A stretch of DNA of 64,000 nt from Bacteroidota bacterium (GCA_025963725.1 JAOQAE010000003.1:1-64000); one strand, 5' to 3'; positions 1 to 64,000 are shown, counted from the first letter of the stretch. Notes: generated from the letters alone by a model not told the origin. Translations and numbers: made by a program.

Positions 1-20
1 AGTGCTCTATCACTATAATA

Positions 21-92
21 CTCCGGAGGAGTAAATTATTAATAACAGACGATCATCCGCAAACACAGAGCTCCGGAGGAGCGAATTATTAA
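21..92. repeat. pair of short direct repeats downstream of hflX
   Basis: A unit reading CTCCGGAGGAG, two variable bases, then AATTATTAA occurs at 21-42 and again at 71-92. CTCCGGAG inside each unit is a perfect 8-bp palindrome. The pair lies beyond the hflX stop at the window edge, and no coding frame spans it. The function is unknown; it may be the edge of a larger intergenic repeat family. Confidence 0.5.
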
Positions 93-157
93 ACGCTCAC
101 ACATAACCTGTGAAATCAAACAATAAAAATCTGTGAATCTGTGGCCAACCTCAACTC

Positions 158-1366
158 CTAATACAGGAAATTATTATACGGGTACCTTTTCAGGTGAAGC
201 TCTTTGATCCTCTCATACAGCACCTTCCGGAACTCATCGAGATTCTCCCTGTTTGCAGCTGAGATAAAAATGCACTCCGAATGCAGGTTGCGCATCCAGG
301 TTTTTTTCAAGTCTTCAAGGCTCAGGTTTTCTTTGGTGAGCGGGGTAAGGTCATCATCATCCTTCTTATCGAACGTGAAGGCATCGATCTTATTGAACAC
401 CATGAGCATGGGCTTGTCGGATGCGCCGATGTCGGCAAGCGTTTGATTCACCACATTGATCTGGTCTTCAAAGCCGGGATGTGAAATATCCACCACATGC
501 ACAAGGATATCGGCCTCGCGGACCTCATCAAGCGTGGATTTAAACGACTCGATAAGGTTTGTAGGGAGCTTACGGATGAATCCAACCGTATCGGAAAGTA
601 AGAACGGGAGATTTTCGATCACCACTTTCCGCACTGTTGTATCGAGCGTTGCAAATAATTTATTCTCGGCGAACACTTCGCTTTTGCTCAGCAGGTTCAT
701 GATGGTGGATTTACCCACGTTGGTATAGCCGACAAGCGCAACACGGATCATCTCTCCCCTGCTCTTGCGCTGCGTTTCCATCTGCTTGTCGATGATCGTC
801 AGCTTTTCTTTCAGTAAGGCGATCCGGTCGCGGATGATCCGCCTGTCCGTTTCGATCTCTTTCTCACCCGCACCTTTCATACCGATCCCGCCTTTCACCC
901 TGTCGAGGTGGCTCCACATCTTTGTAAGCCTTGGCAGCATGTATTGATACTGTGCCAGCTCCACCTGCGTTTTTGCATGCGCCGTACGTGCGCGTGCCGC
1001 AAAAATATCGAGGATCAGCGTGGTGCGGTCGAGCACCTTCACTTGCTGCTTCTCATCCGTTTTCAGCCCTTTTTCAAGGTTCCGCTGCTGCGCAGGAGAA
1101 AGCTCATCGTCGAAAATAACAATGTCAACGGCGTGCTCTTTCACAAACAGCTTTATTTCATTCAGCTTGCCGGAGCCTATAAAAGTACCGGGATCGGGAT
1201 GCTCGAGGCGCTGGGTGTATCGCTTCAGGATCTTAGCACCGGCAGTCTCCGCCAGGAAATCCAGCTCATCCAGGTATTCCTTCACCTTCACTTCATCCTG
1301 GCTCCTGTTGATCATTCCGACCAGTACGGCCGTTTCCTGTTTCGTTGCGGTTTCATGCATTCCCAA
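158..1366 (-). CDS. hflX: GTPase HflX, ribosome-associated
   Basis: HflX is a translational GTPase that splits or rescues stalled ribosomes, mainly under stress. The 402-residue product has the family order: an N-terminal HflX domain (about 1-200, with the GTFIGSGKL segment near 60 and a glycine-rich linker GGIGMKGAGE near 159), then a G domain. Visible G motifs are the P-loop GYTNVGKST (213-221), DTVGF (near 260), NKID (near 328) and SAA (near 370). The length is typical. It lies one nucleotide downstream of the cytochrome c gene on the same strand, so the two are probably co-transcribed. Met3 is an alternative start. Confidence 0.96.
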   Translation of the reverse strand: MGMHETATKQETAVLVGMINRSQDEVKVKEYLDELDFLAETAGAKILKRYTQRLEHPDPGTFIGSGKLNEIKLFVKEHAVDIVIFDDELSPAQQRNLEKGLKTDEKQQVKVLDRTTLILDIFAARARTAHAKTQVELAQYQYMLPRLTKMWSHLDRVKGGIGMKGAGEKEIETDRRIIRDRIALLKEKLTIIDKQMETQRKSRGEMIRVALVGYTNVGKSTIMNLLSKSEVFAENKLFATLDTTVRKVVIENLPFLLSDTVGFIRKLPTNLIESFKSTLDEVREADILVHVVDISHPGFEDQINVVNQTLADIGASDKPMLMVFNKIDAFTFDKKDDDDLTPLTKENLSLEDLKKTWMRNLHSECIFISAANRENLDEFRKVLYERIKELHLKRYPYNNFLY

Positions 1367-1367
1367 T

Positions 1368-1994
1368 CTATTTTTTTAATGTAGCTGTATATTCGGCAAC
1401 TGCTTTAATCTGCTCTTCGGTAAGCACACCGGCATAGCCTGCCATTGGTGCTTTCCCGTTCCTGATGATCTCGATCTTCGAATCCAGGTCGAGCGTTGAG
1501 GCCGTAAGGTCCTTCGCGCCGCTCAAGCCTAATTTTCCATCGTCGCCATGGCAGGATGTACATCTGTCCATAAAAATATCATGCCCGCTAACCGCTGCTC
1601 CTTCAGGTGCATCTACCGATGTTACCGATGTTCCCTGAAGGCTGCGCTTCTTATTTACTTCGGCAAGCCCGTAAGCCGCAACGATCATGAGGAGCGACAG
1701 CACGGCCAGCGCCTTGTTCTTCTTTTTAAATCCAACCACCGCAACCGGGATCGAAGCAAATACAATAATGATCTTGATGATCTGCAGCGTTGTTGCGCCC
1801 GGACCATTTATAAGCATATAGATCCCGGTTACCAGGAAAAGCGTGCTTACGATCATTTCCGGCACCTTCACGCCTTTTGTAAATTTTGAAAGCGAAGCCT
1901 CCTTGTTGCTGAGCAGAAGAATTGTTTTCACAAGATAGATCAGCAGGAATGCCGTTACCGAAATAAGGTGCGTATAGTATATTGCCTGGTTCAT
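1368..1994 (-). CDS. membrane-anchored cytochrome c domain protein
   Basis: The product is 208 residues from the ATG at 1994. Four predicted membrane segments (about 8-28, 46-63, 70-88 and 95-112) precede a C-terminal periplasmic monohaem cytochrome c domain with C145-T-S-C-H149 and a likely Met ligand in APMAGY near 181. It is probably an electron-transfer component; the partner cannot be told from the neighbours. The frame stays open back to a TTG at 2018, but that codon overlaps a perfect TAnnTTTG promoter element, so the ATG at 1994 is preferred. hflX follows after one nucleotide. Confidence 0.85.
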   Translation of the reverse strand: MNQAIYYTHLISVTAFLLIYLVKTILLLSNKEASLSKFTKGVKVPEMIVSTLFLVTGIYMLINGPGATTLQIIKIIIVFASIPVAVVGFKKKNKALAVLSLLMIVAAYGLAEVNKKRSLQGTSVTSVDAPEGAAVSGHDIFMDRCTSCHGDDGKLGLSGAKDLTASTLDLDSKIEIIRNGKAPMAGYAGVLTEEQIKAVAEYTATLKK

Positions 1995-2015
1995 GGGATA
2001 TGGTTTTAGTCCGCG

Positions 2016-2023
2016 CAAAAGTA
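2016..2023 (-). promoter_or_regulatory. -7 element for the cytochrome c/hflX transcript
   Basis: On the minus strand this reads TACTTTTG, a perfect match to the Bacteroidota TAnnTTTG element, about 20 nt upstream of the ATG at 1994. No clear TTTG -33 box is visible. Confidence 0.55.
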
Positions 2024-2083
2024 GTAAAAATCCGGCGATAAAGCCGCTCGTCCTTTTGTAAGGGCAAAATCCGTTTTAAATGT

Positions 2084-2091
2084 TATTTTTG
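2084..2091 (+). promoter_or_regulatory. -7 element for the large amidohydrolase gene
   Basis: TATTTTTG matches TAnnTTTG and would start transcription about 60 nt before the ATG at 2158. A TTTG at 2055-2058 is 25 nt upstream, longer than the usual spacing, so only the -7 box is well supported. With the element at 2016-2023 it makes this a divergent promoter region. Confidence 0.45.
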
Positions 2092-2157
2092 TTAACATGA
2101 TACACAATCACGCGGGATGCCTGTTACAAAAGGCGCTGCGGACGAACATTCTTTAAG

Positions 2158-5100
2158 ATGAAAAAACTACTTGCTTTATCCCTCGGCATTGCGCTGGCAT
2201 TTGCAGCAGCAGCCCAGGAAACATTCCCCGTTAACGGCACTTCCAATAAAAACCACACCACCTACGCTTTCGCGAATGTGAAAATTGTGGTGGATCCTGA
2301 AACTACCATCGAGAACGGTACCATGATCGTAAAGGACGGGATGATCATAGCGGTGGGCGCAAAGATCATGATCCCGAAAGGAGCTGTGATCTACGACCTG
2401 AAAGGGAAGACCATTTACCCCGGGCTGATCGATGCATACACCACTTACGGAATGCCGGAAGTAAAAAAGGTACCTGCATGGGGCCCGCAGATGGAAAGCA
2501 ACATCAAGGGCGCTTACGGATGGAATGCGGCTGTGAAGGCGGAAACGGAGGCTAATAAGATCTTCACCGACGATTCAAAAACAGCGGATGAGATGCGCAG
2601 GCTGGGATTCGGCGCGGTGCTTACCTTTCAGAAGGATGGCATTGTGCGTGGAACGGGAGCGGTTGTATCGCTGGGCGACGGAAGGGAAAATGAACTGGTC
2701 ATAAAAGACAAAGCCTCGGCCATGTATTCCTTCGATAAAGGCTCGTCATCGCAGGATTATCCTTCCTCGCTTATGGGGGCGATCGCATTGCTGCGCCAGA
2801 CCTATCTCGATGCCGACTGGTATAAAAAAGACAAGAGCAAAAAGGAATACAACATTTCGCTGGAATCGTTCATTAACCTTCAGGGGCTTCCGCAGATCTT
2901 CGAAACAACAGACAAGCTGAATGTAATGCGCGCCGATAAGATCGGCGATGAGTTCAAGGTGAGCTATATCATCAAAGGCTCCGGCAATGAATACCAGCGC
3001 CTCGATGATGTGAAGGCAACCAGCTGTAAGCTGATCATCCCGCTGAACTTTCCTATTCCTTATGATGTGGAAGATGCCTACGAAGCGAACAACGTTTCAC
3101 TTGCGGAATTGAAGCACTGGGAAATGGCGCCTGCAAACCCGCTGGCGCTGGAGAAGAATTTTATCCCTTTCGCGATCACCACCGCCGACCTCAAAGATAA
3201 AAAAGACTTCTGGAAGAACCTGCGCAAAGCCATCAGCTACGGCCTTTCAGAAAAGCAGGCGCTGCGCTCGCTCACCATCACTCCGGCCGAATTGCTGAAC
3301 CTTTCCGACAAGCTTGGAAAATTACAGAACGGCATGATCGCGAATTTTATCATCACTTCCGGCAACCTGTTCGATGAGAAAACAGTGATCTATGAAAACT
3401 GGATCCAGGGAAACCCTTACCGCATCAGCGATTACAATGCAGTGGATGTGCGCGGCAACTACGACCTTTCATACGGCCCCAACCGTAACACCTACCAGCT
3501 GAAAATTGAAGGCGAGCCGGAGAAGCTGAAAGCAACCATTATTGCCGACACCGCCAAAGCACCCGCAACTGTTGCTGTAAGCGGCAACTCCATTTCCATC
3601 ACCTTCAACTCAAAAGAGCTTGCCGGAATTGTTCGGCTGAGCGGGAACCTGAACAAGGATCCATTGTTTATGAATGGCAAAGGCCAGCTGCCCGACGGCT
3701 CCTGGATCACATGGAGCGCCACATACACTTCCGCGCTGAATGCAGATGTGAAAAAGGATACGGCAAAAAAACAACCTCCAACGTACGGACAGGTGATCTA
3801 TCCCTTTTGCGCATACGGACAAAAAGCGGATGACCGCGATGGCTTCGACAAAGTGGTGAATGATTTCAAGAACCGATACGACGCCATCCTTATCAAGCAT
3901 GTAACCGTTTGGACCAACGAGGCGGAAGGCATCCTGAAGAACCAGGATGTGTATATTTCGGAAGGTCACATCGTACGCATCGCCGACGACATCAACGCAA
4001 GCACGCTCGCCTTTGCAAAGGTGATCGACGGCACAGGAAAGCATCTAACACCGGGCATCATTGATGAGCATTCGCATATCGCGCTCATCAGCGTGAACGA
4101 AGGCACACAGGCATCGAGCGCGGAAGTGCGCATGGGCGATGTGATCAACTCGGAAGACATCAGCATTTACCGCCAGCTTGCAGGCGGCGTAACCTGCGCA
4201 CAATTGCTGCATGGCTCCGCGAACCCTATCGGCGGACAATCAGCCATCATTAAATTACGCTGGGGCAGATCGCCGGAGCAGCTTAAATTTGCAGGCGCTG
4301 ACGGCTTCATCAAATTTGCCCTCGGGGAAAATGTAAAGCAAAGCAACTGGGGCGATGCGAACGTGATCCGCTTTCCGCAATCGCGCATGGGCGTGGAGCA
4401 GGTGTATTACGACTACTTCACCCGCGCAAAGGAATACGATGCAAAGCAAAAGCTCTCCGCACTTTCCAAAACAGGAGCCGCTTTCCGCCGCGACCTCGAG
4501 CTGGAAGCCATCGCGGAGATCATGAACAAGAAGCGCTTCATCACCTGCCACTCCTACGTACAATCGGAAGTGAACATGCTGATGCATGTGGGCGATTCGA
4601 TGGGCTTCCAGGTAAATACGTTCACACACATCCTTGAAGGCTATAAAGTAGCCGACAAGATGAAAGCCCGCGGGATCGGGGCTTCCACCTTCAGCGACTG
4701 GTGGGCTTATAAAATGGAAGTGAAGGATGCGATCCCGTACAATGCAGCGCTCATGGCCAGCATGGGGATCATCACTGCGATCAACTCGGACGATGCCGAA
4801 ATGGGAAGACGGCTGAACCAGGAAGCAGCGAAAACAATAAAATACGGCGGACTGTCGGAAGAAGAAGCATTAAAAACAGTAACCCTCAATCCTGCAAAGC
4901 TATTGCACATCGATAACAAAGTGGGCAGCATCAAGGTTGGAAAAGATGCGGATGTGGTGCTGTGGTCCGACAATCCCCTTTCCATTTATGCACGGGTGGA
5001 GAAAACGATCATCGATGGCCAGATCTATTACGACAACGAGCAGGACCTGAAATTACGCGAAGAGATGCAGAAAGAACGGGCACGCATCATCCAGAAAATG

Positions 5101-5205
5101 ATCGAGGAGAAAAAGAATGGCGGGGCTACGCAAAAGCCGGTGGTACGGAAGCAGAAGCTGTTTGGATGTGATAGTATGCAGGAGGATTATTTGGAAACGC
5201 AATAA
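2158..5205 (+). CDS. secreted tandem amidohydrolase-domain protein (one domain degenerate)
   Basis: This 1,015-residue exported protein has a signal peptide (about 1-19, ending AAAAQE) and two amidohydrolase-superfamily modules. The C-terminal module looks catalytic: H638-S-H640 after the first strand, later His residues in TCHSY and FTHILEGY, and an Asp in the AINSDDAEMG segment, resembling imidazolonepropionase/prolidase-type metal sites. The N-terminal module (about 30-430) keeps the flanking beta-sandwich strands and the NxAxLL-type C-terminal helix, but has A93-Y-T95 where HxH should be, so it probably does not bind metal. Substrate unknown. A single-module relative follows at 5317, and the two are likely partners. 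Confidence 0.85.
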   Translation: MKKLLALSLGIALAFAAAAQETFPVNGTSNKNHTTYAFANVKIVVDPETTIENGTMIVKDGMIIAVGAKIMIPKGAVIYDLKGKTIYPGLIDAYTTYGMPEVKKVPAWGPQMESNIKGAYGWNAAVKAETEANKIFTDDSKTADEMRRLGFGAVLTFQKDGIVRGTGAVVSLGDGRENELVIKDKASAMYSFDKGSSSQDYPSSLMGAIALLRQTYLDADWYKKDKSKKEYNISLESFINLQGLPQIFETTDKLNVMRADKIGDEFKVSYIIKGSGNEYQRLDDVKATSCKLIIPLNFPIPYDVEDAYEANNVSLAELKHWEMAPANPLALEKNFIPFAITTADLKDKKDFWKNLRKAISYGLSEKQALRSLTITPAELLNLSDKLGKLQNGMIANFIITSGNLFDEKTVIYENWIQGNPYRISDYNAVDVRGNYDLSYGPNRNTYQLKIEGEPEKLKATIIADTAKAPATVAVSGNSISITFNSKELAGIVRLSGNLNKDPLFMNGKGQLPDGSWITWSATYTSALNADVKKDTAKKQPPTYGQVIYPFCAYGQKADDRDGFDKVVNDFKNRYDAILIKHVTVWTNEAEGILKNQDVYISEGHIVRIADDINASTLAFAKVIDGTGKHLTPGIIDEHSHIALISVNEGTQASSAEVRMGDVINSEDISIYRQLAGGVTCAQLLHGSANPIGGQSAIIKLRWGRSPEQLKFAGADGFIKFALGENVKQSNWGDANVIRFPQSRMGVEQVYYDYFTRAKEYDAKQKLSALSKTGAAFRRDLELEAIAEIMNKKRFITCHSYVQSEVNMLMHVGDSMGFQVNTFTHILEGYKVADKMKARGIGASTFSDWWAYKMEVKDAIPYNAALMASMGIITAINSDDAEMGRRLNQEAAKTIKYGGLSEEEALKTVTLNPAKLLHIDNKVGSIKVGKDADVVLWSDNPLSIYARVEKTIIDGQIYYDNEQDLKLREEMQKERARIIQKMIEEKKNGGATQKPVVRKQKLFGCDSMQEDYLETQ

Positions 5206-5266
5206 AGCGTGAGATAGGAACGCGGATTTATTAAGATGGTTATGATTTATTAGTTTATCGATTATA

Positions 5267-5299
5267 ACCCCTGTCAGGGTTTCGAACCCTGACAGGGGT
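5267..5299. repeat. perfect intergenic hairpin between the amidohydrolase genes
   Basis: A 15-bp perfect inverted repeat (ACCCCTGTCAGGGTT and its complement) surrounds a 3-nt TCG loop. No T-run follows on either strand, so it is less likely a classical terminator than a mobile palindromic repeat or an mRNA-processing or stabilising hairpin between two co-oriented genes. Confidence 0.7.
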
Positions 5300-5316
5300 A
5301 AAACAAAAACAACACA

Positions 5317-6609
5317 ATGAAAAAATTACTCTTCATCATCACCCTTTTCATCGCAACCATCTCGGAAGCGCAAACAAAAAGCATCCTCATCATGAATGCC
5401 ACAGCCCATCTCGGCAACGGCACTGTCATACAAAATTCCCTCATCGGGATAAAGGACGGGAAGATCAGCCTGGTGGCCGATGCTACTACAGCAAAGATCG
5501 ACAAGGCGGCATACGATGAAGTGATCGATGCAACAGGCAAGCATGTGTATCCCGGCATGATCGCGCCCAACTCAACGCTCGGGTTAACGGAGATAGATGC
5601 GGTGCGCGCCACAAATGATTTTCGTGAAGTAGGCAGCAGCCTGCCGAATGTGCGCTCGCTGATCGCGTATAATACCGATTCGAAGATCATCCCTACCGTT
5701 CGTTCCAACGGCGTTTTGATGGCGCAGATCACGCCGCGCGGCGGAATTGTTTCCGGCACATCCAGCATTGTAATGCTCGACGGATGGAACTGGGAAGATG
5801 CCGCTTATAAAATTGATGACGGCATTCATGTGAACTGGCCGCGCATCCAGAGCCGGAAATACCTCGATGAAGACAACATTTACCCGGGCCCTTATGAAAA
5901 GAACAAGGAATACAGCCGCCAGGTGAACGAGCTGAAAAAGCTGATCGGCGATGCAAAGGCATACAATGAAACGGAAACAAAAGAGGAGAAGAACCTGCGC
6001 TTCGAAGCGATGAAAGGCATTTTCACAGGCGCGCAAACATTATTCATTCACGTGAACAATGTAAAGGAGATCATTGAAGCGGTAAGCTTTGTAAAATCAA
6101 ATTCGATCCCGAAAGTATCGCTGGTTGGAGGACGGGAAAGCTGGATGGTGGCGGAGCTTTTAAAGGAAAATAATATTTCGGTGGTGGTTGCACGTGTGCA
6201 CGACCTTCCCGATCGCCCCGAAGATGATGTGGACCAGCCTTATAAATTGCCCGCCCTGCTTCAAAAAGCCGGCGTATTGTTCTGCCTCAACAATGAGCAG
6301 GGTGAAATGGAAGCGGCAAATACCCGCAACCTGCCCTTTATGGCCGGCACGGCTGCTGCATACGGGCTTACAAAAGAAGAGGCGCTGATGGCTGTAACGC
6401 TGAATACGGCGAAGATCCTCGGCATCGACAAAACGGTGGGCAGCATCGAGGTTGGGAAAGATGCTACGATCTTTATCTCCAGCGGCGATGCCCTCGACAT
6501 GAAAAGCAACAATGTGGAGCAAGCTTTCGTAAAAGGGATCAGCATCGACCTGAACAACGACCAGAAGGCGCTGTATGAAAAGTATAAGAAGAAGTACGGA
6601 TTGAAATAA
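5317..6609 (+). CDS. secreted amidohydrolase-like protein lacking the HxH metal site
   Basis: The product is 430 residues with a signal peptide (about 1-18, ending SEAQ) and one amidohydrolase-like fold. The C-terminal signature is typical of the superfamily (GLTKEEALMAVTLN, then VGSIEVGKDATIFI). Where family members carry HxH it has N85-S-T87, and the usual catalytic Asp region reads LNNEQGEMEAA. It therefore looks like a pseudoenzyme or non-catalytic partner, resembling the N-terminal half of the preceding 1,015-residue protein. It lies 111 bp after that gene on the same strand, with a perfect hairpin between them. Function unknown. Confidence 0.82.
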   Translation: MKKLLFIITLFIATISEAQTKSILIMNATAHLGNGTVIQNSLIGIKDGKISLVADATTAKIDKAAYDEVIDATGKHVYPGMIAPNSTLGLTEIDAVRATNDFREVGSSLPNVRSLIAYNTDSKIIPTVRSNGVLMAQITPRGGIVSGTSSIVMLDGWNWEDAAYKIDDGIHVNWPRIQSRKYLDEDNIYPGPYEKNKEYSRQVNELKKLIGDAKAYNETETKEEKNLRFEAMKGIFTGAQTLFIHVNNVKEIIEAVSFVKSNSIPKVSLVGGRESWMVAELLKENNISVVVARVHDLPDRPEDDVDQPYKLPALLQKAGVLFCLNNEQGEMEAANTRNLPFMAGTAAAYGLTKEEALMAVTLNTAKILGIDKTVGSIEVGKDATIFISSGDALDMKSNNVEQAFVKGISIDLNNDQKALYEKYKKKYGLK

Positions 6610-6619
6610 TACATTCAAC

Positions 6620-6976
6620 ATGAAACCTCTCATTTACCTCCTCTGCTTCTCTCTCATTTTCTCTGCCTGCAAAAAAGAAGAGAAGAAGCACAAGGTGATC
6701 TACAAAGTGGAAGTGACCGGCGGGCACCCGAGCTATTCGCTGAGCTATTCTTCTTTGAATAATTCCACGCAGACCGTTGGGCCGGTCAGCGATGCGAAAT
6801 GGCTGTCCCCCACCGTGAACGACCGTTTAACAGGAAGCTCCGTATTCCTCACGCTGCAGGGCGGGAACGGAGGATCGTACAAAATGTATATTTACGTGGA
6901 TGGCTTCCTGGAACAGGAAGGCCGCATGGATGATCCATACGGCCCGAAAACGATCAGCGTTGAGCTTAGCGATTAA
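6620..6976 (+). CDS. small lipoprotein, function unknown
   Basis: The 118-residue product has a lipoprotein signal peptide with lipobox FSAC (Cys17), followed by a Lys/Glu-rich tether and a beta-rich domain containing two GG turns. I recognise no family. It starts 10 nt after the amidohydrolase-like gene and probably shares its transcript. Its stop codon overlaps the stop of the convergent trpS gene by 2 nt. Confidence 0.72.
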   Translation: MKPLIYLLCFSLIFSACKKEEKKHKVIYKVEVTGGHPSYSLSYSSLNNSTQTVGPVSDAKWLSPTVNDRLTGSSVFLTLQGGNGGSYKMYIYVDGFLEQEGRMDDPYGPKTISVELSD

Positions 6977-7947
6977 ATTTTAAAACCCAGCTTTCCCCTT
7001 ACTCTTTTCAGGGTTGCCCTTGCGATCACGCGCGCTTTTTCCGCGCCGATCATTAATTTGGCATCCAGCTCTGCGCGGTTATTCATATAATACGCATACG
7101 TTTCACGCTGTGTTTTGAATGTGTCCAGCAGCAGCTCGTACAAAGCCGTTTTGGCATGTCCGTAGCCGTATCCGCCCTTTGCATAATTGGCGCGCATCTC
7201 TTCTATTTGTTCCTTTGAAGCGATGAGCTTATACAGCGCGAACACATTGCAGGTATCAGGGTCCTTAGGATCTTCCAGCGGCGTGGCATCGGTAAGAATG
7301 CTCATGATCACTTTCTTCAGTTCCTTTTCAGGAAGAAAAATATTAATGAAATTATTCCGTGATTTGCTCATCTTCTCTCCGTCGATCCCCGGGACAAGCT
7401 TTGTATCCTCATTTACCTTTACATCCGGGATCACAAACACATCGCCATGCATCGCATTGAACTTGGAAGCAATGTCACGTGTCATCTCAAGGTGCTGCAT
7501 CTGGTCTTTTCCTACGGGCACATAATTCACATCATACAAAATAATATCAGCGGCCATCAGCACGGGATAGGTAAACAATCCCGCATTCACATCCGCAAGG
7601 CGCTCTGCTTTGTCCTTGAAGGAATGCGCATTGGCAAGCATCGGGAATGGCGTAAAGCAGTTGAGGTACCAGGTAAGCTCGCACACTTCGGTGACATCGC
7701 TCTGGCGGTAAAAAATATTCTTATCGGTATCGAATCCGAATGCCAGCCATGTGGCGGCAACGGCATCGGTGCTGTCCTTTATGAATTGAGCATCCTTAAT
7801 GGAGGTAAGGGAATGCAGGTTGGCAATAAAAAAAAGAGAATCGTTGCCCGGCTGCCGGGAAAGCTCGATGGCAGGCATAATGGCGCCAAGGATGTTCCCA
7901 AGGTGAGGAATGTTTGTGCTTTGTATTCCTGTAAGAATTCGTGACAT
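6973..7947 (-). CDS. trpS: tryptophan-tRNA ligase
   Basis: TrpRS charges tRNA-Trp in the cytoplasm. The 324-residue product shows the class I signatures: a HIGH-type PHLGN at 14-18 and KMSKS near 195. The GKDQMQHLEMTRDIA segment is characteristic of bacterial TrpRS, as is the length. It converges on the small lipoprotein gene; the two stop codons overlap. No strong promoter element was found upstream. Confidence 0.97.
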   Translation of the reverse strand: MSRILTGIQSTNIPHLGNILGAIMPAIELSRQPGNDSLFFIANLHSLTSIKDAQFIKDSTDAVAATWLAFGFDTDKNIFYRQSDVTEVCELTWYLNCFTPFPMLANAHSFKDKAERLADVNAGLFTYPVLMAADIILYDVNYVPVGKDQMQHLEMTRDIASKFNAMHGDVFVIPDVKVNEDTKLVPGIDGEKMSKSRNNFINIFLPEKELKKVIMSILTDATPLEDPKDPDTCNVFALYKLIASKEQIEEMRANYAKGGYGYGHAKTALYELLLDTFKTQRETYAYYMNNRAELDAKLMIGAEKARVIARATLKRVRGKLGFKI

Positions 7948-8023
7948 TACAAAAAAGTTTAGGGTTTAAAGTTAAAGGTTTCCGCTTAAATAAAGTTAAA
8001 CACAACCTGCAAACATTGAAAAG

Positions 8024-8045
8024 ATCCCGTGTCGGGGCACGGGAT
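8024..8045 (-). terminator. hairpin downstream of the SDR gene
   Basis: ATCCCGTG pairs with CACGGGAT around a 6-nt loop. On the minus strand a short CTTTTC follows. It lies about 50 nt past the SDR stop and before trpS, so it may end the SMR/SDR transcript. The T-run is weak. Confidence 0.4.
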
Positions 8046-8093
8046 GACGATACTGAACGAACTGCAAACTCAAAATATAAAACAGAGAACTGC

Positions 8094-9266
8094 TTAGGGC
8101 TCCAGCGCGGCTTCAAAAATATCGATGTTCTCCAGGAGATGGATCGAGTTTTTAATGTACTCATGCGCAGGCGGGGATTGCTGGATCCCGAAGTCTTCGC
8201 TCAGCATTCTCGTGTTATCAAACACCTGTCCGAGCTCCATGAACTCGATGTATGGATCGAGTCCGCCCATGAGCACGCGCAGCTCGCCTGTGTCTTCCAT
8301 AATGCCTTTCCAGTAATCGAGGTATTCGGGATGCTTGTGCAGCGGGCTGTCTTCATTCAGGCGCTTGCGTGCCCACATTTTTACATCGCGCACCATCTCA
8401 CGCCCTACGAAATTGAACTTCGGCGAATCGGGAAATGCCGCCTCTATTGTTATTGCAAGCTGTGCAGGTGTTGTAGAGCCATTTTCACCGGCCGATACAT
8501 GATACACATTGTGCTTTCTTTTTGAGAACATGATCTTCATGATCGCGCCCGAAACATAATCCACCGGCACCATATCGAGCAGCGTATTGGCATTTGCGGG
8601 GATTAGGCGGAGGAAGTTCATGCAGGCAAGCGTCCACATGATCACGTAGGAGCGCGGCGTCCATGGCCTGCTGTCGCCGAGGATGATCGAAGGGCGAACA
8701 ATGAGGATCTTATCTTCCGGCAAATATTTTTTCAGCTGCACTTCGCCCTGCATCTTTGTATAGGTATATTTTACAAGGTGTTCAGCATTGAGGTTCGGCG
8801 ATTCGGTTTCCAGCACGGTGCGGTTCTTCAGCTGCTTTCCGCAGATGGTTGCAGTGCCCACGTATACAAACGTTTCAAGGCTTTTGAGCGACTGGCTCCA
8901 TTTCAGGATCTTCTCAAGTCCGTGAATGTTGATGTCCTCCACCATTTTATCATAGATGGGGGAAAAGGAAGTGTTGGCGGCTGAATGAACGATGTAATGC
9001 ACATCTTCCAGCAATTTATTTTCAGCAAGGGAAGCGGTAAGATTATCCTGGGCAAGGTCGCCCTGCACGGGGATGATGCGGGAAGGGTCGAAATGATCGT
9101 TGTGAAAATCGAAGACCTTTTTGAGGCGTTGTATTGCCTTTTCCCGGGAACCGGCACGTACAAGGCAATAGATCTTACCTACCTCCGGCCTTTTTGAAAG
9201 ATCGATCAATAGCTCTCCGCCAAGGAATCCGGTTGCGCCGGTAATAAAAACGTTCTTCATCATCAC
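8094..9266 (-). CDS. SDR oxidoreductase, acyl/thioester-reductase-like
   Basis: This 390-residue extended short-chain dehydrogenase has the N-terminal Rossmann motif GATGFLGG (10-17), SAANT (near 96), and a YTYTKMQGE segment with the catalytic Tyr-x-x-x-Lys. It most resembles the NAD_binding_4 group (fatty-acyl-CoA or carrier-protein thioester reductases). There is no fused adenylation or carrier domain, so the substrate is open; a free acyl thioester or a lipid-like substrate is plausible. It starts 12 nt after the SMR transporter stop and is probably co-transcribed with it. Any of three consecutive ATG codons could be the start. Confidence 0.8.
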   Translation of the reverse strand: MMMKNVFITGATGFLGGELLIDLSKRPEVGKIYCLVRAGSREKAIQRLKKVFDFHNDHFDPSRIIPVQGDLAQDNLTASLAENKLLEDVHYIVHSAANTSFSPIYDKMVEDINIHGLEKILKWSQSLKSLETFVYVGTATICGKQLKNRTVLETESPNLNAEHLVKYTYTKMQGEVQLKKYLPEDKILIVRPSIILGDSRPWTPRSYVIMWTLACMNFLRLIPANANTLLDMVPVDYVSGAIMKIMFSKRKHNVYHVSAGENGSTTPAQLAITIEAAFPDSPKFNFVGREMVRDVKMWARKRLNEDSPLHKHPEYLDYWKGIMEDTGELRVLMGGLDPYIEFMELGQVFDNTRMLSEDFGIQQSPPAHEYIKNSIHLLENIDIFEAALEP

Positions 9267-9278
9267 AAAAATAAATTA

Positions 9279-9599
9279 TCAAAAAAGTTCGAGGCCAATG
9301 ATGCCTGCAATGATCAGTAAAATGGAAACCACCTTCGCCACTGAAACGGGCTCATGGAAAAACACGATCCCTATCGCAGCGATCAACGCTGTTCCTGCGC
9401 TTGCCCAGATAGCGTATGCAATGCTCACCTCATATTTCTCCAGCACAAGCACGAGCAGCCCGAGGCTTGCGCCGTAAAAAACAAAAACGAGAACGGAAGG
9501 CCAGAGCTTTGTAAAGCCTTCTGCGTATTTCATGCAAACGGTGCCCAGCACTTCAAAAATGATCCCCAATGCAAGGTAGATCCAGTAAATATTTTTCAT
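9279..9599 (-). CDS. SMR-family small multidrug/cation efflux protein
   Basis: The 106-residue protein has four predicted transmembrane helices. Glu16 in the first helix corresponds to the essential EmrE Glu14, and the AYAIWASAG loop is typical of small multidrug resistance pumps. The WAS context looks more like the Qac/EmrE branch than the guanidinium (Gdx) branch, but I would not fix the substrate. It is the first gene of a two-gene unit with the downstream SDR and has a good promoter at 9697-9729. Confidence 0.9.
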   Translation of the reverse strand: MKNIYWIYLALGIIFEVLGTVCMKYAEGFTKLWPSVLVFVFYGASLGLLVLVLEKYEVSIAYAIWASAGTALIAAIGIVFFHEPVSVAKVVSILLIIAGIIGLELF

Positions 9600-9696
9600 C
9601 CGAAAAGTTTAATTCGCTAAATGCTCATTTATGAGGAAGGATCTGTTTTTTGAGTAATGCCGACCTTAAAAACGCGATTTCATGTTCTTTCGGGGG

Positions 9697-9729
9697 CAAA
9701 TTTAGGAAATTTACCGGATGTTGAGCAAA
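9697..9729 (-). promoter_or_regulatory. promoter of the SMR/SDR unit
   Basis: On the minus strand TTTG (complement of 9726-9729) is followed after 21 nt by TAAATTTG (complement of 9697-9704), both matching the Bacteroidota consensus. The leader would be about 90 nt. Confidence 0.65.
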
Positions 9730-9787
9730 GTATAGATCATGAGGCGTTTTAAGGGCTTTTATATTCCCTCCGCTGCCTGCTTTTTGT

Positions 9788-9795
9788 TACTTTTG
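9788..9795 (+). promoter_or_regulatory. -7 element immediately upstream of the acyltransferase start
   Basis: TACTTTTG matches TAnnTTTG exactly and ends 6 nt before the in-frame ATG at 9802, so transcription could start at or beside the start codon. No clear -33 box is present. Confidence 0.45.
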
Positions 9796-9801
9796 CAATG
9801 C

Positions 9802-10551
9802 ATGAAGTATTTGCTGATCCTGCCGCGTACACTTTGGAAAATACTTTTCCTGCTCAATTTTGTGCTGGGGCTGATCATCCTGTATCCTTTCTTTTATATC
9901 CTGCTTTCACAACGTAAATGGTTCCCGCTTGCCTTCCGGCTGAAAAAATTCTGGGCGGCCTGGATCATGACGGTTCCGGGGCTGTTCCTCAACGTTAAAC
10001 GGAAAGTCCCGAAAGAGAAACTTCCGCAGCCCGCGGTATATTGCGGCAACCACGTTTCTTACCTCGATATTATCGCCAGCTACCTCGTGATCCCGAATTA
10101 CTATGTGTTCATGGGCAAACAGGAGCTGGATAAAGCGCCTTTGTTCCGGATCTTCTTTAAGGAGATGAACATCCTTGTAGACCGTAAAAGCAATATCGGC
10201 TCACACCGCGCCTTCATGCGGGCGGGCGCCGATCTCGACAAAGGCGACAGCGTATTCCTGTTCCCGGAAGGCACCATTTCAAGCTTTGGGAAATTAAGGG
10301 GATTCAAGAATGGCGCATTCAAGCTGGCGATTGAAAAGCAGGTGCCGATCGTTCCGGTGATCTTCCTCAACAACTGGAAAATGCTGCAGAACGGCGGGTT
10401 CCTGAAAGCGCATGGCAGGCCGGGCATCAGCAAGATAGTGGTTCATGAGCCGATCCCTACCCTTGGCATGACTGAGAAGGATTTAGTATCTTTGCGCACG
10501 AAGGTGTATGATGTGATACAGGCGGAGCTGGAGAAGCATAATAAACAATAA
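9802..10551 (+). CDS. plsC: 1-acyl-sn-glycerol-3-phosphate acyltransferase (PlsC family)
   Basis: PlsC acylates lysophosphatidic acid at the inner membrane to make phosphatidic acid. The 249-residue product has an N-terminal hydrophobic segment, the NHVSYLD motif (HX4D, catalytic), an FPEGTIS block that binds the glycerol phosphate, and IPIVPVIF near the end of the core domain. The frame is open back to 9739, but the first 21 codons of that longer form cover a TACTTTTG promoter element, so the ATG at 9802 is preferred. Specificity for LPA over another lysolipid or ornithine lipid cannot be read from sequence. Confidence 0.9.
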   Translation: MKYLLILPRTLWKILFLLNFVLGLIILYPFFYILLSQRKWFPLAFRLKKFWAAWIMTVPGLFLNVKRKVPKEKLPQPAVYCGNHVSYLDIIASYLVIPNYYVFMGKQELDKAPLFRIFFKEMNILVDRKSNIGSHRAFMRAGADLDKGDSVFLFPEGTISSFGKLRGFKNGAFKLAIEKQVPIVPVIFLNNWKMLQNGGFLKAHGRPGISKIVVHEPIPTLGMTEKDLVSLRTKVYDVIQAELEKHNKQ

Positions 10552-10574
10552 TTTTTTATACGGCATTTGCGGGT

Positions 10575-10610
10575 GGTCATTTCGAGTACGAACGAAGTGA
10601 GTGTATCAAG
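10575..10610. repeat. copy of a dispersed GTCA(G/T)TTCGAG repeat
   Basis: GGTCATTTCGAG and the following segment match the ends of longer inverted repeats at 34055, 40097 and 41483. This copy sits between plsC and gatC and appears to be a solo end. Confidence 0.5.
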
Positions 10611-10648
10611 AAAGCGGGCCGGCCAACGCACAATAACATTCGGTAACA

Positions 10649-10945
10649 ATGAAAATAGATAAAGACACAGTAGATAAGATAGCGCACCTGGCGCGGCTGG
10701 AATTTGAGAATGAAGCTGCAAAAGAAGCGATGATCAAGGACATGAACAACATGCTTGGGTTTATCGACAAGCTGAACGAGCTCGACACGAACAATGTGGA
10801 GCCGCTGATCTACATGAGCGAAGAAGTGAACGTGCTGCGCGAGGATGAAGTGAAAGTGGAGATCACCCAGCAGGAAGCATTGAAGAATGCACCGAAAAAG
10901 GATTCGGATTATTTCAAGGTGCCGAAGGTAATGGGGAAAAATTAA
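10649..10945 (+). CDS. gatC: Asp/Glu-tRNA amidotransferase subunit C
   Basis: GatC is the small subunit of GatCAB, which converts misacylated Glu-tRNA-Gln or Asp-tRNA-Asn to the correct aminoacyl-tRNA. The 98-residue length, the opening IDKDTVDKIAHLARLEF, the centre MLGFIDKLNELDT and the ending DYFKVPKVM are all typical of the family. gatA and gatB are not in this window, as is common in Bacteroidota. Confidence 0.95.
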   Translation: MKIDKDTVDKIAHLARLEFENEAAKEAMIKDMNNMLGFIDKLNELDTNNVEPLIYMSEEVNVLREDEVKVEITQQEALKNAPKKDSDYFKVPKVMGKN

Positions 10946-11000
10946 TAGCAAGGGCTATGCGTGTATTTACGCAAAATAATGGGTAAAAACACCCAATTTA

Positions 11001-11273
11001 CTAATACCTGAAATTGAGGATTTCAGCCAGCGGAACGTTAAATCCTATGGCGATCTTCAGCATTGTTGAAAGCCGGACATCTGTCCCCTCTGTGCAGAGC
11101 TTATAAACCTGCGCTTTATCCATTTCACAGGCATCAGCCATCTCCTGGAATGATAAATTACGATCTTTCCTGAGCTGATCTATATGAGTTGCAAATGCCT
11201 TCCTGATTTTCGTCTGTTCTGACACATCATAATATTCCCATTTTTTTTGTAACACGCCGTAGTAATTTAACAC
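11001..11273 (-). CDS. XRE-family helix-turn-helix regulator
   Basis: This small DNA-binding protein has a Cro/C1-type HTH (LRKDRNLSFQEMADACEMDKAQVYKLCTEG region) and the helix STMLKIAIGFNVPLAEIL that ends many XRE domains. The longest frame starts at GTG 11273 (90 residues). A second GTG at 11225 gives 74 residues beginning SEQTKIRKAF, closer to normal XRE length, and would leave the palindrome at 11258-11277 outside the coding region. It is divergent from two small hypothetical genes, suggesting it regulates them and itself. Confidence 0.82.
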   Translation of the reverse strand: MLNYYGVLQKKWEYYDVSEQTKIRKAFATHIDQLRKDRNLSFQEMADACEMDKAQVYKLCTEGTDVRLSTMLKIAIGFNVPLAEILNFRY

Positions 11274-11277
11274 TACG
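11258..11277. promoter_or_regulatory. candidate operator in the XRE/hypothetical divergent region
   Basis: CGTAGT and ACTACG form a 6-bp dyad with an 8-nt AT-rich spacer. It lies upstream of the +strand promoter at 11290 and at the 5' end of the XRE gene, a usual place for an autoregulatory XRE site. Confidence 0.4.
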
Positions 11278-11289
11278 ATTTAAAATTTT

Positions 11290-11297
11290 TATATTTG
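11290..11297 (+). promoter_or_regulatory. -7 element upstream of the 112-residue gene
   Basis: TATATTTG is a perfect TAnnTTTG box ending 5 nt before the ATG at 11303, so the mRNA may be leaderless or nearly so. No TTTG is visible at the -33 distance. Confidence 0.5.
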
Positions 11298-11302
11298 CAG
11301 GC

Positions 11303-11641
11303 ATGCAATTGCCCTCACTTGAATTGTTAGAAGCCGTTTTTAAAAGGCTCCGGTACTGTAAGGACCGGGAAAAACGTATTAACGATCTTCTCAAGGAATT
11401 GTCAGTTACAGGTATTACCTTTACCCATGAGCAAGAAATACAATCCTGTCTCATTAATGTACTGGAAGATGCCTTCGACGACAAAGACGGCCTGATCGAA
11501 TGGTACATTGCAGAGAATAATTTTGGACGCAATAATTTGTCCCGGGATGTAAACGGCAAAAAAACAGCAATTGAAACCGTTGAGCAGCTGCACGGGATCT
11601 TAGTCACATCCTACGCGCAGAGAACTGCGGGACACTATTAG
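11303..11641 (+). CDS. hypothetical protein, small accessory type
   Basis: The 112-residue product has a basic helical N-terminus and a C-terminal segment (LIEWYIAENNFGRNNL then TVEQLHGIL). This resembles small acidic proteins of unknown function common in phages and accessory regions; that family impression is from memory only. It has no signal peptide or membrane segment. It is transcribed divergently from an XRE regulator, with its own promoter, and is followed after 14 nt by another hypothetical gene. Confidence 0.6.
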   Translation: MQLPSLELLEAVFKRLRYCKDREKRINDLLKELSVTGITFTHEQEIQSCLINVLEDAFDDKDGLIEWYIAENNFGRNNLSRDVNGKKTAIETVEQLHGILVTSYAQRTAGHY

Positions 11642-11655
11642 TTACAAAATTCTTC

Positions 11656-12033
11656 ATGAGCAACCTTTCGATCGGATTGGCCTACAAGGCCGTATTTACC
11701 TATTTAAAGCATTACTGGCAGCAGCATCAGGACGAAGACGATCTGGGCGGATTGCTGAACGCGATGGATCCCTTTTTATGGAAGGACGGCTCTCCGGCTG
11801 ATAAAACAGTGGTTAAGGATTTTATCGACATCGTAAAAGGGATCAGCATCTCGAAGGATGAGGTTGAGCTTAACGAAGGCTTCGGAATTATGATAAACTA
11901 CCTGGAGAAGCAGCTCGACTGGCTGAGGCTGGAAACGATAATAGACCGGCTAAAGATCATTTACAGCGAGCAAAGCCCGGAAGAATGGGCTTACTGGACA
12001 ACCAACTGGCTTCAGACCACCGACCGGGATTAG
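11656..12033 (+). CDS. hypothetical protein, second gene of the XRE-linked pair
   Basis: This 125-residue soluble protein is rich in acidic and aromatic residues (DEDDLGGLLNAMDPFLWKDG near 26-45, WAYWTTNW near the end). I do not recognise the family with certainty. The compact acidic character and an LGGLL...D...PAD pattern recall immunity-type proteins of polymorphic toxins, but no toxin is adjacent. It lies 14 nt after the 112-residue gene, so the two probably form one transcript. Confidence 0.58.
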   Translation: MSNLSIGLAYKAVFTYLKHYWQQHQDEDDLGGLLNAMDPFLWKDGSPADKTVVKDFIDIVKGISISKDEVELNEGFGIMINYLEKQLDWLRLETIIDRLKIIYSEQSPEEWAYWTTNWLQTTDRD

Positions 12034-12082
12034 CGAAGCCAGCCTTTTCCCACTATCTCCTGCTATCTCTAAAACATCTGCA

Positions 12083-12937
12083 ATGAAAAAAACAATCCTG
12101 CTTGCCCTGTTGCTCTGCATCTCAGCTGCGAAAGCCCAAATCACCCTGGAGCATACGTATGACACGGCCTCTGTAAGTTCAGCGGCATTTATACCAGCCC
12201 AGCTGATGATCGTGGATTTTGAAGCCTCGGGACAACGGTATGTAAAAATAAACAGGGACCAGAAGCAAATTCAAATCTATACCATGGGGCATGCACTAAC
12301 GAAAGTTATTTCGTACTCGGCGTTCCCACAGGCTTGCAACAACCTTCCCTATGTGCTTTACTTGTCTGAACGCTTATTCGATCCTGATCCTGATATTGAG
12401 TTCATGTATATTGCAACAAATTGTTCCGGTACTACTTCAACCTATATCTATAAAGAAAACGGCACCTTACTTTTCTCTGCCGTAGCAGCACCGCTGATCA
12501 TGTCAACTATTGAACTGCAGCAATACCCCATTTACAATACAAATCAGGGAACAAAAATGATCCTGAGCTTCAGCGACGGAACCGCAAAGGTATATAGCCT
12601 GCCGGGTGTCCTTCCCTGCACCAGCCCGTGTAATTCCAGCGCTGCGACAGGGATTCACAATGGAGGCATACTGCCGCCCGGCAATATGATCTCCAATCCT
12701 TATCCGAATCCCGCTTCCACAGCAACAACAATTGATTACAGCCTGCCGGAAAACATAAACGAAGGGGAAATTGTTTTTTATGACCTGCAGGGAAAAGAGA
12801 TCAAGCGGTTTAAAGTGGATAGAACGTTTTCTTCACTTGTAGTTTCAACAAGTGATATCGCAGCAGGCTCTTACTATTACCAGCTTCAGGTAAAGGGAAA
12901 TGCCAGCACTTCAAAAAAGCTGATCGTAATAAAATAA
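12083..12937 (+). CDS. secreted protein with T9SS C-terminal sorting domain
   Basis: This 284-residue exported protein has a signal peptide (about 1-18, ending AKAQ), a central beta-rich region of unknown fold with a Cys-rich patch (CTSPCNSS), and a type A T9SS sorting domain over the last 75 residues. That domain has the usual landmarks: NPYPNPAS, VFYDLQGKEI, and a final GSYYYQL...KKLIVIK. Such proteins cross the outer membrane by T9SS and are released or anchored. The function of the central part is not recognisable. It converges on hemB with only 12 nt between them. Confidence 0.82.
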   Translation: MKKTILLALLLCISAAKAQITLEHTYDTASVSSAAFIPAQLMIVDFEASGQRYVKINRDQKQIQIYTMGHALTKVISYSAFPQACNNLPYVLYLSERLFDPDPDIEFMYIATNCSGTTSTYIYKENGTLLFSAVAAPLIMSTIELQQYPIYNTNQGTKMILSFSDGTAKVYSLPGVLPCTSPCNSSAATGIHNGGILPPGNMISNPYPNPASTATTIDYSLPENINEGEIVFYDLQGKEIKRFKVDRTFSSLVVSTSDIAAGSYYYQLQVKGNASTSKKLIVIK

Positions 12938-12949
12938 CAGGAGGCCGGC

Positions 12950-13918
12950 TTACAGCCAGCCTTTTTCGAGGATGTCCTTCGTATGATACGTAATGATCAG
13001 GTTCGCCCCTGCCCTTGCGAAGGCATACATATTTTCCATTACGATCTTCTGCTCATCGATCCAGCCTTTTGCTGCGGCGGCTTTCACCATGGAGTACTCG
13101 CCGGAAACATTGTAGCAGGCAATTGGCAAAAGCGTATTCTGGCGCAGGTTAAAGATCACATCCATATAAGCCAAAGCCGGCTTCACCATCAGCACATCGG
13201 CGCCTTCCGCTTCATCCAGCAATCCTTCCGTCATCGATTCGTTCCCGTTCCTGAAATCCATCTGGTATGATTTACGGTCGCCCTTTTGCGGCGCAGAATC
13301 GGCAGCTTCACGGAAAGGCCCGTAATACGCCGAAGCATACTTGATCGAGTACGACATGATCGCAGTATTCTCAAAACCATTCTGATCGAGCAAGCCGCGC
13401 ATTGCGCCTATCCTGCCGTCCATCATATCGCTCGGCGCCACCATATCCGCACCGGCCTGCGCATGCGCCAGCGCCATTTTCGCAAGCACTTCCACCGACG
13501 AATCGTTGTGCACATAATCATCGTGAATGATCCCGCAATGTCCGTGCGTAGTGTAAGCACAAACGCATACATCGGTGATCACATAAAGGCTTTCGCCGAA
13601 CTTTTCTTTCAGCGCTTTTACAGCTTTCACAACCACCGAATTGTTGCTGAAGGAAGAAGAGGCATCTTCCGTTTTTTGCTCACCTACACCAAACAATAAG
13701 ATCTTATTGATGCCGGCCTTCAATCCCTTTTCAACATCCTTCAGCAGCTCATCCACCGAAAAGTGGCTAATGCCGGGCATTGCATCAATGGGATGAATTA
13801 TATTCTTTCCTTCCACCACAAAATACGGGTAGATGAACATGTCTTTCGACAATCTTGTTTCCGCCACCATTTCACGGATGATGGGGTTCTTTCTGAGTCT
13901 TCTTGGACGCTGTAACAT
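12950..13918 (-). CDS. hemB: delta-aminolevulinic acid dehydratase (porphobilinogen synthase)
   Basis: HemB condenses two 5-aminolevulinates into porphobilinogen in the cytoplasm. The 322-residue product has the family opening RPRRLRKN and the Zn-binding cysteines C118, C120 and C128 in the VCVCAYTTHGHCG block, so it is the zinc type. The two active-site lysines lie in SIKYASAYYGPF and LMVKPALAY. It is the last gene of the hemA-hemCD-hemB set on this strand, 70 bp after hemCD. Confidence 0.97.
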   Translation of the reverse strand: MLQRPRRLRKNPIIREMVAETRLSKDMFIYPYFVVEGKNIIHPIDAMPGISHFSVDELLKDVEKGLKAGINKILLFGVGEQKTEDASSSFSNNSVVVKAVKALKEKFGESLYVITDVCVCAYTTHGHCGIIHDDYVHNDSSVEVLAKMALAHAQAGADMVAPSDMMDGRIGAMRGLLDQNGFENTAIMSYSIKYASAYYGPFREAADSAPQKGDRKSYQMDFRNGNESMTEGLLDEAEGADVLMVKPALAYMDVIFNLRQNTLLPIACYNVSGEYSMVKAAAAKGWIDEQKIVMENMYAFARAGANLIITYHTKDILEKGWL

Positions 13919-13988
13919 GCTTTATTGTTTTACCGCAGAGAGCGCAAAGCAGGCGCAAAGGCTGCGGAGATTCGTAATATTCGTTTGA

Positions 13989-15560
13989 TTAGTTATTCGC
14001 AATCCCGAAAACGGCTTCCGCCAATCCCACCTCATCAAAGGATACCGGCAAAATGCAATTCTCTATTCCGAATGTCTTTAATTTTTTTTCTGTTGATGCA
14101 CCGATCGCGATCACTTTCTGATCCTGCTTCACTTTTCCCTTTTCGAAAAAGGATTCAACGTTGGAAGGGCTTGTAAACACAAGGATCTCCGCGGCAGGCA
14201 TTTCAGCATTTGTTTTCTTCACGGTTTCATACACCGCGAGGTCGCTCAGCTTGCTGCTGTCGTCAAACTGCTGCTGGATGGTCCTTAATCCGCCTTTCGC
14301 CTGCGGGAACAAAACGGTTTCTGCCCCGGCGGTCTTTGCGAATTTTTTGCCGACAACTTTTGTATCGTTCACGCTTCCTACAAATGCGGCATTGCGGTTA
14401 TATTTTTTCAGCGTGAGCTCCGTTGATTTTCCGATGACGCCAAATTTCACTTTCGGCTTCAGCTCAGGCTCCTGCTCAAAAAAGTGCTCGACGGCAGTGC
14501 TGCTTGCAAAGAAGATCCAGTCGGTAAGCGGTGCTTTGTCGAATTTTATTTTTTTCGTTTCAATGAAGGATACTCCATTTACGCTGTAACCACTGCCTTC
14601 CAGCGTTTTTTTAAAAAACGAATCCTCATTGAGATCGCGGGTGATCAGCACCGAAGCAGGCCTGATGGAATTAAGCTGATCAACAATTTTCTGTGCAAAG
14701 CCATCCGCCGTGAACGACTCACGGTAAATGCGCCTTGGCATGGCATCCCAGCTGTTAGATTTGGAAGCCCACACCTTGAATTTGTTATCTTCCTTGATGC
14801 AATAAGCGCCCAATGGAAGCTGGCAGCCGCCATCGAACAGGTTCAATATCTTGCGTTCAATGCCGATCGTACCTTCCACCTTTTCGGAATTCAGCTTGTG
14901 AACGTATTGGAATAATTCGTGGTCATCCTCGCGGATCTGCAGCGCAAGCACACCTTGTGCAGGTGCGGGAATGAATTCCTTCGGATCGAGGCGCAGCACC
15001 TTGAATTCGCTTAGATCGATGTGCAAACGCTCCACACCGGCATTCGCCAGCATGATCGCATCGTATTTTTTATCGCGTAATTTCTGGATGCGGGTCGGTA
15101 CATTGCCACGCAGGTCTTCAATTTTAGCATCGCCCCTGAATGCGAGCAACTGCGACTTGCGGCGCGCCGATGATGTTCCTACGATCGCATTTTTCTTAAA
15201 GGAGAACTTCAATGCATTGTCTACGCTTTCTTTCCTGATGAGGATCAGTTCCGCAGGGTCTTCCCTTTCGGAAACAGCAGCAATGATAAGCCCTTCCGGG
15301 GAAGTCGTCGGCAGGTCCTTATGTGAATGCACGGCAAGGTCGATCTCCTTGCTGATAAGTGCATCTTCAATCTCCTTCGTAAAGAACCCTTTCCCTTCAA
15401 GCTTGTCGAAGCTCAGGTCCTGCACTGCATCCCCTTTTGTTACAATGATCTTTATCTCGGCTGTAAGCCCCAGCTTTTGTATTTTACGCAGCACGTGGTT
15501 GGCCTGCCAGAGGGCAAGGTCGCTTCCGCGTGAGCCGATGATTATTTTCCTGTTTTCCAT
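13989..15560 (-). CDS. hemC: fused porphobilinogen deaminase / uroporphyrinogen-III synthase
   Basis: At 523 residues this is roughly HemC plus HemD. Residues 1 to about 300 are hydroxymethylbilane synthase: GSRGSDLALWQAN (9-21), HSHKDLPT (78-85), SSARRKSQL, and C246 in GGCQLPLGA, which binds the dipyrromethane cofactor. Residues from about 305 to the end (ASVLITRD...FASSTAVEHFF...VFTSPSNVESFF...AIGASTEKKL) match uroporphyrinogen-III synthase, HemD. One polypeptide would make and cyclise the linear tetrapyrrole, limiting release of unstable hydroxymethylbilane. No separate hemD is visible here. It lies between hemA and hemB on the same strand. Confidence 0.92.
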   Translation of the reverse strand: MENRKIIIGSRGSDLALWQANHVLRKIQKLGLTAEIKIIVTKGDAVQDLSFDKLEGKGFFTKEIEDALISKEIDLAVHSHKDLPTTSPEGLIIAAVSEREDPAELILIRKESVDNALKFSFKKNAIVGTSSARRKSQLLAFRGDAKIEDLRGNVPTRIQKLRDKKYDAIMLANAGVERLHIDLSEFKVLRLDPKEFIPAPAQGVLALQIREDDHELFQYVHKLNSEKVEGTIGIERKILNLFDGGCQLPLGAYCIKEDNKFKVWASKSNSWDAMPRRIYRESFTADGFAQKIVDQLNSIRPASVLITRDLNEDSFFKKTLEGSGYSVNGVSFIETKKIKFDKAPLTDWIFFASSTAVEHFFEQEPELKPKVKFGVIGKSTELTLKKYNRNAAFVGSVNDTKVVGKKFAKTAGAETVLFPQAKGGLRTIQQQFDDSSKLSDLAVYETVKKTNAEMPAAEILVFTSPSNVESFFEKGKVKQDQKVIAIGASTEKKLKTFGIENCILPVSFDEVGLAEAVFGIANN

Positions 15561-15600
15561 AGTTGTTGTTCGTAATGACTTCTGCTTTCTTTAAATAAAA

Positions 15601-15626
15601 AACCCTCTGTTGAAAGAGGGATTTTT
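15601..15626 (-). terminator. hairpin between hemA and hemCD
   Basis: CCCTCT (15603-15608) pairs with AGAGGG (15615-15620), with A-rich sequence on one side and T-rich on the other. On the minus strand it follows the hemA stop closely and is followed by a T-rich tract, so it may end or attenuate transcription between hemA and hemCD. Confidence 0.5.
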
Positions 15627-15634
15627 AAGAGGTC

Positions 15635-16930
15635 CTATTTTATTTTAGCATCCTCGATCAAAATATCTTTTGCCATCTTCATCGGCACACTGATGTATTT
15701 TTTCTCCATATAGGCAATGATCTTTTCCAGCACTTCCTTCGAGCCGGCATCCATGCTGCTGAGCTCTTTGGCAAACACTTCATTGATGGCCACTTCGCGG
15801 ATCTCCTTTACTTTCCTCGGCACTTCGCTCATGGCGAGCTCCACGCGGCGTGTTTTCAGCGTTTGGCGGAACAGCTCTATGTTCTTCGCGATGATCACAC
15901 GGCAGGCTTCCATTTCCTGCTCACGCGCCAGTAAATTCTCCTTCGCCACTTCCTGCAGGTTATTCACCGCGATCAGGTTCACATCGTAATTGTTGAGGAT
16001 CTCTGCATCGAGGTCGTTCGGGATGGCAAGGTCGATCACCACTTTTTTCGAGCGGTCGTCGCCCACGAGGTTCTTATAGATCGCAGGTGTGATCACGCTT
16101 TCGGCAGCGCCGGTGCAGGTGAGGATAATATCGAAGCCTTCTTTATAATTTGGTAATTCCGATAAAGGAAAAGCTTTTCCGTTAAGTTCTTTCGCCAGTA
16201 TTTGGGCATTTTCGAGCGTACGGTTGAAAACCGTAAAATTGGCAAACCTGTGCTTTTTCAGGTATTTTGCCATATTGGTGTTTGTAACGCCGGATCCGAT
16301 GATCAGGAAGCGTGCGTCGAGCTTTACATTGAGGGCGCGCAGCTTGCGGTAAGCAAGGGAAACCACTGAAACAGGGTTACGGGCGATATTGGTATGGGTA
16401 TAGACTTCCTTTGCAACTTCAATGGTGCTTTTGATCGCCAGGCGGATAAGGTCGCCGGTAAGACCGAGCTCATTGCATTTTTCATAGGCATTGCGCACCT
16501 GGGTGATGATCTCGCGCTCGCCCACAACAAGTGAATCGATGGAGGATGCAACGCTGTACAGGTGCTCCAGTGCGGCATCGCCTTCAAAAACACGTGCATT
16601 TTCAAGGCACCAGCCGATCTCGGCAGGTGTAAAGGCCGGATCAAATGCGGTAAAGAACTGCAAGAGGAATGCGCTGTTGATCGCTTTTCCTGTGGAAAGC
16701 ATGAATTCCACGCGGTTGCAGGTCGACAGGTAAAAGAGTTCCTCAATGGCCATGGAGCTTTTTAAGCTCTCAAGGCGCGGTTTTAAAGCGCTTTCGTCAA
16801 TATGAAACTTGCCGATATCATTAATATCAGTAGTTTTGTGGGTAAATGCTATGATCTTGATCCTGTTCAACGGCGTTTGCGTTCTTTTTACATTTACAAA
16901 GTTGCGATTTCCGGGAGTTTTAATTGTCAT
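15635..16930 (-). CDS. hemA: glutamyl-tRNA reductase
   Basis: HemA reduces Glu-tRNA-Glu to glutamate-1-semialdehyde, the first committed step of C5-pathway haem synthesis. The 431-residue product shows LSTCNRVEF with catalytic C71, the SLVVGEREIITQVRNAY block, an NADPH-binding IGSGVTNTNMAKYL region, and a C-terminal dimerisation helix. Length is typical. It heads the haem gene set with hemCD and hemB; hemL is not in the window. The first 20 residues precede the usual family start, so a later start is possible. Confidence 0.97.
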   Translation of the reverse strand: MTIKTPGNRNFVNVKRTQTPLNRIKIIAFTHKTTDINDIGKFHIDESALKPRLESLKSSMAIEELFYLSTCNRVEFMLSTGKAINSAFLLQFFTAFDPAFTPAEIGWCLENARVFEGDAALEHLYSVASSIDSLVVGEREIITQVRNAYEKCNELGLTGDLIRLAIKSTIEVAKEVYTHTNIARNPVSVVSLAYRKLRALNVKLDARFLIIGSGVTNTNMAKYLKKHRFANFTVFNRTLENAQILAKELNGKAFPLSELPNYKEGFDIILTCTGAAESVITPAIYKNLVGDDRSKKVVIDLAIPNDLDAEILNNYDVNLIAVNNLQEVAKENLLAREQEMEACRVIIAKNIELFRQTLKTRRVELAMSEVPRKVKEIREVAINEVFAKELSSMDAGSKEVLEKIIAYMEKKYISVPMKMAKDILIEDAKIK

Positions 16931-16980
16931 ACTATTGTCAGATATGGTATTTAGAGTGTTTCTAAAGAGAGTTCAAATCG

Positions 16981-17128
16981 AAAACCACCCCTAACCCCTC
17001 CTGGGAGGAGGGGAACGGATAGTGCTACCATTAACTTCCTGCTTTTGAGAAGCAAGTTGACACATCGGGAGCTGCTTTAGGCTTTGTGCAGGATCAGCTC
17101 CCTCCTTTCAGGAGGGTTGGGGTGGTTT
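16981..17128. repeat. MITE-like element with about 30-bp imperfect inverted ends
   Basis: The left end (16981-17013) begins AAAACCACCCCTAACCCCTC. The right end (about 17098-17128), read in complement, begins AAACCACCCCAACCCTCC. Each end is itself a small G/C hairpin. The 148-bp unit has no coding frame and looks like a non-autonomous repeat. A related solo end is at 32945-32980. Confidence 0.6.
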
Positions 17129-17237
17129 GTGTCAGCTTAAACAACAGGCGCCAGATCGGCACAAACAGGCCGGGATCGCAAAAAGCATTAAAAAACACCT
17201 CTTTCTCCTTCATTTTCAACAATAAAATGTTAATTAT

Positions 17238-17268
17238 TTTGCAGAAAGTAAAAAAGTGCTTATCTTCG
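17238..17268 (+). promoter_or_regulatory. promoter of rplM-rpsI
   Basis: TTTG at 17238-17241, 19 nt, then TATCTTCG at 17261-17268 (one mismatch to TAnnTTTG). The leader to the GTG start would be about 55 nt. Confidence 0.6.
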
Positions 17269-17326
17269 CGTCCCATTTTTAGAGAAAAGTGGAATATTAA
17301 AGTGTAAAATTTAATACATAAATAAA

Positions 17327-17782
17327 GTGGAAGCAATTAGTTACAAAACAGTTTCAGCAAGCAAAGAAACTGTAACAAAAGGTTGGATTTTGATCGATGC
17401 AGAAAACGAAGTATTAGGTCGTTTAGCGTCTAAAGTAGCGTACATTGTACGTGGCAAGAACAAAACAAACTTCACTCCTCATGTGGATACCGGCGACAAC
17501 GTGATCATCATCAACGCTGAAAAGGTAAAGCTGACAGGAAACAAATTAAATGATAAAGAATACGTTCGTCACACCGGCCACCCGGGCGGACAGCGTTTCG
17601 CAACTCCAAAGGAATTACTGGCGAAAAAGCCAACTGAAGTAATTACAATGGCAGTAAGCGGCATGTTACCTAAGAACAAATTAGGTGATGCTTTAAGGCG
17701 CAATGTATACGTGTATGCAGGCCCTGAGCATCCTCACACCGCACAGCAACCAAAAGAAATCAAATTAAATTCAATTAAATAA
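17327..17782 (+). CDS. rplM: 50S ribosomal protein L13
   Basis: This is a structural protein of the large ribosomal subunit. The 151-residue product carries the L13 core WILIDAENEVLGRLASKVA, HTGHPGG, and AVSGMLPKNKLGDALRRNVYVYAGPEHPH. The start is a GTG at 17327, giving the SYKTVSA opening shared by Bacteroidota L13; no ATG fits better. rpsI follows after 4 nt, the usual rplM-rpsI operon. Codon use is AT-richer than neighbouring metabolic genes, as expected for high expression. Confidence 0.97.
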   Translation: MEAISYKTVSASKETVTKGWILIDAENEVLGRLASKVAYIVRGKNKTNFTPHVDTGDNVIIINAEKVKLTGNKLNDKEYVRHTGHPGGQRFATPKELLAKKPTEVITMAVSGMLPKNKLGDALRRNVYVYAGPEHPHTAQQPKEIKLNSIK

Positions 17783-17786
17783 GAAA

Positions 17787-18173
17787 ATGGAAGTAGTAAA
17801 TACTCTTGGTAGAAGAAAAACCGCTGTAGCACGTGCATACGTGCAAAAAGGAAGTGGCGAAATTGTAGTCAACAACAAAGATTACAAAACGTACTTCACA
17901 ACAACCGTTTTACAAGGTAAAGTAATGCAGGCATTCGCAGCAACTAAAACGCTGGGTGAGTTTGACGTGAAGATCAATGTAAAAGGGGGCGGGGTAACAG
18001 GTCAGGCAGAAGCTGTTCGTTTAGCGATTGCCCGTGCTTTAGTAGAAGTGGATCCGGCTCATAAGCCTGCATTAAAAGCAGAAGACCTTATGACACGTAA
18101 TCCTAAAATGGTTGAACGTAAGAAACCGGGTCAGAAGAAAGCCCGTAAACGTTTCCAGTTCAGTAAACGTTAA
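17787..18173 (+). CDS. rpsI: 30S ribosomal protein S9
   Basis: The 128-residue small-subunit protein begins with NTLGRRKTAVARAYV and ends in the very basic KKARKRFQFSKR tail that reaches the P-site tRNA. The internal GGGVTGQAEAVRLAIARALV is diagnostic. It is co-transcribed with rplM. Confidence 0.97.
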   Translation: MEVVNTLGRRKTAVARAYVQKGSGEIVVNNKDYKTYFTTTVLQGKVMQAFAATKTLGEFDVKINVKGGGVTGQAEAVRLAIARALVEVDPAHKPALKAEDLMTRNPKMVERKKPGQKKARKRFQFSKR

Positions 18174-18272
18174 TAGTATTTGGTTTTGCAGACAGGTTTT
18201 CATAACCGGTTTGCAATTCCTTATTCAAAGATCATCTATCAAAAAAGTATTAATTAAAATAAAAGACACTCA

Positions 18273-19142
18273 ATGTCATCAAGAACAAATTTTAACGAAT
18301 TATTAGAGGCCGGATCACACTTCGGCCACTTGAAAAGAAAATGGAATCCTGCTATGGCTCCATATATCTTTACAGAAAAGAACGGGATCCACATCATTGA
18401 CCTGAACAAAACCGTTGCGAAGATCGACGAAGCTGCAAACGCTTTGAAACAGATCGCAAAATCAGGTAAAAAAATATTATTTGTTGCCACTAAAAAACAG
18501 GCGAAAGATATCGTTGCCGATAAAGTAAAAGCAGTGAACATGCCTTACGTTACCGAGCGCTGGCCAGGTGGTATGCTTACCAACTTCGCCACTATCCGTA
18601 AAGCTGTCCGCAAAATGGCTTCTATCGATAAAATGGCAACTGACGGAACATTTGATAATATTTCCAAAAAAGAAAAATTACAGATCTCCCGCGTAAGAGC
18701 TAAATTAGAAACCAACTTAGGTAGCATCGCTGACCTTACCCGCTTACCTGCGGCATTGTTCATCGTTGATATCTCTAAAGAACACATCGCGGTTGCTGAG
18801 GCAAAACGCCTGAACATCCCTACATTCGCTATCGTTGATACCAACTCAGATCCAAATGCTGTTGATTACGCGATCCCTGCAAATGACGATGCTTCAACTT
18901 CAATCGCACTGATCACTTCTATCATCACCAAAGCGATCGAAGAAGGTTTGGCTGAACGTAAAGTTGACAAGGAAACTGCTGCTGCTGAAGAAAAAGAAGG
19001 CACATCAAAAACTTCCCGCGACGAAGCTGAAGACCTGGCAGAAGGCGCTAAATTCAAAACTTCTGAAGAAGAAGGCGCAGTTGGTGTTGCTAAAAAAACA
19101 ACAACAGGAGCAAGAAAGCCAAGGACCGGAACAAAAAAATAA
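18273..19142 (+). CDS. rpsB: 30S ribosomal protein S2
   Basis: S2 is a late-assembling small-subunit protein that helps recruit S1. The 289-residue product has the family opening LLEAGSHFGHLKRKWNP, the ERWPGGMLTNF block and IPTFAIVDTNSDPN. Its C-terminal 50 residues form an extra Ala/Glu/Lys-rich, low-complexity tail, common in this phylum and probably flexible. It lies between rpsI and tsf; tsf follows 129 bp later, beyond two hairpins. Confidence 0.97.
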   Translation: MSSRTNFNELLEAGSHFGHLKRKWNPAMAPYIFTEKNGIHIIDLNKTVAKIDEAANALKQIAKSGKKILFVATKKQAKDIVADKVKAVNMPYVTERWPGGMLTNFATIRKAVRKMASIDKMATDGTFDNISKKEKLQISRVRAKLETNLGSIADLTRLPAALFIVDISKEHIAVAEAKRLNIPTFAIVDTNSDPNAVDYAIPANDDASTSIALITSIITKAIEEGLAERKVDKETAAAEEKEGTSKTSRDEAEDLAEGAKFKTSEEEGAVGVAKKTTTGARKPRTGTKK

Positions 19143-19148
19143 GAAGCC

Positions 19149-19182
19149 TTTTATCACGAACAGATTTGGGAGCGTGATAAAA
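19149..19182. other. hairpin just after rpsB
   Basis: TTTTATCACG (19149-19158) and CGTGATAAAA (19173-19182) form a 10-bp perfect stem with a 14-nt loop. The stem is followed by A/T-rich sequence but no strong T-run on the plus strand. It could be a processing or stability element. Confidence 0.5.
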
Positions 19183-19227
19183 ACAATCGCCGCACGGCAG
19201 GTGCGGGAAAAATATAAATAACCTTAA

Positions 19228-19258
19228 ATATCCCGAAAGCGATTTCGGGATATTTTTT
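19228..19258 (+). terminator. rho-independent terminator between rpsB and tsf
   Basis: An 11-bp perfect stem (ATATCCCGAAA and its complement) with a GCGA loop is followed by a T-run. It sits only 14 nt before the tsf start, so read-through or partial attenuation between rpsB and tsf is likely. Confidence 0.7.
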
Positions 19259-19271
19259 AATAACATAAAAC

Positions 19272-20108
19272 ATGACAACAATGACAATCACAGCAGCTGA
19301 TGTAAATAAATTAAGGCAAATGACCGGTGCCGGTATGATGGACTGTAAAAAAGCATTGACCGAAGCAGGTGGTGATTTCGAAAAAGCAATTGACGAACTG
19401 CGTAAAAAAGGACAAAAAGTTGCTGCAAACCGCGGCGACCGCGAATCCAAAGAAGGCGTTGTTCTTGCTAAAGTTACCGCAGACAATACACGCGGTGCTG
19501 TTTTAGCGATCAACTGCGAAACCGATTTCGTTGCTATCAACGCGGATTTCATTAAAATGACCAACAACATCCTCGATATTGCTGTTGAAAAAAATGCAAG
19601 AACTGCAGATGAATTAAAAGCATTGCCTTACGATGGCAAGATCACTATCGCTGATAAGCTGATCGAACAGACAGGTGTTATCGGTGAAAAAATTGAATTG
19701 ACTAAATTCGGTGTTGTTGAAGCTCCTTTCGTACTGGCTTACGTTCACCCGGGCAATAAGCTGGCAAACATTGTAGGATTCAGCTCTGCAACTGTGAAAC
19801 CGGAAGTTGCAAAAGACGTGGCAATGCAGGTTGCTGCAATGGCTCCTGTAGCTGTTGACAAAGGCGATGTAGATGCCGACACTATCAAACGCGAAATTGA
19901 AGTTGGTAAAGAGCAGGCACGCGAAGAAGGCAAGCCGGAAGACATGCTTGAAAAAATTGCAATGGGCAAGCTGAACAAGTTCTATAAAGAATCCACATTG
20001 CTGAACCAGGAGTTCATTAAAGACAATAAGAAATCTATTGCACAGTATCTCAACGAATCTGAAAAAGGCCTGACTGTTACAGCCTTCAAACGAATCGCTT
20101 TAGGTTAA
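19272..20108 (+). CDS. tsf: translation elongation factor Ts
   Basis: EF-Ts regenerates EF-Tu-GTP. The 278-residue product has the N-terminal UBA-like domain with LRQMTGAGMMDCKKAL, the CETDFVA motif of the core, and an ending typical of Bacteroidota EF-Ts. It follows rpsB in the usual order. Met4 is an alternative start. Confidence 0.97.
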   Translation: MTTMTITAADVNKLRQMTGAGMMDCKKALTEAGGDFEKAIDELRKKGQKVAANRGDRESKEGVVLAKVTADNTRGAVLAINCETDFVAINADFIKMTNNILDIAVEKNARTADELKALPYDGKITIADKLIEQTGVIGEKIELTKFGVVEAPFVLAYVHPGNKLANIVGFSSATVKPEVAKDVAMQVAAMAPVAVDKGDVDADTIKREIEVGKEQAREEGKPEDMLEKIAMGKLNKFYKESTLLNQEFIKDNKKSIAQYLNESEKGLTVTAFKRIALG

Positions 20109-20125
20109 TCAATTCTATTTTTTTT

Positions 20126-20153
20126 AAGTCCCGATCATTCGGGACTTTTTTTT
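20126..20153 (+). terminator. rho-independent terminator after tsf
   Basis: A 9-bp stem AAGTCCCGA/TCGGGACTT with a TCAT loop is followed by a T-run of eight. Confidence 0.85.
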
Positions 20154-20173
20154 GGCCTTACCAAATCTACCGG

Positions 20174-20623
20174 ATGAAATACTACTTCTTCATTTCCCTG
20201 CTTTCAGCATCCTTCTTATTTTCCTGCTCTTCGGATGCAGTGAAGGAAAAGATAAACTCCGCGGGAGACCTTGCCGGGCAAACCGTTGGCGAATTCTCAA
20301 AAGGGCTGGGCAACGGCGTCACCAAAGCTTTCGACGTGAACATCACGCTTTCCCCTCCCCTGCTTGCACGCGGGCTGAAGATGGGAAAGAACACGGTGAA
20401 CAGCGAAACGGGAACCGACAATGTGCTGAACGCCTATTTTATCTTCGAGAAAGATTTTTCCGAAACCCTCGTATCGAAAGTGTTTGATGCCAAAGGACAG
20501 GAAATGGGCCGCACAACCGCAGTGGTAGAAGGCAAGAGAGGCGAAGCGAAGTTTGTGGATTTCAGCTTCGACCAGCATACCAACATTGACAGTGATTCTA
20601 AAATAACGATCGAAATAAACTAA
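20174..20623 (+). CDS. lipoprotein of unknown function between tsf and pyrH
   Basis: The 149-residue product has a lipoprotein signal (lipobox FSC, Cys18), a helical linker with [29 protein letters not shown], and a beta-rich domain containing [16 protein letters not shown] recognise no named family. It has its own position after the tsf terminator and ends 8 nt before pyrH, so it is probably co-transcribed with that essential gene, an unusual place for a lipoprotein. Confidence 0.7.
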
Positions 20624-20631
20624 ACAGCAGT

Positions 20632-21339
20632 ATGAAATACAAACGCATTCTATTAAAGCTCAGCGGGGAATCGCTTATGGGCAACAAACAATTCGGGATC
20701 GACAATGAGCGCATCGCCCAGTATGCAAGGCAGATCAAGGAAGTGGCGGAAATGGGCGTGCAGGTGGCGATCGTGATCGGGGGAGGAAATATTTTCAGGG
20801 GAATCCAGGCTGAAGAAGGCGGCATGGACCGCGTACACGGCGATTATATGGGAATGCTTGCAACTGTGATCAATTCCATGGCGCTTCAATCGGCGCTCGA
20901 AAAAACGGGAGTAGAAACACGCCTGCAGTCGGCCATTAAAATGGAGCAGATCTGCGAGCCGTTCATTCGCAGAAAAGCAGTGCGCCACCTCGAGAAGAAC
21001 CGCGTGGTGATCTTCGGCGCAGGAACCGGGAACCCTTATTTTACAACTGATACAGCGGCAACACTTCGCGCGATCGAGATCGAGGCGAACGTTGTGTTAA
21101 AAGGCACGCGTGTTGACGGCATTTACACCGCCGACCCGGAAAAAGACAAAACAGCTACAAAATACGACACGATCTCTTTTGATGAAGTGTATGCAAAAGG
21201 GCTGGAAGTAATGGACATGACCGCATTCACACTCTGCAAGGAGAACAAGCTCCCGATCATTGTGTTCGACATGAACAAGCAGGGTAATTTAAAAAAGCTG
21301 ATGCTGGGAGAGAAAGTAGGAACCCTGGTTGATTTATAA
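20632..21339 (+). CDS. pyrH: UMP kinase
   Basis: PyrH phosphorylates UMP to UDP. The 235-residue amino-acid-kinase-fold protein has the opening [15 protein letters not shown], the [10 protein letters not shown] loop, [16 protein letters not shown], and [12 protein letters not shown], all diagnostic of bacterial UMP kinase. It is followed by frr, the usual pyrH-frr pairing, although frr also has its own promoter. Confidence 0.97.
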
Positions 21340-21358
21340 GATTAATAATTTAAATTTG
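21329..21358 (+). promoter_or_regulatory. promoter of frr
   Basis: TTG at 21329-21331, 19 nt, then TAAATTTG at 21351-21358 (perfect TAnnTTTG). It lies in the pyrH-frr spacer and overlaps the pyrH end. Confidence 0.65.
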
Positions 21359-21390
21359 CAGCATCACATTCTCTTAATACCAGAACTATT

Positions 21391-21954
21391 ATGAACGAAG
21401 ACATACAATTTGTGTTAGACAACGCAAAAGAGCAGATGGACAAAGCAGTTACCCATCTTGAGGCGGAACTGGTGAAAGTGCGCGCCGGCAAAGCAAGCCC
21501 GAGCATGCTGGAAGGCATCATGGTGGATTATTACGGAACAAAAACACCTTTGAACCAGGTTGCAAATATCAATACCGGCGATGCCCGCACGCTGATCGTT
21601 CAGCCTTGGGAAAAATCAATGCTTACACCGATCGAAAAAGGCATCATGGTCGCCAACCTTGGCCTCAATCCGCAGAACGATGGTGTGATCATCCGCATCC
21701 TTGTGCCTGCGCTTACTGAAGAGCGCAGGAGAGACCTCGTGAAGAAAGCAAAATCGGAAACCGAGAATGCAAAGGTAAGCTTACGCACCATCCGCAAGGA
21801 AGCAATGGAAGAGCTGAAAAAGCTTCAGAAAGGCGGAACACCGGAAGATGAGGTAAAGAGCGCGGAAACGCAGGTTCAAACGCTTACCGACGGATTTGTC
21901 CTCAAATGCGACAAGCACCTTGAGATCAAAGAAAAAGAGATCATGACCGTATAA
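21391..21954 (+). CDS. frr: ribosome recycling factor
   Basis: RRF works with EF-G to dismantle the post-termination ribosome. The 187-residue product has the family blocks VRAGKASPSMLEGIMVDYYG, IQPWEKS-type VQPWEKSMLTPIEKGI, and LTEERRRDLVKKAK. Length and order are typical. It ends before a strong bidirectional terminator. Confidence 0.97.
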   Translation: MNEDIQFVLDNAKEQMDKAVTHLEAELVKVRAGKASPSMLEGIMVDYYGTKTPLNQVANINTGDARTLIVQPWEKSMLTPIEKGIMVANLGLNPQNDGVIIRILVPALTEERRRDLVKKAKSETENAKVSLRTIRKEAMEELKKLQKGGTPEDEVKSAETQVQTLTDGFVLKCDKHLEIKEKEIMTV

Positions 21955-21970
21955 TGATAATGATAATGAT

Positions 21971-22003
21971 AAAAAAAAGCAGGAGATCATCCTGCTTTTT
22001 TTT
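21971..22003. terminator. bidirectional terminator between frr and the PorP/SprF gene
   Basis: An A-run, then AGCAGGA, a GATCA loop, TCCTGCT, and a T-run. The A and T flanks let it work for both convergent genes. Confidence 0.85.
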
Positions 22004-23045
22004 AGAATTTACCGTAGGCTGTATATTTCCTTCCCTGCTTGAATAACAATCCGTCCACGTCCCAGGCCTTCAGGCTGATCTCAAAGCCACCCCGCCCATA
22101 AGAATACGGCGTAAGCCTCGAAATATTAGCATCGTAGCTGATGCACACGGAATAACGCCCCATATAAATTCCGAACTGCGGGATCAGCGCATCCTTCACG
22201 CGGTAGTTCAGGTTAAAGATCAATCCCTTCTCCTGCTTTAATCCAGTGATCTGCGAGCTTTCCTGCATAAGATAAACTATTCCTCCGCCTATGTTCATTT
22301 CCCAGAGCTTCCCCTGCAGGGAGAACAGCATGGATTCCGTAAAGCGGATGTTTGTATTCGGATTTGTATGCTGATTATAAACAAACAGGTTGTAACGCAG
22401 CTTCGCGATATCTGTTGCACCCAATCCCACATCGGGCCTGTTCAGGTGGTAAGCCGATAATCCGATGATCAGCTGGTTCTTTTCCTGCCGGTCGCCGATC
22501 TTGTTATTCTTTGTAAAGATATACGCTGCCCCTGCACCAAGATCGAGGTACGACCGCTTTGCAGCCAGCACCTCCGTAACTCCTATGCCGCTGTTATAAC
22601 CCATGCCATCAAACTGATCAGGCCATTTCAGCCCCTGCGCATTAAAGCTGTTCTGTCCGTATCCCACCTGGATCCCACCGCTGAAAAAGCCACGGCTTGT
22701 TTTTATGATCGCTGAAATATCACCCGCCGCGAGGAACTTCCGGAAATCAGAACTTCCGGCTTTATCATTAAATACATTCAGCCCTACTCCTAAAAATGAT
22801 TTCTGCTTTTTCTGCCTCGACCATGTAGGAAGATCCAGAGAAAGCCCCATTGTATTATATGCTTTGCCAAAAGCCGACCACTGCGACCTGTAATTCATGT
22901 TCACCCTTCCCCAGTTTGGCGAAGTGCCCGCAAGCGCCGGGTTCAAACAAAGCGGTGCTTCCTGGAACTGTGAAAAATGAATATCCTGCGCCTTTAAAAT
23001 AAAAGCGGAGAAGATAAATATATATGTTAGCCAAATACGGTTCAT
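22002..23045 (-). CDS. PorP/SprF-family outer-membrane protein
   Basis: PorP/SprF proteins are outer-membrane beta-barrels of the T9SS/gliding apparatus. SprF-type members are encoded beside, and needed for surface delivery of, large SprB-type adhesins. The 347-residue product has a signal peptide ending LKAQ, then DIHFSQFQEAPLCLNPALAG and NYRSQW, the hallmark start of this family, followed by alternating strands. It begins 3 nt after the stop of the giant adhesin gene, so the two form an operon and this is probably its dedicated anchor or secretion partner. Confidence 0.92.
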   Translation of the reverse strand: MNRIWLTYIFIFSAFILKAQDIHFSQFQEAPLCLNPALAGTSPNWGRVNMNYRSQWSAFGKAYNTMGLSLDLPTWSRQKKQKSFLGVGLNVFNDKAGSSDFRKFLAAGDISAIIKTSRGFFSGGIQVGYGQNSFNAQGLKWPDQFDGMGYNSGIGVTEVLAAKRSYLDLGAGAAYIFTKNNKIGDRQEKNQLIIGLSAYHLNRPDVGLGATDIAKLRYNLFVYNQHTNPNTNIRFTESMLFSLQGKLWEMNIGGGIVYLMQESSQITGLKQEKGLIFNLNYRVKDALIPQFGIYMGRYSVCISYDANISRLTPYSYGRGGFEISLKAWDVDGLLFKQGRKYTAYGKF

Positions 23046-23048
23046 GCC

Positions 23049-26000
23049 TTATTTTTTTAATGTCAGGTTTCCTTTTTTCTGTTCAGCCGGATAATCGTAA
23101 TAGGTGATATCCAGCGTATACACAAACACACCATTGTTCAGCACAGAGCCTTTGTAGGTACCATCCCAGGAGACGCTGTTCTCGCCAAAGCCGCTGAAAA
23201 CAACCTGTCCCCAACGATCGTAAATTCTGAGATCGAGAGATTTTATCCCGCTGCCGCGAACTATGAAATTATCATTCATGCCATCGGCATCAGGAGAAAA
23301 AATATCCGGCACAAATACCTGGGCTTCGCCATTAACAGTCACCACCATCGTATCGGAGGAAGAGCATCCGTTCTCATCAAAAACCGTAACTATATAGCTG
23401 GTTGTTGTTTCAGGCGTGGATACCGGCGCTGCGCAGCTGCTGCAGCTGAGCCACTGAGAAGGGAACCACGAATAGGAAGTTCCGCCCGATCCGTTCAGCT
23501 GAACGCTGTTCCCAAGCCCGACCGTTACATCAGGTCCGGCGCTGGCTACAGGCGGTGTATTCACGATCACAAAGATCCCGTCGGTTTGTGAGCCGCAGCT
23601 ATTGGTGGCTGTAGCAGTATAATACCCGCTTGAAGAAGGTGTGATGGTGATGGAGCTGCTGCTTTCTCCTGTGCTCCATGACAATGTACCGGTTGCTGTA
23701 GCAGTAAGTGTAAATGCGTCGCCCGGACAACCAACGCTGTCGCCGGTTATAGCAACCTGCGGCAACTGGATCAGGGTCACCACAGAGCTTGCTGTGGAAA
23801 CACATCCATACAGGTCGGTACCTGTTACCGTATATGTAGTGCTTGCAGCCGGACTGGCGGCCACCGTTGCACCACCCGTGGACGAAAGGCCCGTTGCAGG
23901 CAGCCATGCGTATGTTTGCGCTCCCGTCGCATTCAGGTTCACTGAAGAGCCTGCACACACAGAGGCCGAATTAACGCTCAGCACCGGAAGAGGCAATACC
24001 GTAACAGTGGCTGTTGCAGAGCTGAAGCAGCCGCTGCCATCGGTTCCGGTCACCGTATAGCTTGTTGTTGTGCTTACTGTTGCATTCACGGTTGCACCTG
24101 AAGCTGAAGACAATCCTGCTGATGGTGTCCAGCTGTATGTGGCGGCTCCGCTGGCTGTGAGCGTTGCTGTTGCCCCATTACACACGGAATCACCTGTCAC
24201 ACTTACCATAGGTGCGGACAGCACTGTAACTGTATAAGTTGCGGTGTCTGCGCATCCTTGTGCCGAGGTTCCAGTTAATGTGTAGGTGGTTGTTGCAGAA
24301 GGAGAAGCTGAAGTCACGGCCGCTGCCGGGGCTGATAATCCTGCAGCAGGGCTCCAGCTGTAAGTGGCCGCACCAGCTGCTGTAAGCAGGGTTGCGGTGC
24401 CCGGACAGATCGTATCATTACCACTTACTGTTACTACAGGCGATGTAAACAAGGTCACCGTGCTGTAAGCAGTATCGGCGCAGCCATTGCTATCGGTGCC
24501 TGTAACGGTGTATACTGTATTTGCTACAGGAGTCGCCGTAACGCTCGCACCTGTTGTAGAGGAAAGTGTTGGATCGGCAAGCCAGGTATATGTTACGGCG
24601 CCGCTGGCAGTAAGGATCGCTGCCCCGCCTGTACAAACCGAATCGCTATTCACAGTTATTACAAGCGGAGGATTTTGTGTAATGGCTGAAGCAACTGTAA
24701 TGCTGCAGGCATTGGAATCGGTGACGGTGAGCTGCACAGGCCCGGCAGATAAGCCGCCGGTAGTACTGAGCGTGCTTCCATCCGACCAAAGGTAAGTGTA
24801 TGGTGCAGTGCCGCCGCTGACTATACTGGCCGCCGAACCATCATTTCCGCCGAAGCATGTTACGGTAGTGGGGATGATGGAGGCAGTTAACGCTGCCGGC
24901 TCGGAGATAATAATCGTATCGCTTATGGAGCAGGCATTGGTATCCGTTACGGTGCAGACATACATTCCTGCGCAAAGCCCGCTTACCGAAGCTGTTGTAG
25001 CGGAGCCGGGTGCCCAAAGATAGGAATAGCCGCCCGTGCCACCGGCAGCAACCACACTTGCAGTACCATTGCAGCTGCCATTGCAAAGCGCATCTGAATG
25101 AATGGAGCTGGCCGTAAGTGCCGCCGGCTCCGTGATCACAATAGTTTGTACAACGCTGCAACCATTTGCATCGGTGATCGTGCAGGTATATGATCCGGCA
25201 CATAATCCGGTTGCAGTGGCCGCAGCGCCACCCGAAGGCGCCCATGAATAAACATATCCCGGAGTTCCGCCGCTTACCGTTACAGTTGCCGTTCCATTAC
25301 ACGCGGCATTGCAGCTTACATTCGCCTGAACTGCTGTGGCTGAAAGCGGAGAAGGTTCGGTGATCGTAACCGGTACGGTTGTGATGCATCCGTTGGTATC
25401 GGTTACAGTGCAGGTATAAGTCCCCGCACAAAGCGATGCAGCAGTGGAAGCTGTACCACCGGAAGGCGCCCATGAATACGCATATCCTGCAGTTCCGCCG
25501 CTTGCAGCAACCGAAGCTGCTCCGTCGCAGGCTGCATTGCAGCTAACATTGGTGCCTGCCGCCGACGCAGTAAGTGGTAAGGGTTCCGTAATTGTAACTG
25601 ACTGTACGATGGTGCAACCGTTCGCATCCGTAACTGTGCAGGTATATGTACCTGCACAAAGGCCGGTAGCCGTTGCGCCTGCTCCGCCAGATGGCGCCCA
25701 TACATAAGCATACGGAAAGCTTCCTCCTCCTGCGCTTATTGTGGCAGTGCCGTTGCAGGCCCCGCTGCAGGAAACATTTACCTGTACCATTGTAGCTGAA
25801 AGCGCGGCCGGCTCTGTAATAACCGATGTGCTCACCGCAGTGCAGCCGTTAGCATCGGTGACCGTGCAGGTATAAGTGCCCGGACACAGGCCCGTTGCGG
25901 CAGCGGCAGACCCACCCGAAGGCGACCACGAATAAGAATATGCGACTGTGCCTCCGGAGGCCGTTGTTGTTGCCGTTCCATCGCATACCCCATTGCAGCT

Positions 26001-29000
26001 GACATTGGTTTGGGTTGACGCTGCGGAAAGAACAGCCGGCTCGGTGATCGTGAAGATCTCATTTTGTGAACAGCCGTTTGCATCGGTAATGGTGCAGGTA
26101 TACGTTCCCGCACATAAGCTACCGGCTGTTGCCGCGCTGCCACCCGCAGGAGCCCATGCATACGCGTAACCCGGTGTTCCGCCGCTCACCGTTACTGTGG
26201 CTGTTCCGTTACATGCCGCATTGCAGGAAACATTTGTATGTGAAGCGACAACTGTTAAAGGGGAAGATTGAATGATCGTAACAGTAACACTTATGCTGCA
26301 GCTGTTCGCATCCGTAATGCTGCAAGTGTATGTGCCTGCGCAAAGACCGTTTGCCGTGGCACCCGTTCCGCCGGAAGGTGTCCAGGAATAAGTATATCCG
26401 GCAGTTCCACCCGACACTGTAATTGTTGCCGTGCCGTCACATCCTGAATTACATGAAACATTGGTTTGAGCTGTTACAGCTGAAAGCATAGCAGGCTCTG
26501 TGATATTCACAACCTGTAAGAGCTGGCAACCGTTTGCATCCGTGATCGTACAGGTGTATGTGCCCGCACACAGGCTGGCTGCGGTTGCTCCCGTGCCGCC
26601 CGAGGGAGCCCAGGAATAAGTATAACCGGCTGTACCGCCAGAAGCGGTAACGGCAGCGGTGCCATCGCATGCGCCATTGCAGCTCACGTTTGTCTGTACT
26701 GCCGCTGCTGCCAGCACGGTTGGCTGGGTAATGGTAACAAGCTGCGGAAAGGTGCAGCCGTTCGCATCGGTAACGGTGCAGGTATAAGTGCCGGCACACA
26801 GTCCGCTTGCAGAAGCCGCCGTACCGCCTGAAGGTGACCAGGAATAGGTGTAAGCGCTTGTTCCGCCCGAAGCCGTTATTGTTGAAGCGCCGTCGCATGC
26901 GCCATTACAGCTTACCGCCGTTGCAGTTGCTGTTGCAGAAAGTGCCGGGGGCTGCGTGATCGTGAACGATTGTACAAGCTGGCACCCGTTGGCGTCGGTT
27001 ACTGTGCAGGTATATGTTCCTGCGCAAAGGCTGCCGGCTGTGGAAGCGCTTCCGCCCGATGGCAGCCATGCGTAGGTGTAGCCGGGAGTGCCGCCGTTCA
27101 CAGTCACTGCGGCAGTTCCATTACAGGCTGCATTGCAGGTAACATTGGTCTGAGCAGTTGTTGCAAGCATCGAAGAGGATTGTGTGATCACAACAATGCT
27201 TGTGATGCTGCATCCGTTTGCATCGCTGATCGTGCATGTATAAGTACCTGAGCACAGGCTGCCCGCAGTTGCTGCAGTGCCGCCGGAAGGAGCCCAGGAA
27301 TAGGTGTAGCCCGCGGTGCCGCCTGAAACGGTGACCGTTGCGGTTCCATCGCATCCCGCATTGCAGGAAACATTGGTTTGCGTAGTGGTTGCCGTTAACG
27401 CTGCCGGCTGTGTGATGGTGAATATTTTTGTGATGACACAACTGTTCGCATCGGTAATGGTGCAGGTGTAAGTGCCTGCACACAGGCTGTTCGCTGTGGC
27501 AGCCGTTCCGCCGGAAGGGGCCCAGGAATAAGTATAGCCTGCTGTTCCGCCAGAAGCTGCTACTGTTGCCGTTCCATTGCATCCGCCGTTACAGGAAACA
27601 TTGGTTTGGGAAGTTGTTGCAATTATTGCCGGTGGTTGAGTGATCGTAAATGTACGCGTGATCGCGCAGCTATTCGCATCGGTGATAGTACACGTGTATG
27701 TACCGGCACAAAGGCTGGTCGCTATTGCGGCACTTCCGCCCGAAGGGGTCCATGCGCAAGTATAGCCGGCCGTTCCGCCCGAAGCTGTTACTGTTGCTGT
27801 TCCATTGCACGCACCGTTACAGGAAACATTGGTTTGCGAAGTGGTTGCCGTTATTGCAGGTGGCTGAGTGATCGTAAATGTGCGTGTGATCGCGCAGCTA
27901 TTCGCATCGGTGATAGTACACGTGTATGAACCGGCACAAAGGCTGTTCGCTGTTGCGGCACTTCCGCCCGAAGGCGCCCATGAATAGGTATAGCCGGCCG
28001 TTCCGCCTGAAGCGGTTACTGTTGCCGTTCCATTGCACACTCCGTTGCAGGAAACATTGGTTTGCGAAGTTGTTGCTGTTAATGCAGGAGGCTGTGTGAT
28101 CGTGAATGTCTTTGTAATGACACAGCTGTTTGCATCGGTGATGCTGCAGGTGTACGTTCCCGCGCAAAGGCTATTCGCCGTTGCCGCCGTGCCCCCCGAA
28201 GGTGCCCATGAATAGGCATAACCAGCCATTCCACCGGAAGCTGTTACTGTTGCCGTTCCATTGCAGCCGGCGTTACAGGATACATTGCTTTGAGAAGTTG
28301 CTGCCGTTAATACAGGAGGCTGAGTAATTGAAAATGTGCGCGTGACCACACAGCTGTTCGCATCCGTGATGGTGCAGGTGTAGGTTCCTGCACAAAGGCT
28401 GCCCGCTGTTGCAGCTGTTCCGCCTGAAGGTGCCCAGGCATACGTGTAAGGCGATGTGCCACCCGAAGTGCTCACAGCTGCCGTTCCATTGCATCCAGCG
28501 TTACACGAAACATTGGTTTGCGAAGATGTTGCCGTGATAGCAGATGGCTGAGTGATCGCAAATGTACGCGTGATCACGCAGTTGCCGGCATCGGTGATGG
28601 TACAGGTGTAGGTTCCTGCACAAAGGCTGCCCGCTGTTGCGGCTGTTCCGCCTGAAGGCGCCCATGCATACGTGTAAGGCGATGTGCCGCCCGAAGTGCC
28701 TACAGTTGCCGTTCCATTGCAGAGAGCGTTACAGGAAACATTGGTTTGCGAAGTTGTTGCCGTTATTGCAGATGGCTGCGTAATTGCAAATGTGCGCGTG
28801 ATCACACAGCTGTTTGCATCCGTGATGGTGCAGGTGTACGTGCCTGCACAAAGGCTGTTCGCTGTTGCGGCACTTCCGCCCGAAGGCGCCCATGCGTAAG
28901 TATAGCCGGCTGTTCCGCCCGAAGCTGTTACTGTTGCAGTTCCATTGCAGACGGCGTTGCAGGAAACATTGGTTTGCGAAGTGGTTGCTGTTAATGCAGG

Positions 29001-31250
29001 AGGCTGAGTAATTGAAAATGTGCGCGTGATCACACAGCTGTTCGCATCGGTGATGGTACACGTGTATGAACCGGCACAAAGGCTGTTCGCTGTTGCGGTT
29101 GTTCCGCCCGAAGGCGCCCATGCGTAAGTATAGCCGGCCGTTCCGCCGGAAGCTGTTATTGTTGCCGTTCCATTACACACACCGTTACAGGAAACATTGG
29201 TTTGCGAAGTGGTTGCCGTGATCGCAGATGGCTGAGTGATAGCAAATGTACGCGTGATCACGCAGCTGCCGGCATCGGTGATGGTACAGGTGTAAGTGCC
29301 TGCACAAAGGCTGTTCGCAGTTGCGGCTGTTCCGCCCGAAGGCGCCCATGAATAGGTATAGCCCGACGTTCCGCCCGAAGCTGTTACTGTTGCCGTTCCA
29401 TTGCACACGGCATTACAGGAAACATTGGTTTGCGAAGTGGTTGCCGTTAATACAGGAGGCTGAGTAATTGAAAATGTGCGCGTGATGACACAGCTGTTCG
29501 CATCCGTAATACTGCAGGTGTACGTGCCTGCACAAAGGCTGTTCGCCGTTGCGGCTGTTCCGCCGGAAGGCGCCCATGAATAGCTATAGCCCGACGTTCC
29601 GCCGGAAGCGGTTACCGTGGCCGCTCCATTACAGCTGGCGTTACAAGACACATTGGTTTGGGACGTTGTTGCCGTTAAGGCTGCAGGCTGCGTGATTGAA
29701 AATGTGCGCGTGATCACACAGCTGCGGACATCGGTGATGGTGCAGGTATATGTGCCTGCGCAAAGGCTGCTTGCGGTTGCTGCTGTTCCGCCGGAAGGCG
29801 CCCATGAATACGTATAAGGCGATGTGCCGCCGGAAGGAGTTACCGTGGCGCTCCCGTTGCATACGCCATTGCAGCTGATGTTGGTTTGTGCGGTGGTGGC
29901 GGTCAGCGCGGGAGGCTGTGTAATGGTTAGTGTTTTCGCGATACTGCATCCCAGCGCATCGGTCACCGTGCATGTATAAGTACCTGCACAAAGGCCGCTT
30001 GCCGTTGCACCTGTGCCCCCGGAAGGGGCCCAGGCATAAGTATATGGCGCTGTTCCGGTTGCCGGTGTAACCGTAGACGAACCGTTGCATACCGCGTTGC
30101 ACGATACATTTGTTTGTACAGTATTTGCTGCGATCGAACCGTTACTGATCGGGATCGCGCTTGTGGTCACAGTGCGGCAGCTGAGATTATCGGCAATGGT
30201 CACTGAATAGGAGCCGGTACACAATGCCGTGGCGGAAGGAGTACTTCCCGCGGTACCAGACGGCATCCAGCTGTAGCTGAACGGCCCGGCGCTGCCTCCC
30301 GGCGTTACCGTGATCGATCCGCTGCAGGCAGCACAACCATTGACCGAAGAGCTTGTGTACGTAAGCGGGGGCGGCACAGTACATGTGGTTTGATAATATG
30401 CCCCTGCAACCACCCAGGCAAAGCAATCGCCGGCGGAAGTCACCGTCATGGGCACCGTGGTGGCACCCGTTAAATAAGTCGTTGTCAGCTGATCCGTATT
30501 CCACCAGTTCCATGTTCCTGTTCCGGCAGTGCCGTTAAATGTATATGTAAAGCCGGGATTCTGCAAATCGGCGACGACGGCAAAGGCCCTGCCCAGTGAA
30601 GAAGTACAACCAGGCGCAGGAATGGGTACCGAACTCGAGAGCGAGCCACCATTGCACACCATTGTGCCGTCGTTGATCGAGAGCACACCAGTGTAGCTGG
30701 CAAAAACATCCTTATAGATGACCATAAGCGTCATCCCGTTCAGCTGCCCATCGGGCTCGTCCACATCAATTGTATACGCGCCGTTGCCGGTTACTGTGGG
30801 AGTAACGTCGGCCCTGAAATTAATTGTCCCGGGGTAGCTCCAGCACATATCGGGGCCTGTTCCGATGATCGTAGAAGTGTATGGTACGGTATTGATCACC
30901 ATGTCGGGATCATCACCCGAAGAAAGCCCGCCATACCAGAGAAAGGATTTCTGCACAACAGCGCCAGCCGGGATTCCGCTCACAGTAAGTGTAAGAGGAG
31001 TTGATGCGCCCGCAGGGGAAAACCGGGTGCCCACCTTTTGAGATACCAGTACATAGTTCAGGCCGCAGCCTGAGCTGGAATAGATGTTGCCAAGGGTGCC
31101 GCTGCCGTTCCGCAATTGAGGATCCTGGCGGTTAGATACCGTGCCTTCCACTCCTGCTCTCGATAACAGGGAAGGATCCTGTGAAGTTGGTAACTGGGCA
31201 AAAGAAAAAGATGCAGTAAAAAGGAGTAGTGTAAAAAATAAATGTTTCAT
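23049..31250 (-). CDS. giant SprB-repeat cell-surface adhesin, T9SS type B cargo
   Basis: The 2,733-residue product has a signal peptide (ending SFAQ) and an N-terminal domain of about 300 residues. It then has two diverged SprB-like units and 23 close tandem units of 75-76 residues (about 443-2189). Each close unit carries ITQP/ITEP, NVSCNxxCNG, GYTYSWAPSGG and LCAGTYTCTITDANSC, giving five Cys per unit. Six PKD/Ig-like units of about 75 residues follow (2190 to about 2640). Residues 2645-2733 are a gliding-motility-type (type B) sorting domain: FSPDADGMNDNF, RIYDRWGQVVF, WDGTYKG. It is expected on the cell surface as an adhesin. The downstream PorP/SprF gene supports this. Confidence 0.93.
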   Translation of the reverse strand: MKHLFFTLLLFTASFSFAQLPTSQDPSLLSRAGVEGTVSNRQDPQLRNGSGTLGNIYSSSGCGLNYVLVSQKVGTRFSPAGASTPLTLTVSGIPAGAVVQKSFLWYGGLSSGDDPDMVINTVPYTSTIIGTGPDMCWSYPGTINFRADVTPTVTGNGAYTIDVDEPDGQLNGMTLMVIYKDVFASYTGVLSINDGTMVCNGGSLSSSVPIPAPGCTSSLGRAFAVVADLQNPGFTYTFNGTAGTGTWNWWNTDQLTTTYLTGATTVPMTVTSAGDCFAWVVAGAYYQTTCTVPPPLTYTSSSVNGCAACSGSITVTPGGSAGPFSYSWMPSGTAGSTPSATALCTGSYSVTIADNLSCRTVTTSAIPISNGSIAANTVQTNVSCNAVCNGSSTVTPATGTAPYTYAWAPSGGTGATASGLCAGTYTCTVTDALGCSIAKTLTITQPPALTATTAQTNISCNGVCNGSATVTPSGGTSPYTYSWAPSGGTAATASSLCAGTYTCTITDVRSCVITRTFSITQPAALTATTSQTNVSCNASCNGAATVTASGGTSGYSYSWAPSGGTAATANSLCAGTYTCSITDANSCVITRTFSITQPPVLTATTSQTNVSCNAVCNGTATVTASGGTSGYTYSWAPSGGTAATANSLCAGTYTCTITDAGSCVITRTFAITQPSAITATTSQTNVSCNGVCNGTATITASGGTAGYTYAWAPSGGTTATANSLCAGSYTCTITDANSCVITRTFSITQPPALTATTSQTNVSCNAVCNGTATVTASGGTAGYTYAWAPSGGSAATANSLCAGTYTCTITDANSCVITRTFAITQPSAITATTSQTNVSCNALCNGTATVGTSGGTSPYTYAWAPSGGTAATAGSLCAGTYTCTITDAGNCVITRTFAITQPSAITATSSQTNVSCNAGCNGTAAVSTSGGTSPYTYAWAPSGGTAATAGSLCAGTYTCTITDANSCVVTRTFSITQPPVLTAATSQSNVSCNAGCNGTATVTASGGMAGYAYSWAPSGGTAATANSLCAGTYTCSITDANSCVITKTFTITQPPALTATTSQTNVSCNGVCNGTATVTASGGTAGYTYSWAPSGGSAATANSLCAGSYTCTITDANSCAITRTFTITQPPAITATTSQTNVSCNGACNGTATVTASGGTAGYTCAWTPSGGSAAIATSLCAGTYTCTITDANSCAITRTFTITQPPAIIATTSQTNVSCNGGCNGTATVAASGGTAGYTYSWAPSGGTAATANSLCAGTYTCTITDANSCVITKIFTITQPAALTATTTQTNVSCNAGCDGTATVTVSGGTAGYTYSWAPSGGTAATAGSLCSGTYTCTISDANGCSITSIVVITQSSSMLATTAQTNVTCNAACNGTAAVTVNGGTPGYTYAWLPSGGSASTAGSLCAGTYTCTVTDANGCQLVQSFTITQPPALSATATATAVSCNGACDGASTITASGGTSAYTYSWSPSGGTAASASGLCAGTYTCTVTDANGCTFPQLVTITQPTVLAAAAVQTNVSCNGACDGTAAVTASGGTAGYTYSWAPSGGTGATAASLCAGTYTCTITDANGCQLLQVVNITEPAMLSAVTAQTNVSCNSGCDGTATITVSGGTAGYTYSWTPSGGTGATANGLCAGTYTCSITDANSCSISVTVTIIQSSPLTVVASHTNVSCNAACNGTATVTVSGGTPGYAYAWAPAGGSAATAGSLCAGTYTCTITDANGCSQNEIFTITEPAVLSAASTQTNVSCNGVCDGTATTTASGGTVAYSYSWSPSGGSAAAATGLCPGTYTCTVTDANGCTAVSTSVITEPAALSATMVQVNVSCSGACNGTATISAGGGSFPYAYVWAPSGGAGATATGLCAGTYTCTVTDANGCTIVQSVTITEPLPLTASAAGTNVSCNAACDGAASVAASGGTAGYAYSWAPSGGTASTAASLCAGTYTCTVTDTNGCITTVPVTITEPSPLSATAVQANVSCNAACNGTATVTVSGGTPGYVYSWAPSGGAAATATGLCAGSYTCTITDANGCSVVQTIVITEPAALTASSIHSDALCNGSCNGTASVVAAGGTGGYSYLWAPGSATTASVSGLCAGMYVCTVTDTNACSISDTIIISEPAALTASIIPTTVTCFGGNDGSAASIVSGGTAPYTYLWSDGSTLSTTGGLSAGPVQLTVTDSNACSITVASAITQNPPLVITVNSDSVCTGGAAILTASGAVTYTWLADPTLSSTTGASVTATPVANTVYTVTGTDSNGCADTAYSTVTLFTSPVVTVSGNDTICPGTATLLTAAGAATYSWSPAAGLSAPAAAVTSASPSATTTYTLTGTSAQGCADTATYTVTVLSAPMVSVTGDSVCNGATATLTASGAATYSWTPSAGLSSASGATVNATVSTTTSYTVTGTDGSGCFSSATATVTVLPLPVLSVNSASVCAGSSVNLNATGAQTYAWLPATGLSSTGGATVAASPAASTTYTVTGTDLYGCVSTASSVVTLIQLPQVAITGDSVGCPGDAFTLTATATGTLSWSTGESSSSITITPSSSGYYTATATNSCGSQTDGIFVIVNTPPVASAGPDVTVGLGNSVQLNGSGGTSYSWFPSQWLSCSSCAAPVSTPETTTSYIVTVFDENGCSSSDTMVVTVNGEAQVFVPDIFSPDADGMNDNFIVRGSGIKSLDLRIYDRWGQVVFSGFGENSVSWDGTYKGSVLNNGVFVYTLDITYYDYPAEQKKGNLTLKK
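24684..30360 (-). repeat. tandem coding repeat array (about 228 bp per unit)
   Basis: From 29924 down to 24684 there are 23 units of 228 bp, one of them 3 bp shorter, all in frame within the adhesin gene. Two more diverged units extend the array to about 30360. Units in the middle (roughly 27.4-29.7 kb) are far more alike at DNA level than those nearer 24.7-26.9 kb, for example sharing GAAACATTGGTTTGCGAAGT. This suggests recent expansion or gene conversion in that part. Confidence 0.9.
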
Positions 31251-31258
31251 CGAGGCGC

Positions 31259-31266
31259 TAAAAGTA
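31259..31266 (-). promoter_or_regulatory. probable -7 element of the adhesin operon
   Basis: On the minus strand this reads TACTTTTA (one mismatch to TAnnTTTG), 8 nt before the adhesin ATG, implying a very short leader. No clear -33 box. Confidence 0.35.
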
Positions 31267-31290
31267 CATTTTTTTTAGTCCCGCCTTAAT

Positions 31291-31321
31291 AAAAAAAACA
31301 GCGGCCCATAAGGCCGCTGTT
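31291..31321 (-). terminator. terminator-like hairpin upstream of the adhesin gene
   Basis: AACAGCGGCC and its complement form a 10-bp stem with a CATAA loop. The A-run at 31291-31298 becomes a T-run on the minus strand. It points toward the adhesin gene, 40 nt upstream of its start, and would block minus-strand transcription entering from the right. Confidence 0.65.
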
Positions 31322-31444
31322 ACCACATTAATCATTATCATCGGCCCCGGCTGAGGCATATGAATTCAACGGCCGGTTTAAAATGACAGGCAAATTAATT
31401 TCTTTTTAAGCGGACCTGCAAGGCGGGATATTATAAAATCTTAC

Positions 31445-31452
31445 TAAATTTG
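31445..31452 (+). promoter_or_regulatory. -7 element of the 466-residue protein gene
   Basis: TAAATTTG, a perfect TAnnTTTG, 20 nt before the GTG start at 31473. No -33 TTTG seen. Confidence 0.5.
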
Positions 31453-31472
31453 GCTGCCCCATTATCATTATT

Positions 31473-32873
31473 GTGAGTCAGTTACAATCATTATTTCAAA
31501 CCCTTTCCGAGAAGGAAATGGACAGCCTTAACACCCTTCGCCTGATAGGTAAGGAGAAGACCGTGTACGACTATACAAAAGCGCACCGGCTGCAGGACTT
31601 TCCCGAAATTCCAAAGGTGGTGGCCGACCTGAAGATCAGCGATGCGCATTATTACAAGATCAACTCGGTGCTGCTCCGCAAGTGTTATGAGGTGCTGGTG
31701 CCGGGGCAAGGGCTCGAGCTCCTGCATTTCCTGAAGCAGAAGAACCTGTTCAGCCTGCTCAGGCACGAAATGCTGTTCCAGGACAAAAAGTTCACAGCCG
31801 GAAAAGGCAAGGCGGAGCTGGAAAAATTCTACCTCTGCTGCTTTCATTACCTCATCGATCTTCCCTACAAATACTATGATAAGAAGCTGATCGGCGGCTT
31901 CGGAAAAAAATACCTGGATACAAAGAACAACGCCACGTCGGATGTATTGTATGTTAGGTATCATACGATGTTTGCCGACATTAACCGCATTGCAGCGCGC
32001 AAGAACCCGAAGAAATCGGTAGGGATCACCATTTCAGAGCTGCTGAAGCATGAAAAGGAGCTGGAAGGCACGAAGCACTATCTTGCCACTTATTATCTCT
32101 ACAGGAGCATTTGCAGCTATTACTCTTTTTACGACAACCAGCCGGCAAAGGTGATCGAATACCTGAAGAAGGCAATGAAGCTGAAAGACCAGATCGCCGG
32201 CTTCTTCCCGATCGACATCAGCCTGTTCTTACAGCTGCTGTATGCAGATGCGCTGTTCACCAACAATGAGGTGGGCGAAGCGGAACAGATCTACAACAAA
32301 GCTTTCCAGGCGGGCGTGAAGGAAAACATGTACGGCTATTATTTCCACTGCGAGCAATACGCCCTTGTATCCATCATCCGCGGAAAGTATGAGCAGGCGA
32401 AAGCGCTTCTCGACAAGGTATTTCAGCCCTGCATCGACAACCGACTCGATATTTATGCAACACGCGGCGCCATGTGCTACGTAAAGCTGTACCTGAGCAA
32501 TTCGGACCTGAAGAATGCACTGAGCTACCTGAACCTCGCAAAGGTGATCAACGAAAAAACATTCTACCTTCCTTTCGAAGTACAGCTGAGGGTGCTTGAG
32601 AATATTTACTTCTTCCTGAAAAAAGATTATGAGTTCAGCGCGCAGCTTGCCAGCCGCAACATTAAATTTCTGAAGGCACAGGAACAAACCGACATCTTCG
32701 AAAATTACCTGCTGCTCTGGAAAACGATCACCGGTATGATCAGCTGCATCACTAAAGGACAGGCGATGAATACAGAGCTTGTGAAGGATTATGAATTTCT
32801 GAATGCGCGCTTTACCAACCTGTATTGCGGCCTGCTGGAGAAGCTGTATGCGCAGACGGTGAAGGAAATATAG
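31473..32873 (+). CDS. hypothetical helical-repeat (TPR-like) protein
   Basis: This 466-residue soluble protein lacks a signal peptide. It is almost entirely alpha-helical, with paired helices rich in Tyr/Leu/Ala (for example YLATYYLYRSICSYYSFYD and AEQIYNKAFQAGV, KYEQAKALLDKVF) that look like degenerate TPR units from about 190 onward. No catalytic motif is visible. The start is GTG, supported by a well-placed promoter element; the next in-frame ATG is at 31518. It is divergent from the adhesin operon, and a link to it is unproven. Confidence 0.75.
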   Translation: MSQLQSLFQTLSEKEMDSLNTLRLIGKEKTVYDYTKAHRLQDFPEIPKVVADLKISDAHYYKINSVLLRKCYEVLVPGQGLELLHFLKQKNLFSLLRHEMLFQDKKFTAGKGKAELEKFYLCCFHYLIDLPYKYYDKKLIGGFGKKYLDTKNNATSDVLYVRYHTMFADINRIAARKNPKKSVGITISELLKHEKELEGTKHYLATYYLYRSICSYYSFYDNQPAKVIEYLKKAMKLKDQIAGFFPIDISLFLQLLYADALFTNNEVGEAEQIYNKAFQAGVKENMYGYYFHCEQYALVSIIRGKYEQAKALLDKVFQPCIDNRLDIYATRGAMCYVKLYLSNSDLKNALSYLNLAKVINEKTFYLPFEVQLRVLENIYFFLKKDYEFSAQLASRNIKFLKAQEQTDIFENYLLLWKTITGMISCITKGQAMNTELVKDYEFLNARFTNLYCGLLEKLYAQTVKEI

Positions 32874-32944
32874 TTTGATGCAACAAATTCTAAATGAAGA
32901 AAAATCTTAAAATAGGAATTGATTTTAAAAGCTTGCAGGATTAA

Positions 32945-32980
32945 TTCCCCTCTTGAGAGGGGCTAGGGGTGTGTAATTTA
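32945..32980. repeat. solo end of the CCACCCC-type repeat
   Basis: CCCCTC, a TTGA loop, GAGGGG, then CTAGGGGTGTG resembles one end of the element at 16981-17128. It sits between two convergent genes and may also act as a terminator hairpin. Confidence 0.45.
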
Positions 32981-32989
32981 ACGCAAAGC

Positions 32990-34012
32990 TTAAGTAAACA
33001 CCTTCGTGCCCTCCGTACAATTTTTACAGATCTCTATCTCTGAGCGGGAGCGCAGCACCGAAGCCCGGAAGTTGGTGTAAGCATTCCCCTGCCAGAGCTC
33101 AGTAAAGCTTGTGTTTTTAAGATCGCCGAGCTGATGCGTGGCATCCTTATCGAAGCAGCAGGGAACCACCAGCCCATCCCAGGTGATCACCGTTGAATGC
33201 CAGAGCTTCCAGCAATGATCGAGCAGCTGGTTCTTTATTCCGTACTTCCCGTTCTCATCCTGCTTATATCTCGAATACTTGCCAATCGTTGGGATCAGCG
33301 GGTTGCCATTTTCAAAATCGTAGATCTGCGCGGTTTTAAAACGCACTTCATTCACGCCTGTTCTTTTTGCCAGCGCCTTCACCTCTTCTATCTGGTGCTC
33401 ATTCGGCTTAACCACGAGGAACTGGAAGATCACATGCGGTGTTTTTGACTTCAATTCCTTTTTCCACCTGATAATGTTCTCAGCACCTTCAAGCACTTTC
33501 TTGAGGTCGCCGCCAATGCGGTACTGCTCGTATGTTTCCTGCGTGGTGCCGTCAATAGAAATGATCAGCCGGTCGAGGCCGCTCTCCACTGTTTTTTTTG
33601 CATTCGCATCGTTCAGATAATGTGCATTGGTGGAGGTCGCCGTATAAATTCCTTTTCCGGAGGCATAGGCCACCATCTCGAGGAATTTGGGATTCAGGTA
33701 AGGCTCTCCCTGGAAATAAAAAATGAGGTAGGCCACTTTCTTATGCAGCTCATCAATGGTAGAGCGGAAGAAATCATTCTGCAGCATTCCGGTAGGCCTT
33801 GTAAATTCACGCTTTCCGCTGGGACATTCAGGGCAGCGCAGGTTACACGATGTGGTAGGCTCTATGCTTACGCTCACCGGCAGCCCCCATTGAACAGGCC
33901 TCTTGCTCAGTTTTGAAACATAGAAGCTGCTGAGGACTTTCAGGGCATTGAGCATCCTTCCAGGGGTTAATTTGGAAAGGAAATTCAGGCCGTCGGTAAT
34001 GCGGGAGCTCAT
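32990..34012 (-). CDS. radical SAM/SPASM domain protein
   Basis: The 340-residue enzyme has the radical SAM cluster motif C-N-L-R-C-P-E-C (CX3CX2C, near 56-63), the FQGEPYLNP GGE-type motif and SIDGTTQETYEQYR. A C-terminal SPASM-type set of cysteines (HCWKLW, VPCCFDKD, CKNCTEG) would bind an additional Fe-S cluster. Such proteins modify peptides or act in other radical reactions; the substrate here is unknown and no precursor peptide is obvious nearby. It converges on the helical-repeat protein and is flanked upstream by repeat elements. Confidence 0.85.
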   Translation of the reverse strand: MSSRITDGLNFLSKLTPGRMLNALKVLSSFYVSKLSKRPVQWGLPVSVSIEPTTSCNLRCPECPSGKREFTRPTGMLQNDFFRSTIDELHKKVAYLIFYFQGEPYLNPKFLEMVAYASGKGIYTATSTNAHYLNDANAKKTVESGLDRLIISIDGTTQETYEQYRIGGDLKKVLEGAENIIRWKKELKSKTPHVIFQFLVVKPNEHQIEEVKALAKRTGVNEVRFKTAQIYDFENGNPLIPTIGKYSRYKQDENGKYGIKNQLLDHCWKLWHSTVITWDGLVVPCCFDKDATHQLGDLKNTSFTELWQGNAYTNFRASVLRSRSEIEICKNCTEGTKVFT

Positions 34013-34054
34013 TATGTAAAGATACGGTTTGTTTTTTTAACGGCAGAGGCGCGG

Positions 34055-34086
34055 GCTGTCAGTTCGAGCGAAGTCGAGAACGTGCG
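34055..34086. repeat. dispersed repeat GCTGTCAGTTCGAG, copy A
   Basis: A 32-nt segment here is identical to 41485-41516, where it forms one end of a larger inverted repeat. It is intergenic and non-coding. Confidence 0.7.
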
Positions 34087-34136
34087 GGGCTTTCTCGCAA
34101 AGGCGCGAAGAACGCAAAGATTATTCGCACAATCAT

Positions 34137-34233
34137 GAGATCCATTCGCTGCGCTCAGGATGACATTCATTAAGCATTCATAACAAGAGTCTTATTGTCA
34201 TTCTGAACGAAACGAAGTGGAGTGAAGAATCTC
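34137..34233. repeat. imperfect inverted-repeat element (GAGATxC...GATGACA family)
   Basis: The left part contains GAGATCCATTCGCTG...GGATGACA. The right part (TGTCATTCTGAACG...GAATCTC) is its imperfect reverse complement. The 97-bp unit looks like a small palindromic repeat of the type scattered in Bacteroidota genomes. Confidence 0.55.
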
Positions 34234-34262
34234 TTAAAGACAGCAGACACGATAAAAAAAAA

Positions 34263-34287
34263 CAGCGTCATTACAACGCTGCTTTTT
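34263..34287 (-). terminator. terminator after the T9SS cargo gene at 34309
   Basis: CAGCGT/ACGCTG stem with a 7-nt loop, flanked by A-rich (left) and T-rich (right) tracts. It lies 22 nt past the cargo stop and could serve either strand. Confidence 0.7.
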
Positions 34288-34308
34288 TATGAATGCAAAA
34301 TCTATTGG

Positions 34309-35256
34309 TTAGTGAGCCACTTCGAATTTTCCGCGGTTGATCACCATTTTATTGTTGTCGATCACCATGTAGGTATAAACACCTGCAGCGAATTGAGAAG
34401 TTTCAATGTCGGCGGTGTTCGCGTTCATATCAAAACTTCCGATCACTCTGCCTGTGATGTCCATTACCATTACAGCTTTTGCATCAACAGTAGATGTAAT
34501 TGCGATACGGCTGTTACCTGGATTTGGATAAGCTGTAACACTGCCTTTTGCCGCATCAATATCGTTGGTGCTTACAAATGCCGACCATGCAAGTGCATCT
34601 ACGTAGAAAGTGCTGCCGATCTGTGCACCATCATGCGCATATACGCTGGATGAAATAAACACCTGCTCGGAATCAGGCACAACGCCAGTAAATGCCGGCT
34701 TGTAGTTAACCATAATGCTGTTCATTGCATAAGCCGATGTGGCAGCGCCTGTTGCATATTTACCTGTGGCAACAGTGTCCCTGTGCGCAGGTGCTGTTGT
34801 ATTCCAGTGTGTAAGGTATACCAATACGAAAGCCGAATCACTTCCCACCGGCGTGTATTTCGACTGGAACGATAAAACGCCCGGCCTTGCAGCGAACGTG
34901 TAACCATAGGTAAAGCCCGGAGGCGATGTGTTGATCTTTCCAACACCAAGGATACCTGCTGTATCAAGATTTCCACCATAAGGGTTCGGGATAGTGGTTC
35001 CGCTGGCAATTTTCACGGTAGTGATCTTTGCCGCAGCAGCTCCTGCCGCAACGGATGATGTTTCCTTAAAAACCGATTGCGGGGTCCCTGTCACTGTGAG
35101 CGCATTTAAGCTGGCCCAGCCCGCAGGGTCCTGAACTGTGATAAATGGCGGAGCGATAGCAGCCCAGTTCTCGAAGCCGAGGTCGGGTGCAGTTTGAGCT
35201 TTGGCTGCAGTTGCCAAAAGAGCAAGTGCAGAGAATGAGAGTATAAGTTTTTTCAT
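34309..35256 (-). CDS. secreted protein with T9SS sorting domain
   Basis: The 315-residue product has a signal peptide (ending AKAQ). A beta-sandwich-like central domain begins DLGFENWAAIAPP...DPAGWASLNAL, a pattern also seen in putative carbohydrate-binding (PCMD-like) T9SS proteins. The type A sorting domain spans about 240-315 (VTAYPNPGNSRI, VMDITGRVIG, FAAGVYTYMV, NRGKFEVAH). Cargo function beyond binding cannot be assigned. It is first in a run of three cargo genes on this strand, each with its own terminator. Confidence 0.82.
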   Translation of the reverse strand: MKKLILSFSALALLATAAKAQTAPDLGFENWAAIAPPFITVQDPAGWASLNALTVTGTPQSVFKETSSVAAGAAAAKITTVKIASGTTIPNPYGGNLDTAGILGVGKINTSPPGFTYGYTFAARPGVLSFQSKYTPVGSDSAFVLVYLTHWNTTAPAHRDTVATGKYATGAATSAYAMNSIMVNYKPAFTGVVPDSEQVFISSSVYAHDGAQIGSTFYVDALAWSAFVSTNDIDAAKGSVTAYPNPGNSRIAITSTVDAKAVMVMDITGRVIGSFDMNANTADIETSQFAAGVYTYMVIDNNKMVINRGKFEVAH

Positions 35257-35281
35257 TTTTTAATGATTAATTCTGTTTAAA

Positions 35282-35314
35282 CAAATATAGGATATAATTC
35301 TTTTAAAAAACAAA
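35282..35314 (-). promoter_or_regulatory. promoter of the T9SS cargo gene at 34309-35256
   Basis: On the minus strand TTTG (complement of 35311-35314), 21 nt, then TATATTTG (complement of 35282-35289). It predicts a leader of about 20 nt. Confidence 0.65.
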
Positions 35315-35345
35315 AACACCCTGAATACTACAGGTGTTTTCGTTT
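35313..35345 (-). terminator. terminator after the T9SS cargo gene at 35363
   Basis: AAAACACC-CTG and CAGGTGTTTT form a stem with one bulge and a T-run on the minus strand. It overlaps the -33 box of the next cargo gene. Confidence 0.65.
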
Positions 35346-35362
35346 TATCTTTTTAATTTCAA

Positions 35363-36433
35363 TTATTTCGCAACCGAAAATTTACCTCGTGTAAGCACAG
35401 CCGCATCTTTACCGCTTACTACATAAGTGTAGGTACCGTTTGCGTATGCCGATGTATTGATCGTGGTAAGGTCGGATGTGATGCCGAAAGCGTCAACCTT
35501 TCTTCCGGTGATGTCAAAGATCTGAACCGATGCGGCCAGCCTGGAATCTACCATGAAATTCACAGCCTCCTGTGCAGGATTTGGATACACATCTACGCTC
35601 ATGGCGCTGGTGTATTCGTTGATGCCCACCGCAGGCAATGCCAGCAGCCATGTGGCACCGCTTACCGTCCCGAGGGAATCCAGGGTAAGCTCCACTAATG
35701 GAAAGCCGATCCCGTTTGACCACCATGAGTAGGAAACAGTAGAATCTGCGTTTGTGGAGATGTCATTCTGCCAGCCGCCAAGGATCGCGATGAATGCATC
35801 GGTAGTGTCGCGCTTAACAACGGTTTGTTTTGCGCGTAGTGCAGGATACGTACCCAATGGTGTGCTGATAGTTCCCCATGCATCATAAACAACCGTTTTG
35901 TTTGTTCTTCCGTGGGTCCTCAATGAATCGATCGGTGCGCCGATGCCCGGATCAACACCGAAATAGAATGTGGAATTTGTGCGGAAATTGCTTGTGAAAG
36001 CGCTGCTGTATGTTCCCGGCCAGTTGGCCAGCTTTTCAGCAGGCGTATTTACCTGGTTCACCTGGCTTGGGCCTCCGCCGAAGTCAGTCAGCGTGCCAGC
36101 TCCGAGGATCGTAGCGCTGGATGCGCTATTGTTGAGGTAGGCATACGTTTGCTGCCAGCCAAACCGCACGGCAATATTAGCTCCTGAAAATTTAGGATTT
36201 GGCGCAGTGGAATACGGGAAAAACGTAAGTGTATCTTCCCTGTCATTGCTTAATGCCGCCATATTCCAGGTCTGGCTGGTACCTGCGCTCCCGATAGAGA
36301 CGGTTGGCATGGTATCATTTGCCTGGCGGATCACTTTTGTTGGCGCTGCAATGTCCGCAGATGTTAATGTGATCTGGGCATTTGCAGCAACAACGCTTAA
36401 TCCGAAAAAAGAGATAAGTAAGGTTTTTTTCAT
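35363..36433 (-). CDS. secreted T9SS cargo protein, tandem paralogue 1
   Basis: The 356-residue product has a signal peptide (ANAQ), a beta-rich body and a type A sorting domain (VDVYPNPAQEAVNF, IFDITGRKVDAFG, YANGTYTYVV, TRGKFSVAK). It is clearly paralogous to the next gene (36587-37669): both open ITLTSADI/M after cleavage, share GSAGTSQTWNM, NPKFxGAN and AWGTIxTPLGT, and end alike. The conserved body may be a surface binding domain; no enzyme motif is seen. A near-consensus -7 element (GATATTTG on the minus strand) is at 36473-36480. Confidence 0.82.
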   Translation of the reverse strand: MKKTLLISFFGLSVVAANAQITLTSADIAAPTKVIRQANDTMPTVSIGSAGTSQTWNMAALSNDREDTLTFFPYSTAPNPKFSGANIAVRFGWQQTYAYLNNSASSATILGAGTLTDFGGGPSQVNQVNTPAEKLANWPGTYSSAFTSNFRTNSTFYFGVDPGIGAPIDSLRTHGRTNKTVVYDAWGTISTPLGTYPALRAKQTVVKRDTTDAFIAILGGWQNDISTNADSTVSYSWWSNGIGFPLVELTLDSLGTVSGATWLLALPAVGINEYTSAMSVDVYPNPAQEAVNFMVDSRLAASVQIFDITGRKVDAFGITSDLTTINTSAYANGTYTYVVSGKDAAVLTRGKFSVAK

Positions 36434-36536
36434 GTGCTTGGTTTAAATGGTTGAACAATATATTTATATAGACAAATATCGCTTTTATAAAGATAAATTA
36501 AATTCCCGGCTATGACAGCAAAATAAGACGCATAAA

Positions 36537-36565
36537 AAAAGCAGCCCCGGGACAGGGCTGCTTTT
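36537..36565 (-). terminator. terminator after the second tandem T9SS cargo gene
   Basis: An 11-bp perfect stem AAAAGCAGCCC/GGGCTGCTTTT with a 7-nt loop; T-rich on the minus strand. Confidence 0.8.
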
Positions 36566-36586
36566 GTATTAAATAAAAAGAAATGA

Positions 36587-37669
36587 CTATTTCGCCACGG
36601 AAAATTTACCGCGTGTTACTACCTGGGCGTCTTTTCCGATCACTACATAGGTGTAGATCCCGTTCGCATACGCTGAAGTGCTGATCGTTGAAAGATCGGA
36701 AGTGATCCCGAAAGCACCGATCTGCCTGCCTGTGATATCAAAGATCTGCACTGCTGCAGCTGCTTCTGAATCCACCATGAAATTCACCTGATCCTGTGCA
36801 GGATTAGGATATACATTTATTTCCAAAGCATTGGCGGTAAGCTCATTTACACCTACAGGCATTGGATAAGCTGATAACCAGGTGATCCCGGTAGGCATCA
36901 GGGTGGTATAATCAACGGTTGCCTGCGCTATAGGAAATCCTACAGAATTTGCCCACCATGTATAGCTTTTAGAGGAATCCTGACTAACCTGGGGAGGAAT
37001 AGCTGCGCCCGGGCCTGTTTGCCAGCCGCCTAATGCGCCAACGTAATATTCTGTTGTATCCCAGTTATGAGATACTTCCATAAAGCGAAGCGATGCAAAG
37101 GTTCCGAGTGGTGTTGTAATGGTACCCCATGCATCTGCTGTAGAGGTTTTCTGGATCCTTGAGCGCATCCTGATCGAATCAACGCCGCTTGCACCATAAT
37201 AGAAGGAAGCACTGTTAACATGGTTATCGGTAAATGATGTTCCGTATGTTGAAGGGTAAGGCATCAATGTTTCATACGGGGTACTCACCTGGTTTAACTG
37301 GGTTAAGCCGGCACCAAAATCCACCATAGCACCGATCCCAAGGCCTTTGAGCATGGAAGCGCTGTTGTTCATGTAATTATAGATCTGCTGGTAGCCGTAT
37401 TTAATAACGAGGTTGGCACCCGCGAACTTAGGGTTTGGCATTGCCGAATATGGCATTACGGTAAGGGTATCCTGCGAATTCATTCCGAGTGCGCTCATAT
37501 TCCAGGTCTGACTGGTACCCGCGCTGCCCATAGAGATCCCGGACACGGTGCTGTCATTTGCCTGCAGAAGCACATTTGACGGCGTTATCATATCGGCCGA
37601 TGTAAGTGTTATCTGGGCCTGCGCTGTAATTGCACCTGCCAGAGATAAAAAGAGTAAAGATTTTTTCAT
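36587..37669 (-). CDS. secreted T9SS cargo protein, tandem paralogue 2
   Basis: The 360-residue product has a signal peptide (AQAQ), the same body as the preceding paralogue and a near-identical C-terminal type A sorting domain (INVYPNPAQDQVNFMVDS, IFDITGRQIGAFG, YANGIYTYVV, TRGKFSVAK). The sorting domains are more alike than the bodies, consistent with duplication and then divergence of the exposed part. Function unknown; probably a released or surface-attached protein. Confidence 0.82.
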   Translation of the reverse strand: MKKSLLFLSLAGAITAQAQITLTSADMITPSNVLLQANDSTVSGISMGSAGTSQTWNMSALGMNSQDTLTVMPYSAMPNPKFAGANLVIKYGYQQIYNYMNNSASMLKGLGIGAMVDFGAGLTQLNQVSTPYETLMPYPSTYGTSFTDNHVNSASFYYGASGVDSIRMRSRIQKTSTADAWGTITTPLGTFASLRFMEVSHNWDTTEYYVGALGGWQTGPGAAIPPQVSQDSSKSYTWWANSVGFPIAQATVDYTTLMPTGITWLSAYPMPVGVNELTANALEINVYPNPAQDQVNFMVDSEAAAAVQIFDITGRQIGAFGITSDLSTISTSAYANGIYTYVVIGKDAQVVTRGKFSVAK

Positions 37670-37777
37670 GAGTTTGTTTTTTAGATGAATAAAAGATTTA
37701 ACGGGATAAAATTAAACTTTTCACCGACAATAACCGAGGCCCGGGATCAACAAAAACCTGAAAATCTTACTCTTTTT

Positions 37778-39625
37778 TTAAACAAACGACTGTAGATCGT
37801 GCAGCTTCTTGTAGGTGCCGTTCTTTGTGATCAGCCCGGCATGGGTGCCTCTTTCAATGATCACGCCTTTCTGCATCACAATGATCTCATCGGCATGCTG
37901 GATAGTGGAAAGCCTGTGGGCGATCACCACGGAAGTACGGTTCTGCATCAGCTTGTTAAGGGCATCCTGCACGAGGCGCTCGCTTTCGGTATCCAGCGCC
38001 GATGTGGCTTCATCGAGGATCAGGATCGGCGGGTTCTTGAGCACCGCGCGGGCAATGCTGATGCGCTGGCGCTGTCCGCCCGACATCTTCCCTCCCCTGT
38101 CGCCGATATTGGTTTGATAGCCCTGAGGCATCTGCATGATGAACTCATGCGCATTGGCGATCCTCGCCGCTTCCATCACCTGCTGTTCGGTTACATTGTC
38201 GATCCCGAAAGCAATGTTGTTATACACCGTATCATTGAACAGGATCGATTCCTGCGTTACAATTCCCATGAGCGAACGCAGGTCTTTCAGTCGCGTATCC
38301 TTAATTGAAATGCCATCGATAAGGATCTCTCCTTTTGTTGCATCGTAAAAGCGCGGAAGCATATCCGCAAGCGTGGTTTTACCCGAGCCTGACTGCCCTA
38401 CGAGCGCAATCGTTTTCCCTTTTGCGATCTTCAGGTTCACATTATCGAGCACCCATCCTATCTCGCCCTCGCGGTAGGCAAAGGATACATCGCGGTATTC
38501 GATCTCGTTCTCAAATTTTGTGATGGCCACAGGATTTGCAGCATCGCGGATGTTCACCTCCGCATTCAGGATCTTATCGATCCTTTCGGCTGAGGCAAGC
38601 CCTTTCTGCACATTGTAATAAGCCGTGGTAAATGCTTTTGCAGGAGGCAGGAGCTGCGAAAAAATAGCGAGGTAGGTGATCAGCAGGGAGCCGTTCATAG
38701 TAGGGTTTGTATCCAGCGCCAGCTTTCCGCCGAAATAGAGAATGGTGACCATTACCGTTACGCCAAGGAATTCGCTGAGCGGTGAAGCAAGGTCCACCTT
38801 GCGGTACATTTTCAGTGAGATGTTGGTGTATGCTTCATTTTCCGCCCTGAAGCGCCCGTTCATGTTCTTCTCAGCGTTAAAGCCTTTGATGATGCGGAGG
38901 CCGCCGAGTGTTTCCTCCATAATGGAGAGGATGAGTCCCATTTTTTCCTGACGTCTTGCAGAGGAGCGCCTGAGGCTTTTACCGATCCGGCCGATCATAA
39001 AGCCGCTGAGAGGAAGAAGTATAAAGGCGAATAAGGTAAGCTGCGGGCTCATCACCACCATCACCACTAAAAAGAAAACGATGGTAAAAGGCTCTCGGAA
39101 GATCATCTCCAGCGATTGCATCACGCTCCATTCGATCTCCTGCACATCAGTGGTCATGCGGCTGATAATGTCGCCCTTGCGCTCTTCTGAATAGTACGAC
39201 AGCGGCAGGTCCAGCACCTTTGTGTACATCTTGTTGCGCATATCGCGCACAACTCCGTTGCGGATCGGTGCGATGAAATACATCCCGAGGTAACGGAACA
39301 GGTTCTTCAGAAAAATATTGGTGATCACAAAGGCGCAGATCAGCACGAGGGCATGCACCTTACCTTCATCATGAATGGTTTTGGCAAGAAAATAATTGAC
39401 CGAATCGGTGAGGCCGGTTGCCGAAAAATGAAATACAGGCTTCCCCCCATCGATCGTTTTCTGCATGGCCGCTGCATCAGCCAGCAGGAGCACCTGCAGG
39501 AAGGGAAAAAGCATGGCAATGGAGAACAGGGAAAAAATGACGGAAAGGATATTGAAAAAAATGTTGAGGGCGCCATATTTCCAGTAACCTTTGACATAAC
39601 GCAGTACTCCGAAAAATTTTCTCAT
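37778..39625 (-). CDS. MsbA-like ABC exporter (fused permease-ATPase)
   Basis: The 615-residue half-transporter has six N-terminal transmembrane helices (about 20-330) and a C-terminal nucleotide-binding domain with Walker A GQSGSGKTT, signature MSGGQRQRISIARA, Walker B ILILDEATSALD and an H-loop in VIAHRLST. It would dimerise in the inner membrane and export lipid (lipid A core, as MsbA) or another hydrophobic substrate. Neighbours do not settle this. An extra loop in the first periplasmic part (about 45-80) is longer than in Escherichia coli MsbA. Confidence 0.88.
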   Translation of the reverse strand: MRKFFGVLRYVKGYWKYGALNIFFNILSVIFSLFSIAMLFPFLQVLLLADAAAMQKTIDGGKPVFHFSATGLTDSVNYFLAKTIHDEGKVHALVLICAFVITNIFLKNLFRYLGMYFIAPIRNGVVRDMRNKMYTKVLDLPLSYYSEERKGDIISRMTTDVQEIEWSVMQSLEMIFREPFTIVFFLVVMVVMSPQLTLFAFILLPLSGFMIGRIGKSLRRSSARRQEKMGLILSIMEETLGGLRIIKGFNAEKNMNGRFRAENEAYTNISLKMYRKVDLASPLSEFLGVTVMVTILYFGGKLALDTNPTMNGSLLITYLAIFSQLLPPAKAFTTAYYNVQKGLASAERIDKILNAEVNIRDAANPVAITKFENEIEYRDVSFAYREGEIGWVLDNVNLKIAKGKTIALVGQSGSGKTTLADMLPRFYDATKGEILIDGISIKDTRLKDLRSLMGIVTQESILFNDTVYNNIAFGIDNVTEQQVMEAARIANAHEFIMQMPQGYQTNIGDRGGKMSGGQRQRISIARAVLKNPPILILDEATSALDTESERLVQDALNKLMQNRTSVVIAHRLSTIQHADEIIVMQKGVIIERGTHAGLITKNGTYKKLHDLQSFV

Positions 39626-39689
39626 GTGTGTGTGGTATGCGAAATCTTCAAATTGCGATGTTCCGGCGGCATTTGATTAATTCGTGCGG

Positions 39690-39697
39690 CAAATATA
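39690..39697 (-). promoter_or_regulatory. -7 element of the ABC exporter gene
   Basis: TATATTTG on the minus strand, a perfect TAnnTTTG, about 65 nt before the ATG at 39625. It is divergent from rbfA. Confidence 0.5.
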
Positions 39698-39750
39698 CTG
39701 TTTATAGGCTTTAATTTGCTAATTTTACAGTTCTAAATAATGTTAATACA

Positions 39751-40089
39751 ATGGACTCACAAAGGCAGTTAAAGGTTTCAAGGCTGATACAAAAAGAGCT
39801 GGGGGAAATTTTCCAGAGGGAAACGAAGTTACTTTTCGGCAATGCGCTTATAACGGTTACACAGGTACGCGTGAGCCCCGACCTGAGCGTGGCGAAAGTA
39901 TATGTGAGCCTTTTCAATGTTCCGGATACAAAGGCGCTGCTCGACTCGATCAGGGCAAATACAAAGGAGATCCGCACCAAGCTGTCGGACCGCATTAAAA
40001 AGCAGGTGCGCATTATTCCCAACCTTACTTTCTTCCAGGACGATTCGCTTGATTATGCAATGCGGATTGAAGAGCTGCTTAAAAAATAG
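39751..40089 (+). CDS. rbfA: 30S ribosome-binding factor A
   Basis: RbfA helps mature the 16S rRNA 5' end in late 30S assembly. The 112-residue KH-like protein opens with SQRQLKVSRLIQKELGEIFQR, has the VRVSPDLSVAKVYVSLF strand pair, and ends IPNLTFFQDDSLDYAMRIEELL, all typical. The LolC/E-like permease follows on the same strand beyond a repeat element. Confidence 0.95.
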   Translation: MDSQRQLKVSRLIQKELGEIFQRETKLLFGNALITVTQVRVSPDLSVAKVYVSLFNVPDTKALLDSIRANTKEIRTKLSDRIKKQVRIIPNLTFFQDDSLDYAMRIEELLKK

Positions 40090-40096
40090 AATTGGC

Positions 40097-40183
40097 GTCA
40101 GTTCGAGTAGCGAGGTACGAGCGTATCGAGAACAAGCTTACCCACTTTCTCGATACTCTCCCTTTGGTCGAACTCGAAATGAC
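40097..40183. repeat. inverted-repeat element with GTCAGTTCGAG ends
   Basis: The left end GTCAGTTCGAGT and the right end ACTCGAAATGAC are imperfect complements, and an inner TATCGAGAA/TTCTCGATA dyad closes a hairpin. Related to the copies at 34055 and 41483. Confidence 0.65.
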
Positions 40184-40227
40184 CACGCACAGATCCGTAA
40201 ATTCGTAATTATTCGTAATCCGTACAC

Positions 40228-41433
40228 TTGAATTTTCCCTTTTTCATAGCAAAGCGTTACCTCATCTCGAAAAAATCGCATAACGCGATCAATATCATTT
40301 CCGGCATTTCCGTTGCCGGCGTTTGCATCGGCACCATGGCGCTGGTGATCGTGCTTTCCGCTTTCAACGGGCTTTCCGACCTTGTTGAATCCCTTTACAA
40401 TTCCTTCGATCCCGACATCCGCATCAGCGTAAAACAAGGCAAGACCTTTGATGCCGCGGCGCCAGAGCTTTCCGAGCTGAAGAAGCTGAAAGGCATCGCT
40501 TATTACAACGAAGTGGTGGAAGGCAATGCCCTGCTTAAATTCAATGAGAAGCAATGCGTTGCCACGATCAAAGGCGTAAGCGATCAGTTCGTGCACATGA
40601 GCGGCTTCGATACGCTGGTAAAGGACGGCAGGTTCGACATTTCAAAGAACAACATCATTATCGGCAAAGGCCTTGCGTATATTTTACAGACCGGGACTGA
40701 AGATTTTTTCAGCCCGCTTTCCGTATACGCCCCGAAGCGCGGCAATACCAGCAGCATCAACCCCGAAGACGGTCTCAATGAAATGAAGGTGTACATTGCG
40801 GGAGAGTTCACCATCAATGATGATTTCGATTACAGGTATGTGATCACGGATCTCGCGAAAGCAAGAACACTGCTCGATTACACCAACGAAGTAACTTCAA
40901 TAGAGCTTGCGCTGAAAAAGGGTGAAAATACAGCCGCCCTTAAGGAGGAAATAAGCAAGGTGCTCGGCGACAAATACCTCGTGGAAGACCGCGAGCAGCA
41001 GAATGCATTGCTTTATAAAACACTGCGCTCGGAAAAGCTCTGGACCTTCATCATTCTCTTCTTCATTCTCATCATCGCCACCTTTAATGTGATCGGCTCG
41101 CTCACGATGCTTATCATTGAAAAGAAAAAAGACATCACCATCCTGCACAACATGGGCGCCGACATCAGCCTGATCCGGAAGATCTTTTTAGTGGAAGGCA
41201 TGCTGATCACTTTTATAGGGGCATTTTCCGGGATGTTCCTCGGGGTGCTGATCTGCTGGCTTCAGCGCATGTTCTCGCTGGTGAAATTCGATAAGGGGTA
41301 CGTGGTGGAAGCTTACCCTGTTTCATTCCACATCAGCGATTTTATCGCGATCATTATCGCCGTGATGCTCATCGGACTTTTCGCCGCATGGTACCCTGTG
41401 AGGGTATTTACAAAAAAGCACCTCGCAGCTTAA
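40228..41433 (+). CDS. LolC/LolE-like ABC transporter permease (FtsX family)
   Basis: The 401-residue inner-membrane permease has the topology of the MacB/LolCE group: one N-terminal helix (about 18-45), a large periplasmic domain (about 46-265), then three C-terminal helices around 270-395 with the FtsX-type core. The opening FPFFIAKRYLISKKSHNAINIISGISV is characteristic of LolC/E proteins in Bacteroidota. The probable role is lipoprotein release toward the outer membrane. The start is TTG at 40228, which gives the conserved N-terminus; no ATG fits. No ATPase partner is adjacent. Confidence 0.87.
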   Translation: MNFPFFIAKRYLISKKSHNAINIISGISVAGVCIGTMALVIVLSAFNGLSDLVESLYNSFDPDIRISVKQGKTFDAAAPELSELKKLKGIAYYNEVVEGNALLKFNEKQCVATIKGVSDQFVHMSGFDTLVKDGRFDISKNNIIIGKGLAYILQTGTEDFFSPLSVYAPKRGNTSSINPEDGLNEMKVYIAGEFTINDDFDYRYVITDLAKARTLLDYTNEVTSIELALKKGENTAALKEEISKVLGDKYLVEDREQQNALLYKTLRSEKLWTFIILFFILIIATFNVIGSLTMLIIEKKKDITILHNMGADISLIRKIFLVEGMLITFIGAFSGMFLGVLICWLQRMFSLVKFDKGYVVEAYPVSFHISDFIAIIIAVMLIGLFAAWYPVRVFTKKHLAA

Positions 41434-41482
41434 TAGTGCGGATAGCGAATCAATACGAATTGCGAATCCTGGGTTGGAACTA

Positions 41483-41627
41483 GCGCTGTCAGTTCGAGCG
41501 AAGTCGAGAACGTGCGTAGGACTTGTCCTTCCGGATTATTTTACTAATATACAAATCGGATCGTCATTCGCGCTCGTTCTCGATACAGCCTTCCTAAAAA
41601 GGAAGTCCACTCGAACTGACGGCGCTT
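41483..41627. repeat. MITE-like element with 16-18 bp inverted ends
   Basis: Ends AGCGCTGTCAGTTCGAG (left) and the complement of CTCGAACTGACGGCGCT (right) enclose about 110 nt. The first 32 nt are identical to 34055-34086. It is intergenic between the permease and the HPP gene. Confidence 0.65.
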
Positions 41628-41636
41628 ACAATACCT

Positions 41637-42233
41637 TCAATCCTCCTCGTACCTTTTCAGGATCTTCTGCAGGAAAATATTCTTTGGCTTTTTATACGGG
41701 TAAAAACGGTGCTTCGGAATGTTGTTGAAGATGAGCGCTACAACCAGCAGGATCATCACGCCGCTGAACACGGGCGACAGCACATACAAATATCCCAATG
41801 CTTTTATCTTTTCCGAGCCGATGTTCGCGATCAGCGCAGTAGCGCCGCCGGGAGGATGCACCGTTTTGGTGATCTGCATCATTACGATGGCCGTGGAAAC
41901 CGCAAGGGCCGCGGAAAGCCAGAGCTCGCCCGGAATAAGCTTGTGCATGGTAACACCTACGATGGCGCTCACAAGGTGTCCGCCTACAAGGTTACGCGGC
42001 TGTGCCAGCGGGCTGTTGGTAGCACCGTAAATGAGCACTGCCGAGGCTCCGAATGAGCCGATCAGGAATAAATTATCGTTGAGTGTAAAATAGCGGGAGC
42101 TTATAAAGCCGATAATGCCGATGCCGAAAAAGCCGCCGAGAAAGGTCCAGAGAATATCTGTTTTGTCGATGATCGTTTCGCGGTAGATCACATACCTCGC
42201 AACACGGAAATTACGCCTGATCTTTGCTTTCAT
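41637..42233 (-). CDS. HPP-family membrane protein
   Basis: The 198-residue integral membrane protein has four hydrophobic segments and the family-defining KTVHPPGGATAL motif (His-Pro-Pro) in its second half. HPP proteins include nitrite and other anion carriers in chloroplasts and cyanobacteria; the substrate here is unknown. Its start codon overlaps the dihydrouridine synthase stop (ATGA), so the two are translationally coupled. Confidence 0.88.
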   Translation of the reverse strand: MKAKIRRNFRVARYVIYRETIIDKTDILWTFLGGFFGIGIIGFISSRYFTLNDNLFLIGSFGASAVLIYGATNSPLAQPRNLVGGHLVSAIVGVTMHKLIPGELWLSAALAVSTAIVMMQITKTVHPPGGATALIANIGSEKIKALGYLYVLSPVFSGVMILLVVALIFNNIPKHRFYPYKKPKNIFLQKILKRYEED

Positions 42234-43231
42234 ACGCTATGCGCGGGATCCAGTTCTGAATATTTATTCTGTACATCGTCGAGGATGCTGATGATCTCTT
42301 CGTAGGAATAGGTGGTCACCAGCTTCAGGCGGTATTCCTTGAAGTGCGGCATGCCCTTAAAGTAATTGGTGTAATGCCTGCGCATTTCCACGATCCCCGC
42401 ATGGCTGCTTTTCCAGCGCATGGAAAAATCGAGGTGCTCCTTGCATACCTTCACCCTGTCGGCAATGGTCGGCGCTGCCAGGTGCGTGCCGGTTCTCATA
42501 TAATGCTTGATCTCGTTAAAGATCCATGGATAGCCGATGCTTGCACGGCCGATCATAACCCCGTCGACGCCGTAGCGGTCCTTCATTATCTTTGCCTTTT
42601 CAGGGGAATCCACATCACCATTGCCGAAGATCGGGATCTTGATGCGGGGATTATTTTTGATCTCGCCGATGAGTGTCCAGTCGGCTTCACCCTTGTACAT
42701 CTGCGCACGCGTGCGGCCATGAATGCTCAACGCTTGTATGCCGATGTCCTGCAGGCGCTCCGCCACTTCCATCACGTTCTTGGTATTGTCGTCCCAGCCC
42801 AGGCGGGTTTTCACCGTTACCGGGCGGTTGGCGATCTTTACGATGGCGGAGGTCATTTCCACCATTTTCGGAATATCCTGCAACAGCGCGGCACCGGCAC
42901 CTTTGCAGGCCACTTGCTTTACCGGGCAGCCGTAGTTGATGTCGATGAGGTCGGGATTTGCATGGTCGGCAATGATGCCTGCTTCACGCATGGAATCAAT
43001 ATCGGAGCCGAACAGCTGAATGCCGATCGGCCGCTCGTACTCGAAAATATCCAGCTTCTGCACGCTTTTGGCGGCATCGCGGATCAGCCCTTCGGAGGAG
43101 ATGAACTCGGTGTACATAAGGTCGGCGCCGTTCTTTTTACAAACTGCGCGGAAAGGCGGATCGCTTACATCCTCCATGGGAGCAAGCAGCAATGGGAAAT
43201 CGCCTAATTCTATGTTACCTATTTTTACCAA
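42230..43231 (-). CDS. dusB: tRNA-dihydrouridine synthase (DusB type)
   Basis: This flavin-dependent enzyme reduces uridines in the tRNA D-loop. The 333-residue product has LAPMEDVSDPPFRAVCKKNGADLMYTE, the NYGCPVKQVACKGAGAALL block with the catalytic Cys, VKTRLGWDD, HGRTRAQMYKG and FGNGDVDSPEKA. Bacteroidota usually carry a DusB-like enzyme, so the symbol is by resemblance. It is upstream of and overlaps the HPP gene by 4 nt. It is divergent from the CPBP protease gene. Confidence 0.93.
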   Translation of the reverse strand: MVKIGNIELGDFPLLLAPMEDVSDPPFRAVCKKNGADLMYTEFISSEGLIRDAAKSVQKLDIFEYERPIGIQLFGSDIDSMREAGIIADHANPDLIDINYGCPVKQVACKGAGAALLQDIPKMVEMTSAIVKIANRPVTVKTRLGWDDNTKNVMEVAERLQDIGIQALSIHGRTRAQMYKGEADWTLIGEIKNNPRIKIPIFGNGDVDSPEKAKIMKDRYGVDGVMIGRASIGYPWIFNEIKHYMRTGTHLAAPTIADRVKVCKEHLDFSMRWKSSHAGIVEMRRHYTNYFKGMPHFKEYRLKLVTTYSYEEIISILDDVQNKYSELDPAHSV

Positions 43232-43337
43232 TTGTGATTTGTTGGATCTTTGAATGCAGAGTTACGGCTGCAATTCGTAAATTCGCCCATATTTTGTGTC
43301 GTACGGCCACAAAGGTACCAAAAAAAACGGAGGAAAC

Positions 43338-44252
43338 ATGCAAAACGAGGGACAAGAAAGGCATTCATGGATCAAGCTCACAGTGGTCCTGTCCATTTTA
43401 TTCCTGATCGGTATTTTAACCGTAGCCGGAGGGGAAGGCAATGTCGACCTCAATTACGACAACCCGAACATGCTGCTGCTGCTCAAGATCCTCCAGGCGT
43501 TCAGCGTGATCGTGATCTTTATTATACCGGCGGTTTTTATTGCCATTTTCTGGACACGGCCAAAGATCCATTATTTAGGGATCACCAAAAGGCCCGCATT
43601 TCTTACACTCCTTATTGCAGGCGCAGCGATCCTGCTTGCAAACCCGCTGATCAACTGGCTTACAGAGATAAACGCGCACATGCACCTGCCTGCGGCCTTT
43701 TCAGGCATTGAGGAATGGATGCGCAAAAGCGAAGACAAAGCCACGGAGCTCACCAATATGTTCACGAAAGGCACCTCTGTGAGCGACCTTCTGCTGAACC
43801 TCTTTGTGATCGCGTTTATGGCCGCTTTGAGCGAAGAGATCTTTTTCCGCGGCATCCTTCAGAAAGTAGCTGCCGAGTGTTTCGGCAACAGGCACGTTGC
43901 CGTGTGGTTCGGGGCGATCATTTTCAGCGCATTTCACATGCAGTTCTACGGCTTCCTTCCGCGGGTGCTGATGGGCGCTTACCTCGGCTATTTATTTTTA
44001 TGGACCGGCTCGCTGTGGCCCGGCATCCTTGCCCATTTTATAAACAACGGCGTATTTGTGTTCTTTACCTGGCTGGTCAACAATGGCATCATCGCCCCTG
44101 AAACGAAAACCTCGCTGGATGAAACGGGGCTTGGATATGTCGCGGTAAGCACCGTGATTGTTGTAGCAAGCCTCTGGACGATCTACCGGATCGAAAAAAA
44201 ACGGGAGCTTAAGCTTACCCTTGCCGCTGAAAGCTCCAGTCAGCGCTTCTAA
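43338..44252 (+). CDS. CPBP-family intramembrane metalloprotease
   Basis: The 304-residue polytopic membrane protein has the three CPBP (CAAX protease and bacteriocin-processing) motifs in order: EEIFFRG (EExxxR), FSAFH (FxxxH) and HFINN (HxxxN). It probably cleaves peptide bonds in the membrane; bacterial members act in bacteriocin immunity, prenyl-protein-like processing or signalling. An upstream in-frame ATG at 43296 exists, but the one at 43338 has a clear GGAGG 5 nt upstream and gives a normal N-terminus, so it is preferred. Confidence 0.9.
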   Translation: MQNEGQERHSWIKLTVVLSILFLIGILTVAGGEGNVDLNYDNPNMLLLLKILQAFSVIVIFIIPAVFIAIFWTRPKIHYLGITKRPAFLTLLIAGAAILLANPLINWLTEINAHMHLPAAFSGIEEWMRKSEDKATELTNMFTKGTSVSDLLLNLFVIAFMAALSEEIFFRGILQKVAAECFGNRHVAVWFGAIIFSAFHMQFYGFLPRVLMGAYLGYLFLWTGSLWPGILAHFINNGVFVFFTWLVNNGIIAPETKTSLDETGLGYVAVSTVIVVASLWTIYRIEKKRELKLTLAAESSSQRF

Positions 44253-44343
44253 TCATTCTGGCACCTTAATTTAGTGTATACTGTTTCCGTGTTTAAATTC
44301 AGCGGAACCGCTATCTTCATTTAAAAAAAGCAAACACTTCATT

Positions 44344-46512
44344 ATGGCAAAAAACAAATCAGCCCGCAACAAGAACACCGAAACAAAAAAAGTTGCCGAC
44401 CTGCAGCAGCACACCGAAAATCCGGAGAACGAATTCCTGACCACCAACCAGGGGCTCAAGATCAACGACAACCAGAACTCGCTGAAGGCGGGTGACCGTG
44501 GCCCTTCCCTGCTCGAGGATTTTATCCTCCGTGAAAAGATCACGCATTTCGATCACGAGCGCATTCCTGAACGCATTGTGCATGCACGCGGCACGGGAGC
44601 GCATGGATTTTTCGAGCTGTATGAATCAATGGAAAAATACACGAGGGCCGGCTTCCTGAACGATACCTCTGTGAAAACCCCTGTGTTTGCAAGATTTTCC
44701 ACTGTGGCAGGCTCCCGCGGATCAACCGACCTTGCACGCGACGTTCGCGGCTTTTCCGTAAAGTTCTATACGCAGGAAGGGAATTACGACCTTGTGGGGA
44801 ATAACATCCCGGTATTCTTTATCCAGGATGCCATGAAGTTTCCCGACCTTGTGCATGCCCTCAAGCCGGAGCCTCATAACGAGATCCCGCAGGCAGCTTC
44901 GGCACATGATACCTTCTGGGATTTTATTTCACTGATGCCCGAATCCATGCACATGGTGATGTGGGCCATGAGCGACCGCGCCATCCCACGCAGCTACCGC
45001 ATGATGGAAGGCTTTGGCGTGCATACCTTCCGCTTTGTGAACGAGCAGGGCAAATCGCATTTTGTAAAATTTCACTGGAAGCCTTTGCTGGGAGTGCATT
45101 CCGTTGCCTGGGACGAGGCGCAGAACATTTCCGGTAAGGATCCCGATTTTCACCGCCGCGACCTTTGGGAAGCCATTGAAACGGGCAATTTCCCGGAATG
45201 GGAACTTGGTGTGCAGCTGATCGATGAGAAGGATGAGCATAAATTTGAGTTCGACCTCCTCGACCCTACCAAACTGATCCCGGAAGAGCTGGTTCCTGTT
45301 AAAATAATCGGGAAGCTGACGCTGAACCGCAATACCGATAATTTTTTCGCGGAAACGGAGCAGATCGCCTTTCACCCCGGACACCTGGTACCGGGAATTG
45401 ATTTTACCAACGATCCGCTGCTACAGGGACGCCTGTTCTCCTATACCGACACACAGCTTTCTCGCCTCGGCAGCCCCAATTTCCACGAGATCCCGATCAA
45501 CAGGCCGGTGGTTGACATTCATAACAACCAGCGCGACGGTCACATGCGCCAGATGATCAACAAAGGACAAACAAGCTATGAGCCGAACACGCTCGGAGGC
45601 GGATGTCCGTTCCAGGCCATGATGAAAAAGATGGGCGGCTTCACTTCCTTCCTCGAGCGCATCGATGCGAAGAAGATCCGGTCGAGAAGCAAAAGCTTTA
45701 CCGACCATTTCGGGCAGGCCACATTGTTCTTCAACAGCCAGAGCCAGCCTGAAAAAGACCATATTGTAAATGCACTCCGCTTCGAGCTTGGCAAGGTGCA
45801 AACCCCTGCGATCCGCCAGCGGATGGTGAACCTGCTGACACAGGTGGATAAAGGCCTTGCCGAACAGGTGGCAGCCAGCCTCGGGCTGGTTGCCGGAAAA
45901 CCGGAGATGCCGATGAACCACAGCGTTCCGGCAGATGCGAACCCGAAGGATTACCAGCCGCGAAAAGTAAAATCATCCATAGAAAGCTCTGCTGCCCTGA
46001 GCATGGCGGGCACATTAAAAAATTCCATTCAAACCCGGAAGATCGCCATCCTTGCAGCCAACGGCGTCGACGATGCATCGCTTGCAGCCATGAAAAAAGC
46101 GCTGGAAGCAAAAGGCGCGCAAACAAAAGTGATCGCGCCGATGCTGGGCTTCATTAAAAGCACTTCAGGGAAAAACATCGCTGTGGATGAGAGCTTCCTG
46201 ATCGCTGCGTCCGTACTGTATGATGCGGTGTTCATCCCGGCAGGAGCGGCAAGCGCAGCAGCGCTGAAAGCAAATCCCGATGCGCTGCATTTCATCAATG
46301 AAGCATACAAGCATTGTAAAGCGATCGCTGCCGATGCAGAAGGCGCAGAAGTGATCGGGGAATCGTACATCGGGATGAATGAGAAAGACAAAACGGAAGC
46401 CGGCGTGCTTAGCGGCTATAAAAGCGCGAACAAGCTGGCTGCCGACTTCATCAATGCCATTGCACAGCACCGTTTCTGGGAAAGAGAAAAGATGCGTAAA
46501 GTACCTGCATAA
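44344..46512 (+). CDS. katE: large-subunit catalase (KatE/HPII type)
   Basis: This enzyme decomposes hydrogen peroxide. The 722-residue product belongs to clade 2 large catalases: catalytic H80 in [32 protein letters not shown], the distal Asn in NNIPVFF, and the haem Tyr in [15 protein letters not shown]-terminal flavodoxin/DJ-1-like domain (about 555-705, [15 protein letters not shown]...[13 protein letters not shown]) is present, as in HPII. It ends before a strong bidirectional terminator shared with hsp20, placing two stress genes convergently. Confidence 0.96.
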
Positions 46513-46522
46513 CAGGAATAAA

Positions 46523-46556
46523 AAAATCCCGTACTGAAGGAACAGTACGGGATTTT
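46523..46556. terminator. bidirectional terminator between katE and hsp20
   Basis: A 14-bp perfect stem (AAAATCCCGTACTG and its complement) with an AAGGAA loop. A-rich and T-rich flanks suit both convergent genes. Confidence 0.88.
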
Positions 46557-46570
46557 CATTTTTTGTGTTC

Positions 46571-47029
46571 TTACGAGATCTTGATCTCTTTTACCGGCTT
46601 GGTTTTCGCTTCCTCTTTTTTAGGAAGGGCTATTTTCAGAATGCCGTTCTCATATTTCGCATCGATCTTTTCATCGTTTACTGTATCGGGCAATGAAAAG
46701 GTTCTGCGGAAAGAGCCGTAATTGAACTCTTTGCGGGTGAATGTTTTATTCTTCTCTTCATTCTCCGTTGTATGCTCAGCGGAGATCACCAGCATTTTAT
46801 TATCCGATTCAATCTTAAAATCTTCCTTGTTAAAACCCGGAGCTGAAAGCTCTACGCTGAACTTATCATTATCCTCCGAAACATTCACCGCGGGAACTGC
46901 TGTTGAAAATTCCCCCGAAAAAAAGTTATCATTAAAAAAGTTTTCCATTAAGCTTCCGAATGGAGCTGAATACCTTACCGGTGACTCGGTACGCCCATCA
47001 GCGGGCCTTTTCCATTTTACGATTGACAT
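46571..47029 (-). CDS. small heat shock protein, Hsp20 family
   Basis: This ATP-independent chaperone is 152 residues. The alpha-crystallin domain spans about 45-145 (VNVSEDNDKFSVELSAPGFNKEDFKI...RTFSLPDTVNDEKIDAKYENGILKIALPKK) and ends in a Lys-rich tail with VKEIKIS, an IxI-type motif. The frame is open back to 47107, but the ATG at 47029 has a strong AAAGGAGG Shine-Dalgarno upstream and gives the normal MSIVKW start. It is convergent with katE. Confidence 0.95.
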   Translation of the reverse strand: MSIVKWKRPADGRTESPVRYSAPFGSLMENFFNDNFFSGEFSTAVPAVNVSEDNDKFSVELSAPGFNKEDFKIESDNKMLVISAEHTTENEEKNKTFTRKEFNYGSFRRTFSLPDTVNDEKIDAKYENGILKIALPKKEEAKTKPVKEIKIS

Positions 47030-47244
47030 AATTTCCTCCTTTGATTTTAAGGTTAAACAATAATTTAAAGATCTGTTAACCCTTATCCAAGTCCTTTGCC
47101 AAAGCAATTTAAGGCTATAAAAATGACAAATTCTGCCAGATTTTCTTTCCGGGACTGAAATTTTTTCAGCCGGTTATATAAACATCTGGCGGTCCGAAGC
47201 ACCGGCAATTACTGAATTCCCCTATCTTTACGATCGCAGTTATA

Positions 47245-47931
47245 ATGAGCGTTATGAAAAAAACAGAAAAAAAAGACAATGCGGGTGTTTTGCTCCGGAT
47301 GCATCCGCTGCACCGTATTGCCCTTGGCGTTTTATTGTCGGTAATTACTTTTTTTGTCCTTCCCAAGGATGTGTTCAGTCCGCCCCTAATTATAGTAACG
47401 CTATGGATCGTTTATGCAAGCACCTTTCTGATCACTAGCTGGATCGTACTCTTCAGGCGGCCGGTGCATGGGATCAGGAAAGCGGCAAAAACGGATGACG
47501 GAAGCGCTCCCGTGGTGTTCGCGCTCATTCTGCTGGCATCTTTTGCAAGCCTGTTTACGGTTTTGCTGCTGATCATTTCCAAAGACAGTGGAACGCCGGA
47601 ACATATTATTTCTATCCCTGCCGCGGTGCTCGGGATGTTCGTTTCCTGGGTAATGGTGCATACGGTATTCACCTTTCATTACGCCCATATTTTTTACAAT
47701 GAAGTAAAATCAGGCGACCACAAAGGGCTTGATTTCCCGGATGAGGAAGAGCCGGATTACATTGATTTCGCCTATTTCTCTTTCGTGATCGGCTGCACGT
47801 TCCAGGTATCCGATGTGCAGATCACCTCCCGAAAGATCCGCCGGCTGGTATTCCTGCACAGCCTGCTTTCATTCGGGATCAACACATTTGTGGTTGCGCT
47901 TACCATCAACATGATCGCCGGGCTCAAATAG
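47245..47931 (+). CDS. DUF1345 family membrane protein
   Basis: The 228-residue integral membrane protein has about five hydrophobic segments and the DUF1345 signature DFAYFSFVIGCTFQVSDVQITSRKIRRLVFLH near the C-terminus. Its role is unknown; DUF1345 genes often sit near other small membrane and stress genes. A near-consensus -7 element TATCTTTA at 47223-47230 lies just upstream. Its end overlaps the convergent DUF421 gene by 8 bp. Met4 is an alternative start. Confidence 0.87.
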   Translation: MSVMKKTEKKDNAGVLLRMHPLHRIALGVLLSVITFFVLPKDVFSPPLIIVTLWIVYASTFLITSWIVLFRRPVHGIRKAAKTDDGSAPVVFALILLASFASLFTVLLLIISKDSGTPEHIISIPAAVLGMFVSWVMVHTVFTFHYAHIFYNEVKSGDHKGLDFPDEEEPDYIDFAYFSFVIGCTFQVSDVQITSRKIRRLVFLHSLLSFGINTFVVALTINMIAGLK

Positions 47932-48427
47932 CAGGGTTATCCTCTTTCTTTATAACGCTGATCTTTCCATCCGGCTCCAGCCACAGCTCCTTTACCTTAT
48001 CCAGGCTATCGAGGCATTCCTCGTGCAGGGCTTTAATAATGTCCTTTTCGGAGATGCAGTGTTTCGCCAGCCGCCGATGCTCCTTTACACCATTCCTGAA
48101 AAGCAGAACAGAATCGCCTTCCATCAGCTTTTGGATAATTTTACTCCGGAAAGCCAGCCACGCGCAGAGCCTGTGGACAACAGCAAGGGACATTGCTGCC
48201 AAAAGCGTGGCAAAAAAAGGATAATGGCCGGTGATACACCTGCTCAGCAATGCACCAAGGGTAATGGAGACCACTACATCAAAGGGCGTTTTTGTGCCGA
48301 ATGTCCGCATGCCCGCCAAGCGGATAAAAGCGACGGCAGCAATAAAAACAACAACGGTCCTCGTCATCATCTGGTACCATTCCAGGTCCTTTTCCTCTAA
48401 TCCCAATAGATCGATATAAAGCAGCAT
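47924..48427 (-). CDS. DUF421 (YetF/YcaP-like) membrane protein
   Basis: The 167-residue product has two to three N-terminal transmembrane helices with RLAGMRTFGTKTPFDVVVSITLGALLSR, typical of DUF421. A small cytoplasmic domain follows, with LMEGDSVLLFRNG and ISEKDIIKALHEE. Such proteins are linked to stress and spore functions in other phyla, without a known reaction. It is convergent with the DUF1345 gene. Confidence 0.87.
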   Translation of the reverse strand: MLLYIDLLGLEEKDLEWYQMMTRTVVVFIAAVAFIRLAGMRTFGTKTPFDVVVSITLGALLSRCITGHYPFFATLLAAMSLAVVHRLCAWLAFRSKIIQKLMEGDSVLLFRNGVKEHRRLAKHCISEKDIIKALHEECLDSLDKVKELWLEPDGKISVIKKEDNPAI

Positions 48428-48505
48428 ATTTGTTTTTTTACATTACGCGCAAAAAAGACGTACCAGCCACAGGAACCCGAAAATGTGTGGAAAAAGCAAG
48501 GAAAC

Positions 48506-48537
48506 TTTCCAAGAACCGCAAAGAATTATTACATTTG
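48506..48537 (+). promoter_or_regulatory. promoter of the tRNA-Ser gene
   Basis: TTTC at 48506-48509 (one mismatch to TTTG), 20 nt, then TACATTTG at 48530-48537 (perfect). Transcription would start about 35 nt before the mature tRNA. The leader contains a CCCC/GGGG dyad. Confidence 0.65.
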
Positions 48538-48579
48538 CGACCCCTAAGGCCAAAACGAGGGGTAATTTTATAACAATCC

Positions 48580-48666
48580 GGAGAGGTGTCAGAGTGGCCG
48601 AACGAGCAAGCCTGGAAAGTTTGTATACTCGCAAGGGTATCGCGGGTTCGAATCCCGCCCTCTCCG
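48580..48666 (+). tRNA. tRNA-Ser (anticodon GGA)
   Basis: A complete 87-nt class II tRNA. The acceptor stem GGAGAGG (48580-48586) pairs with CCTCTCC (48659-48665), with discriminator G. The anticodon loop CTGGAAA has GGA at 48614-48616, and the T arm GCGGGTTCGAATCCCGC is perfect. The long variable arm and discriminator G are those of serine tRNAs. CCA is not encoded. Confidence 0.96.
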
Positions 48667-48739
48667 CTTTCATTCGCTGAAGCGAATTTCAGCGGACGCA
48701 GTCCGCAAAATCGCGAAAGCGAAAAATGAATGAACCAAG

Positions 48740-48764
48740 GTCCCGTATTTATGCGGGACTTTTT
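48740..48764 (+). terminator. first terminator after tRNA-Ser
   Basis: GTCCCG/CGGGAC stem with an 8-nt loop and a T-run. It is followed directly by a long palindrome. Confidence 0.75.
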
Positions 48765-48824
48765 GTTTTTCGGAAAGGCCTGAAAGCTTTTTCAGCTTTC
48801 CAGGGCTTTCCGAAAAACAAAAAA
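48760..48824. repeat. 65-bp near-perfect palindrome
   Basis: The left arm is TTTTTGTTTTTCGGAAAG (48760-48777), then a short mismatched part, then AAAGCT. The complement follows a 5-nt TTTTC centre. It can form a long hairpin in RNA, or a cruciform in DNA. Confidence 0.8.
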
Positions 48825-48911
48825 GAACGGAGTGCAGCGAAGTGAATGTTGCATTTTCCAAATGGGAGAAATGGGATCATTGAAAATAATCCCGCCCTCT
48901 CGGGCTGAAAG

Positions 48912-48946
48912 GGACTGAGAACTTAAAAGAGCTTTCAGTCCTTTTT
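48912..48946 (+). terminator. second terminator, after the repeated tRNA end
   Basis: GGACTGA/TCAGTCC stem and a T-run of five. It may be the tRNA gene's original terminator, displaced by the inserted block. Confidence 0.65.
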
Positions 48947-48987
48947 CATTTATATTTTAGACGTATTTAGATAAATCGCTTCTAAAC

Positions 48988-50046
48988 TCAAACCATTTTT
49001 AACCAGCGGTCGATCGTTTTCTTCGTTTTTCCGGTATTAAAAACTAAATCCGCCTGTTTTATTTTTTCATAGTCTGGCAGCGCAGCAATTGCAACTGCAT
49101 AATCTTTCATGAGTGATTTTTTGTATGAGTCGAAAGGTTGTGAAACATCGAATTTATTTGCAATTTCTATTTTTGTAGTCAAATTATATTTTTCAAAATC
49201 CGATTTTACCAAATCGAAAATTTCTTTTTCATTAACCGATTCAGGATGTTTAATATCAAAAACTGTTTTCCAATATGTCATCCATAAAATAGAAATTGTC
49301 TGAAGGTCGCGAAAATTGCCATCAAGCGGTAATCGGCTCAACCAACTAAAAAAGCTTTTTTCTTTGGGAGCTTTTATCCTGTCGTATCCTTTTGATTTAT
49401 GGAATTGCATTCCTTCCCAGACCAAAAGAAAATCTGTTTTTGCAGTTTCTCTTGTTTCGGAAATAGATGGAAGTTTTATAACAAGTTGAGCGATGCGATC
49501 ATAAAAATCCGGAAGCAGGGTGTCGTTTTTTAATTCAGATATTGTCCTGTTACTTCCGAAGATCGGTCGCACTTCCACGTAATGAATTGAATCCCCCATC
49601 ATTTTTCTAAATGAGAATTTTCCTTGTTGTCTACCACTACCAACTGTTTGCAAGGCAGTAAGCAACTTAGACTTAACACGGTCTTCTAAATGATGTACTT
49701 CATCAAGAAATAAAATACCCTTATCAGCTTGTTGCAAGAGTCCACTATGTCCTTTTGAATTAGCATCAGTAAAGGCGTGTGGCTCATATCCAAAAATATC
49801 AGCCTCCGCATTGTCATTATTAAACGAGGCGCAGGACGCTTCTATAAATGTATCAGTCTGTAAAACTCTTTCCTCTCTTAGAGCCTCGCTTATTTGTTTT
49901 ATCCATCTGGATTTCCCGGTTCCTCTTTCACCTATTACAAGAACAGAGAACCTTCCCGGATTAGACATAAAATAATAAAGCTTTTCTAAAGCTTTCTTTC
50001 TAAGTGGATGCTGATCCTTTATTTCATCTGAAAATTTTTTATTCAT
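48988..50046 (-). CDS. sigma-54-activator-like AAA+ protein with degenerate GAFTGA loop
   Basis: The 352-residue protein is built around an AAA+ domain of the enhancer-binding (NtrC/RtcR-like) kind: Walker A GERGTGKS (39-46), then a segment DIFGYEPHAFTDANSKGHSG in which GAFTGA is replaced by HAFTDA (90-95), Walker B ILFLDE (111-116), and a GSNRT sensor I-type region. The last 40 residues (KIKQADLVFNTGKTKKTIDRWLKM) look like a helix-turn-helix. The altered loop argues against sigma-54 contact. It is AT-rich and divergent from the GT/radical SAM operon, which it may regulate or work with. Confidence 0.8.
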   Translation of the reverse strand: MNKKFSDEIKDQHPLRKKALEKLYYFMSNPGRFSVLVIGERGTGKSRWIKQISEALREERVLQTDTFIEASCASFNNDNAEADIFGYEPHAFTDANSKGHSGLLQQADKGILFLDEVHHLEDRVKSKLLTALQTVGSGRQQGKFSFRKMMGDSIHYVEVRPIFGSNRTISELKNDTLLPDFYDRIAQLVIKLPSISETRETAKTDFLLVWEGMQFHKSKGYDRIKAPKEKSFFSWLSRLPLDGNFRDLQTISILWMTYWKTVFDIKHPESVNEKEIFDLVKSDFEKYNLTTKIEIANKFDVSQPFDSYKKSLMKDYAVAIAALPDYEKIKQADLVFNTGKTKKTIDRWLKMV

Positions 50047-50182
50047 ATTTTAAAGATATAAATTTCTTGTATAGAAGATAATATTTTCTCAACAAAAATG
50101 TAATACATTGAGCACCAGTTAATTACAATTAATTATTAAAACGGCATAGGTTGTGGAAGTAGCAGATAAAATAATTACAACC

Positions 50183-50482
50183 ATGACAAAACAACTTTTA
50201 GAATACCACAAGACCGACCACTTCATGTTGAGCCAATGGGATCGCGGTATTGGCGACGAACTTTTATACAAAGTCCTACCGTTTATATCCGAGGCAAAAG
50301 AAAATAAAAAAATAGCAATCTTTATCCCTTCTTTTCTAGGGACCAAAGGAATTGACGTACCGAAGAAGGATTGTTTAGTAATAGTATTAAAACAAAAATT
50401 ATTAAAAACAGCCTTTTGGTGCGATCATCCAAATTATTTATTCCTAAAAGAAAAAGATGCAGCCTTTCAAATCTTATATTAA
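50183..50482 (+). CDS. small hypothetical protein, first gene of the island operon
   Basis: The 99-residue product from the ATG at 50183 (a GTG at 50153 would add 10 residues) has no signal peptide or membrane segment. The N-terminal part is helical (TKQLLEYHKTDHFML), and a Lys-rich alternating region may be a small alpha/beta fold (KKIAIFIPSFLG, KKDCLVIVLKQ). No family was recognised. One nucleotide separates its stop from the start of the GT/radical SAM gene, so translation is probably coupled. It could be a small substrate, adaptor or accessory protein. Confidence 0.62.
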   Translation: MTKQLLEYHKTDHFMLSQWDRGIGDELLYKVLPFISEAKENKKIAIFIPSFLGTKGIDVPKKDCLVIVLKQKLLKTAFWCDHPNYLFLKEKDAAFQILY

Positions 50483-50483
50483 A

Positions 50484-52784
50484 ATGAAAATAATAAAAAT
50501 TATTCATGGGTATCCGCCCTTCTACAATGCAGGATCGGAAGTTTATAGTCAATCCATCTGCGAAGAGTTATCGAAAAACAATCAGGTATTTGTTTTTACG
50601 CGGGAGGAGAATCCATACTTACCGGATTTTACAATTCGTAAAGAACAAATAAATGAAAACCTTGTTATTTATTTAGCTAATATGGCGCAGGGAAAAGATG
50701 GCTTTCGACATAATGAATTGGATTTCATTTTCTCAAATTTATTAAATGAGATTCAACCTGATGTAGCTCACATAGGACATTTGAATCACCTCTCAACAGG
50801 ATTTGTAGATGTATTGAAAAGCAAAAACATACCAATTGTATTTACCCTGCATGATTTTTGGCTTATGTGTCCTCGCGGTCAGTTTCTACAAAGGAATTTC
50901 GGAAACCCAAATCACCATCAGTTGTGTGACAAACAAGAGAACACTAAATGTGCAACCAATTGTTATAATGCATATTTCACAGGGCAGGATGAAAACAAAG
51001 AGGCGGATGTTTCCTTTTGGAGTAACTGGATTGGAAATAGAATGCAGGAAACGAAAGATATCATAAATAAAGTGGATCTATTTATTGCTCCATCCAAGTA
51101 TTTGAAGAAGCGATATGTTGAAGAGTTTAGCGTGAAAGAAAATAAAATGTATTATTTAGATTATGGTTTTCCCCTGCAATATCTGAATCCGACCAAAAAA
51201 AAGGAAGATACAGAAGTCTTTACTTTTGGCTATATCGGAACGCATATTCCGGCCAAAGGAGTTAACATTTTAATTGAAGCCTTTTTAAAATTAAAAGGGC
51301 AAACATCTTTAAAAATATGGGGATGGAAAGATCAAAGAGCCACCAAAGAACTAATAGAAAAGGCAAAATCATTAGGACTGCCAATTGAATTTAGAGGAGA
51401 GTATGTTAATAAAAATCTCGCCGATGAAGTATTCTCTCAGGTAGATTGTATAGTTGTTCCTTCAATTTGGGGCGAGAACTCGCCATTAGTAATTCATGAG
51501 GCACAGGCTTGTCATATTCCCGTTATAACAGCTAACTATGGAGGGATGGCCGAATATGTTGAGCATAAAACAAATGGATTGTTATTCGAGCATCGAAGTT
51601 CAAACAGCCTATCAGAACAAATGCAGTGGGCAATTGAAAACAAAAGTAAGATGATTGACTTTGGAAAGAGAGGTTACTTGCTCTCGGAAAATGGCGGCGT
51701 ACCTGAAATAAAAGAGCATTGTAAGGAGTTGCAAAAGATTTATGAAGGAGTACAAAAGTCAAAAAACTCTCTTTGGCGAATTACAATAGATACAAATCCG
51801 GAAGATTGTAATTTGAGCTGTACAATGTGCGAGGAGCATAGTCAATTTAGTAAATACATTGATACCCTCTATAAGGAAACAGGAGTAAAGCGGAGGAGAA
51901 TGCCCATAGAATGGTTGGATAAAATATTCAGGCAAGCAAAAGAATTGGGAGTAAGAGAAATTATCCCTTCAACAATGGGAGAACCGCTTTTATACAAAGG
52001 AATTGAACGAATCTATGATTTAGCCAAAGAGAACCAAATAAAAATCAACTTAACAACGAATGGAACATTTCCTAAGAAGTCGGTTGTTGAATGGGCTAAG
52101 ATTATTGTGCCACAAACGAGCGATGTGAAAATATCCTGGAATGGATCAACCGCAGAAACATCTCAGGAAATAATGGTCGGAATTGATTTTGAAAAAGCTG
52201 TCGATAATGTTAAGCAGTTTGTTATGTACCGAAATCAACATTTCCAAAGTGGAGGCAATTATTGTCGCATAACATTTCAATTAACTTTTATGCAAAATAA
52301 TATGCATGAGTTGGCAGAAATTATAAAACTGGCTGCTCACCTTGATGTTGATCGTGTAAAAGGACATCATCTATGGGCGCACTTTGATGAAATAAAAAAA
52401 CTCTCCATGAAGGAAGATTCATCAAGTATAAAAAAATGGAATGCTTATGTTAAAGAGGCGTATGATGCAGTGGATAATCACCGAAGACCGAATGGGGAAA
52501 AAGTGTTGCTGGAGAATATTTATCCCCTTGAGGAGACAGAAAGAAAAGAAGTGCCGGAAAGTTATGACTGCCCATTCTTAAAGAAAGAAATATGGATTTC
52601 TGCTACCGGAAAAATATCACCTTGCTGTGCGCCTGATAAGAAGCGAGATAAATTGGGAGACTTTGGGAACATTCAGGATCAAACTCTACAAGAAATTATG
52701 TCCGGCAATTCATATCAAGGCCTTGTTACCAATTATAAAGATCAAGACCTATGTAAAACCTGTAATATGCGTAAATCATTATGA
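50484..52784 (+). CDS. GT4 glycosyltransferase fused to a radical SAM/SPASM enzyme
   Basis: The 766-residue product joins two enzymes. Residues 1 to about 415 are a GT-B fold, family-4-like glycosyltransferase: the opening KIIKIIHGYPPFYNAGSE, HDFWLMCPRG, a second Rossmann half with FGYIGTHIPAKGVNILIEAF, and E-x7-E in GENSPLVIHEA. Residues from about 430 are radical SAM: C-N-L-S-C-T-M-C (CX3CX2C), STMGEPLLYKG (GGE-like) and TTNGTF. SPASM-type cysteines follow near the C-terminus (YDCPF, SPCCAPDK, LCKTCNM). The fusion suggests that a sugar and a radical modification are placed on the same molecule. The upstream ATG at 50457 is less likely. Confidence 0.88.
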   Translation: MKIIKIIHGYPPFYNAGSEVYSQSICEELSKNNQVFVFTREENPYLPDFTIRKEQINENLVIYLANMAQGKDGFRHNELDFIFSNLLNEIQPDVAHIGHLNHLSTGFVDVLKSKNIPIVFTLHDFWLMCPRGQFLQRNFGNPNHHQLCDKQENTKCATNCYNAYFTGQDENKEADVSFWSNWIGNRMQETKDIINKVDLFIAPSKYLKKRYVEEFSVKENKMYYLDYGFPLQYLNPTKKKEDTEVFTFGYIGTHIPAKGVNILIEAFLKLKGQTSLKIWGWKDQRATKELIEKAKSLGLPIEFRGEYVNKNLADEVFSQVDCIVVPSIWGENSPLVIHEAQACHIPVITANYGGMAEYVEHKTNGLLFEHRSSNSLSEQMQWAIENKSKMIDFGKRGYLLSENGGVPEIKEHCKELQKIYEGVQKSKNSLWRITIDTNPEDCNLSCTMCEEHSQFSKYIDTLYKETGVKRRRMPIEWLDKIFRQAKELGVREIIPSTMGEPLLYKGIERIYDLAKENQIKINLTTNGTFPKKSVVEWAKIIVPQTSDVKISWNGSTAETSQEIMVGIDFEKAVDNVKQFVMYRNQHFQSGGNYCRITFQLTFMQNNMHELAEIIKLAAHLDVDRVKGHHLWAHFDEIKKLSMKEDSSSIKKWNAYVKEAYDAVDNHRRPNGEKVLLENIYPLEETERKEVPESYDCPFLKKEIWISATGKISPCCAPDKKRDKLGDFGNIQDQTLQEIMSGNSYQGLVTNYKDQDLCKTCNMRKSL

Positions 52785-53362
52785 AAATACTTGAAGAAAT
52801 AAAAATACATCCTGCAAACTCGAAGGTAGCAATGATTATCAGGCACGCAGATAGGGATAAAATACCAGATGGTTCTTTTGGAAATGAAATCCTACTTAAC
52901 AAAAAGGGAATTGACAATTCGATATTGCTTGGCAGAGACCTGAAAGAACATAAGATAAACCGCATCTTTACAAGCCCTGTTCCGAGGTGTGTTCAAACTG
53001 CGACATTTTTAAAAGAAGGGTATGGACAAAATGTAACATTCCATCATACAAAAGCTTTGGGTGATCCCGGGCTTCATATAGCAGATGATAAGTTAGCGGG
53101 AGAATTCTATTTAAAATACAGTTTTGATGAAATGTATAGAAGATTTATACTTGGAGAAACAATTCCCGGTGTGCCTTCTGCTCAAGAATTTGAAAAAATT
53201 ATGACGGAGTTTATTACACAAAATACAAATGAAAATGGATTAACTATTTTTATTACCCATGATTCTCTAATTGCTTTTTATCATTACTGTTTGAATAAAG
53301 TGGTTTATACAAAAGATAATTGGGTGAAATATTTATCCGGAATCATTTTAAAAATCGAATAA
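52781..53362 (+). CDS. histidine-phosphatase superfamily protein
   Basis: The 193-residue product has the branch-1 histidine phosphatase layout: R21-H22-A (phosphoacceptor His22) in IIRHADRD, SPVPRCVQTA with the second conserved Arg, and the late His in FITHDSLIAFYH. It probably removes phosphate from a small molecule or a sugar/peptide intermediate. Its start overlaps the GT/radical SAM stop (ATGA), and the WG-repeat gene follows 2 nt later, so it is embedded in the same translationally coupled operon. Confidence 0.85.
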   Translation: MKILEEIKIHPANSKVAMIIRHADRDKIPDGSFGNEILLNKKGIDNSILLGRDLKEHKINRIFTSPVPRCVQTATFLKEGYGQNVTFHHTKALGDPGLHIADDKLAGEFYLKYSFDEMYRRFILGETIPGVPSAQEFEKIMTEFITQNTNENGLTIFITHDSLIAFYHYCLNKVVYTKDNWVKYLSGIILKIE

Positions 53363-53364
53363 AC

Positions 53365-54066
53365 ATGAATTGGCAAGAAATAAAACTATCAGAGTGTGGT
53401 AAATTCTTTAGCTACCAGGGCGAGAAAGTGTTTAATAAAATATTTATCAGCGCACTCAAATTTCACACTCCGGGATTTGCACCTGTGCAGGAGGAAGAAG
53501 GTTGGTATCACATAAATATTAATGGATTGCAACTATATAAAGAACGGTACAAAAGAGCTTTTGGATTTTATTTCAACAGAGCAGCTGTAGTTGGCGAAGA
53601 TGGATGGTTTCACATTGATGATAAAGGGATAAGGCTATACAGCGATTGTTATGCATGGGTTGGTAATTACCAAGAAGACAAATGTATCGTACGTGATTTT
53701 AGCAACAACTATTTTCATATTAACCTTTCAGGGCGAAGGATCTATTCGGAGGAGTACTTTTATGCCGGAGATTATAAAGAAGGGTGCGCTTGTGTTAAAG
53801 GGATAGATGGCTGGAAACATATTAATTCGAGGGGAGAAGATCTTAACAATAAAAGGTTTGAAGATTTAGGTGTTTTTCATAAAAACTATGCTACTGCGAG
53901 AGATGAAGCGGGATGGTTTCACATTGATAAGAGAGGAGTTGCTTTATATCCTAACCGCTTTGCTTCTACTGAGCCCTTTTATAATGGATATAGTTTAGTT
54001 AAGGATTTTAATGGTAAAAAATGTATTATTACTGAGGCCGGAGATGTGGCTTTGGTAATTGCTTGA
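53365..54066 (+). CDS. WG-repeat protein
   Basis: The 233-residue protein consists mainly of about six WG/KWG-like repeats of roughly 35 residues (motif D-G-W-F/Y-H-I-x-x-x-G-x-x-L-Y, then a variable basic/aromatic segment). It has no signal peptide. WG repeats form beta-propeller-like or beta-rich scaffolds for binding; here they are unusually rich in His, Tyr and Trp. An in-frame ATG at 53320 lies inside the phosphatase gene, so the ATG at 53365 is used. As the last gene of the operon it could be the scaffold or substrate of the upstream enzymes. Confidence 0.82.
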   Translation: MNWQEIKLSECGKFFSYQGEKVFNKIFISALKFHTPGFAPVQEEEGWYHININGLQLYKERYKRAFGFYFNRAAVVGEDGWFHIDDKGIRLYSDCYAWVGNYQEDKCIVRDFSNNYFHINLSGRRIYSEEYFYAGDYKEGCACVKGIDGWKHINSRGEDLNNKRFEDLGVFHKNYATARDEAGWFHIDKRGVALYPNRFASTEPFYNGYSLVKDFNGKKCIITEAGDVALVIA

Positions 54067-54109
54067 TAAAGATTTATCTTCATAAGAACCAAGAAGGCCA
54101 AATAACAAA

Positions 54110-54433
54110 TTATCGTATTGTTATACTCTTTGTCTGCTCACTTTGATTTTCTTTTTCACCAACGTACAGGATCACCTGGTAGGTTCCCGGCGAAGCGTAC
54201 GAATGCTGCACGGCTGCATTATCATTAGAATTTGCAGTGGCACCGTCTCCAAAATTCCAAAGAGAGTTTGTGTATCCCCCATCATAGTCGGAGCAATTCT
54301 GAAAGGTGATGATTTCGCTAGTATTGGCGGTAGGCTTGTCTATGGTGAAACAAGCCTTATACTTGTGCTTCTTGCTGCAACCGCAAAATAATAATATGAT
54401 TCCCATGATGATAATATATTTATATGATTTCAT
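54110..54433 (-). CDS. PKD-domain lipoprotein
   Basis: The 107-residue product has a lipoprotein signal (lipobox FCGC), then a single PKD-like beta-sandwich (ACFTIDKPTANTSEIITFQNCS, SLWNFGDG, HSYASPGTYQVIL). PKD domains mediate protein or polysaccharide binding outside the cell. Its start directly abuts the stop of the metzincin gene, so the two are co-transcribed and this may be a surface partner of that protease. Confidence 0.8.
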   Translation of the reverse strand: MKSYKYIIIMGIILLFCGCSKKHKYKACFTIDKPTANTSEIITFQNCSDYDGGYTNSLWNFGDGATANSNDNAAVQHSYASPGTYQVILYVGEKENQSEQTKSITIR

Positions 54434-55315
54434 TTATGTGAAAGTTATATATGGAGACTGCCTGAGGAAACAACATTGGGAACTGGTAAAATTATGTGCC
54501 GTAGCGCTAAATGAAGCATACATTATATTGTTAGGATTACTTGAGTGCGAAAGACCTAAAATATGCCCGATTTCATGAGCCATAATGGTGTCATCTGAAT
54601 TGGCTGTAGAATCAACCCGGCACCAGCTATCCCCCCAATAAGTACAACCGGAAGCCCCCGAAATTGAATCTACAAAAAAAACGGTTATTTGATTACAACA
54701 CCAACAGGCATTCGTACTAAACCAAACATGCCATGCAGAAAACAGTCCTCCAAATGAACAATTGGTCGATGTAAGATATGCAGGCTTAACCATATATGTA
54801 ATTCCAACTATAATAACTTCAACCTTGCACTGCTGATAAGCACTTATAGTTCTCTCTATGCTTTTCTTTATCGCCGTGGGATCAACCTTACTGTTTCCTG
54901 CTTCATCCGTCAAAACTTTAATGCAGATCCGCATTTTTTTCTTGGGACTTAAACTTAACTTGCAGAGCAGGAATGCCGGAATTCCAACAACAAAATTAAT
55001 TATGTAGCATATAATTCCGACCAGGTAAATAAGTAAAGTGATAATAAAGGTTAGAATGGTAATGATCGTGGTAATTATGGTATTGCATATATAATTCCAT
55101 ACCGTTTGGATCACAGTTATAACCTGGCTAACCCAATTGCACACTAAGTTCAAAGGCCAGGGTAACCAGCTACATACTTGTGACCAAACCGTTTGAAAGG
55201 TTGTTAATATGCTGCTGACCCAGCTGCAAACGGTTGTAATTACCTGCTGAATGAGAGGGATCAGCACCTGTAAGACTATATACAGGGGAAAGAGCATAAA
55301 CGTGCATATTATCAT
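54434..55315 (-). CDS. predicted membrane-anchored metzincin with Trp/Cys-rich hydrophobic N-terminus
   Basis: The C-terminal half of this 293-residue protein is a zinc metalloprotease domain: H247-E-I-G-H251-x5-H257 (HExxHxxGxxH) followed by the Met-turn NNIMY, as in matrixin-like metzincins. Cys residues are frequent (ACWCC, SGCTYWGDSWC), suggesting disulfides. The first 125 residues are very hydrophobic, with two Trp/Cys-rich copies of a pattern like VCxWVSxxxTxxQTVWxxxC around LPWPLNL, then further helices. This may be a membrane hairpin or an adhesive segment rather than a signal peptide. Substrate unknown. A PKD lipoprotein follows immediately. Confidence 0.75.
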   Translation of the reverse strand: MIICTFMLFPLYIVLQVLIPLIQQVITTVCSWVSSILTTFQTVWSQVCSWLPWPLNLVCNWVSQVITVIQTVWNYICNTIITTIITILTFIITLLIYLVGIICYIINFVVGIPAFLLCKLSLSPKKKMRICIKVLTDEAGNSKVDPTAIKKSIERTISAYQQCKVEVIIVGITYMVKPAYLTSTNCSFGGLFSAWHVWFSTNACWCCNQITVFFVDSISGASGCTYWGDSWCRVDSTANSDDTIMAHEIGHILGLSHSSNPNNIMYASFSATAHNFTSSQCCFLRQSPYITFT

Positions 55316-55324
55316 AGCGAGGTT

Positions 55325-55332
55325 TATATTTG
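55325..55332 (+). promoter_or_regulatory. -7 element upstream of the small Cys-rich membrane protein
   Basis: TATATTTG, a perfect TAnnTTTG, 29 nt before the ATG at 55362. Overlapping it on the minus strand, 55338-55345 gives TATATTTA, a possible -7 for the metzincin gene. Confidence 0.5.
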
Positions 55333-55361
55333 CATAGTAAATATATTAAAAAAGTTGGATT

Positions 55362-55598
55362 ATGGAAAAGAATAATGCAAAATGTTGTGGCAACGTTGAT
55401 CTAAGTAATTTAGGCCGGTGCAGATCCTGTATCGTACTTTCTGTGGTTCTTACTGCTATTTGCTGGACAGGGTATTACCTGCTTGTCAAATACAATTACA
55501 ATTATTGGCTGTGCCTGATCGTGTTGGTTTTTGCGGGCCTCTTCTCACTGCTTTTCGTCGCACATGCGATTGCCTTTTTTACAAACAAGGAAAAATAA
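55362..55598 (+). CDS. small Cys-rich two-helix membrane protein
   Basis: The 78-residue product has a short N-terminal cysteine cluster (KCCGNVDLSNLGRCRSC) and then two transmembrane helices (about 24-44 and 48-70). The GRCRSC-then-helix layout resembles small DUF3624-like proteins, but I cannot confirm that. Function unknown. It is divergent from the metzincin gene and lies at the right edge of the AT-rich region. Confidence 0.6.
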   Translation: MEKNNAKCCGNVDLSNLGRCRSCIVLSVVLTAICWTGYYLLVKYNYNYWLCLIVLVFAGLFSLLFVAHAIAFFTNKEK

Positions 55599-55726
55599 CT
55601 CCCCCGCTACCCGGCTCCCAAATAAAACCACACTTTTTGTATCCAAATCCCCAAAACGGCATCTAATGAGTATACAGACGCCATAAAACTCTATTTGCGG
55701 AAGGACAGAAATTAACATCACAGTAC

Positions 55727-56410
55727 ATGAAACAGAACGGAATTATATCTAATACAGCGGAAGTTGAAAGCCTAACAGATGCCATCGGCGACGACCACAT
55801 CGGCACCTCCCTGGAAACACCGATGAGGCCGGATGCATTTAAAATGGACAACAAAGGCAAGATCGATAAGATCGCTTATCATTTTGAGGAGATCATGCAT
55901 ACATTGGGGCTCGACCTGAAGGACGACAGCCTCAGCGGCACTCCAAGGCGCGTTGCTAAAATGTACGTGGAAGAGATCTTCCGCGGGCTCGACCCCTTAA
56001 ACAAACCTAAGATAGCGCTGTTTGAGAATAAGTACAGGTACAATGAGATGCTGATCGAAAAGAACATTGTGCTGTATTCAAACTGTGAGCATCATTTTGT
56101 GCCGATCATCGGTAAAGCGCATGTGGCATATATATCTTCCGGGAAGATCATCGGCTTATCCAAGCTGAACCGGATCGTGCATTACTTCTCCCAGCGGCCG
56201 CAGGTGCAGGAACGCCTCACCCTGCAGATCGCGAACGAGATAAAAGCGGTACTTGAAACAGAACATGTTGCTGTGATCATAGAGGCGACCCATTTATGCG
56301 TTTCCTCGAGGGGAATAAAAGATGTTACCAGCAGCACCGTAACCGCCGAATATTGTGGTAAATTCAAGGAAGAAAAAACAAGAAGTGAATTCTTAAAGCT
56401 AATCAGCTAA
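55727..56410 (+). CDS. folE: GTP cyclohydrolase I
   Basis: FolE converts GTP to dihydroneopterin triphosphate for folate or biopterin. The 227-residue product shows SGTPRRVAKMYVEEIF, the Zn-ligand NCEHHFVPI, KIIGLSKLNRIVHYFSQRPQVQERL, and the late THLCVSSRG, as in type IA enzymes. It is followed after 1 nt by an ECF sigma factor, an unusual pairing. Confidence 0.96.
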   Translation: MKQNGIISNTAEVESLTDAIGDDHIGTSLETPMRPDAFKMDNKGKIDKIAYHFEEIMHTLGLDLKDDSLSGTPRRVAKMYVEEIFRGLDPLNKPKIALFENKYRYNEMLIEKNIVLYSNCEHHFVPIIGKAHVAYISSGKIIGLSKLNRIVHYFSQRPQVQERLTLQIANEIKAVLETEHVAVIIEATHLCVSSRGIKDVTSSTVTAEYCGKFKEEKTRSEFLKLIS

Positions 56411-56411
56411 C

Positions 56412-57044
56412 ATGACAGAAACAGAAATAACAGACGAGCAGGTAATAACGGAGATCCTCGCCGGCGAGAAAGATAAATATGCCCTGCTGATGCGAAAATA
56501 CAACCAACGCCTGTACAGGATCACGAAAGGATACCTTCACAATGAAGCCGAGATCGAGGATACAATGCAGGATACCTATGTGAAGGCATACCAGAACCTT
56601 GCAAAATTTGAAGGCCGCTCCCAGTTCGGTACATGGGTCACGAAGATCCTCATCAATGAATGCCTGCAGCGCGTAAAAAAAATAACCAGGAAAGACCTTT
56701 ATGAAAACAATGCCGAAAACTCCATAACAATGAATATTACCGATCACCAAAATCCTGAGACTAACGCCCTCAACAGGGAGCTGAAACAGGTATTAGAGCA
56801 GAACATCGAATCGCTGCCTGAAAAATACAAGGTCGTTTTCCTGATGAGGGAAGTCGAGCACATGAGCATCGAAGAAACCTCGCAGGTGCTTGACCTCAGC
56901 ATCGCGAATGTAAAGATCCGCCTTAACCGCGCGAAGGCTATGCTGCGCAAATCATTGTCTGACCTCTATCCCGTAAGAGAAGTGTTCGAATTCAACCTCA
57001 TCCGCTGTAACCGCATCGCACAAAATGTAATGTCGAGAATTTAA
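56412..57044 (+). CDS. ECF-type RNA polymerase sigma factor
   Basis: The 210-residue sigma-70-family protein has region 2 (AEIEDTMQDTYVKAYQNLAKFEG) and region 4 (LPEKYKVVFLMREVEHMSIEETSQVLDLSIANVKIRLNRAK), with a C-terminal tail of about 20 residues (EFNLIRCNRI). It would direct transcription of a small regulon. No anti-sigma factor follows, and its gene starts 1 nt after folE, so expression may be set by folE. The Cys-containing tail could sense redox or metal state, but this is a guess. Confidence 0.92.
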   Translation: MTETEITDEQVITEILAGEKDKYALLMRKYNQRLYRITKGYLHNEAEIEDTMQDTYVKAYQNLAKFEGRSQFGTWVTKILINECLQRVKKITRKDLYENNAENSITMNITDHQNPETNALNRELKQVLEQNIESLPEKYKVVFLMREVEHMSIEETSQVLDLSIANVKIRLNRAKAMLRKSLSDLYPVREVFEFNLIRCNRIAQNVMSRI

Positions 57045-57104
57045 CCTGTTACCAATGCCCCCAGGCACCCTGCTATTTTGAAAAAAACCTCTTTCAAAAA
57101 ATAA

Positions 57105-57299
57105 TTTGTATCCTTTTGCTTTGATCGTAATCTAACCATCAAAACAAACCGTAAGCAAAGGGTAGAAAATATTCCCCACTACCAATTACCGTTGTTTGAA
57201 GAACCGGCTTCCATCGCTAAAAGCCCGGCTTCTATGGCTGACTGGCATAAATATGTCGGTGATGCAATAGCACAAACATTATGCGGAATACCGGCATAA
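57105..57299 (+). other. 65-codon open frame without a clear start
   Basis: The frame from 57105 to the TAA at 57297-57299 is open and reads plausibly as protein (QLPLFEEPASIAKSPASMADWHK near its middle). It has no ATG until 57234, 21 codons before the stop. It may be a decayed or non-ATG small gene in the spacer before the FAD/Rieske gene. Confidence 0.2.
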
Positions 57300-57319
57300 C
57301 AAATCTTAAAACGGTCAAA

Positions 57320-58816
57320 ATGAAAAAAACAGTTTCAATCTGGGAAGCAACAGCGCAAGCCGGCACTTCCTTTCCCACTTTAAATGGTTCAAAAGAAGCA
57401 GATGTTGTAATTATCGGAGGCGGGATCAGCGGCCTCAGCACGGCAATGTTATTAACGGAAGCAGGAAAAAAAGTGATCCTGTTGGAGGCGCTCCAGGTCG
57501 GCCTGGGAACCACGGGAAATTCGACCGGCAATTTATATGTTACCGTTGATGAGCATCTCTCCGTTATTAAAAAGAAATGGGGAGCGGATACAATGAAGGC
57601 CGTTGTCGGCTCGCGGACAGAGGCATTAAACCTGATAGAAGCAACAATAAGGAAACATGATCTTGATTGCAATTTCTACCGTACCTCGTTTAATTATTTT
57701 GCCGAAGGAACCGACAAGGAGATCGATGCTTTCATTAAGGATGAAACGGATGCGCTCACAGAATGCGGCGTTAAAGTAAATACAGGAACCAACCCCGGGC
57801 TTTCGTTCAATGTCACCAATTCCATTTCGGTTGAAGGCCAGGCACAATTCCATCCGCTCAAATACATCCGTTCCCTTGCCGGAAAGCTGAAAGATAAATG
57901 CGAGATCTATGAGAACAGCCAGGTAATTGATTTTGATGAAGACAAGGGAATTGTGAAGACAAAAGACGGCTCTGTAAAAGCAGCACACGTCATCATGGCC
58001 ACGCACACGCCAAAGGGCGTTTACATGGTACAAACTGTTCTTGGCCCCTACCGCGAGCATGGTGTTGCAGCGGAGCTGTTGTCCGGCGACATGCCGCAAG
58101 GCATCTTCTGGGGCATGAATAAGCCGAAGCACTCGGTTCGCTGTTTCAATGATGGGGATAAAAAATACGTGATGGTGATCGGGGATATGTATAAGACCGG
58201 GCAGGGAGAAGATACCAATGAATACATCAAAAAGCTCGAAGAATATTTAAGGTTCCGCTTCAGCATCGGCGCGATAACGCATACCTGGGGCGGACAGCAA
58301 TACCGCCCTGCCGACGGGCTCCCGTACATTGGCAAGCATGGCGATGCCATGTACTTCCTCACCGGGTTCGCTACTGACGGGCTTGTTTACGGTACACTTG
58401 CAGCGATGATCGTGAGCGATATGATCCTCGGCAGAAAAAACAAATGGGAAGATACCTACAAGCTCAACCGCTTCACACCTCTTAAATCCTTCAAGGAATT
58501 CTTCAAGGAGAATGCCGACAATTTTGTTCAGTACCTGAAAGATACGCCGTGGAATACAGACGTGGATACGCTGAAAGAGATTCCCGCAGGTGAAGGAAGG
58601 GTAATTGAAAAGCATGGGGAAAAGCTGGCTGTTTATAAGGATGAGCACGGCGTAAATCATGTATGCTCCGCCGTTTGCACACACATGAAATGTATCGTTA
58701 ACTGGAACCCTGCGGAAAAAACATGGGACTGTCCATGCCACGGCAGCAGGTTCAAAACCAATGGGCAGGTAATTGAAGGCCCCGCAGTTATTGATCTTCC
58801 GGCTAAAAAATTCTAA
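57320..58816 (+). CDS. FAD-dependent oxidoreductase with C-terminal Rieske domain
   Basis: The 498-residue product joins a DAO-type FAD oxidoreductase (GGGISG dinucleotide loop at 33-38, THTWGGQQYRPADGLPYIG and TGFATDGLVYGT near the FAD end) to a C-terminal Rieske [2Fe-2S] domain with CTHMKC...CPCHGSRF. This matches the group annotated as FAD-dependent oxidoreductases with a Rieske domain, whose substrate is unclear. An upstream in-frame ATG at 57281 exists, but the ATG at 57320 gives a standard start. A small membrane protein follows 18 nt downstream. Confidence 0.9.
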   Translation: MKKTVSIWEATAQAGTSFPTLNGSKEADVVIIGGGISGLSTAMLLTEAGKKVILLEALQVGLGTTGNSTGNLYVTVDEHLSVIKKKWGADTMKAVVGSRTEALNLIEATIRKHDLDCNFYRTSFNYFAEGTDKEIDAFIKDETDALTECGVKVNTGTNPGLSFNVTNSISVEGQAQFHPLKYIRSLAGKLKDKCEIYENSQVIDFDEDKGIVKTKDGSVKAAHVIMATHTPKGVYMVQTVLGPYREHGVAAELLSGDMPQGIFWGMNKPKHSVRCFNDGDKKYVMVIGDMYKTGQGEDTNEYIKKLEEYLRFRFSIGAITHTWGGQQYRPADGLPYIGKHGDAMYFLTGFATDGLVYGTLAAMIVSDMILGRKNKWEDTYKLNRFTPLKSFKEFFKENADNFVQYLKDTPWNTDVDTLKEIPAGEGRVIEKHGEKLAVYKDEHGVNHVCSAVCTHMKCIVNWNPAEKTWDCPCHGSRFKTNGQVIEGPAVIDLPAKKF

Positions 58817-58834
58817 CCCTTAATCTTATATACT

Positions 58835-59179
58835 ATGAACACACTTTACACCATCATCGGCCTCTTTGCTCTCGGGGCAATTATCGGAATTTACTTGCTC
58901 ACGCTTGTGCTGCAGGACAAAGAAACCCCCAAAGCGGCTGCATTCGTGCACGGCTTATTTGTAGTGCCTGCTGTTATAATGCTCATCGTATACATCACCA
59001 AAAATACCCCAAGCCCTGTGGAAAGCCTCGTCCTGTTTATTATAGCTGCACTGGGCGGACTCGTGCTCATCTACAGGGACCTTACAGGCAAAAAGATCCC
59101 GAAATGGCTGGCTGTGGTTCATGGCCTCGCTGCTGTTGCAGGATTCGCTTTCTTACTCGTATTTACATTTGGCCACTAA
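58835..59179 (+). CDS. small four-helix membrane protein
   Basis: The 114-residue protein has four predicted membrane helices (about 2-24, 37-55, 65-82 and 92-112). No conserved family was recognised. The even spacing and HG motifs (FVHGLF, VVHGLAAVAGF) suggest a haem-binding or channel-like bundle, without proof. It follows the FAD/Rieske gene by 18 nt and may be its membrane partner. Confidence 0.68.
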   Translation: MNTLYTIIGLFALGAIIGIYLLTLVLQDKETPKAAAFVHGLFVVPAVIMLIVYITKNTPSPVESLVLFIIAALGGLVLIYRDLTGKKIPKWLAVVHGLAAVAGFAFLLVFTFGH

Positions 59180-59205
59180 AGCAGAAGCAGATTTTTCAAA
59201 AAAAA

Positions 59206-59253
59206 TTTGCGTAGCTACATAACTACGCATATATTTGTAGCCGAATAGCTACA
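59206..59253 (+). promoter_or_regulatory. ArsR operator-promoter with two dyads
   Basis: TTTG (59206-59209), 20 nt, TATATTTG (59230-59237) is a near-ideal Bacteroidota promoter. TGCGTAG-N8-CTACGCA (59208-59229) fills the spacer, and TGTAGC-N6-GCTACA (59236-59253) covers the start region, so both are well placed for repression by the ArsR protein made from the first gene. Confidence 0.75.
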
Positions 59254-59255
59254 CA

Positions 59256-59576
59256 ATGAATTTAAGACGAGACGTATTCCAGGCCATCGCAGATCCCACA
59301 AGAAGGGCCATTCTTCTCCTGGTGGCCTCACAATCCATGACAGCCGGCGCCATCGCATCCAACTTCGACACGGCGCGGCCAACGGTTTCAAAGCACCTGC
59401 AAATCCTCACCGAATGCGAATTGCTCCAGCAGGAACAAAGCGGCAGGGAGATCTATTACCATATCAACGCAAAAAAAATGAAGGAAGTAGCCGAGTTCAT
59501 CGAGCCGTTCCGCAACATGTGGGATCAGCGGTTCAATAAGCTGGAAAGCATCATGAAAAAATACAAAAGCAGATAA
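59256..59576 (+). CDS. ArsR-family winged-helix repressor
   Basis: The 106-residue protein has the ArsR/SmtB wHTH fold ([41 protein letters not shown]). It lacks the metal-binding CxC and the His/Asp clusters of metal-sensing members, so it may sense a small organic ligand or another cue. It is the first gene of a four-gene cassette with a two-dyad operator. One nucleotide separates it from the SRPBCC gene. SRPBCC-linked ArsR regulators are common. Confidence 0.92.
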
Positions 59577-59577
59577 C

Positions 59578-60042
59578 ATGGAACAGAAAACTAAGATCCA
59601 TGCCGAAGACAACAGGCAGGAACTAATGATCACAAGAGAATTCGACCTGCCGCTGGAGCTGCTCTTCAGGGCTTACGCCGAGGCGAAAATTGTGGAGCAG
59701 TGGATGGGAACAAAAGTGCTGAAGCTCGAAAATAAAAAGCATGGCAGCTACCAGTTTGAAACAACAGATCCGAAAGGGAACAAACATGTATTCCATGGAG
59801 TGATCCACGAATTCAGCCCGGAAAAAAGGATCATCCGCACATTCGAAATGGAGAACACACCATTTCCAACACAGCTTGAGTTCCTTGAATTTGAAAAGCT
59901 GGGTGATGACACCAGCAAGCTTACGATGCATGTGATATACCGGTCGGTGGCCGACAGGGACCAGCTGCTCAAGCTGCCCTTCGCGCAAGGCATCAATATG
60001 GCGCATAACCGTTTACAAGACACTGCAAACAAACTAAAATAA
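59578..60042 (+). CDS. SRPBCC (AHSA1-like) domain protein
   Basis: The 154-residue protein has the activator-of-Hsp90/START-like fold: REFDLPLELLFRAYAEAKIVEQWMG near the N-terminus, then beta strands with FHGVIHEFSPEKRIIRTFEME. The fold binds a hydrophobic ligand. Its position right after the ArsR repressor is a recurring arrangement, and its ligand may be what the cassette handles. Confidence 0.9.
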   Translation: MEQKTKIHAEDNRQELMITREFDLPLELLFRAYAEAKIVEQWMGTKVLKLENKKHGSYQFETTDPKGNKHVFHGVIHEFSPEKRIIRTFEMENTPFPTQLEFLEFEKLGDDTSKLTMHVIYRSVADRDQLLKLPFAQGINMAHNRLQDTANKLK

Positions 60043-60048
60043 TTCATC

Positions 60049-60420
60049 ATGACGAAGAGAAACAAGATCATTTACTGGGTTGCCACCATCTGGCTTTCAT
60101 TGGGAATGGTATCAACCGGAATAGTTCAGTTATTAAAAGTGCAGGAAGAAGCAGATATGTTCGCACACCTCGGCTATCCGCTTTATTTTCTAACCATCCT
60201 GGGCATCTGGAAATTACTGGGAGTGATCGCAGTGCTTGTGCCCAAATTTCCACTGCTGAAGGAATGGGCGTATGCAGGCTTCTTCTTTGCTATGTCGGGC
60301 GCCGTGTTCTCTCACCTGGCCGTTGGAGATGGCGCAAAAGAATTTTTCGGGCCCGTATTATTGCTGGTGCTTACTGTGGTATCGTGGTATTTCAGGCCGG
60401 CAGACAGGAAATTAATTTAA
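60049..60420 (+). CDS. DoxX-like small membrane protein
   Basis: The 123-residue product has four predicted membrane helices and the DoxX-like core (HLGYPLYFLTILGIWKLLGVIAVLVPKFPLLKEWAYAGFFFAMSGAVFSHLAVGD). The role is unknown; the family is linked to redox and membrane stress. It lies 6 nt after the SRPBCC gene, in the ArsR-controlled transcript. Confidence 0.85.
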   Translation: MTKRNKIIYWVATIWLSLGMVSTGIVQLLKVQEEADMFAHLGYPLYFLTILGIWKLLGVIAVLVPKFPLLKEWAYAGFFFAMSGAVFSHLAVGDGAKEFFGPVLLLVLTVVSWYFRPADRKLI

Positions 60421-60433
60421 TTAACTTTACTGA

Positions 60434-61021
60434 ATGAACAACATGAACCCTAAGGTTGATTTCTATTTTAACAAAGCCAAAAAGTGGCAGGAGGAGATTG
60501 AGAAATTAAGAACGATCGCGCTCGGTTGCGGGCTCAGTGAAGAGTTGAAATGGGGCTGCCCCTGCTATACATTACCGGGCAGCAATATAGTGCTGATCCA
60601 TGTGTTCAAGGAATATTGCGCATTCCTGTTTTTCAAAGGCGCTTTATTGAAGGATGCAAAAAAGATCATGATCCAGCAGACAGAGCGTGTACAGGCAGCA
60701 CGCCAGATCCGGTTCACCAGCGCAAAGGAAATAGCGAAGATGGAAAAAACGCTGAAAGCGTATATTCATGAAGCCATTGAAGTGGAAAAAGCCGGGCTGA
60801 AAGTTCCTCTGAAAAAAACCAAGGAATTCCCCATGCCGGAAGAATTTAAAGAGCGCTTAGATAAAAGCAAGGAGCTGAAAGCTGCTTTCAAAGCATTAAC
60901 GCCGGGGCGGCAAAGAGGTTATCTTCTTTATTTTTCTTCCGCCAAACAATCCAAAACCCGTGAGGCAAGGGTTGAAAAATACATTCCGCACATCCTCGGC
61001 GGCAAAGGCCTGGATGATTAA
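60434..61021 (+). CDS. DUF1801/YdeI-like protein
   Basis: The 195-residue product has an N-terminal DUF1801 region (KKWQEEIEKLRTIALGCGLSEELKWGCPCYTL) and a C-terminal YdeI/OmdA-type helical end (FKALTPGRQRGYLLYFSSAKQSKTREARVEKYIPHIL). Role unknown; YdeI is associated with stress survival in Bacillus. It is the last gene of the ArsR cassette, 13 nt after the DoxX-like gene. Met4 is an alternative start. Confidence 0.87.
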   Translation: MNNMNPKVDFYFNKAKKWQEEIEKLRTIALGCGLSEELKWGCPCYTLPGSNIVLIHVFKEYCAFLFFKGALLKDAKKIMIQQTERVQAARQIRFTSAKEIAKMEKTLKAYIHEAIEVEKAGLKVPLKKTKEFPMPEEFKERLDKSKELKAAFKALTPGRQRGYLLYFSSAKQSKTREARVEKYIPHILGGKGLDD

Positions 61022-61116
61022 TAACAGCAACAGCGGCGATCTTTCAGCAAGCTACATTCCGTAGCAGGCTTTCGCTATTTGGGACAGTACCTTTACAGGA
61101 ATTAAAACTCCTGGCC

Positions 61117-62397
61117 ATGACTGCTCCCCATCTCCCTATATCTGAAACCCGTATCCATGAGAAGCTGAGGATCCTGTCGGACGCAGCCAAGTATGATGTT
61201 TCCTGCGCCTCCAGCGGCAGCAAGCGGGCCAACCATAACAAAGGCCTTGGAGATGCCACCGGCATGGGCATCTGCCATACCTATACCGAAGACGGGCGCT
61301 GCGTTTCCCTCCTCAAGCTCCTGCTTACCAACCATTGTATTTTTGATTGCGCCTATTGTGTTTCACGAAAGAGCAACGATATAAAACGCGCCGCTTTTAC
61401 AATTGAGGAAGTGATCGGCCTTACCATTAACTTCTACCGCAGGAATTACATTGAAGGCCTGTTCCTGAGTTCCGGCATTTTCAAGAATGCCGATGTCACC
61501 ATGGAGCGCCTCGTAACCATCGCGAAGAAATTGCGCACCGAGCACAAGTTCAACGGCTATATCCACCTCAAAACAATTCCCGGCGCCAGCGAAGAGCTTA
61601 TGCAGCAGGCAGGCCTTTATGCCGACCGCTTAAGCGTGAATATAGAAATGCCAACCGAGAGCGCATTGAAGAGCCTCGCGCCCGACAAAAACATGAACGA
61701 CATACTTACACCGATGTCGTACCTCAGTGAATCAATCGTGAATTACACCGCTGAAAAAAAAGTGATCAAAACCAGTCCGGCTTTTGCGCCTGCCGGACAA
61801 AGCACACAAATGGTGATCGGCGCCACGCCTGAAACCGATAAGGATATTCTATTCACGGCAAGTTCGCTGTACAAAAATTACGGGTTGAAGCGTGTGTATT
61901 ATTCGGGCTACGTTCCCATCAGCACCGATGAACGCATGCCGGGCATCGGCACACCGCCGCCTGTGATCCGCGAGCACCGCCTCTACCAGACCGACTGGCT
62001 GCTGAGGTTCTACGGATTCTCGGTGAATGAAATTGTGAACGACGAGCATCCCTTGCTCGATACGGATATTGATCCCAAGCTGAGCTGGGCATTGCGCAAT
62101 CCCGCCGTTTTCCCTGTGGATATTAACACAGCCGATTATTCGCTGATCCTCCGCGTGCCGGGCATTGGTGTAAGCTCGGCAAAAAAGATCACAGCGGCTC
62201 GCCGCTTCGGGAAGCTCGATGCTCAGCAGCTTTCAAAGATCGGCGTATCGATGAACCGCGCGAAATATTTTATCATCTGCCAGGGCGGATCGTTTGTCAA
62301 CATTGGCCTGCAGCCGCAGCTCATCCGCCATCACATTCTTTCACTGTCATCCGGAAAATTCAAATCAGCCCATTCCCCGCAGCTTACTTTATTTTAA
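61117..62397 (+). CDS. radical SAM protein, putative DNA modification/repair type
   Basis: The 426-residue protein matches the family annotated TIGR03916. Its radical SAM motif CIFDCAYC (CX3CX2C) lies near residue 74, followed by EGLFLSSGI and HLKTIPGA, and a C-terminal helix-hairpin-helix-like region (INTADYSLILRVPGIGVSSAKKITAAR) suited to DNA binding. The reaction is unknown. The partner DUF4130 gene starts 4 nt after its stop. The conserved pairing supports a nucleic-acid repair or modification role. Confidence 0.9.
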   Translation: MTAPHLPISETRIHEKLRILSDAAKYDVSCASSGSKRANHNKGLGDATGMGICHTYTEDGRCVSLLKLLLTNHCIFDCAYCVSRKSNDIKRAAFTIEEVIGLTINFYRRNYIEGLFLSSGIFKNADVTMERLVTIAKKLRTEHKFNGYIHLKTIPGASEELMQQAGLYADRLSVNIEMPTESALKSLAPDKNMNDILTPMSYLSESIVNYTAEKKVIKTSPAFAPAGQSTQMVIGATPETDKDILFTASSLYKNYGLKRVYYSGYVPISTDERMPGIGTPPPVIREHRLYQTDWLLRFYGFSVNEIVNDEHPLLDTDIDPKLSWALRNPAVFPVDINTADYSLILRVPGIGVSSAKKITAARRFGKLDAQQLSKIGVSMNRAKYFIICQGGSFVNIGLQPQLIRHHILSLSSGKFKSAHSPQLTLF

Positions 62398-62401
62398 ACG
62401 C

Positions 62402-63166
62402 ATGCAGATCATTTACGACGGCACATTTGAAGGCCTGCTTACCGCAATATTCGATATTTATGAACGTAAATTCAACGGCGTTAAGATCTTCCGGAAGGAT
62501 AAAATAACCGCGCTGGGCCTCTTCGAGAACCATGAAGTGCACAGCGATCCGGATAAGGCTGCGCGTGTACTGCGCGGGCTAAAAAAGAAGCTCTCCGCAT
62601 CCACGCTCAACAATTTTTACTGGTGCTTTTTATCGGAGCTTGATGGCATTGAAGATCACATTCTTTCCTATGCCCGTTACGCGCTTTCATCCGCGCAGCC
62701 GGTGGAACAGGATTACGGAAACGCCTCGGTGCTGGAAATTGCACAGGTGGCGCGTAAGGTAGGCCGCGAAAAGCACCGCTTCGAAGCCTTTGTGAGGTTC
62801 CAGGAGATCAACAGCAATTTTTATTATGCTGCCATCGATCCCGATCACAACGTGCTGCCATTGATCATTCCGCATTTCAGGCGCCGTTATCCCGCGCAGG
62901 ACTGGCTCATCTACGATACCCGCCGGCATTACGGGATTCATTACGACAGTCAAACAGAACAAACTCATGAAGCCATCATGGATTTCGATGCGGCAAGCAA
63001 CAGGGGGCAGTCCACCTGCATCGCCATTGATACCGATGAAGCGCATTATCAAAGCCTCTGGAAGCATTATTTTAAGCATGTGAACATTCCGGCGCGAAGA
63101 AACATGAAGCTGCATTTACAGCATGTACCCAAAAGATATTGGAAATACCTTGTGGAGAAGCAATGA
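62402..63166 (+). CDS. DUF4130/TIGR03915 partner of the radical SAM protein
   Basis: The 254-residue protein starts at ATG 62402 (MQIIYDGTFEGLLTAIFDIYERK), the usual beginning of the TIGR03915 family; the longer frame from 62294 lies inside the preceding gene. The rest is alpha/beta with PIIPHFRRRYPAQDWLIYDTRRHYGIHYD in the centre. Family members always accompany the radical SAM partner and are proposed to act in DNA metabolism. It ends 62 bp before the DUF4256 gene. Confidence 0.9.
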   Translation: MQIIYDGTFEGLLTAIFDIYERKFNGVKIFRKDKITALGLFENHEVHSDPDKAARVLRGLKKKLSASTLNNFYWCFLSELDGIEDHILSYARYALSSAQPVEQDYGNASVLEIAQVARKVGREKHRFEAFVRFQEINSNFYYAAIDPDHNVLPLIIPHFRRRYPAQDWLIYDTRRHYGIHYDSQTEQTHEAIMDFDAASNRGQSTCIAIDTDEAHYQSLWKHYFKHVNIPARRNMKLHLQHVPKRYWKYLVEKQ

Positions 63167-63198
63167 CCGGCCGGATGAAATTTGCCAGAATTATTCTT

Positions 63199-63206
63199 TA
63201 ATTTTG
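63199..63206 (+). promoter_or_regulatory. -7 element of the DUF4256 gene
   Basis: TAATTTTG, a perfect TAnnTTTG, 22 nt before the ATG at 63229. No matching -33 box. Confidence 0.45.
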
Positions 63207-63228
63207 AGCTCAGATAAAAACACTGCTC

Positions 63229-63804
63229 ATGAAAAAAACAAACAGCGCTAAACGGGAATTGCCCATGAAACAAGCCCAGGAGCTCCTCGAACTGTTGAAG
63301 GCCCGCTTCGAAAAAAACATGAAGCGCCACAAAGGCATTGAATGGAGCAAGGTGCAGGAAAAGCTGGAAGCCGATGCAGAAAAGCTTTGGTCGCTCAACG
63401 AAATGGAAGCCACCGGCGGTGAGCCGGATGTGATCGGCCCTGATAAAAAAACCGGCGGATACATTTTTTGCGACTGCTCGGCCGAAAGCCCCAAAGGCCG
63501 CAGAAGCATTTGCTACGATCGTGAAGCGCTCGATTCAAGGAAAGAGCACAAGCCGGCGAACAATGCGATAGAGATGGCCGCAGCAATGAACATCGAGATC
63601 TTAACCGAAGAGCAATACCGGGAGCTGCAGCAGCTCGGCGAGTTCGACCTGAAAACATCGAGCTGGGTAAAAACACCTCCCGGCATCCGGGAGCTTGGCG
63701 GGGCGCTCTTCTGCGACCGGCGCTACAACACAGTGTTCGTTTATCACAACGGCGCCGAATCCTACTATGCTGCGCGGGGCTTTCGCGGCTCGCTGAAAGT
63801 GTGA
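63229..63804 (+). CDS. DUF4256 family protein
   Basis: The 191-residue product matches the DUF4256 family throughout (ELLELLKARFEKNMKRHKGIEW, FCDCSAESPKGRRSICYDREAL, LGGALFCDRRYNTVFVYHNGAESYYAARGFRG). It is soluble, and no reaction is known. The promoter element is at 63199. Confidence 0.9.
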   Translation: MKKTNSAKRELPMKQAQELLELLKARFEKNMKRHKGIEWSKVQEKLEADAEKLWSLNEMEATGGEPDVIGPDKKTGGYIFCDCSAESPKGRRSICYDREALDSRKEHKPANNAIEMAAAMNIEILTEEQYRELQQLGEFDLKTSSWVKTPPGIRELGGALFCDRRYNTVFVYHNGAESYYAARGFRGSLKV

Positions 63805-63852
63805 AGTGGCAGGAATATTGAGTGATAAAAATCTGAAAAAAAACTGACAGCC

Positions 63853-64000
63853 ATGATGCTTAAAAGATCTTTACTCTGCGTTTCGCTTCTGCTGCTGTTC
63901 TGCAGCGCAAAAGAGCTTCCTACAATTCCCGGGTACAACCTTAATGCCCCGCATAAGGTATTGGTGCTGCCGGATACCCTGAGAGAAGTTTCCGGATGTG
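63853..64000 (+). CDS. SdiA-regulated-like lipoprotein, N-terminal part
   Basis: Only the first 49 codons are present. They give a lipoprotein signal (MMLKRSLLCVSLLLLFC, lipobox LLFC) and then the start of a soluble domain reading HKVLVLPDTLREVSGC, which resembles the first strand of SdiA-regulated (phytase-like beta-propeller) proteins. The gene runs off the window end, so the assignment is weak. Confidence 0.45.
   Translation, partial: MMLKRSLLCVSLLLLFCSAKELPTIPGYNLNAPHKVLVLPDTLREVSGC

Follow-up and report, generated by a model that had tools for sequence, protein, structure and literature searches.

A mobile GT4-radical-SAM-WG gene system of Bacteroidota with links to prokaryotic viperin operons and a possible role in chemical defence

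The stretch of DNA analysed here (the window; 64,000 nt of Bacteroidota bacterium, GCA_025963725.1 JAOQAE010000003.1:1-64000) carries four tightly packed genes and a divergent AAA+ gene, which raises the question of whether these form a single system and what that system might do. ORF calls confirmed the gene positions of the original prediction: a minus-strand gene for a short-form AAA+ protein, an RtcR/PspF-like sigma-54-activator ATPase (48988..50046; 352 aa; PADLOC RtcR_PspF1, 2.9e-48), is followed on the plus strand by genes for a small protein, sm6, of a family found beside viperin genes too (50183..50482; 99 aa), a core enzyme consisting of a GT4 glycosyltransferase fused to a radical-SAM/SPASM domain (GT/rSAM; 50484..52784; 766 aa), a histidine phosphatase of branch 1 (HP; 52781..53362; 193 aa; His_Phos_1, 2e-8) and a WG-repeat, β-propeller-like partner protein (WG; 53365..54066; 233 aa). 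From the first to the last gene of the plus-strand operon, neighbours are 1 nt apart, overlap by 4 nt (ATGA) and are 2 nt apart. The domain assignments agreed with the domain search, WG_beta_rep being matched only below the cut-off (3.1e-4), and the AT-rich setting was likewise upheld, with a GC content of 34-37% in the system stretch against about 46-52% around it (about 48% for the window overall). The neighbouring tRNA-Ser(GGA) gene (48580..48667, plus strand) is a possible old integration point. A 14-nt exact repeat, AATCCCGCCCTCTC, of its 3' part (48651-48664) sits 237 nt downstream of the original (48888..48901, plus strand), a possible trace of integration in the form of an attachment-site remnant. 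Within the same AT-rich island, a PKD-domain lipoprotein and a matrixin-like metalloprotease are encoded on the minus strand (54110-55315); this pair was not seen as a recurrent family among the other GT/rSAM loci. Searched against PADLOC-DB 2.0, the window set corresponded to no catalogued anti-phage system, and HP, sm6 and WG were without any match; the AAA+ protein best matched RtcR-type CARF models and the radical-SAM domain weakly matched prokaryotic viperin (pVip).

When genomes were scanned with the fusion protein, 70 loci were recovered, nearly all from Bacteroidota, which share a common layout of GT4-radical-SAM/SPASM (fused or split), an exchangeable phosphatase, an optional O-methyltransferase (OMT) or carbamoyltransferase, and WG as the last gene. 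WG was found at 68 of 75 loci, and contig ends truncate many of the others. The reverse search with WG returned 16 positive genomes among 395 of the class, and of the 16 WG loci examined, 14 hold GT/rSAM in the cluster, one is truncated at a contig end and one has an orphan WG. Pairwise distances were correlated for GT-WG (ρ 0.84), GT-CARF-AAA (0.81), GT-MT (0.79) and GT-HP (0.78), values that are uncorrected for shared phylogeny, compared with permuted maxima of 0.35-0.64 (0.35 for GT-WG). Short AAA+ proteins without CARF showed no co-variation with the core (ρ 0.12-0.31) and were therefore probably swapped in. Locus L032 is close to the window in GT/rSAM and HP (about 92% identity) and in WG (90%) but shares only 28% in AAA+, and the small gene is missing; the same holds for L072, a genome of the same genus. 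In L001 and L037 the AAA+ is similar to that of the window (80%), but sm7 stands in place of sm6, and in L014 the AAA+ is kept (72%), yet a nucleotidyltransferase (NTase)/Tyr-phosphatase is present. Families are mixed in the GT/rSAM tree, where a fully supported group joins a Saprospiraceae MAG and Lutibacter; this pattern suggests that whole units were transferred. The co-occurrence and gene order that the original prediction had offered for checking were thus borne out, the layout being repeated in about 70 loci with co-varying distances, and the genes form a real, conserved, mobile and recurrent system. The proposed tRNA neighbourhood was not a general feature, a tRNA lying near only a minority of loci, and a comparison of sites beside folE within the genus yielded no usable empty site. 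The proposed defence-island setting was supported in part, by prophage cargo and linkage to viperin; enrichment of defence genes in the flanks was modest: the 100 flank proteins gave 84 PADLOC families and the 93 control proteins 29, a count of families and not of proteins. In three marine Flavobacteriaceae (L011, L019, L031), a McrC-like gene lies immediately upstream of the system.

The constant part of the system is GT4, radical SAM and WG. The window fusion matched Glycos_transf_1 (2.8e-27), Radical_SAM (1.1e-12) and SPASM (1.5e-10), with weak matches to models of peptide maturases and of the rSAM-linked glycosyltransferase TIGR04157, and it retains the GT4 catalytic pair (E331-x7-E339), the radical-SAM cysteines (C442-x3-C446-x2-C449) and the SPASM motif (C696-x13-G-x4-C). 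GT and rSAM are separate genes at many loci; in two MAGs (L058, L060) a minus-strand gene (429 aa) with no relation to them, a likely insertion, lies between the two. WG is the last core gene at nearly all loci. Its alignment holds 30 invariant columns across 32 loci, including an invariant His in several repeats, and the AlphaFold model of the window protein is predicted to be all-beta and propeller-like (pLDDT 96), a likeness to β-propellers that concerns the general fold only; that WG serves as a binding partner is a guess.

The phosphatase slot, between GT/rSAM and WG, is occupied by HP in 29 loci and by a Tyr-phosphatase, usually fused to the NTase, in 32, and a second His-phosphatase placed after WG substitutes in six. 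The use of three phosphatase types in one system suggests that phosphate must come off an intermediate, as it does in pathways whose GT4 enzyme uses a phosphorylated acceptor. OMT was found in 32 loci and carbamoyltransferase in six, and the optional nature of these two enzymes suggests the decoration of a small molecule. A larger cluster in L062 (about 6300-17460) contains a second radical-SAM-like protein together with HP, NTase, carbamoyltransferase and WG.

The AAA+ protein of the window is likely to be a regulator or sensor, as had been predicted, judging from the CARF-AAA+ and sigma-54 signatures of its relatives. Many of these are about 600 aa long, with an N-terminal CARF-like region, and best match RtcR-type CARF_AAA_HTH models; the CARF domain of RtcR senses or binds broken tRNA ends (PMC7790460). 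The divergent AAA+ gene often precedes the operon, and many loci are without an AAA+ gene nearby. TGGCAYR, the -24 element of sigma-54 promoters, was found upstream of the operon in 14 of the 20 loci with a GAFTGA-like AAA+ (shuffled-sequence expectation 0.24, maximum 3), in none of the 24 loci without AAA+ and in none of the nine with a short AAA+ lacking GAFTGA; four loci with a long CARF-type AAA+ but no exact GAFTGA motif still carried it. The window protein (Sigma54_activat, 6.2e-26) begins at the ATPase, without CARF, and ends in a short DNA-binding-like C-terminus. Its genome has two RpoN genes, but where relatives combine GAFTGA with TGGCAYR, the window has a loop altered to HAFTDA and, in the position corresponding to their TGGCAYR, a degenerate -24-like element (CGGCATA..., 50142..50159, plus strand) that is weak alone. 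The absence of CARF together with the degenerate loop and promoter element suggests that the window copy is differently triggered or partly decayed.

Viperin is a known antiviral enzyme, and true pVip genes were found between sm6 and GT/rSAM in L013 (Flavobacterium lacus) and L042 (PADLOC E 1e-82 to 3e-84) and beside GT/rSAM in L174 and L177, giving four viperin genes in such operons overall. In the 395-genome sample, pVip occurred in 12 genomes, and seven of the 12 pVip loci carried AAA+ (L174, L175, L177), sm6/sm7 (L166, L167, L170, L176, L177) or GT/rSAM (L174, L177). Locus L177 combines WG, CARF-AAA+, pVip, a cytidylate-kinase-like gene, GT, rSAM, NTase/phosphatase and carbamoyltransferase, and a -24 element, TGGCATAG, lies upstream of pVip in L174 and L175. 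WG and pVip shared a genome in four cases, where about 0.5 would be expected (Fisher p 7e-4, uncorrected for relatedness). Most GT/rSAM loci lack pVip. None was detected in the window's own genome at E<=1e-50, nor in the window, where the radical-SAM domain matches pVip weakly (1.1e-8), and the domain search placed no viperin-associated nucleotide kinase at the window locus. The pVip genes of L166, L167, L169 and L170 follow a histidine-kinase/response-regulator-like pair and not a CARF-AAA+ gene, which suggests a second type of viperin control.

The small proteins form part of this link, eight of the 11 loci recovered with sm6 adjoining pVip or GT/rSAM; sm6 and sm7 are absent from many GT/rSAM loci. 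Two of the three other sm6 loci adjoin a TauD-like gene pair, and the same pair follows pVip-sm7 in L167. It comprises a TauD-like dioxygenase and a 174-188-aa protein with the motif WHYHILDTRAY (beside sm6 or pVip-sm7 in L186, L187 and L167, there at 3968-5271) and is possibly a further viperin-linked cassette. A structure search with the predicted sm6 model (pLDDT 73) returned no meaningful fold match. The notion that sm6, sm7 and a DUF4258-like protein are one family was unsupported, hhalign giving a probability of 30% for sm6 against the DUF4258-like protein and 0.3% for sm6 against sm7. A RelE/DUF4258-like RNase is a possible identity for sm6; RelE and HicA toxins have been reported adjacent to viperins (PMC10865869).

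The system also travels on phages and plasmids. In prophage L125, an endolysin and a tyrosine integrase enclose AAA+, GT, rSAM, Tyr-phosphatase, O-methyltransferase and WG, and a phage contig (L124/L084; 66% GC, terminase present) carries GT/rSAM and WG only. In Wolbachia phage WO (L085) and in Arsenophonus plasmids (L086, L087), GT/rSAM is followed by WG fused to O-methyltransferase; the window and Undecim proteins share about 49% identity over the full length of GT/rSAM and about 44-48% in WG, the value for WG against phage WO being 43.7%. The phage WO genes belong to the Undecim cluster (WD0611-WD0621), in which UC3 is a GT/radical-SAM fusion and UC4 a WG-O-methyltransferase fusion (PMC9203015), and which is highly expressed and reportedly duplicated in one obligate Wolbachia strain (PMC12801941). 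Relatives of WD0613-WD0614 were described in 2015 as syntenic in Saprospira, Capnocytophaga, Haliangium and Desulfovibrio (PMC4701759). The original statement that no described system holds this set was therefore wrong or at least incomplete, as the GT/rSAM-WG core is that of UC3/UC4 (PMC9203015), with synteny already mentioned in 2015 (PMC4701759). In the part of the literature that was searched, no publication was found joining WG repeat, radical SAM and glycosyltransferase or linking pVip to RtcR, nor any published mention of the AAA+, promoter and viperin links of the GT/rSAM-WG system. The core is thus already known and named in Wolbachia; its free-living form, its control elements and the link to viperin are new here.

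Given the sensor, small protein and promoter common with viperin operons, and carriage by a prophage, which together suggest action during phage infection, our tentatively favoured hypothesis is that of a mobile, inducible chemical-defence cassette that, under stress, converts a phosphorylated precursor into a glycosylated, radical-modified small molecule, probably for use against phages. Both the chemistry and the defence role are inferred, not demonstrated. In many relatives, the divergent RtcR-kind CARF-AAA+-HTH protein, whose signatures are observed, would activate the operon from a sigma-54 promoter, and the trigger, by analogy with the CARF domain of RtcR, could be damaged RNA during infection; the window AAA+, with no CARF and a degenerate GAFTGA, may respond to another trigger or be in partial decay. 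Judging from the enzyme families, the GT4 domain would couple a sugar to a small phosphorylated acceptor and the radical-SAM/SPASM domain would remodel the product. The phosphatase would then strip the phosphate, as the replacement of one unrelated fold by another in its slot suggests, and the WG propeller, constantly paired with GT/rSAM, may bind substrate or enzymes. Where their genes are present, O-methyl- and carbamoyltransferases would yield locus-specific versions. The product most likely stops phage growth in the cell, parallel to or downstream of the modified nucleotides of the viperin type, to which the observed linkage points. Evidence from the window itself runs counter to this hypothesis, namely the absence of viperin and of CARF, the degenerate GAFTGA and the weak -24 element. 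The small share of GT/rSAM loci with pVip, the many loci lacking AAA+ nearby and the modest flank enrichment also speak against it. As for the conflict or defence role originally suggested, the single system, viperin linkage and prophage cargo were found, and defence itself is what we infer from them. A bolder form of the hypothesis, possible although doubtful, is a new class of phage defence in which the product of a CARF/sigma-54-controlled GT4-radical-SAM-WG pathway would be a nucleotide or sugar phosphate bearing glycosyl and radical modifications, formed as an alternative to viperin ddh-nucleotides or by modifying them further, and which phage WO and plasmids would also have brought to insect endosymbionts.

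Other explanations were weighed against the chemical-defence hypothesis. A chance neighbourhood of unrelated genes might be expected where genes turn over rapidly, as in an AT-rich island next to a tRNA, but the order is conserved over about 70 loci, phages and plasmids, and this, together with the co-varying distances and the reverse WG search (14/16), leaves chance with virtually no probability and rules it out. Modification of a surface glycan is unlikely but deserves more weight: as proposed for Undecim, GT4/rSAM would decorate lipopolysaccharide or exopolysaccharide and so change the receptors used by phages or the contact with the host. Surface-glycan pathways often include GT4 enzymes, Undecim has UDP-GlcNAc pyrophosphorylase-like, epimerase and UDP-glucose dehydrogenase genes (PMC9203015, PMC4701759), and a secreted or surface product would agree just as well with the Wolbachia version, which carries an ABC exporter and enzymes for sugar nucleotides. 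However, no flippase, polymerase or lipid-carrier transferase was found among the gene families that recur at the Bacteroidota loci, and the sensor and small protein are common to viperin operons, that is, to cytosolic nucleotide chemistry.

The original prediction had also named a radical-modified peptide, and a RiPP-like route in which a peptide, or WG itself, is the substrate of rSAM/SPASM and GT4 would accord with the frequency of SPASM domains in peptide maturases, with the weak matches to maturase models and TIGR04157, and with the strong conservation of WG, nearly always within the operon. No conserved precursor peptide was seen in the 75 loci, with ORFs of 60 aa or more covered systematically; the intergenic gaps leave no room for a precursor gene, and sm6/sm7 are missing from many loci. 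As a folded, propeller-like protein that carries a methyltransferase fusion in Wolbachia and Arsenophonus, WG is better explained as a partner domain, and phosphatases and carbamoyltransferases are unusual in RiPP pathways. We consider a peptide product rather improbable; no candidate precursor was found, and a small molecule would explain the tailoring enzymes and phosphatases no less well. Still less probable is a regulon for RNA or tRNA modification or repair under an RtcR-like activator, for which an RtcR-type CARF-AAA+ adjoining the operon in relatives and the sensing of broken tRNA by the RtcR CARF (PMC7790460) would speak, but the families of the system include no recognised rtcA/rtcB and no RNA-modifying enzyme of known type, and CARF is lost or AAA+ absent at many loci.

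If the chemical-defence hypothesis is true, an inducible route of chemical synthesis joins viperin in bacterial antiviral immunity, the system points to an undiscovered natural product, and a tractable free-living model becomes available for the highly expressed, unexplained Undecim genes of Wolbachia; the co-occurrence with viperin makes the defence question directly testable. Compared with known systems, relatives of the window system have the same CARF-AAA+, sm6/sm7 and TGGCAYR as pVip operons, and both are centred on a radical-SAM enzyme, but that of the window is of the SPASM type, fused to GT4 and only distantly pVip-like (1e-8), and a phosphatase replaces the nucleotide kinase. With RtcR/rtcBA regulation, the relatives share a CARF-AAA+-HTH activator and a sigma-54 promoter element, whereas rtcA/rtcB was not recognised among the system's families and the window AAA+ is without CARF. 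The Undecim cluster has the same GT4/rSAM fusion followed by the same WG family, with O-methyltransferase, and is likewise borne by phages or plasmids; it differs in being without the AAA+ regulator, phosphatase and sm6/sm7 and in adding an epimerase, a PhyH dioxygenase, an ABC exporter, threonine aldolases and a UDP-glucose dehydrogenase. In the window (47.9-55.3 kb, ORFs and domains), no OMT, PhyH, ABC exporter, threonine aldolase or UDP-glucose dehydrogenase was found. Biosynthesis of the aminoglycoside or nucleoside type draws on a similar toolbox of GT4, radical SAM, phosphatase, O-methyltransferase and carbamoyltransferase, to our knowledge with no WG partner; set beside such pathways as they are generally understood, the system described here is mobile, has no recognised export gene in its Bacteroidota loci, is controlled by a sensor and is far smaller.
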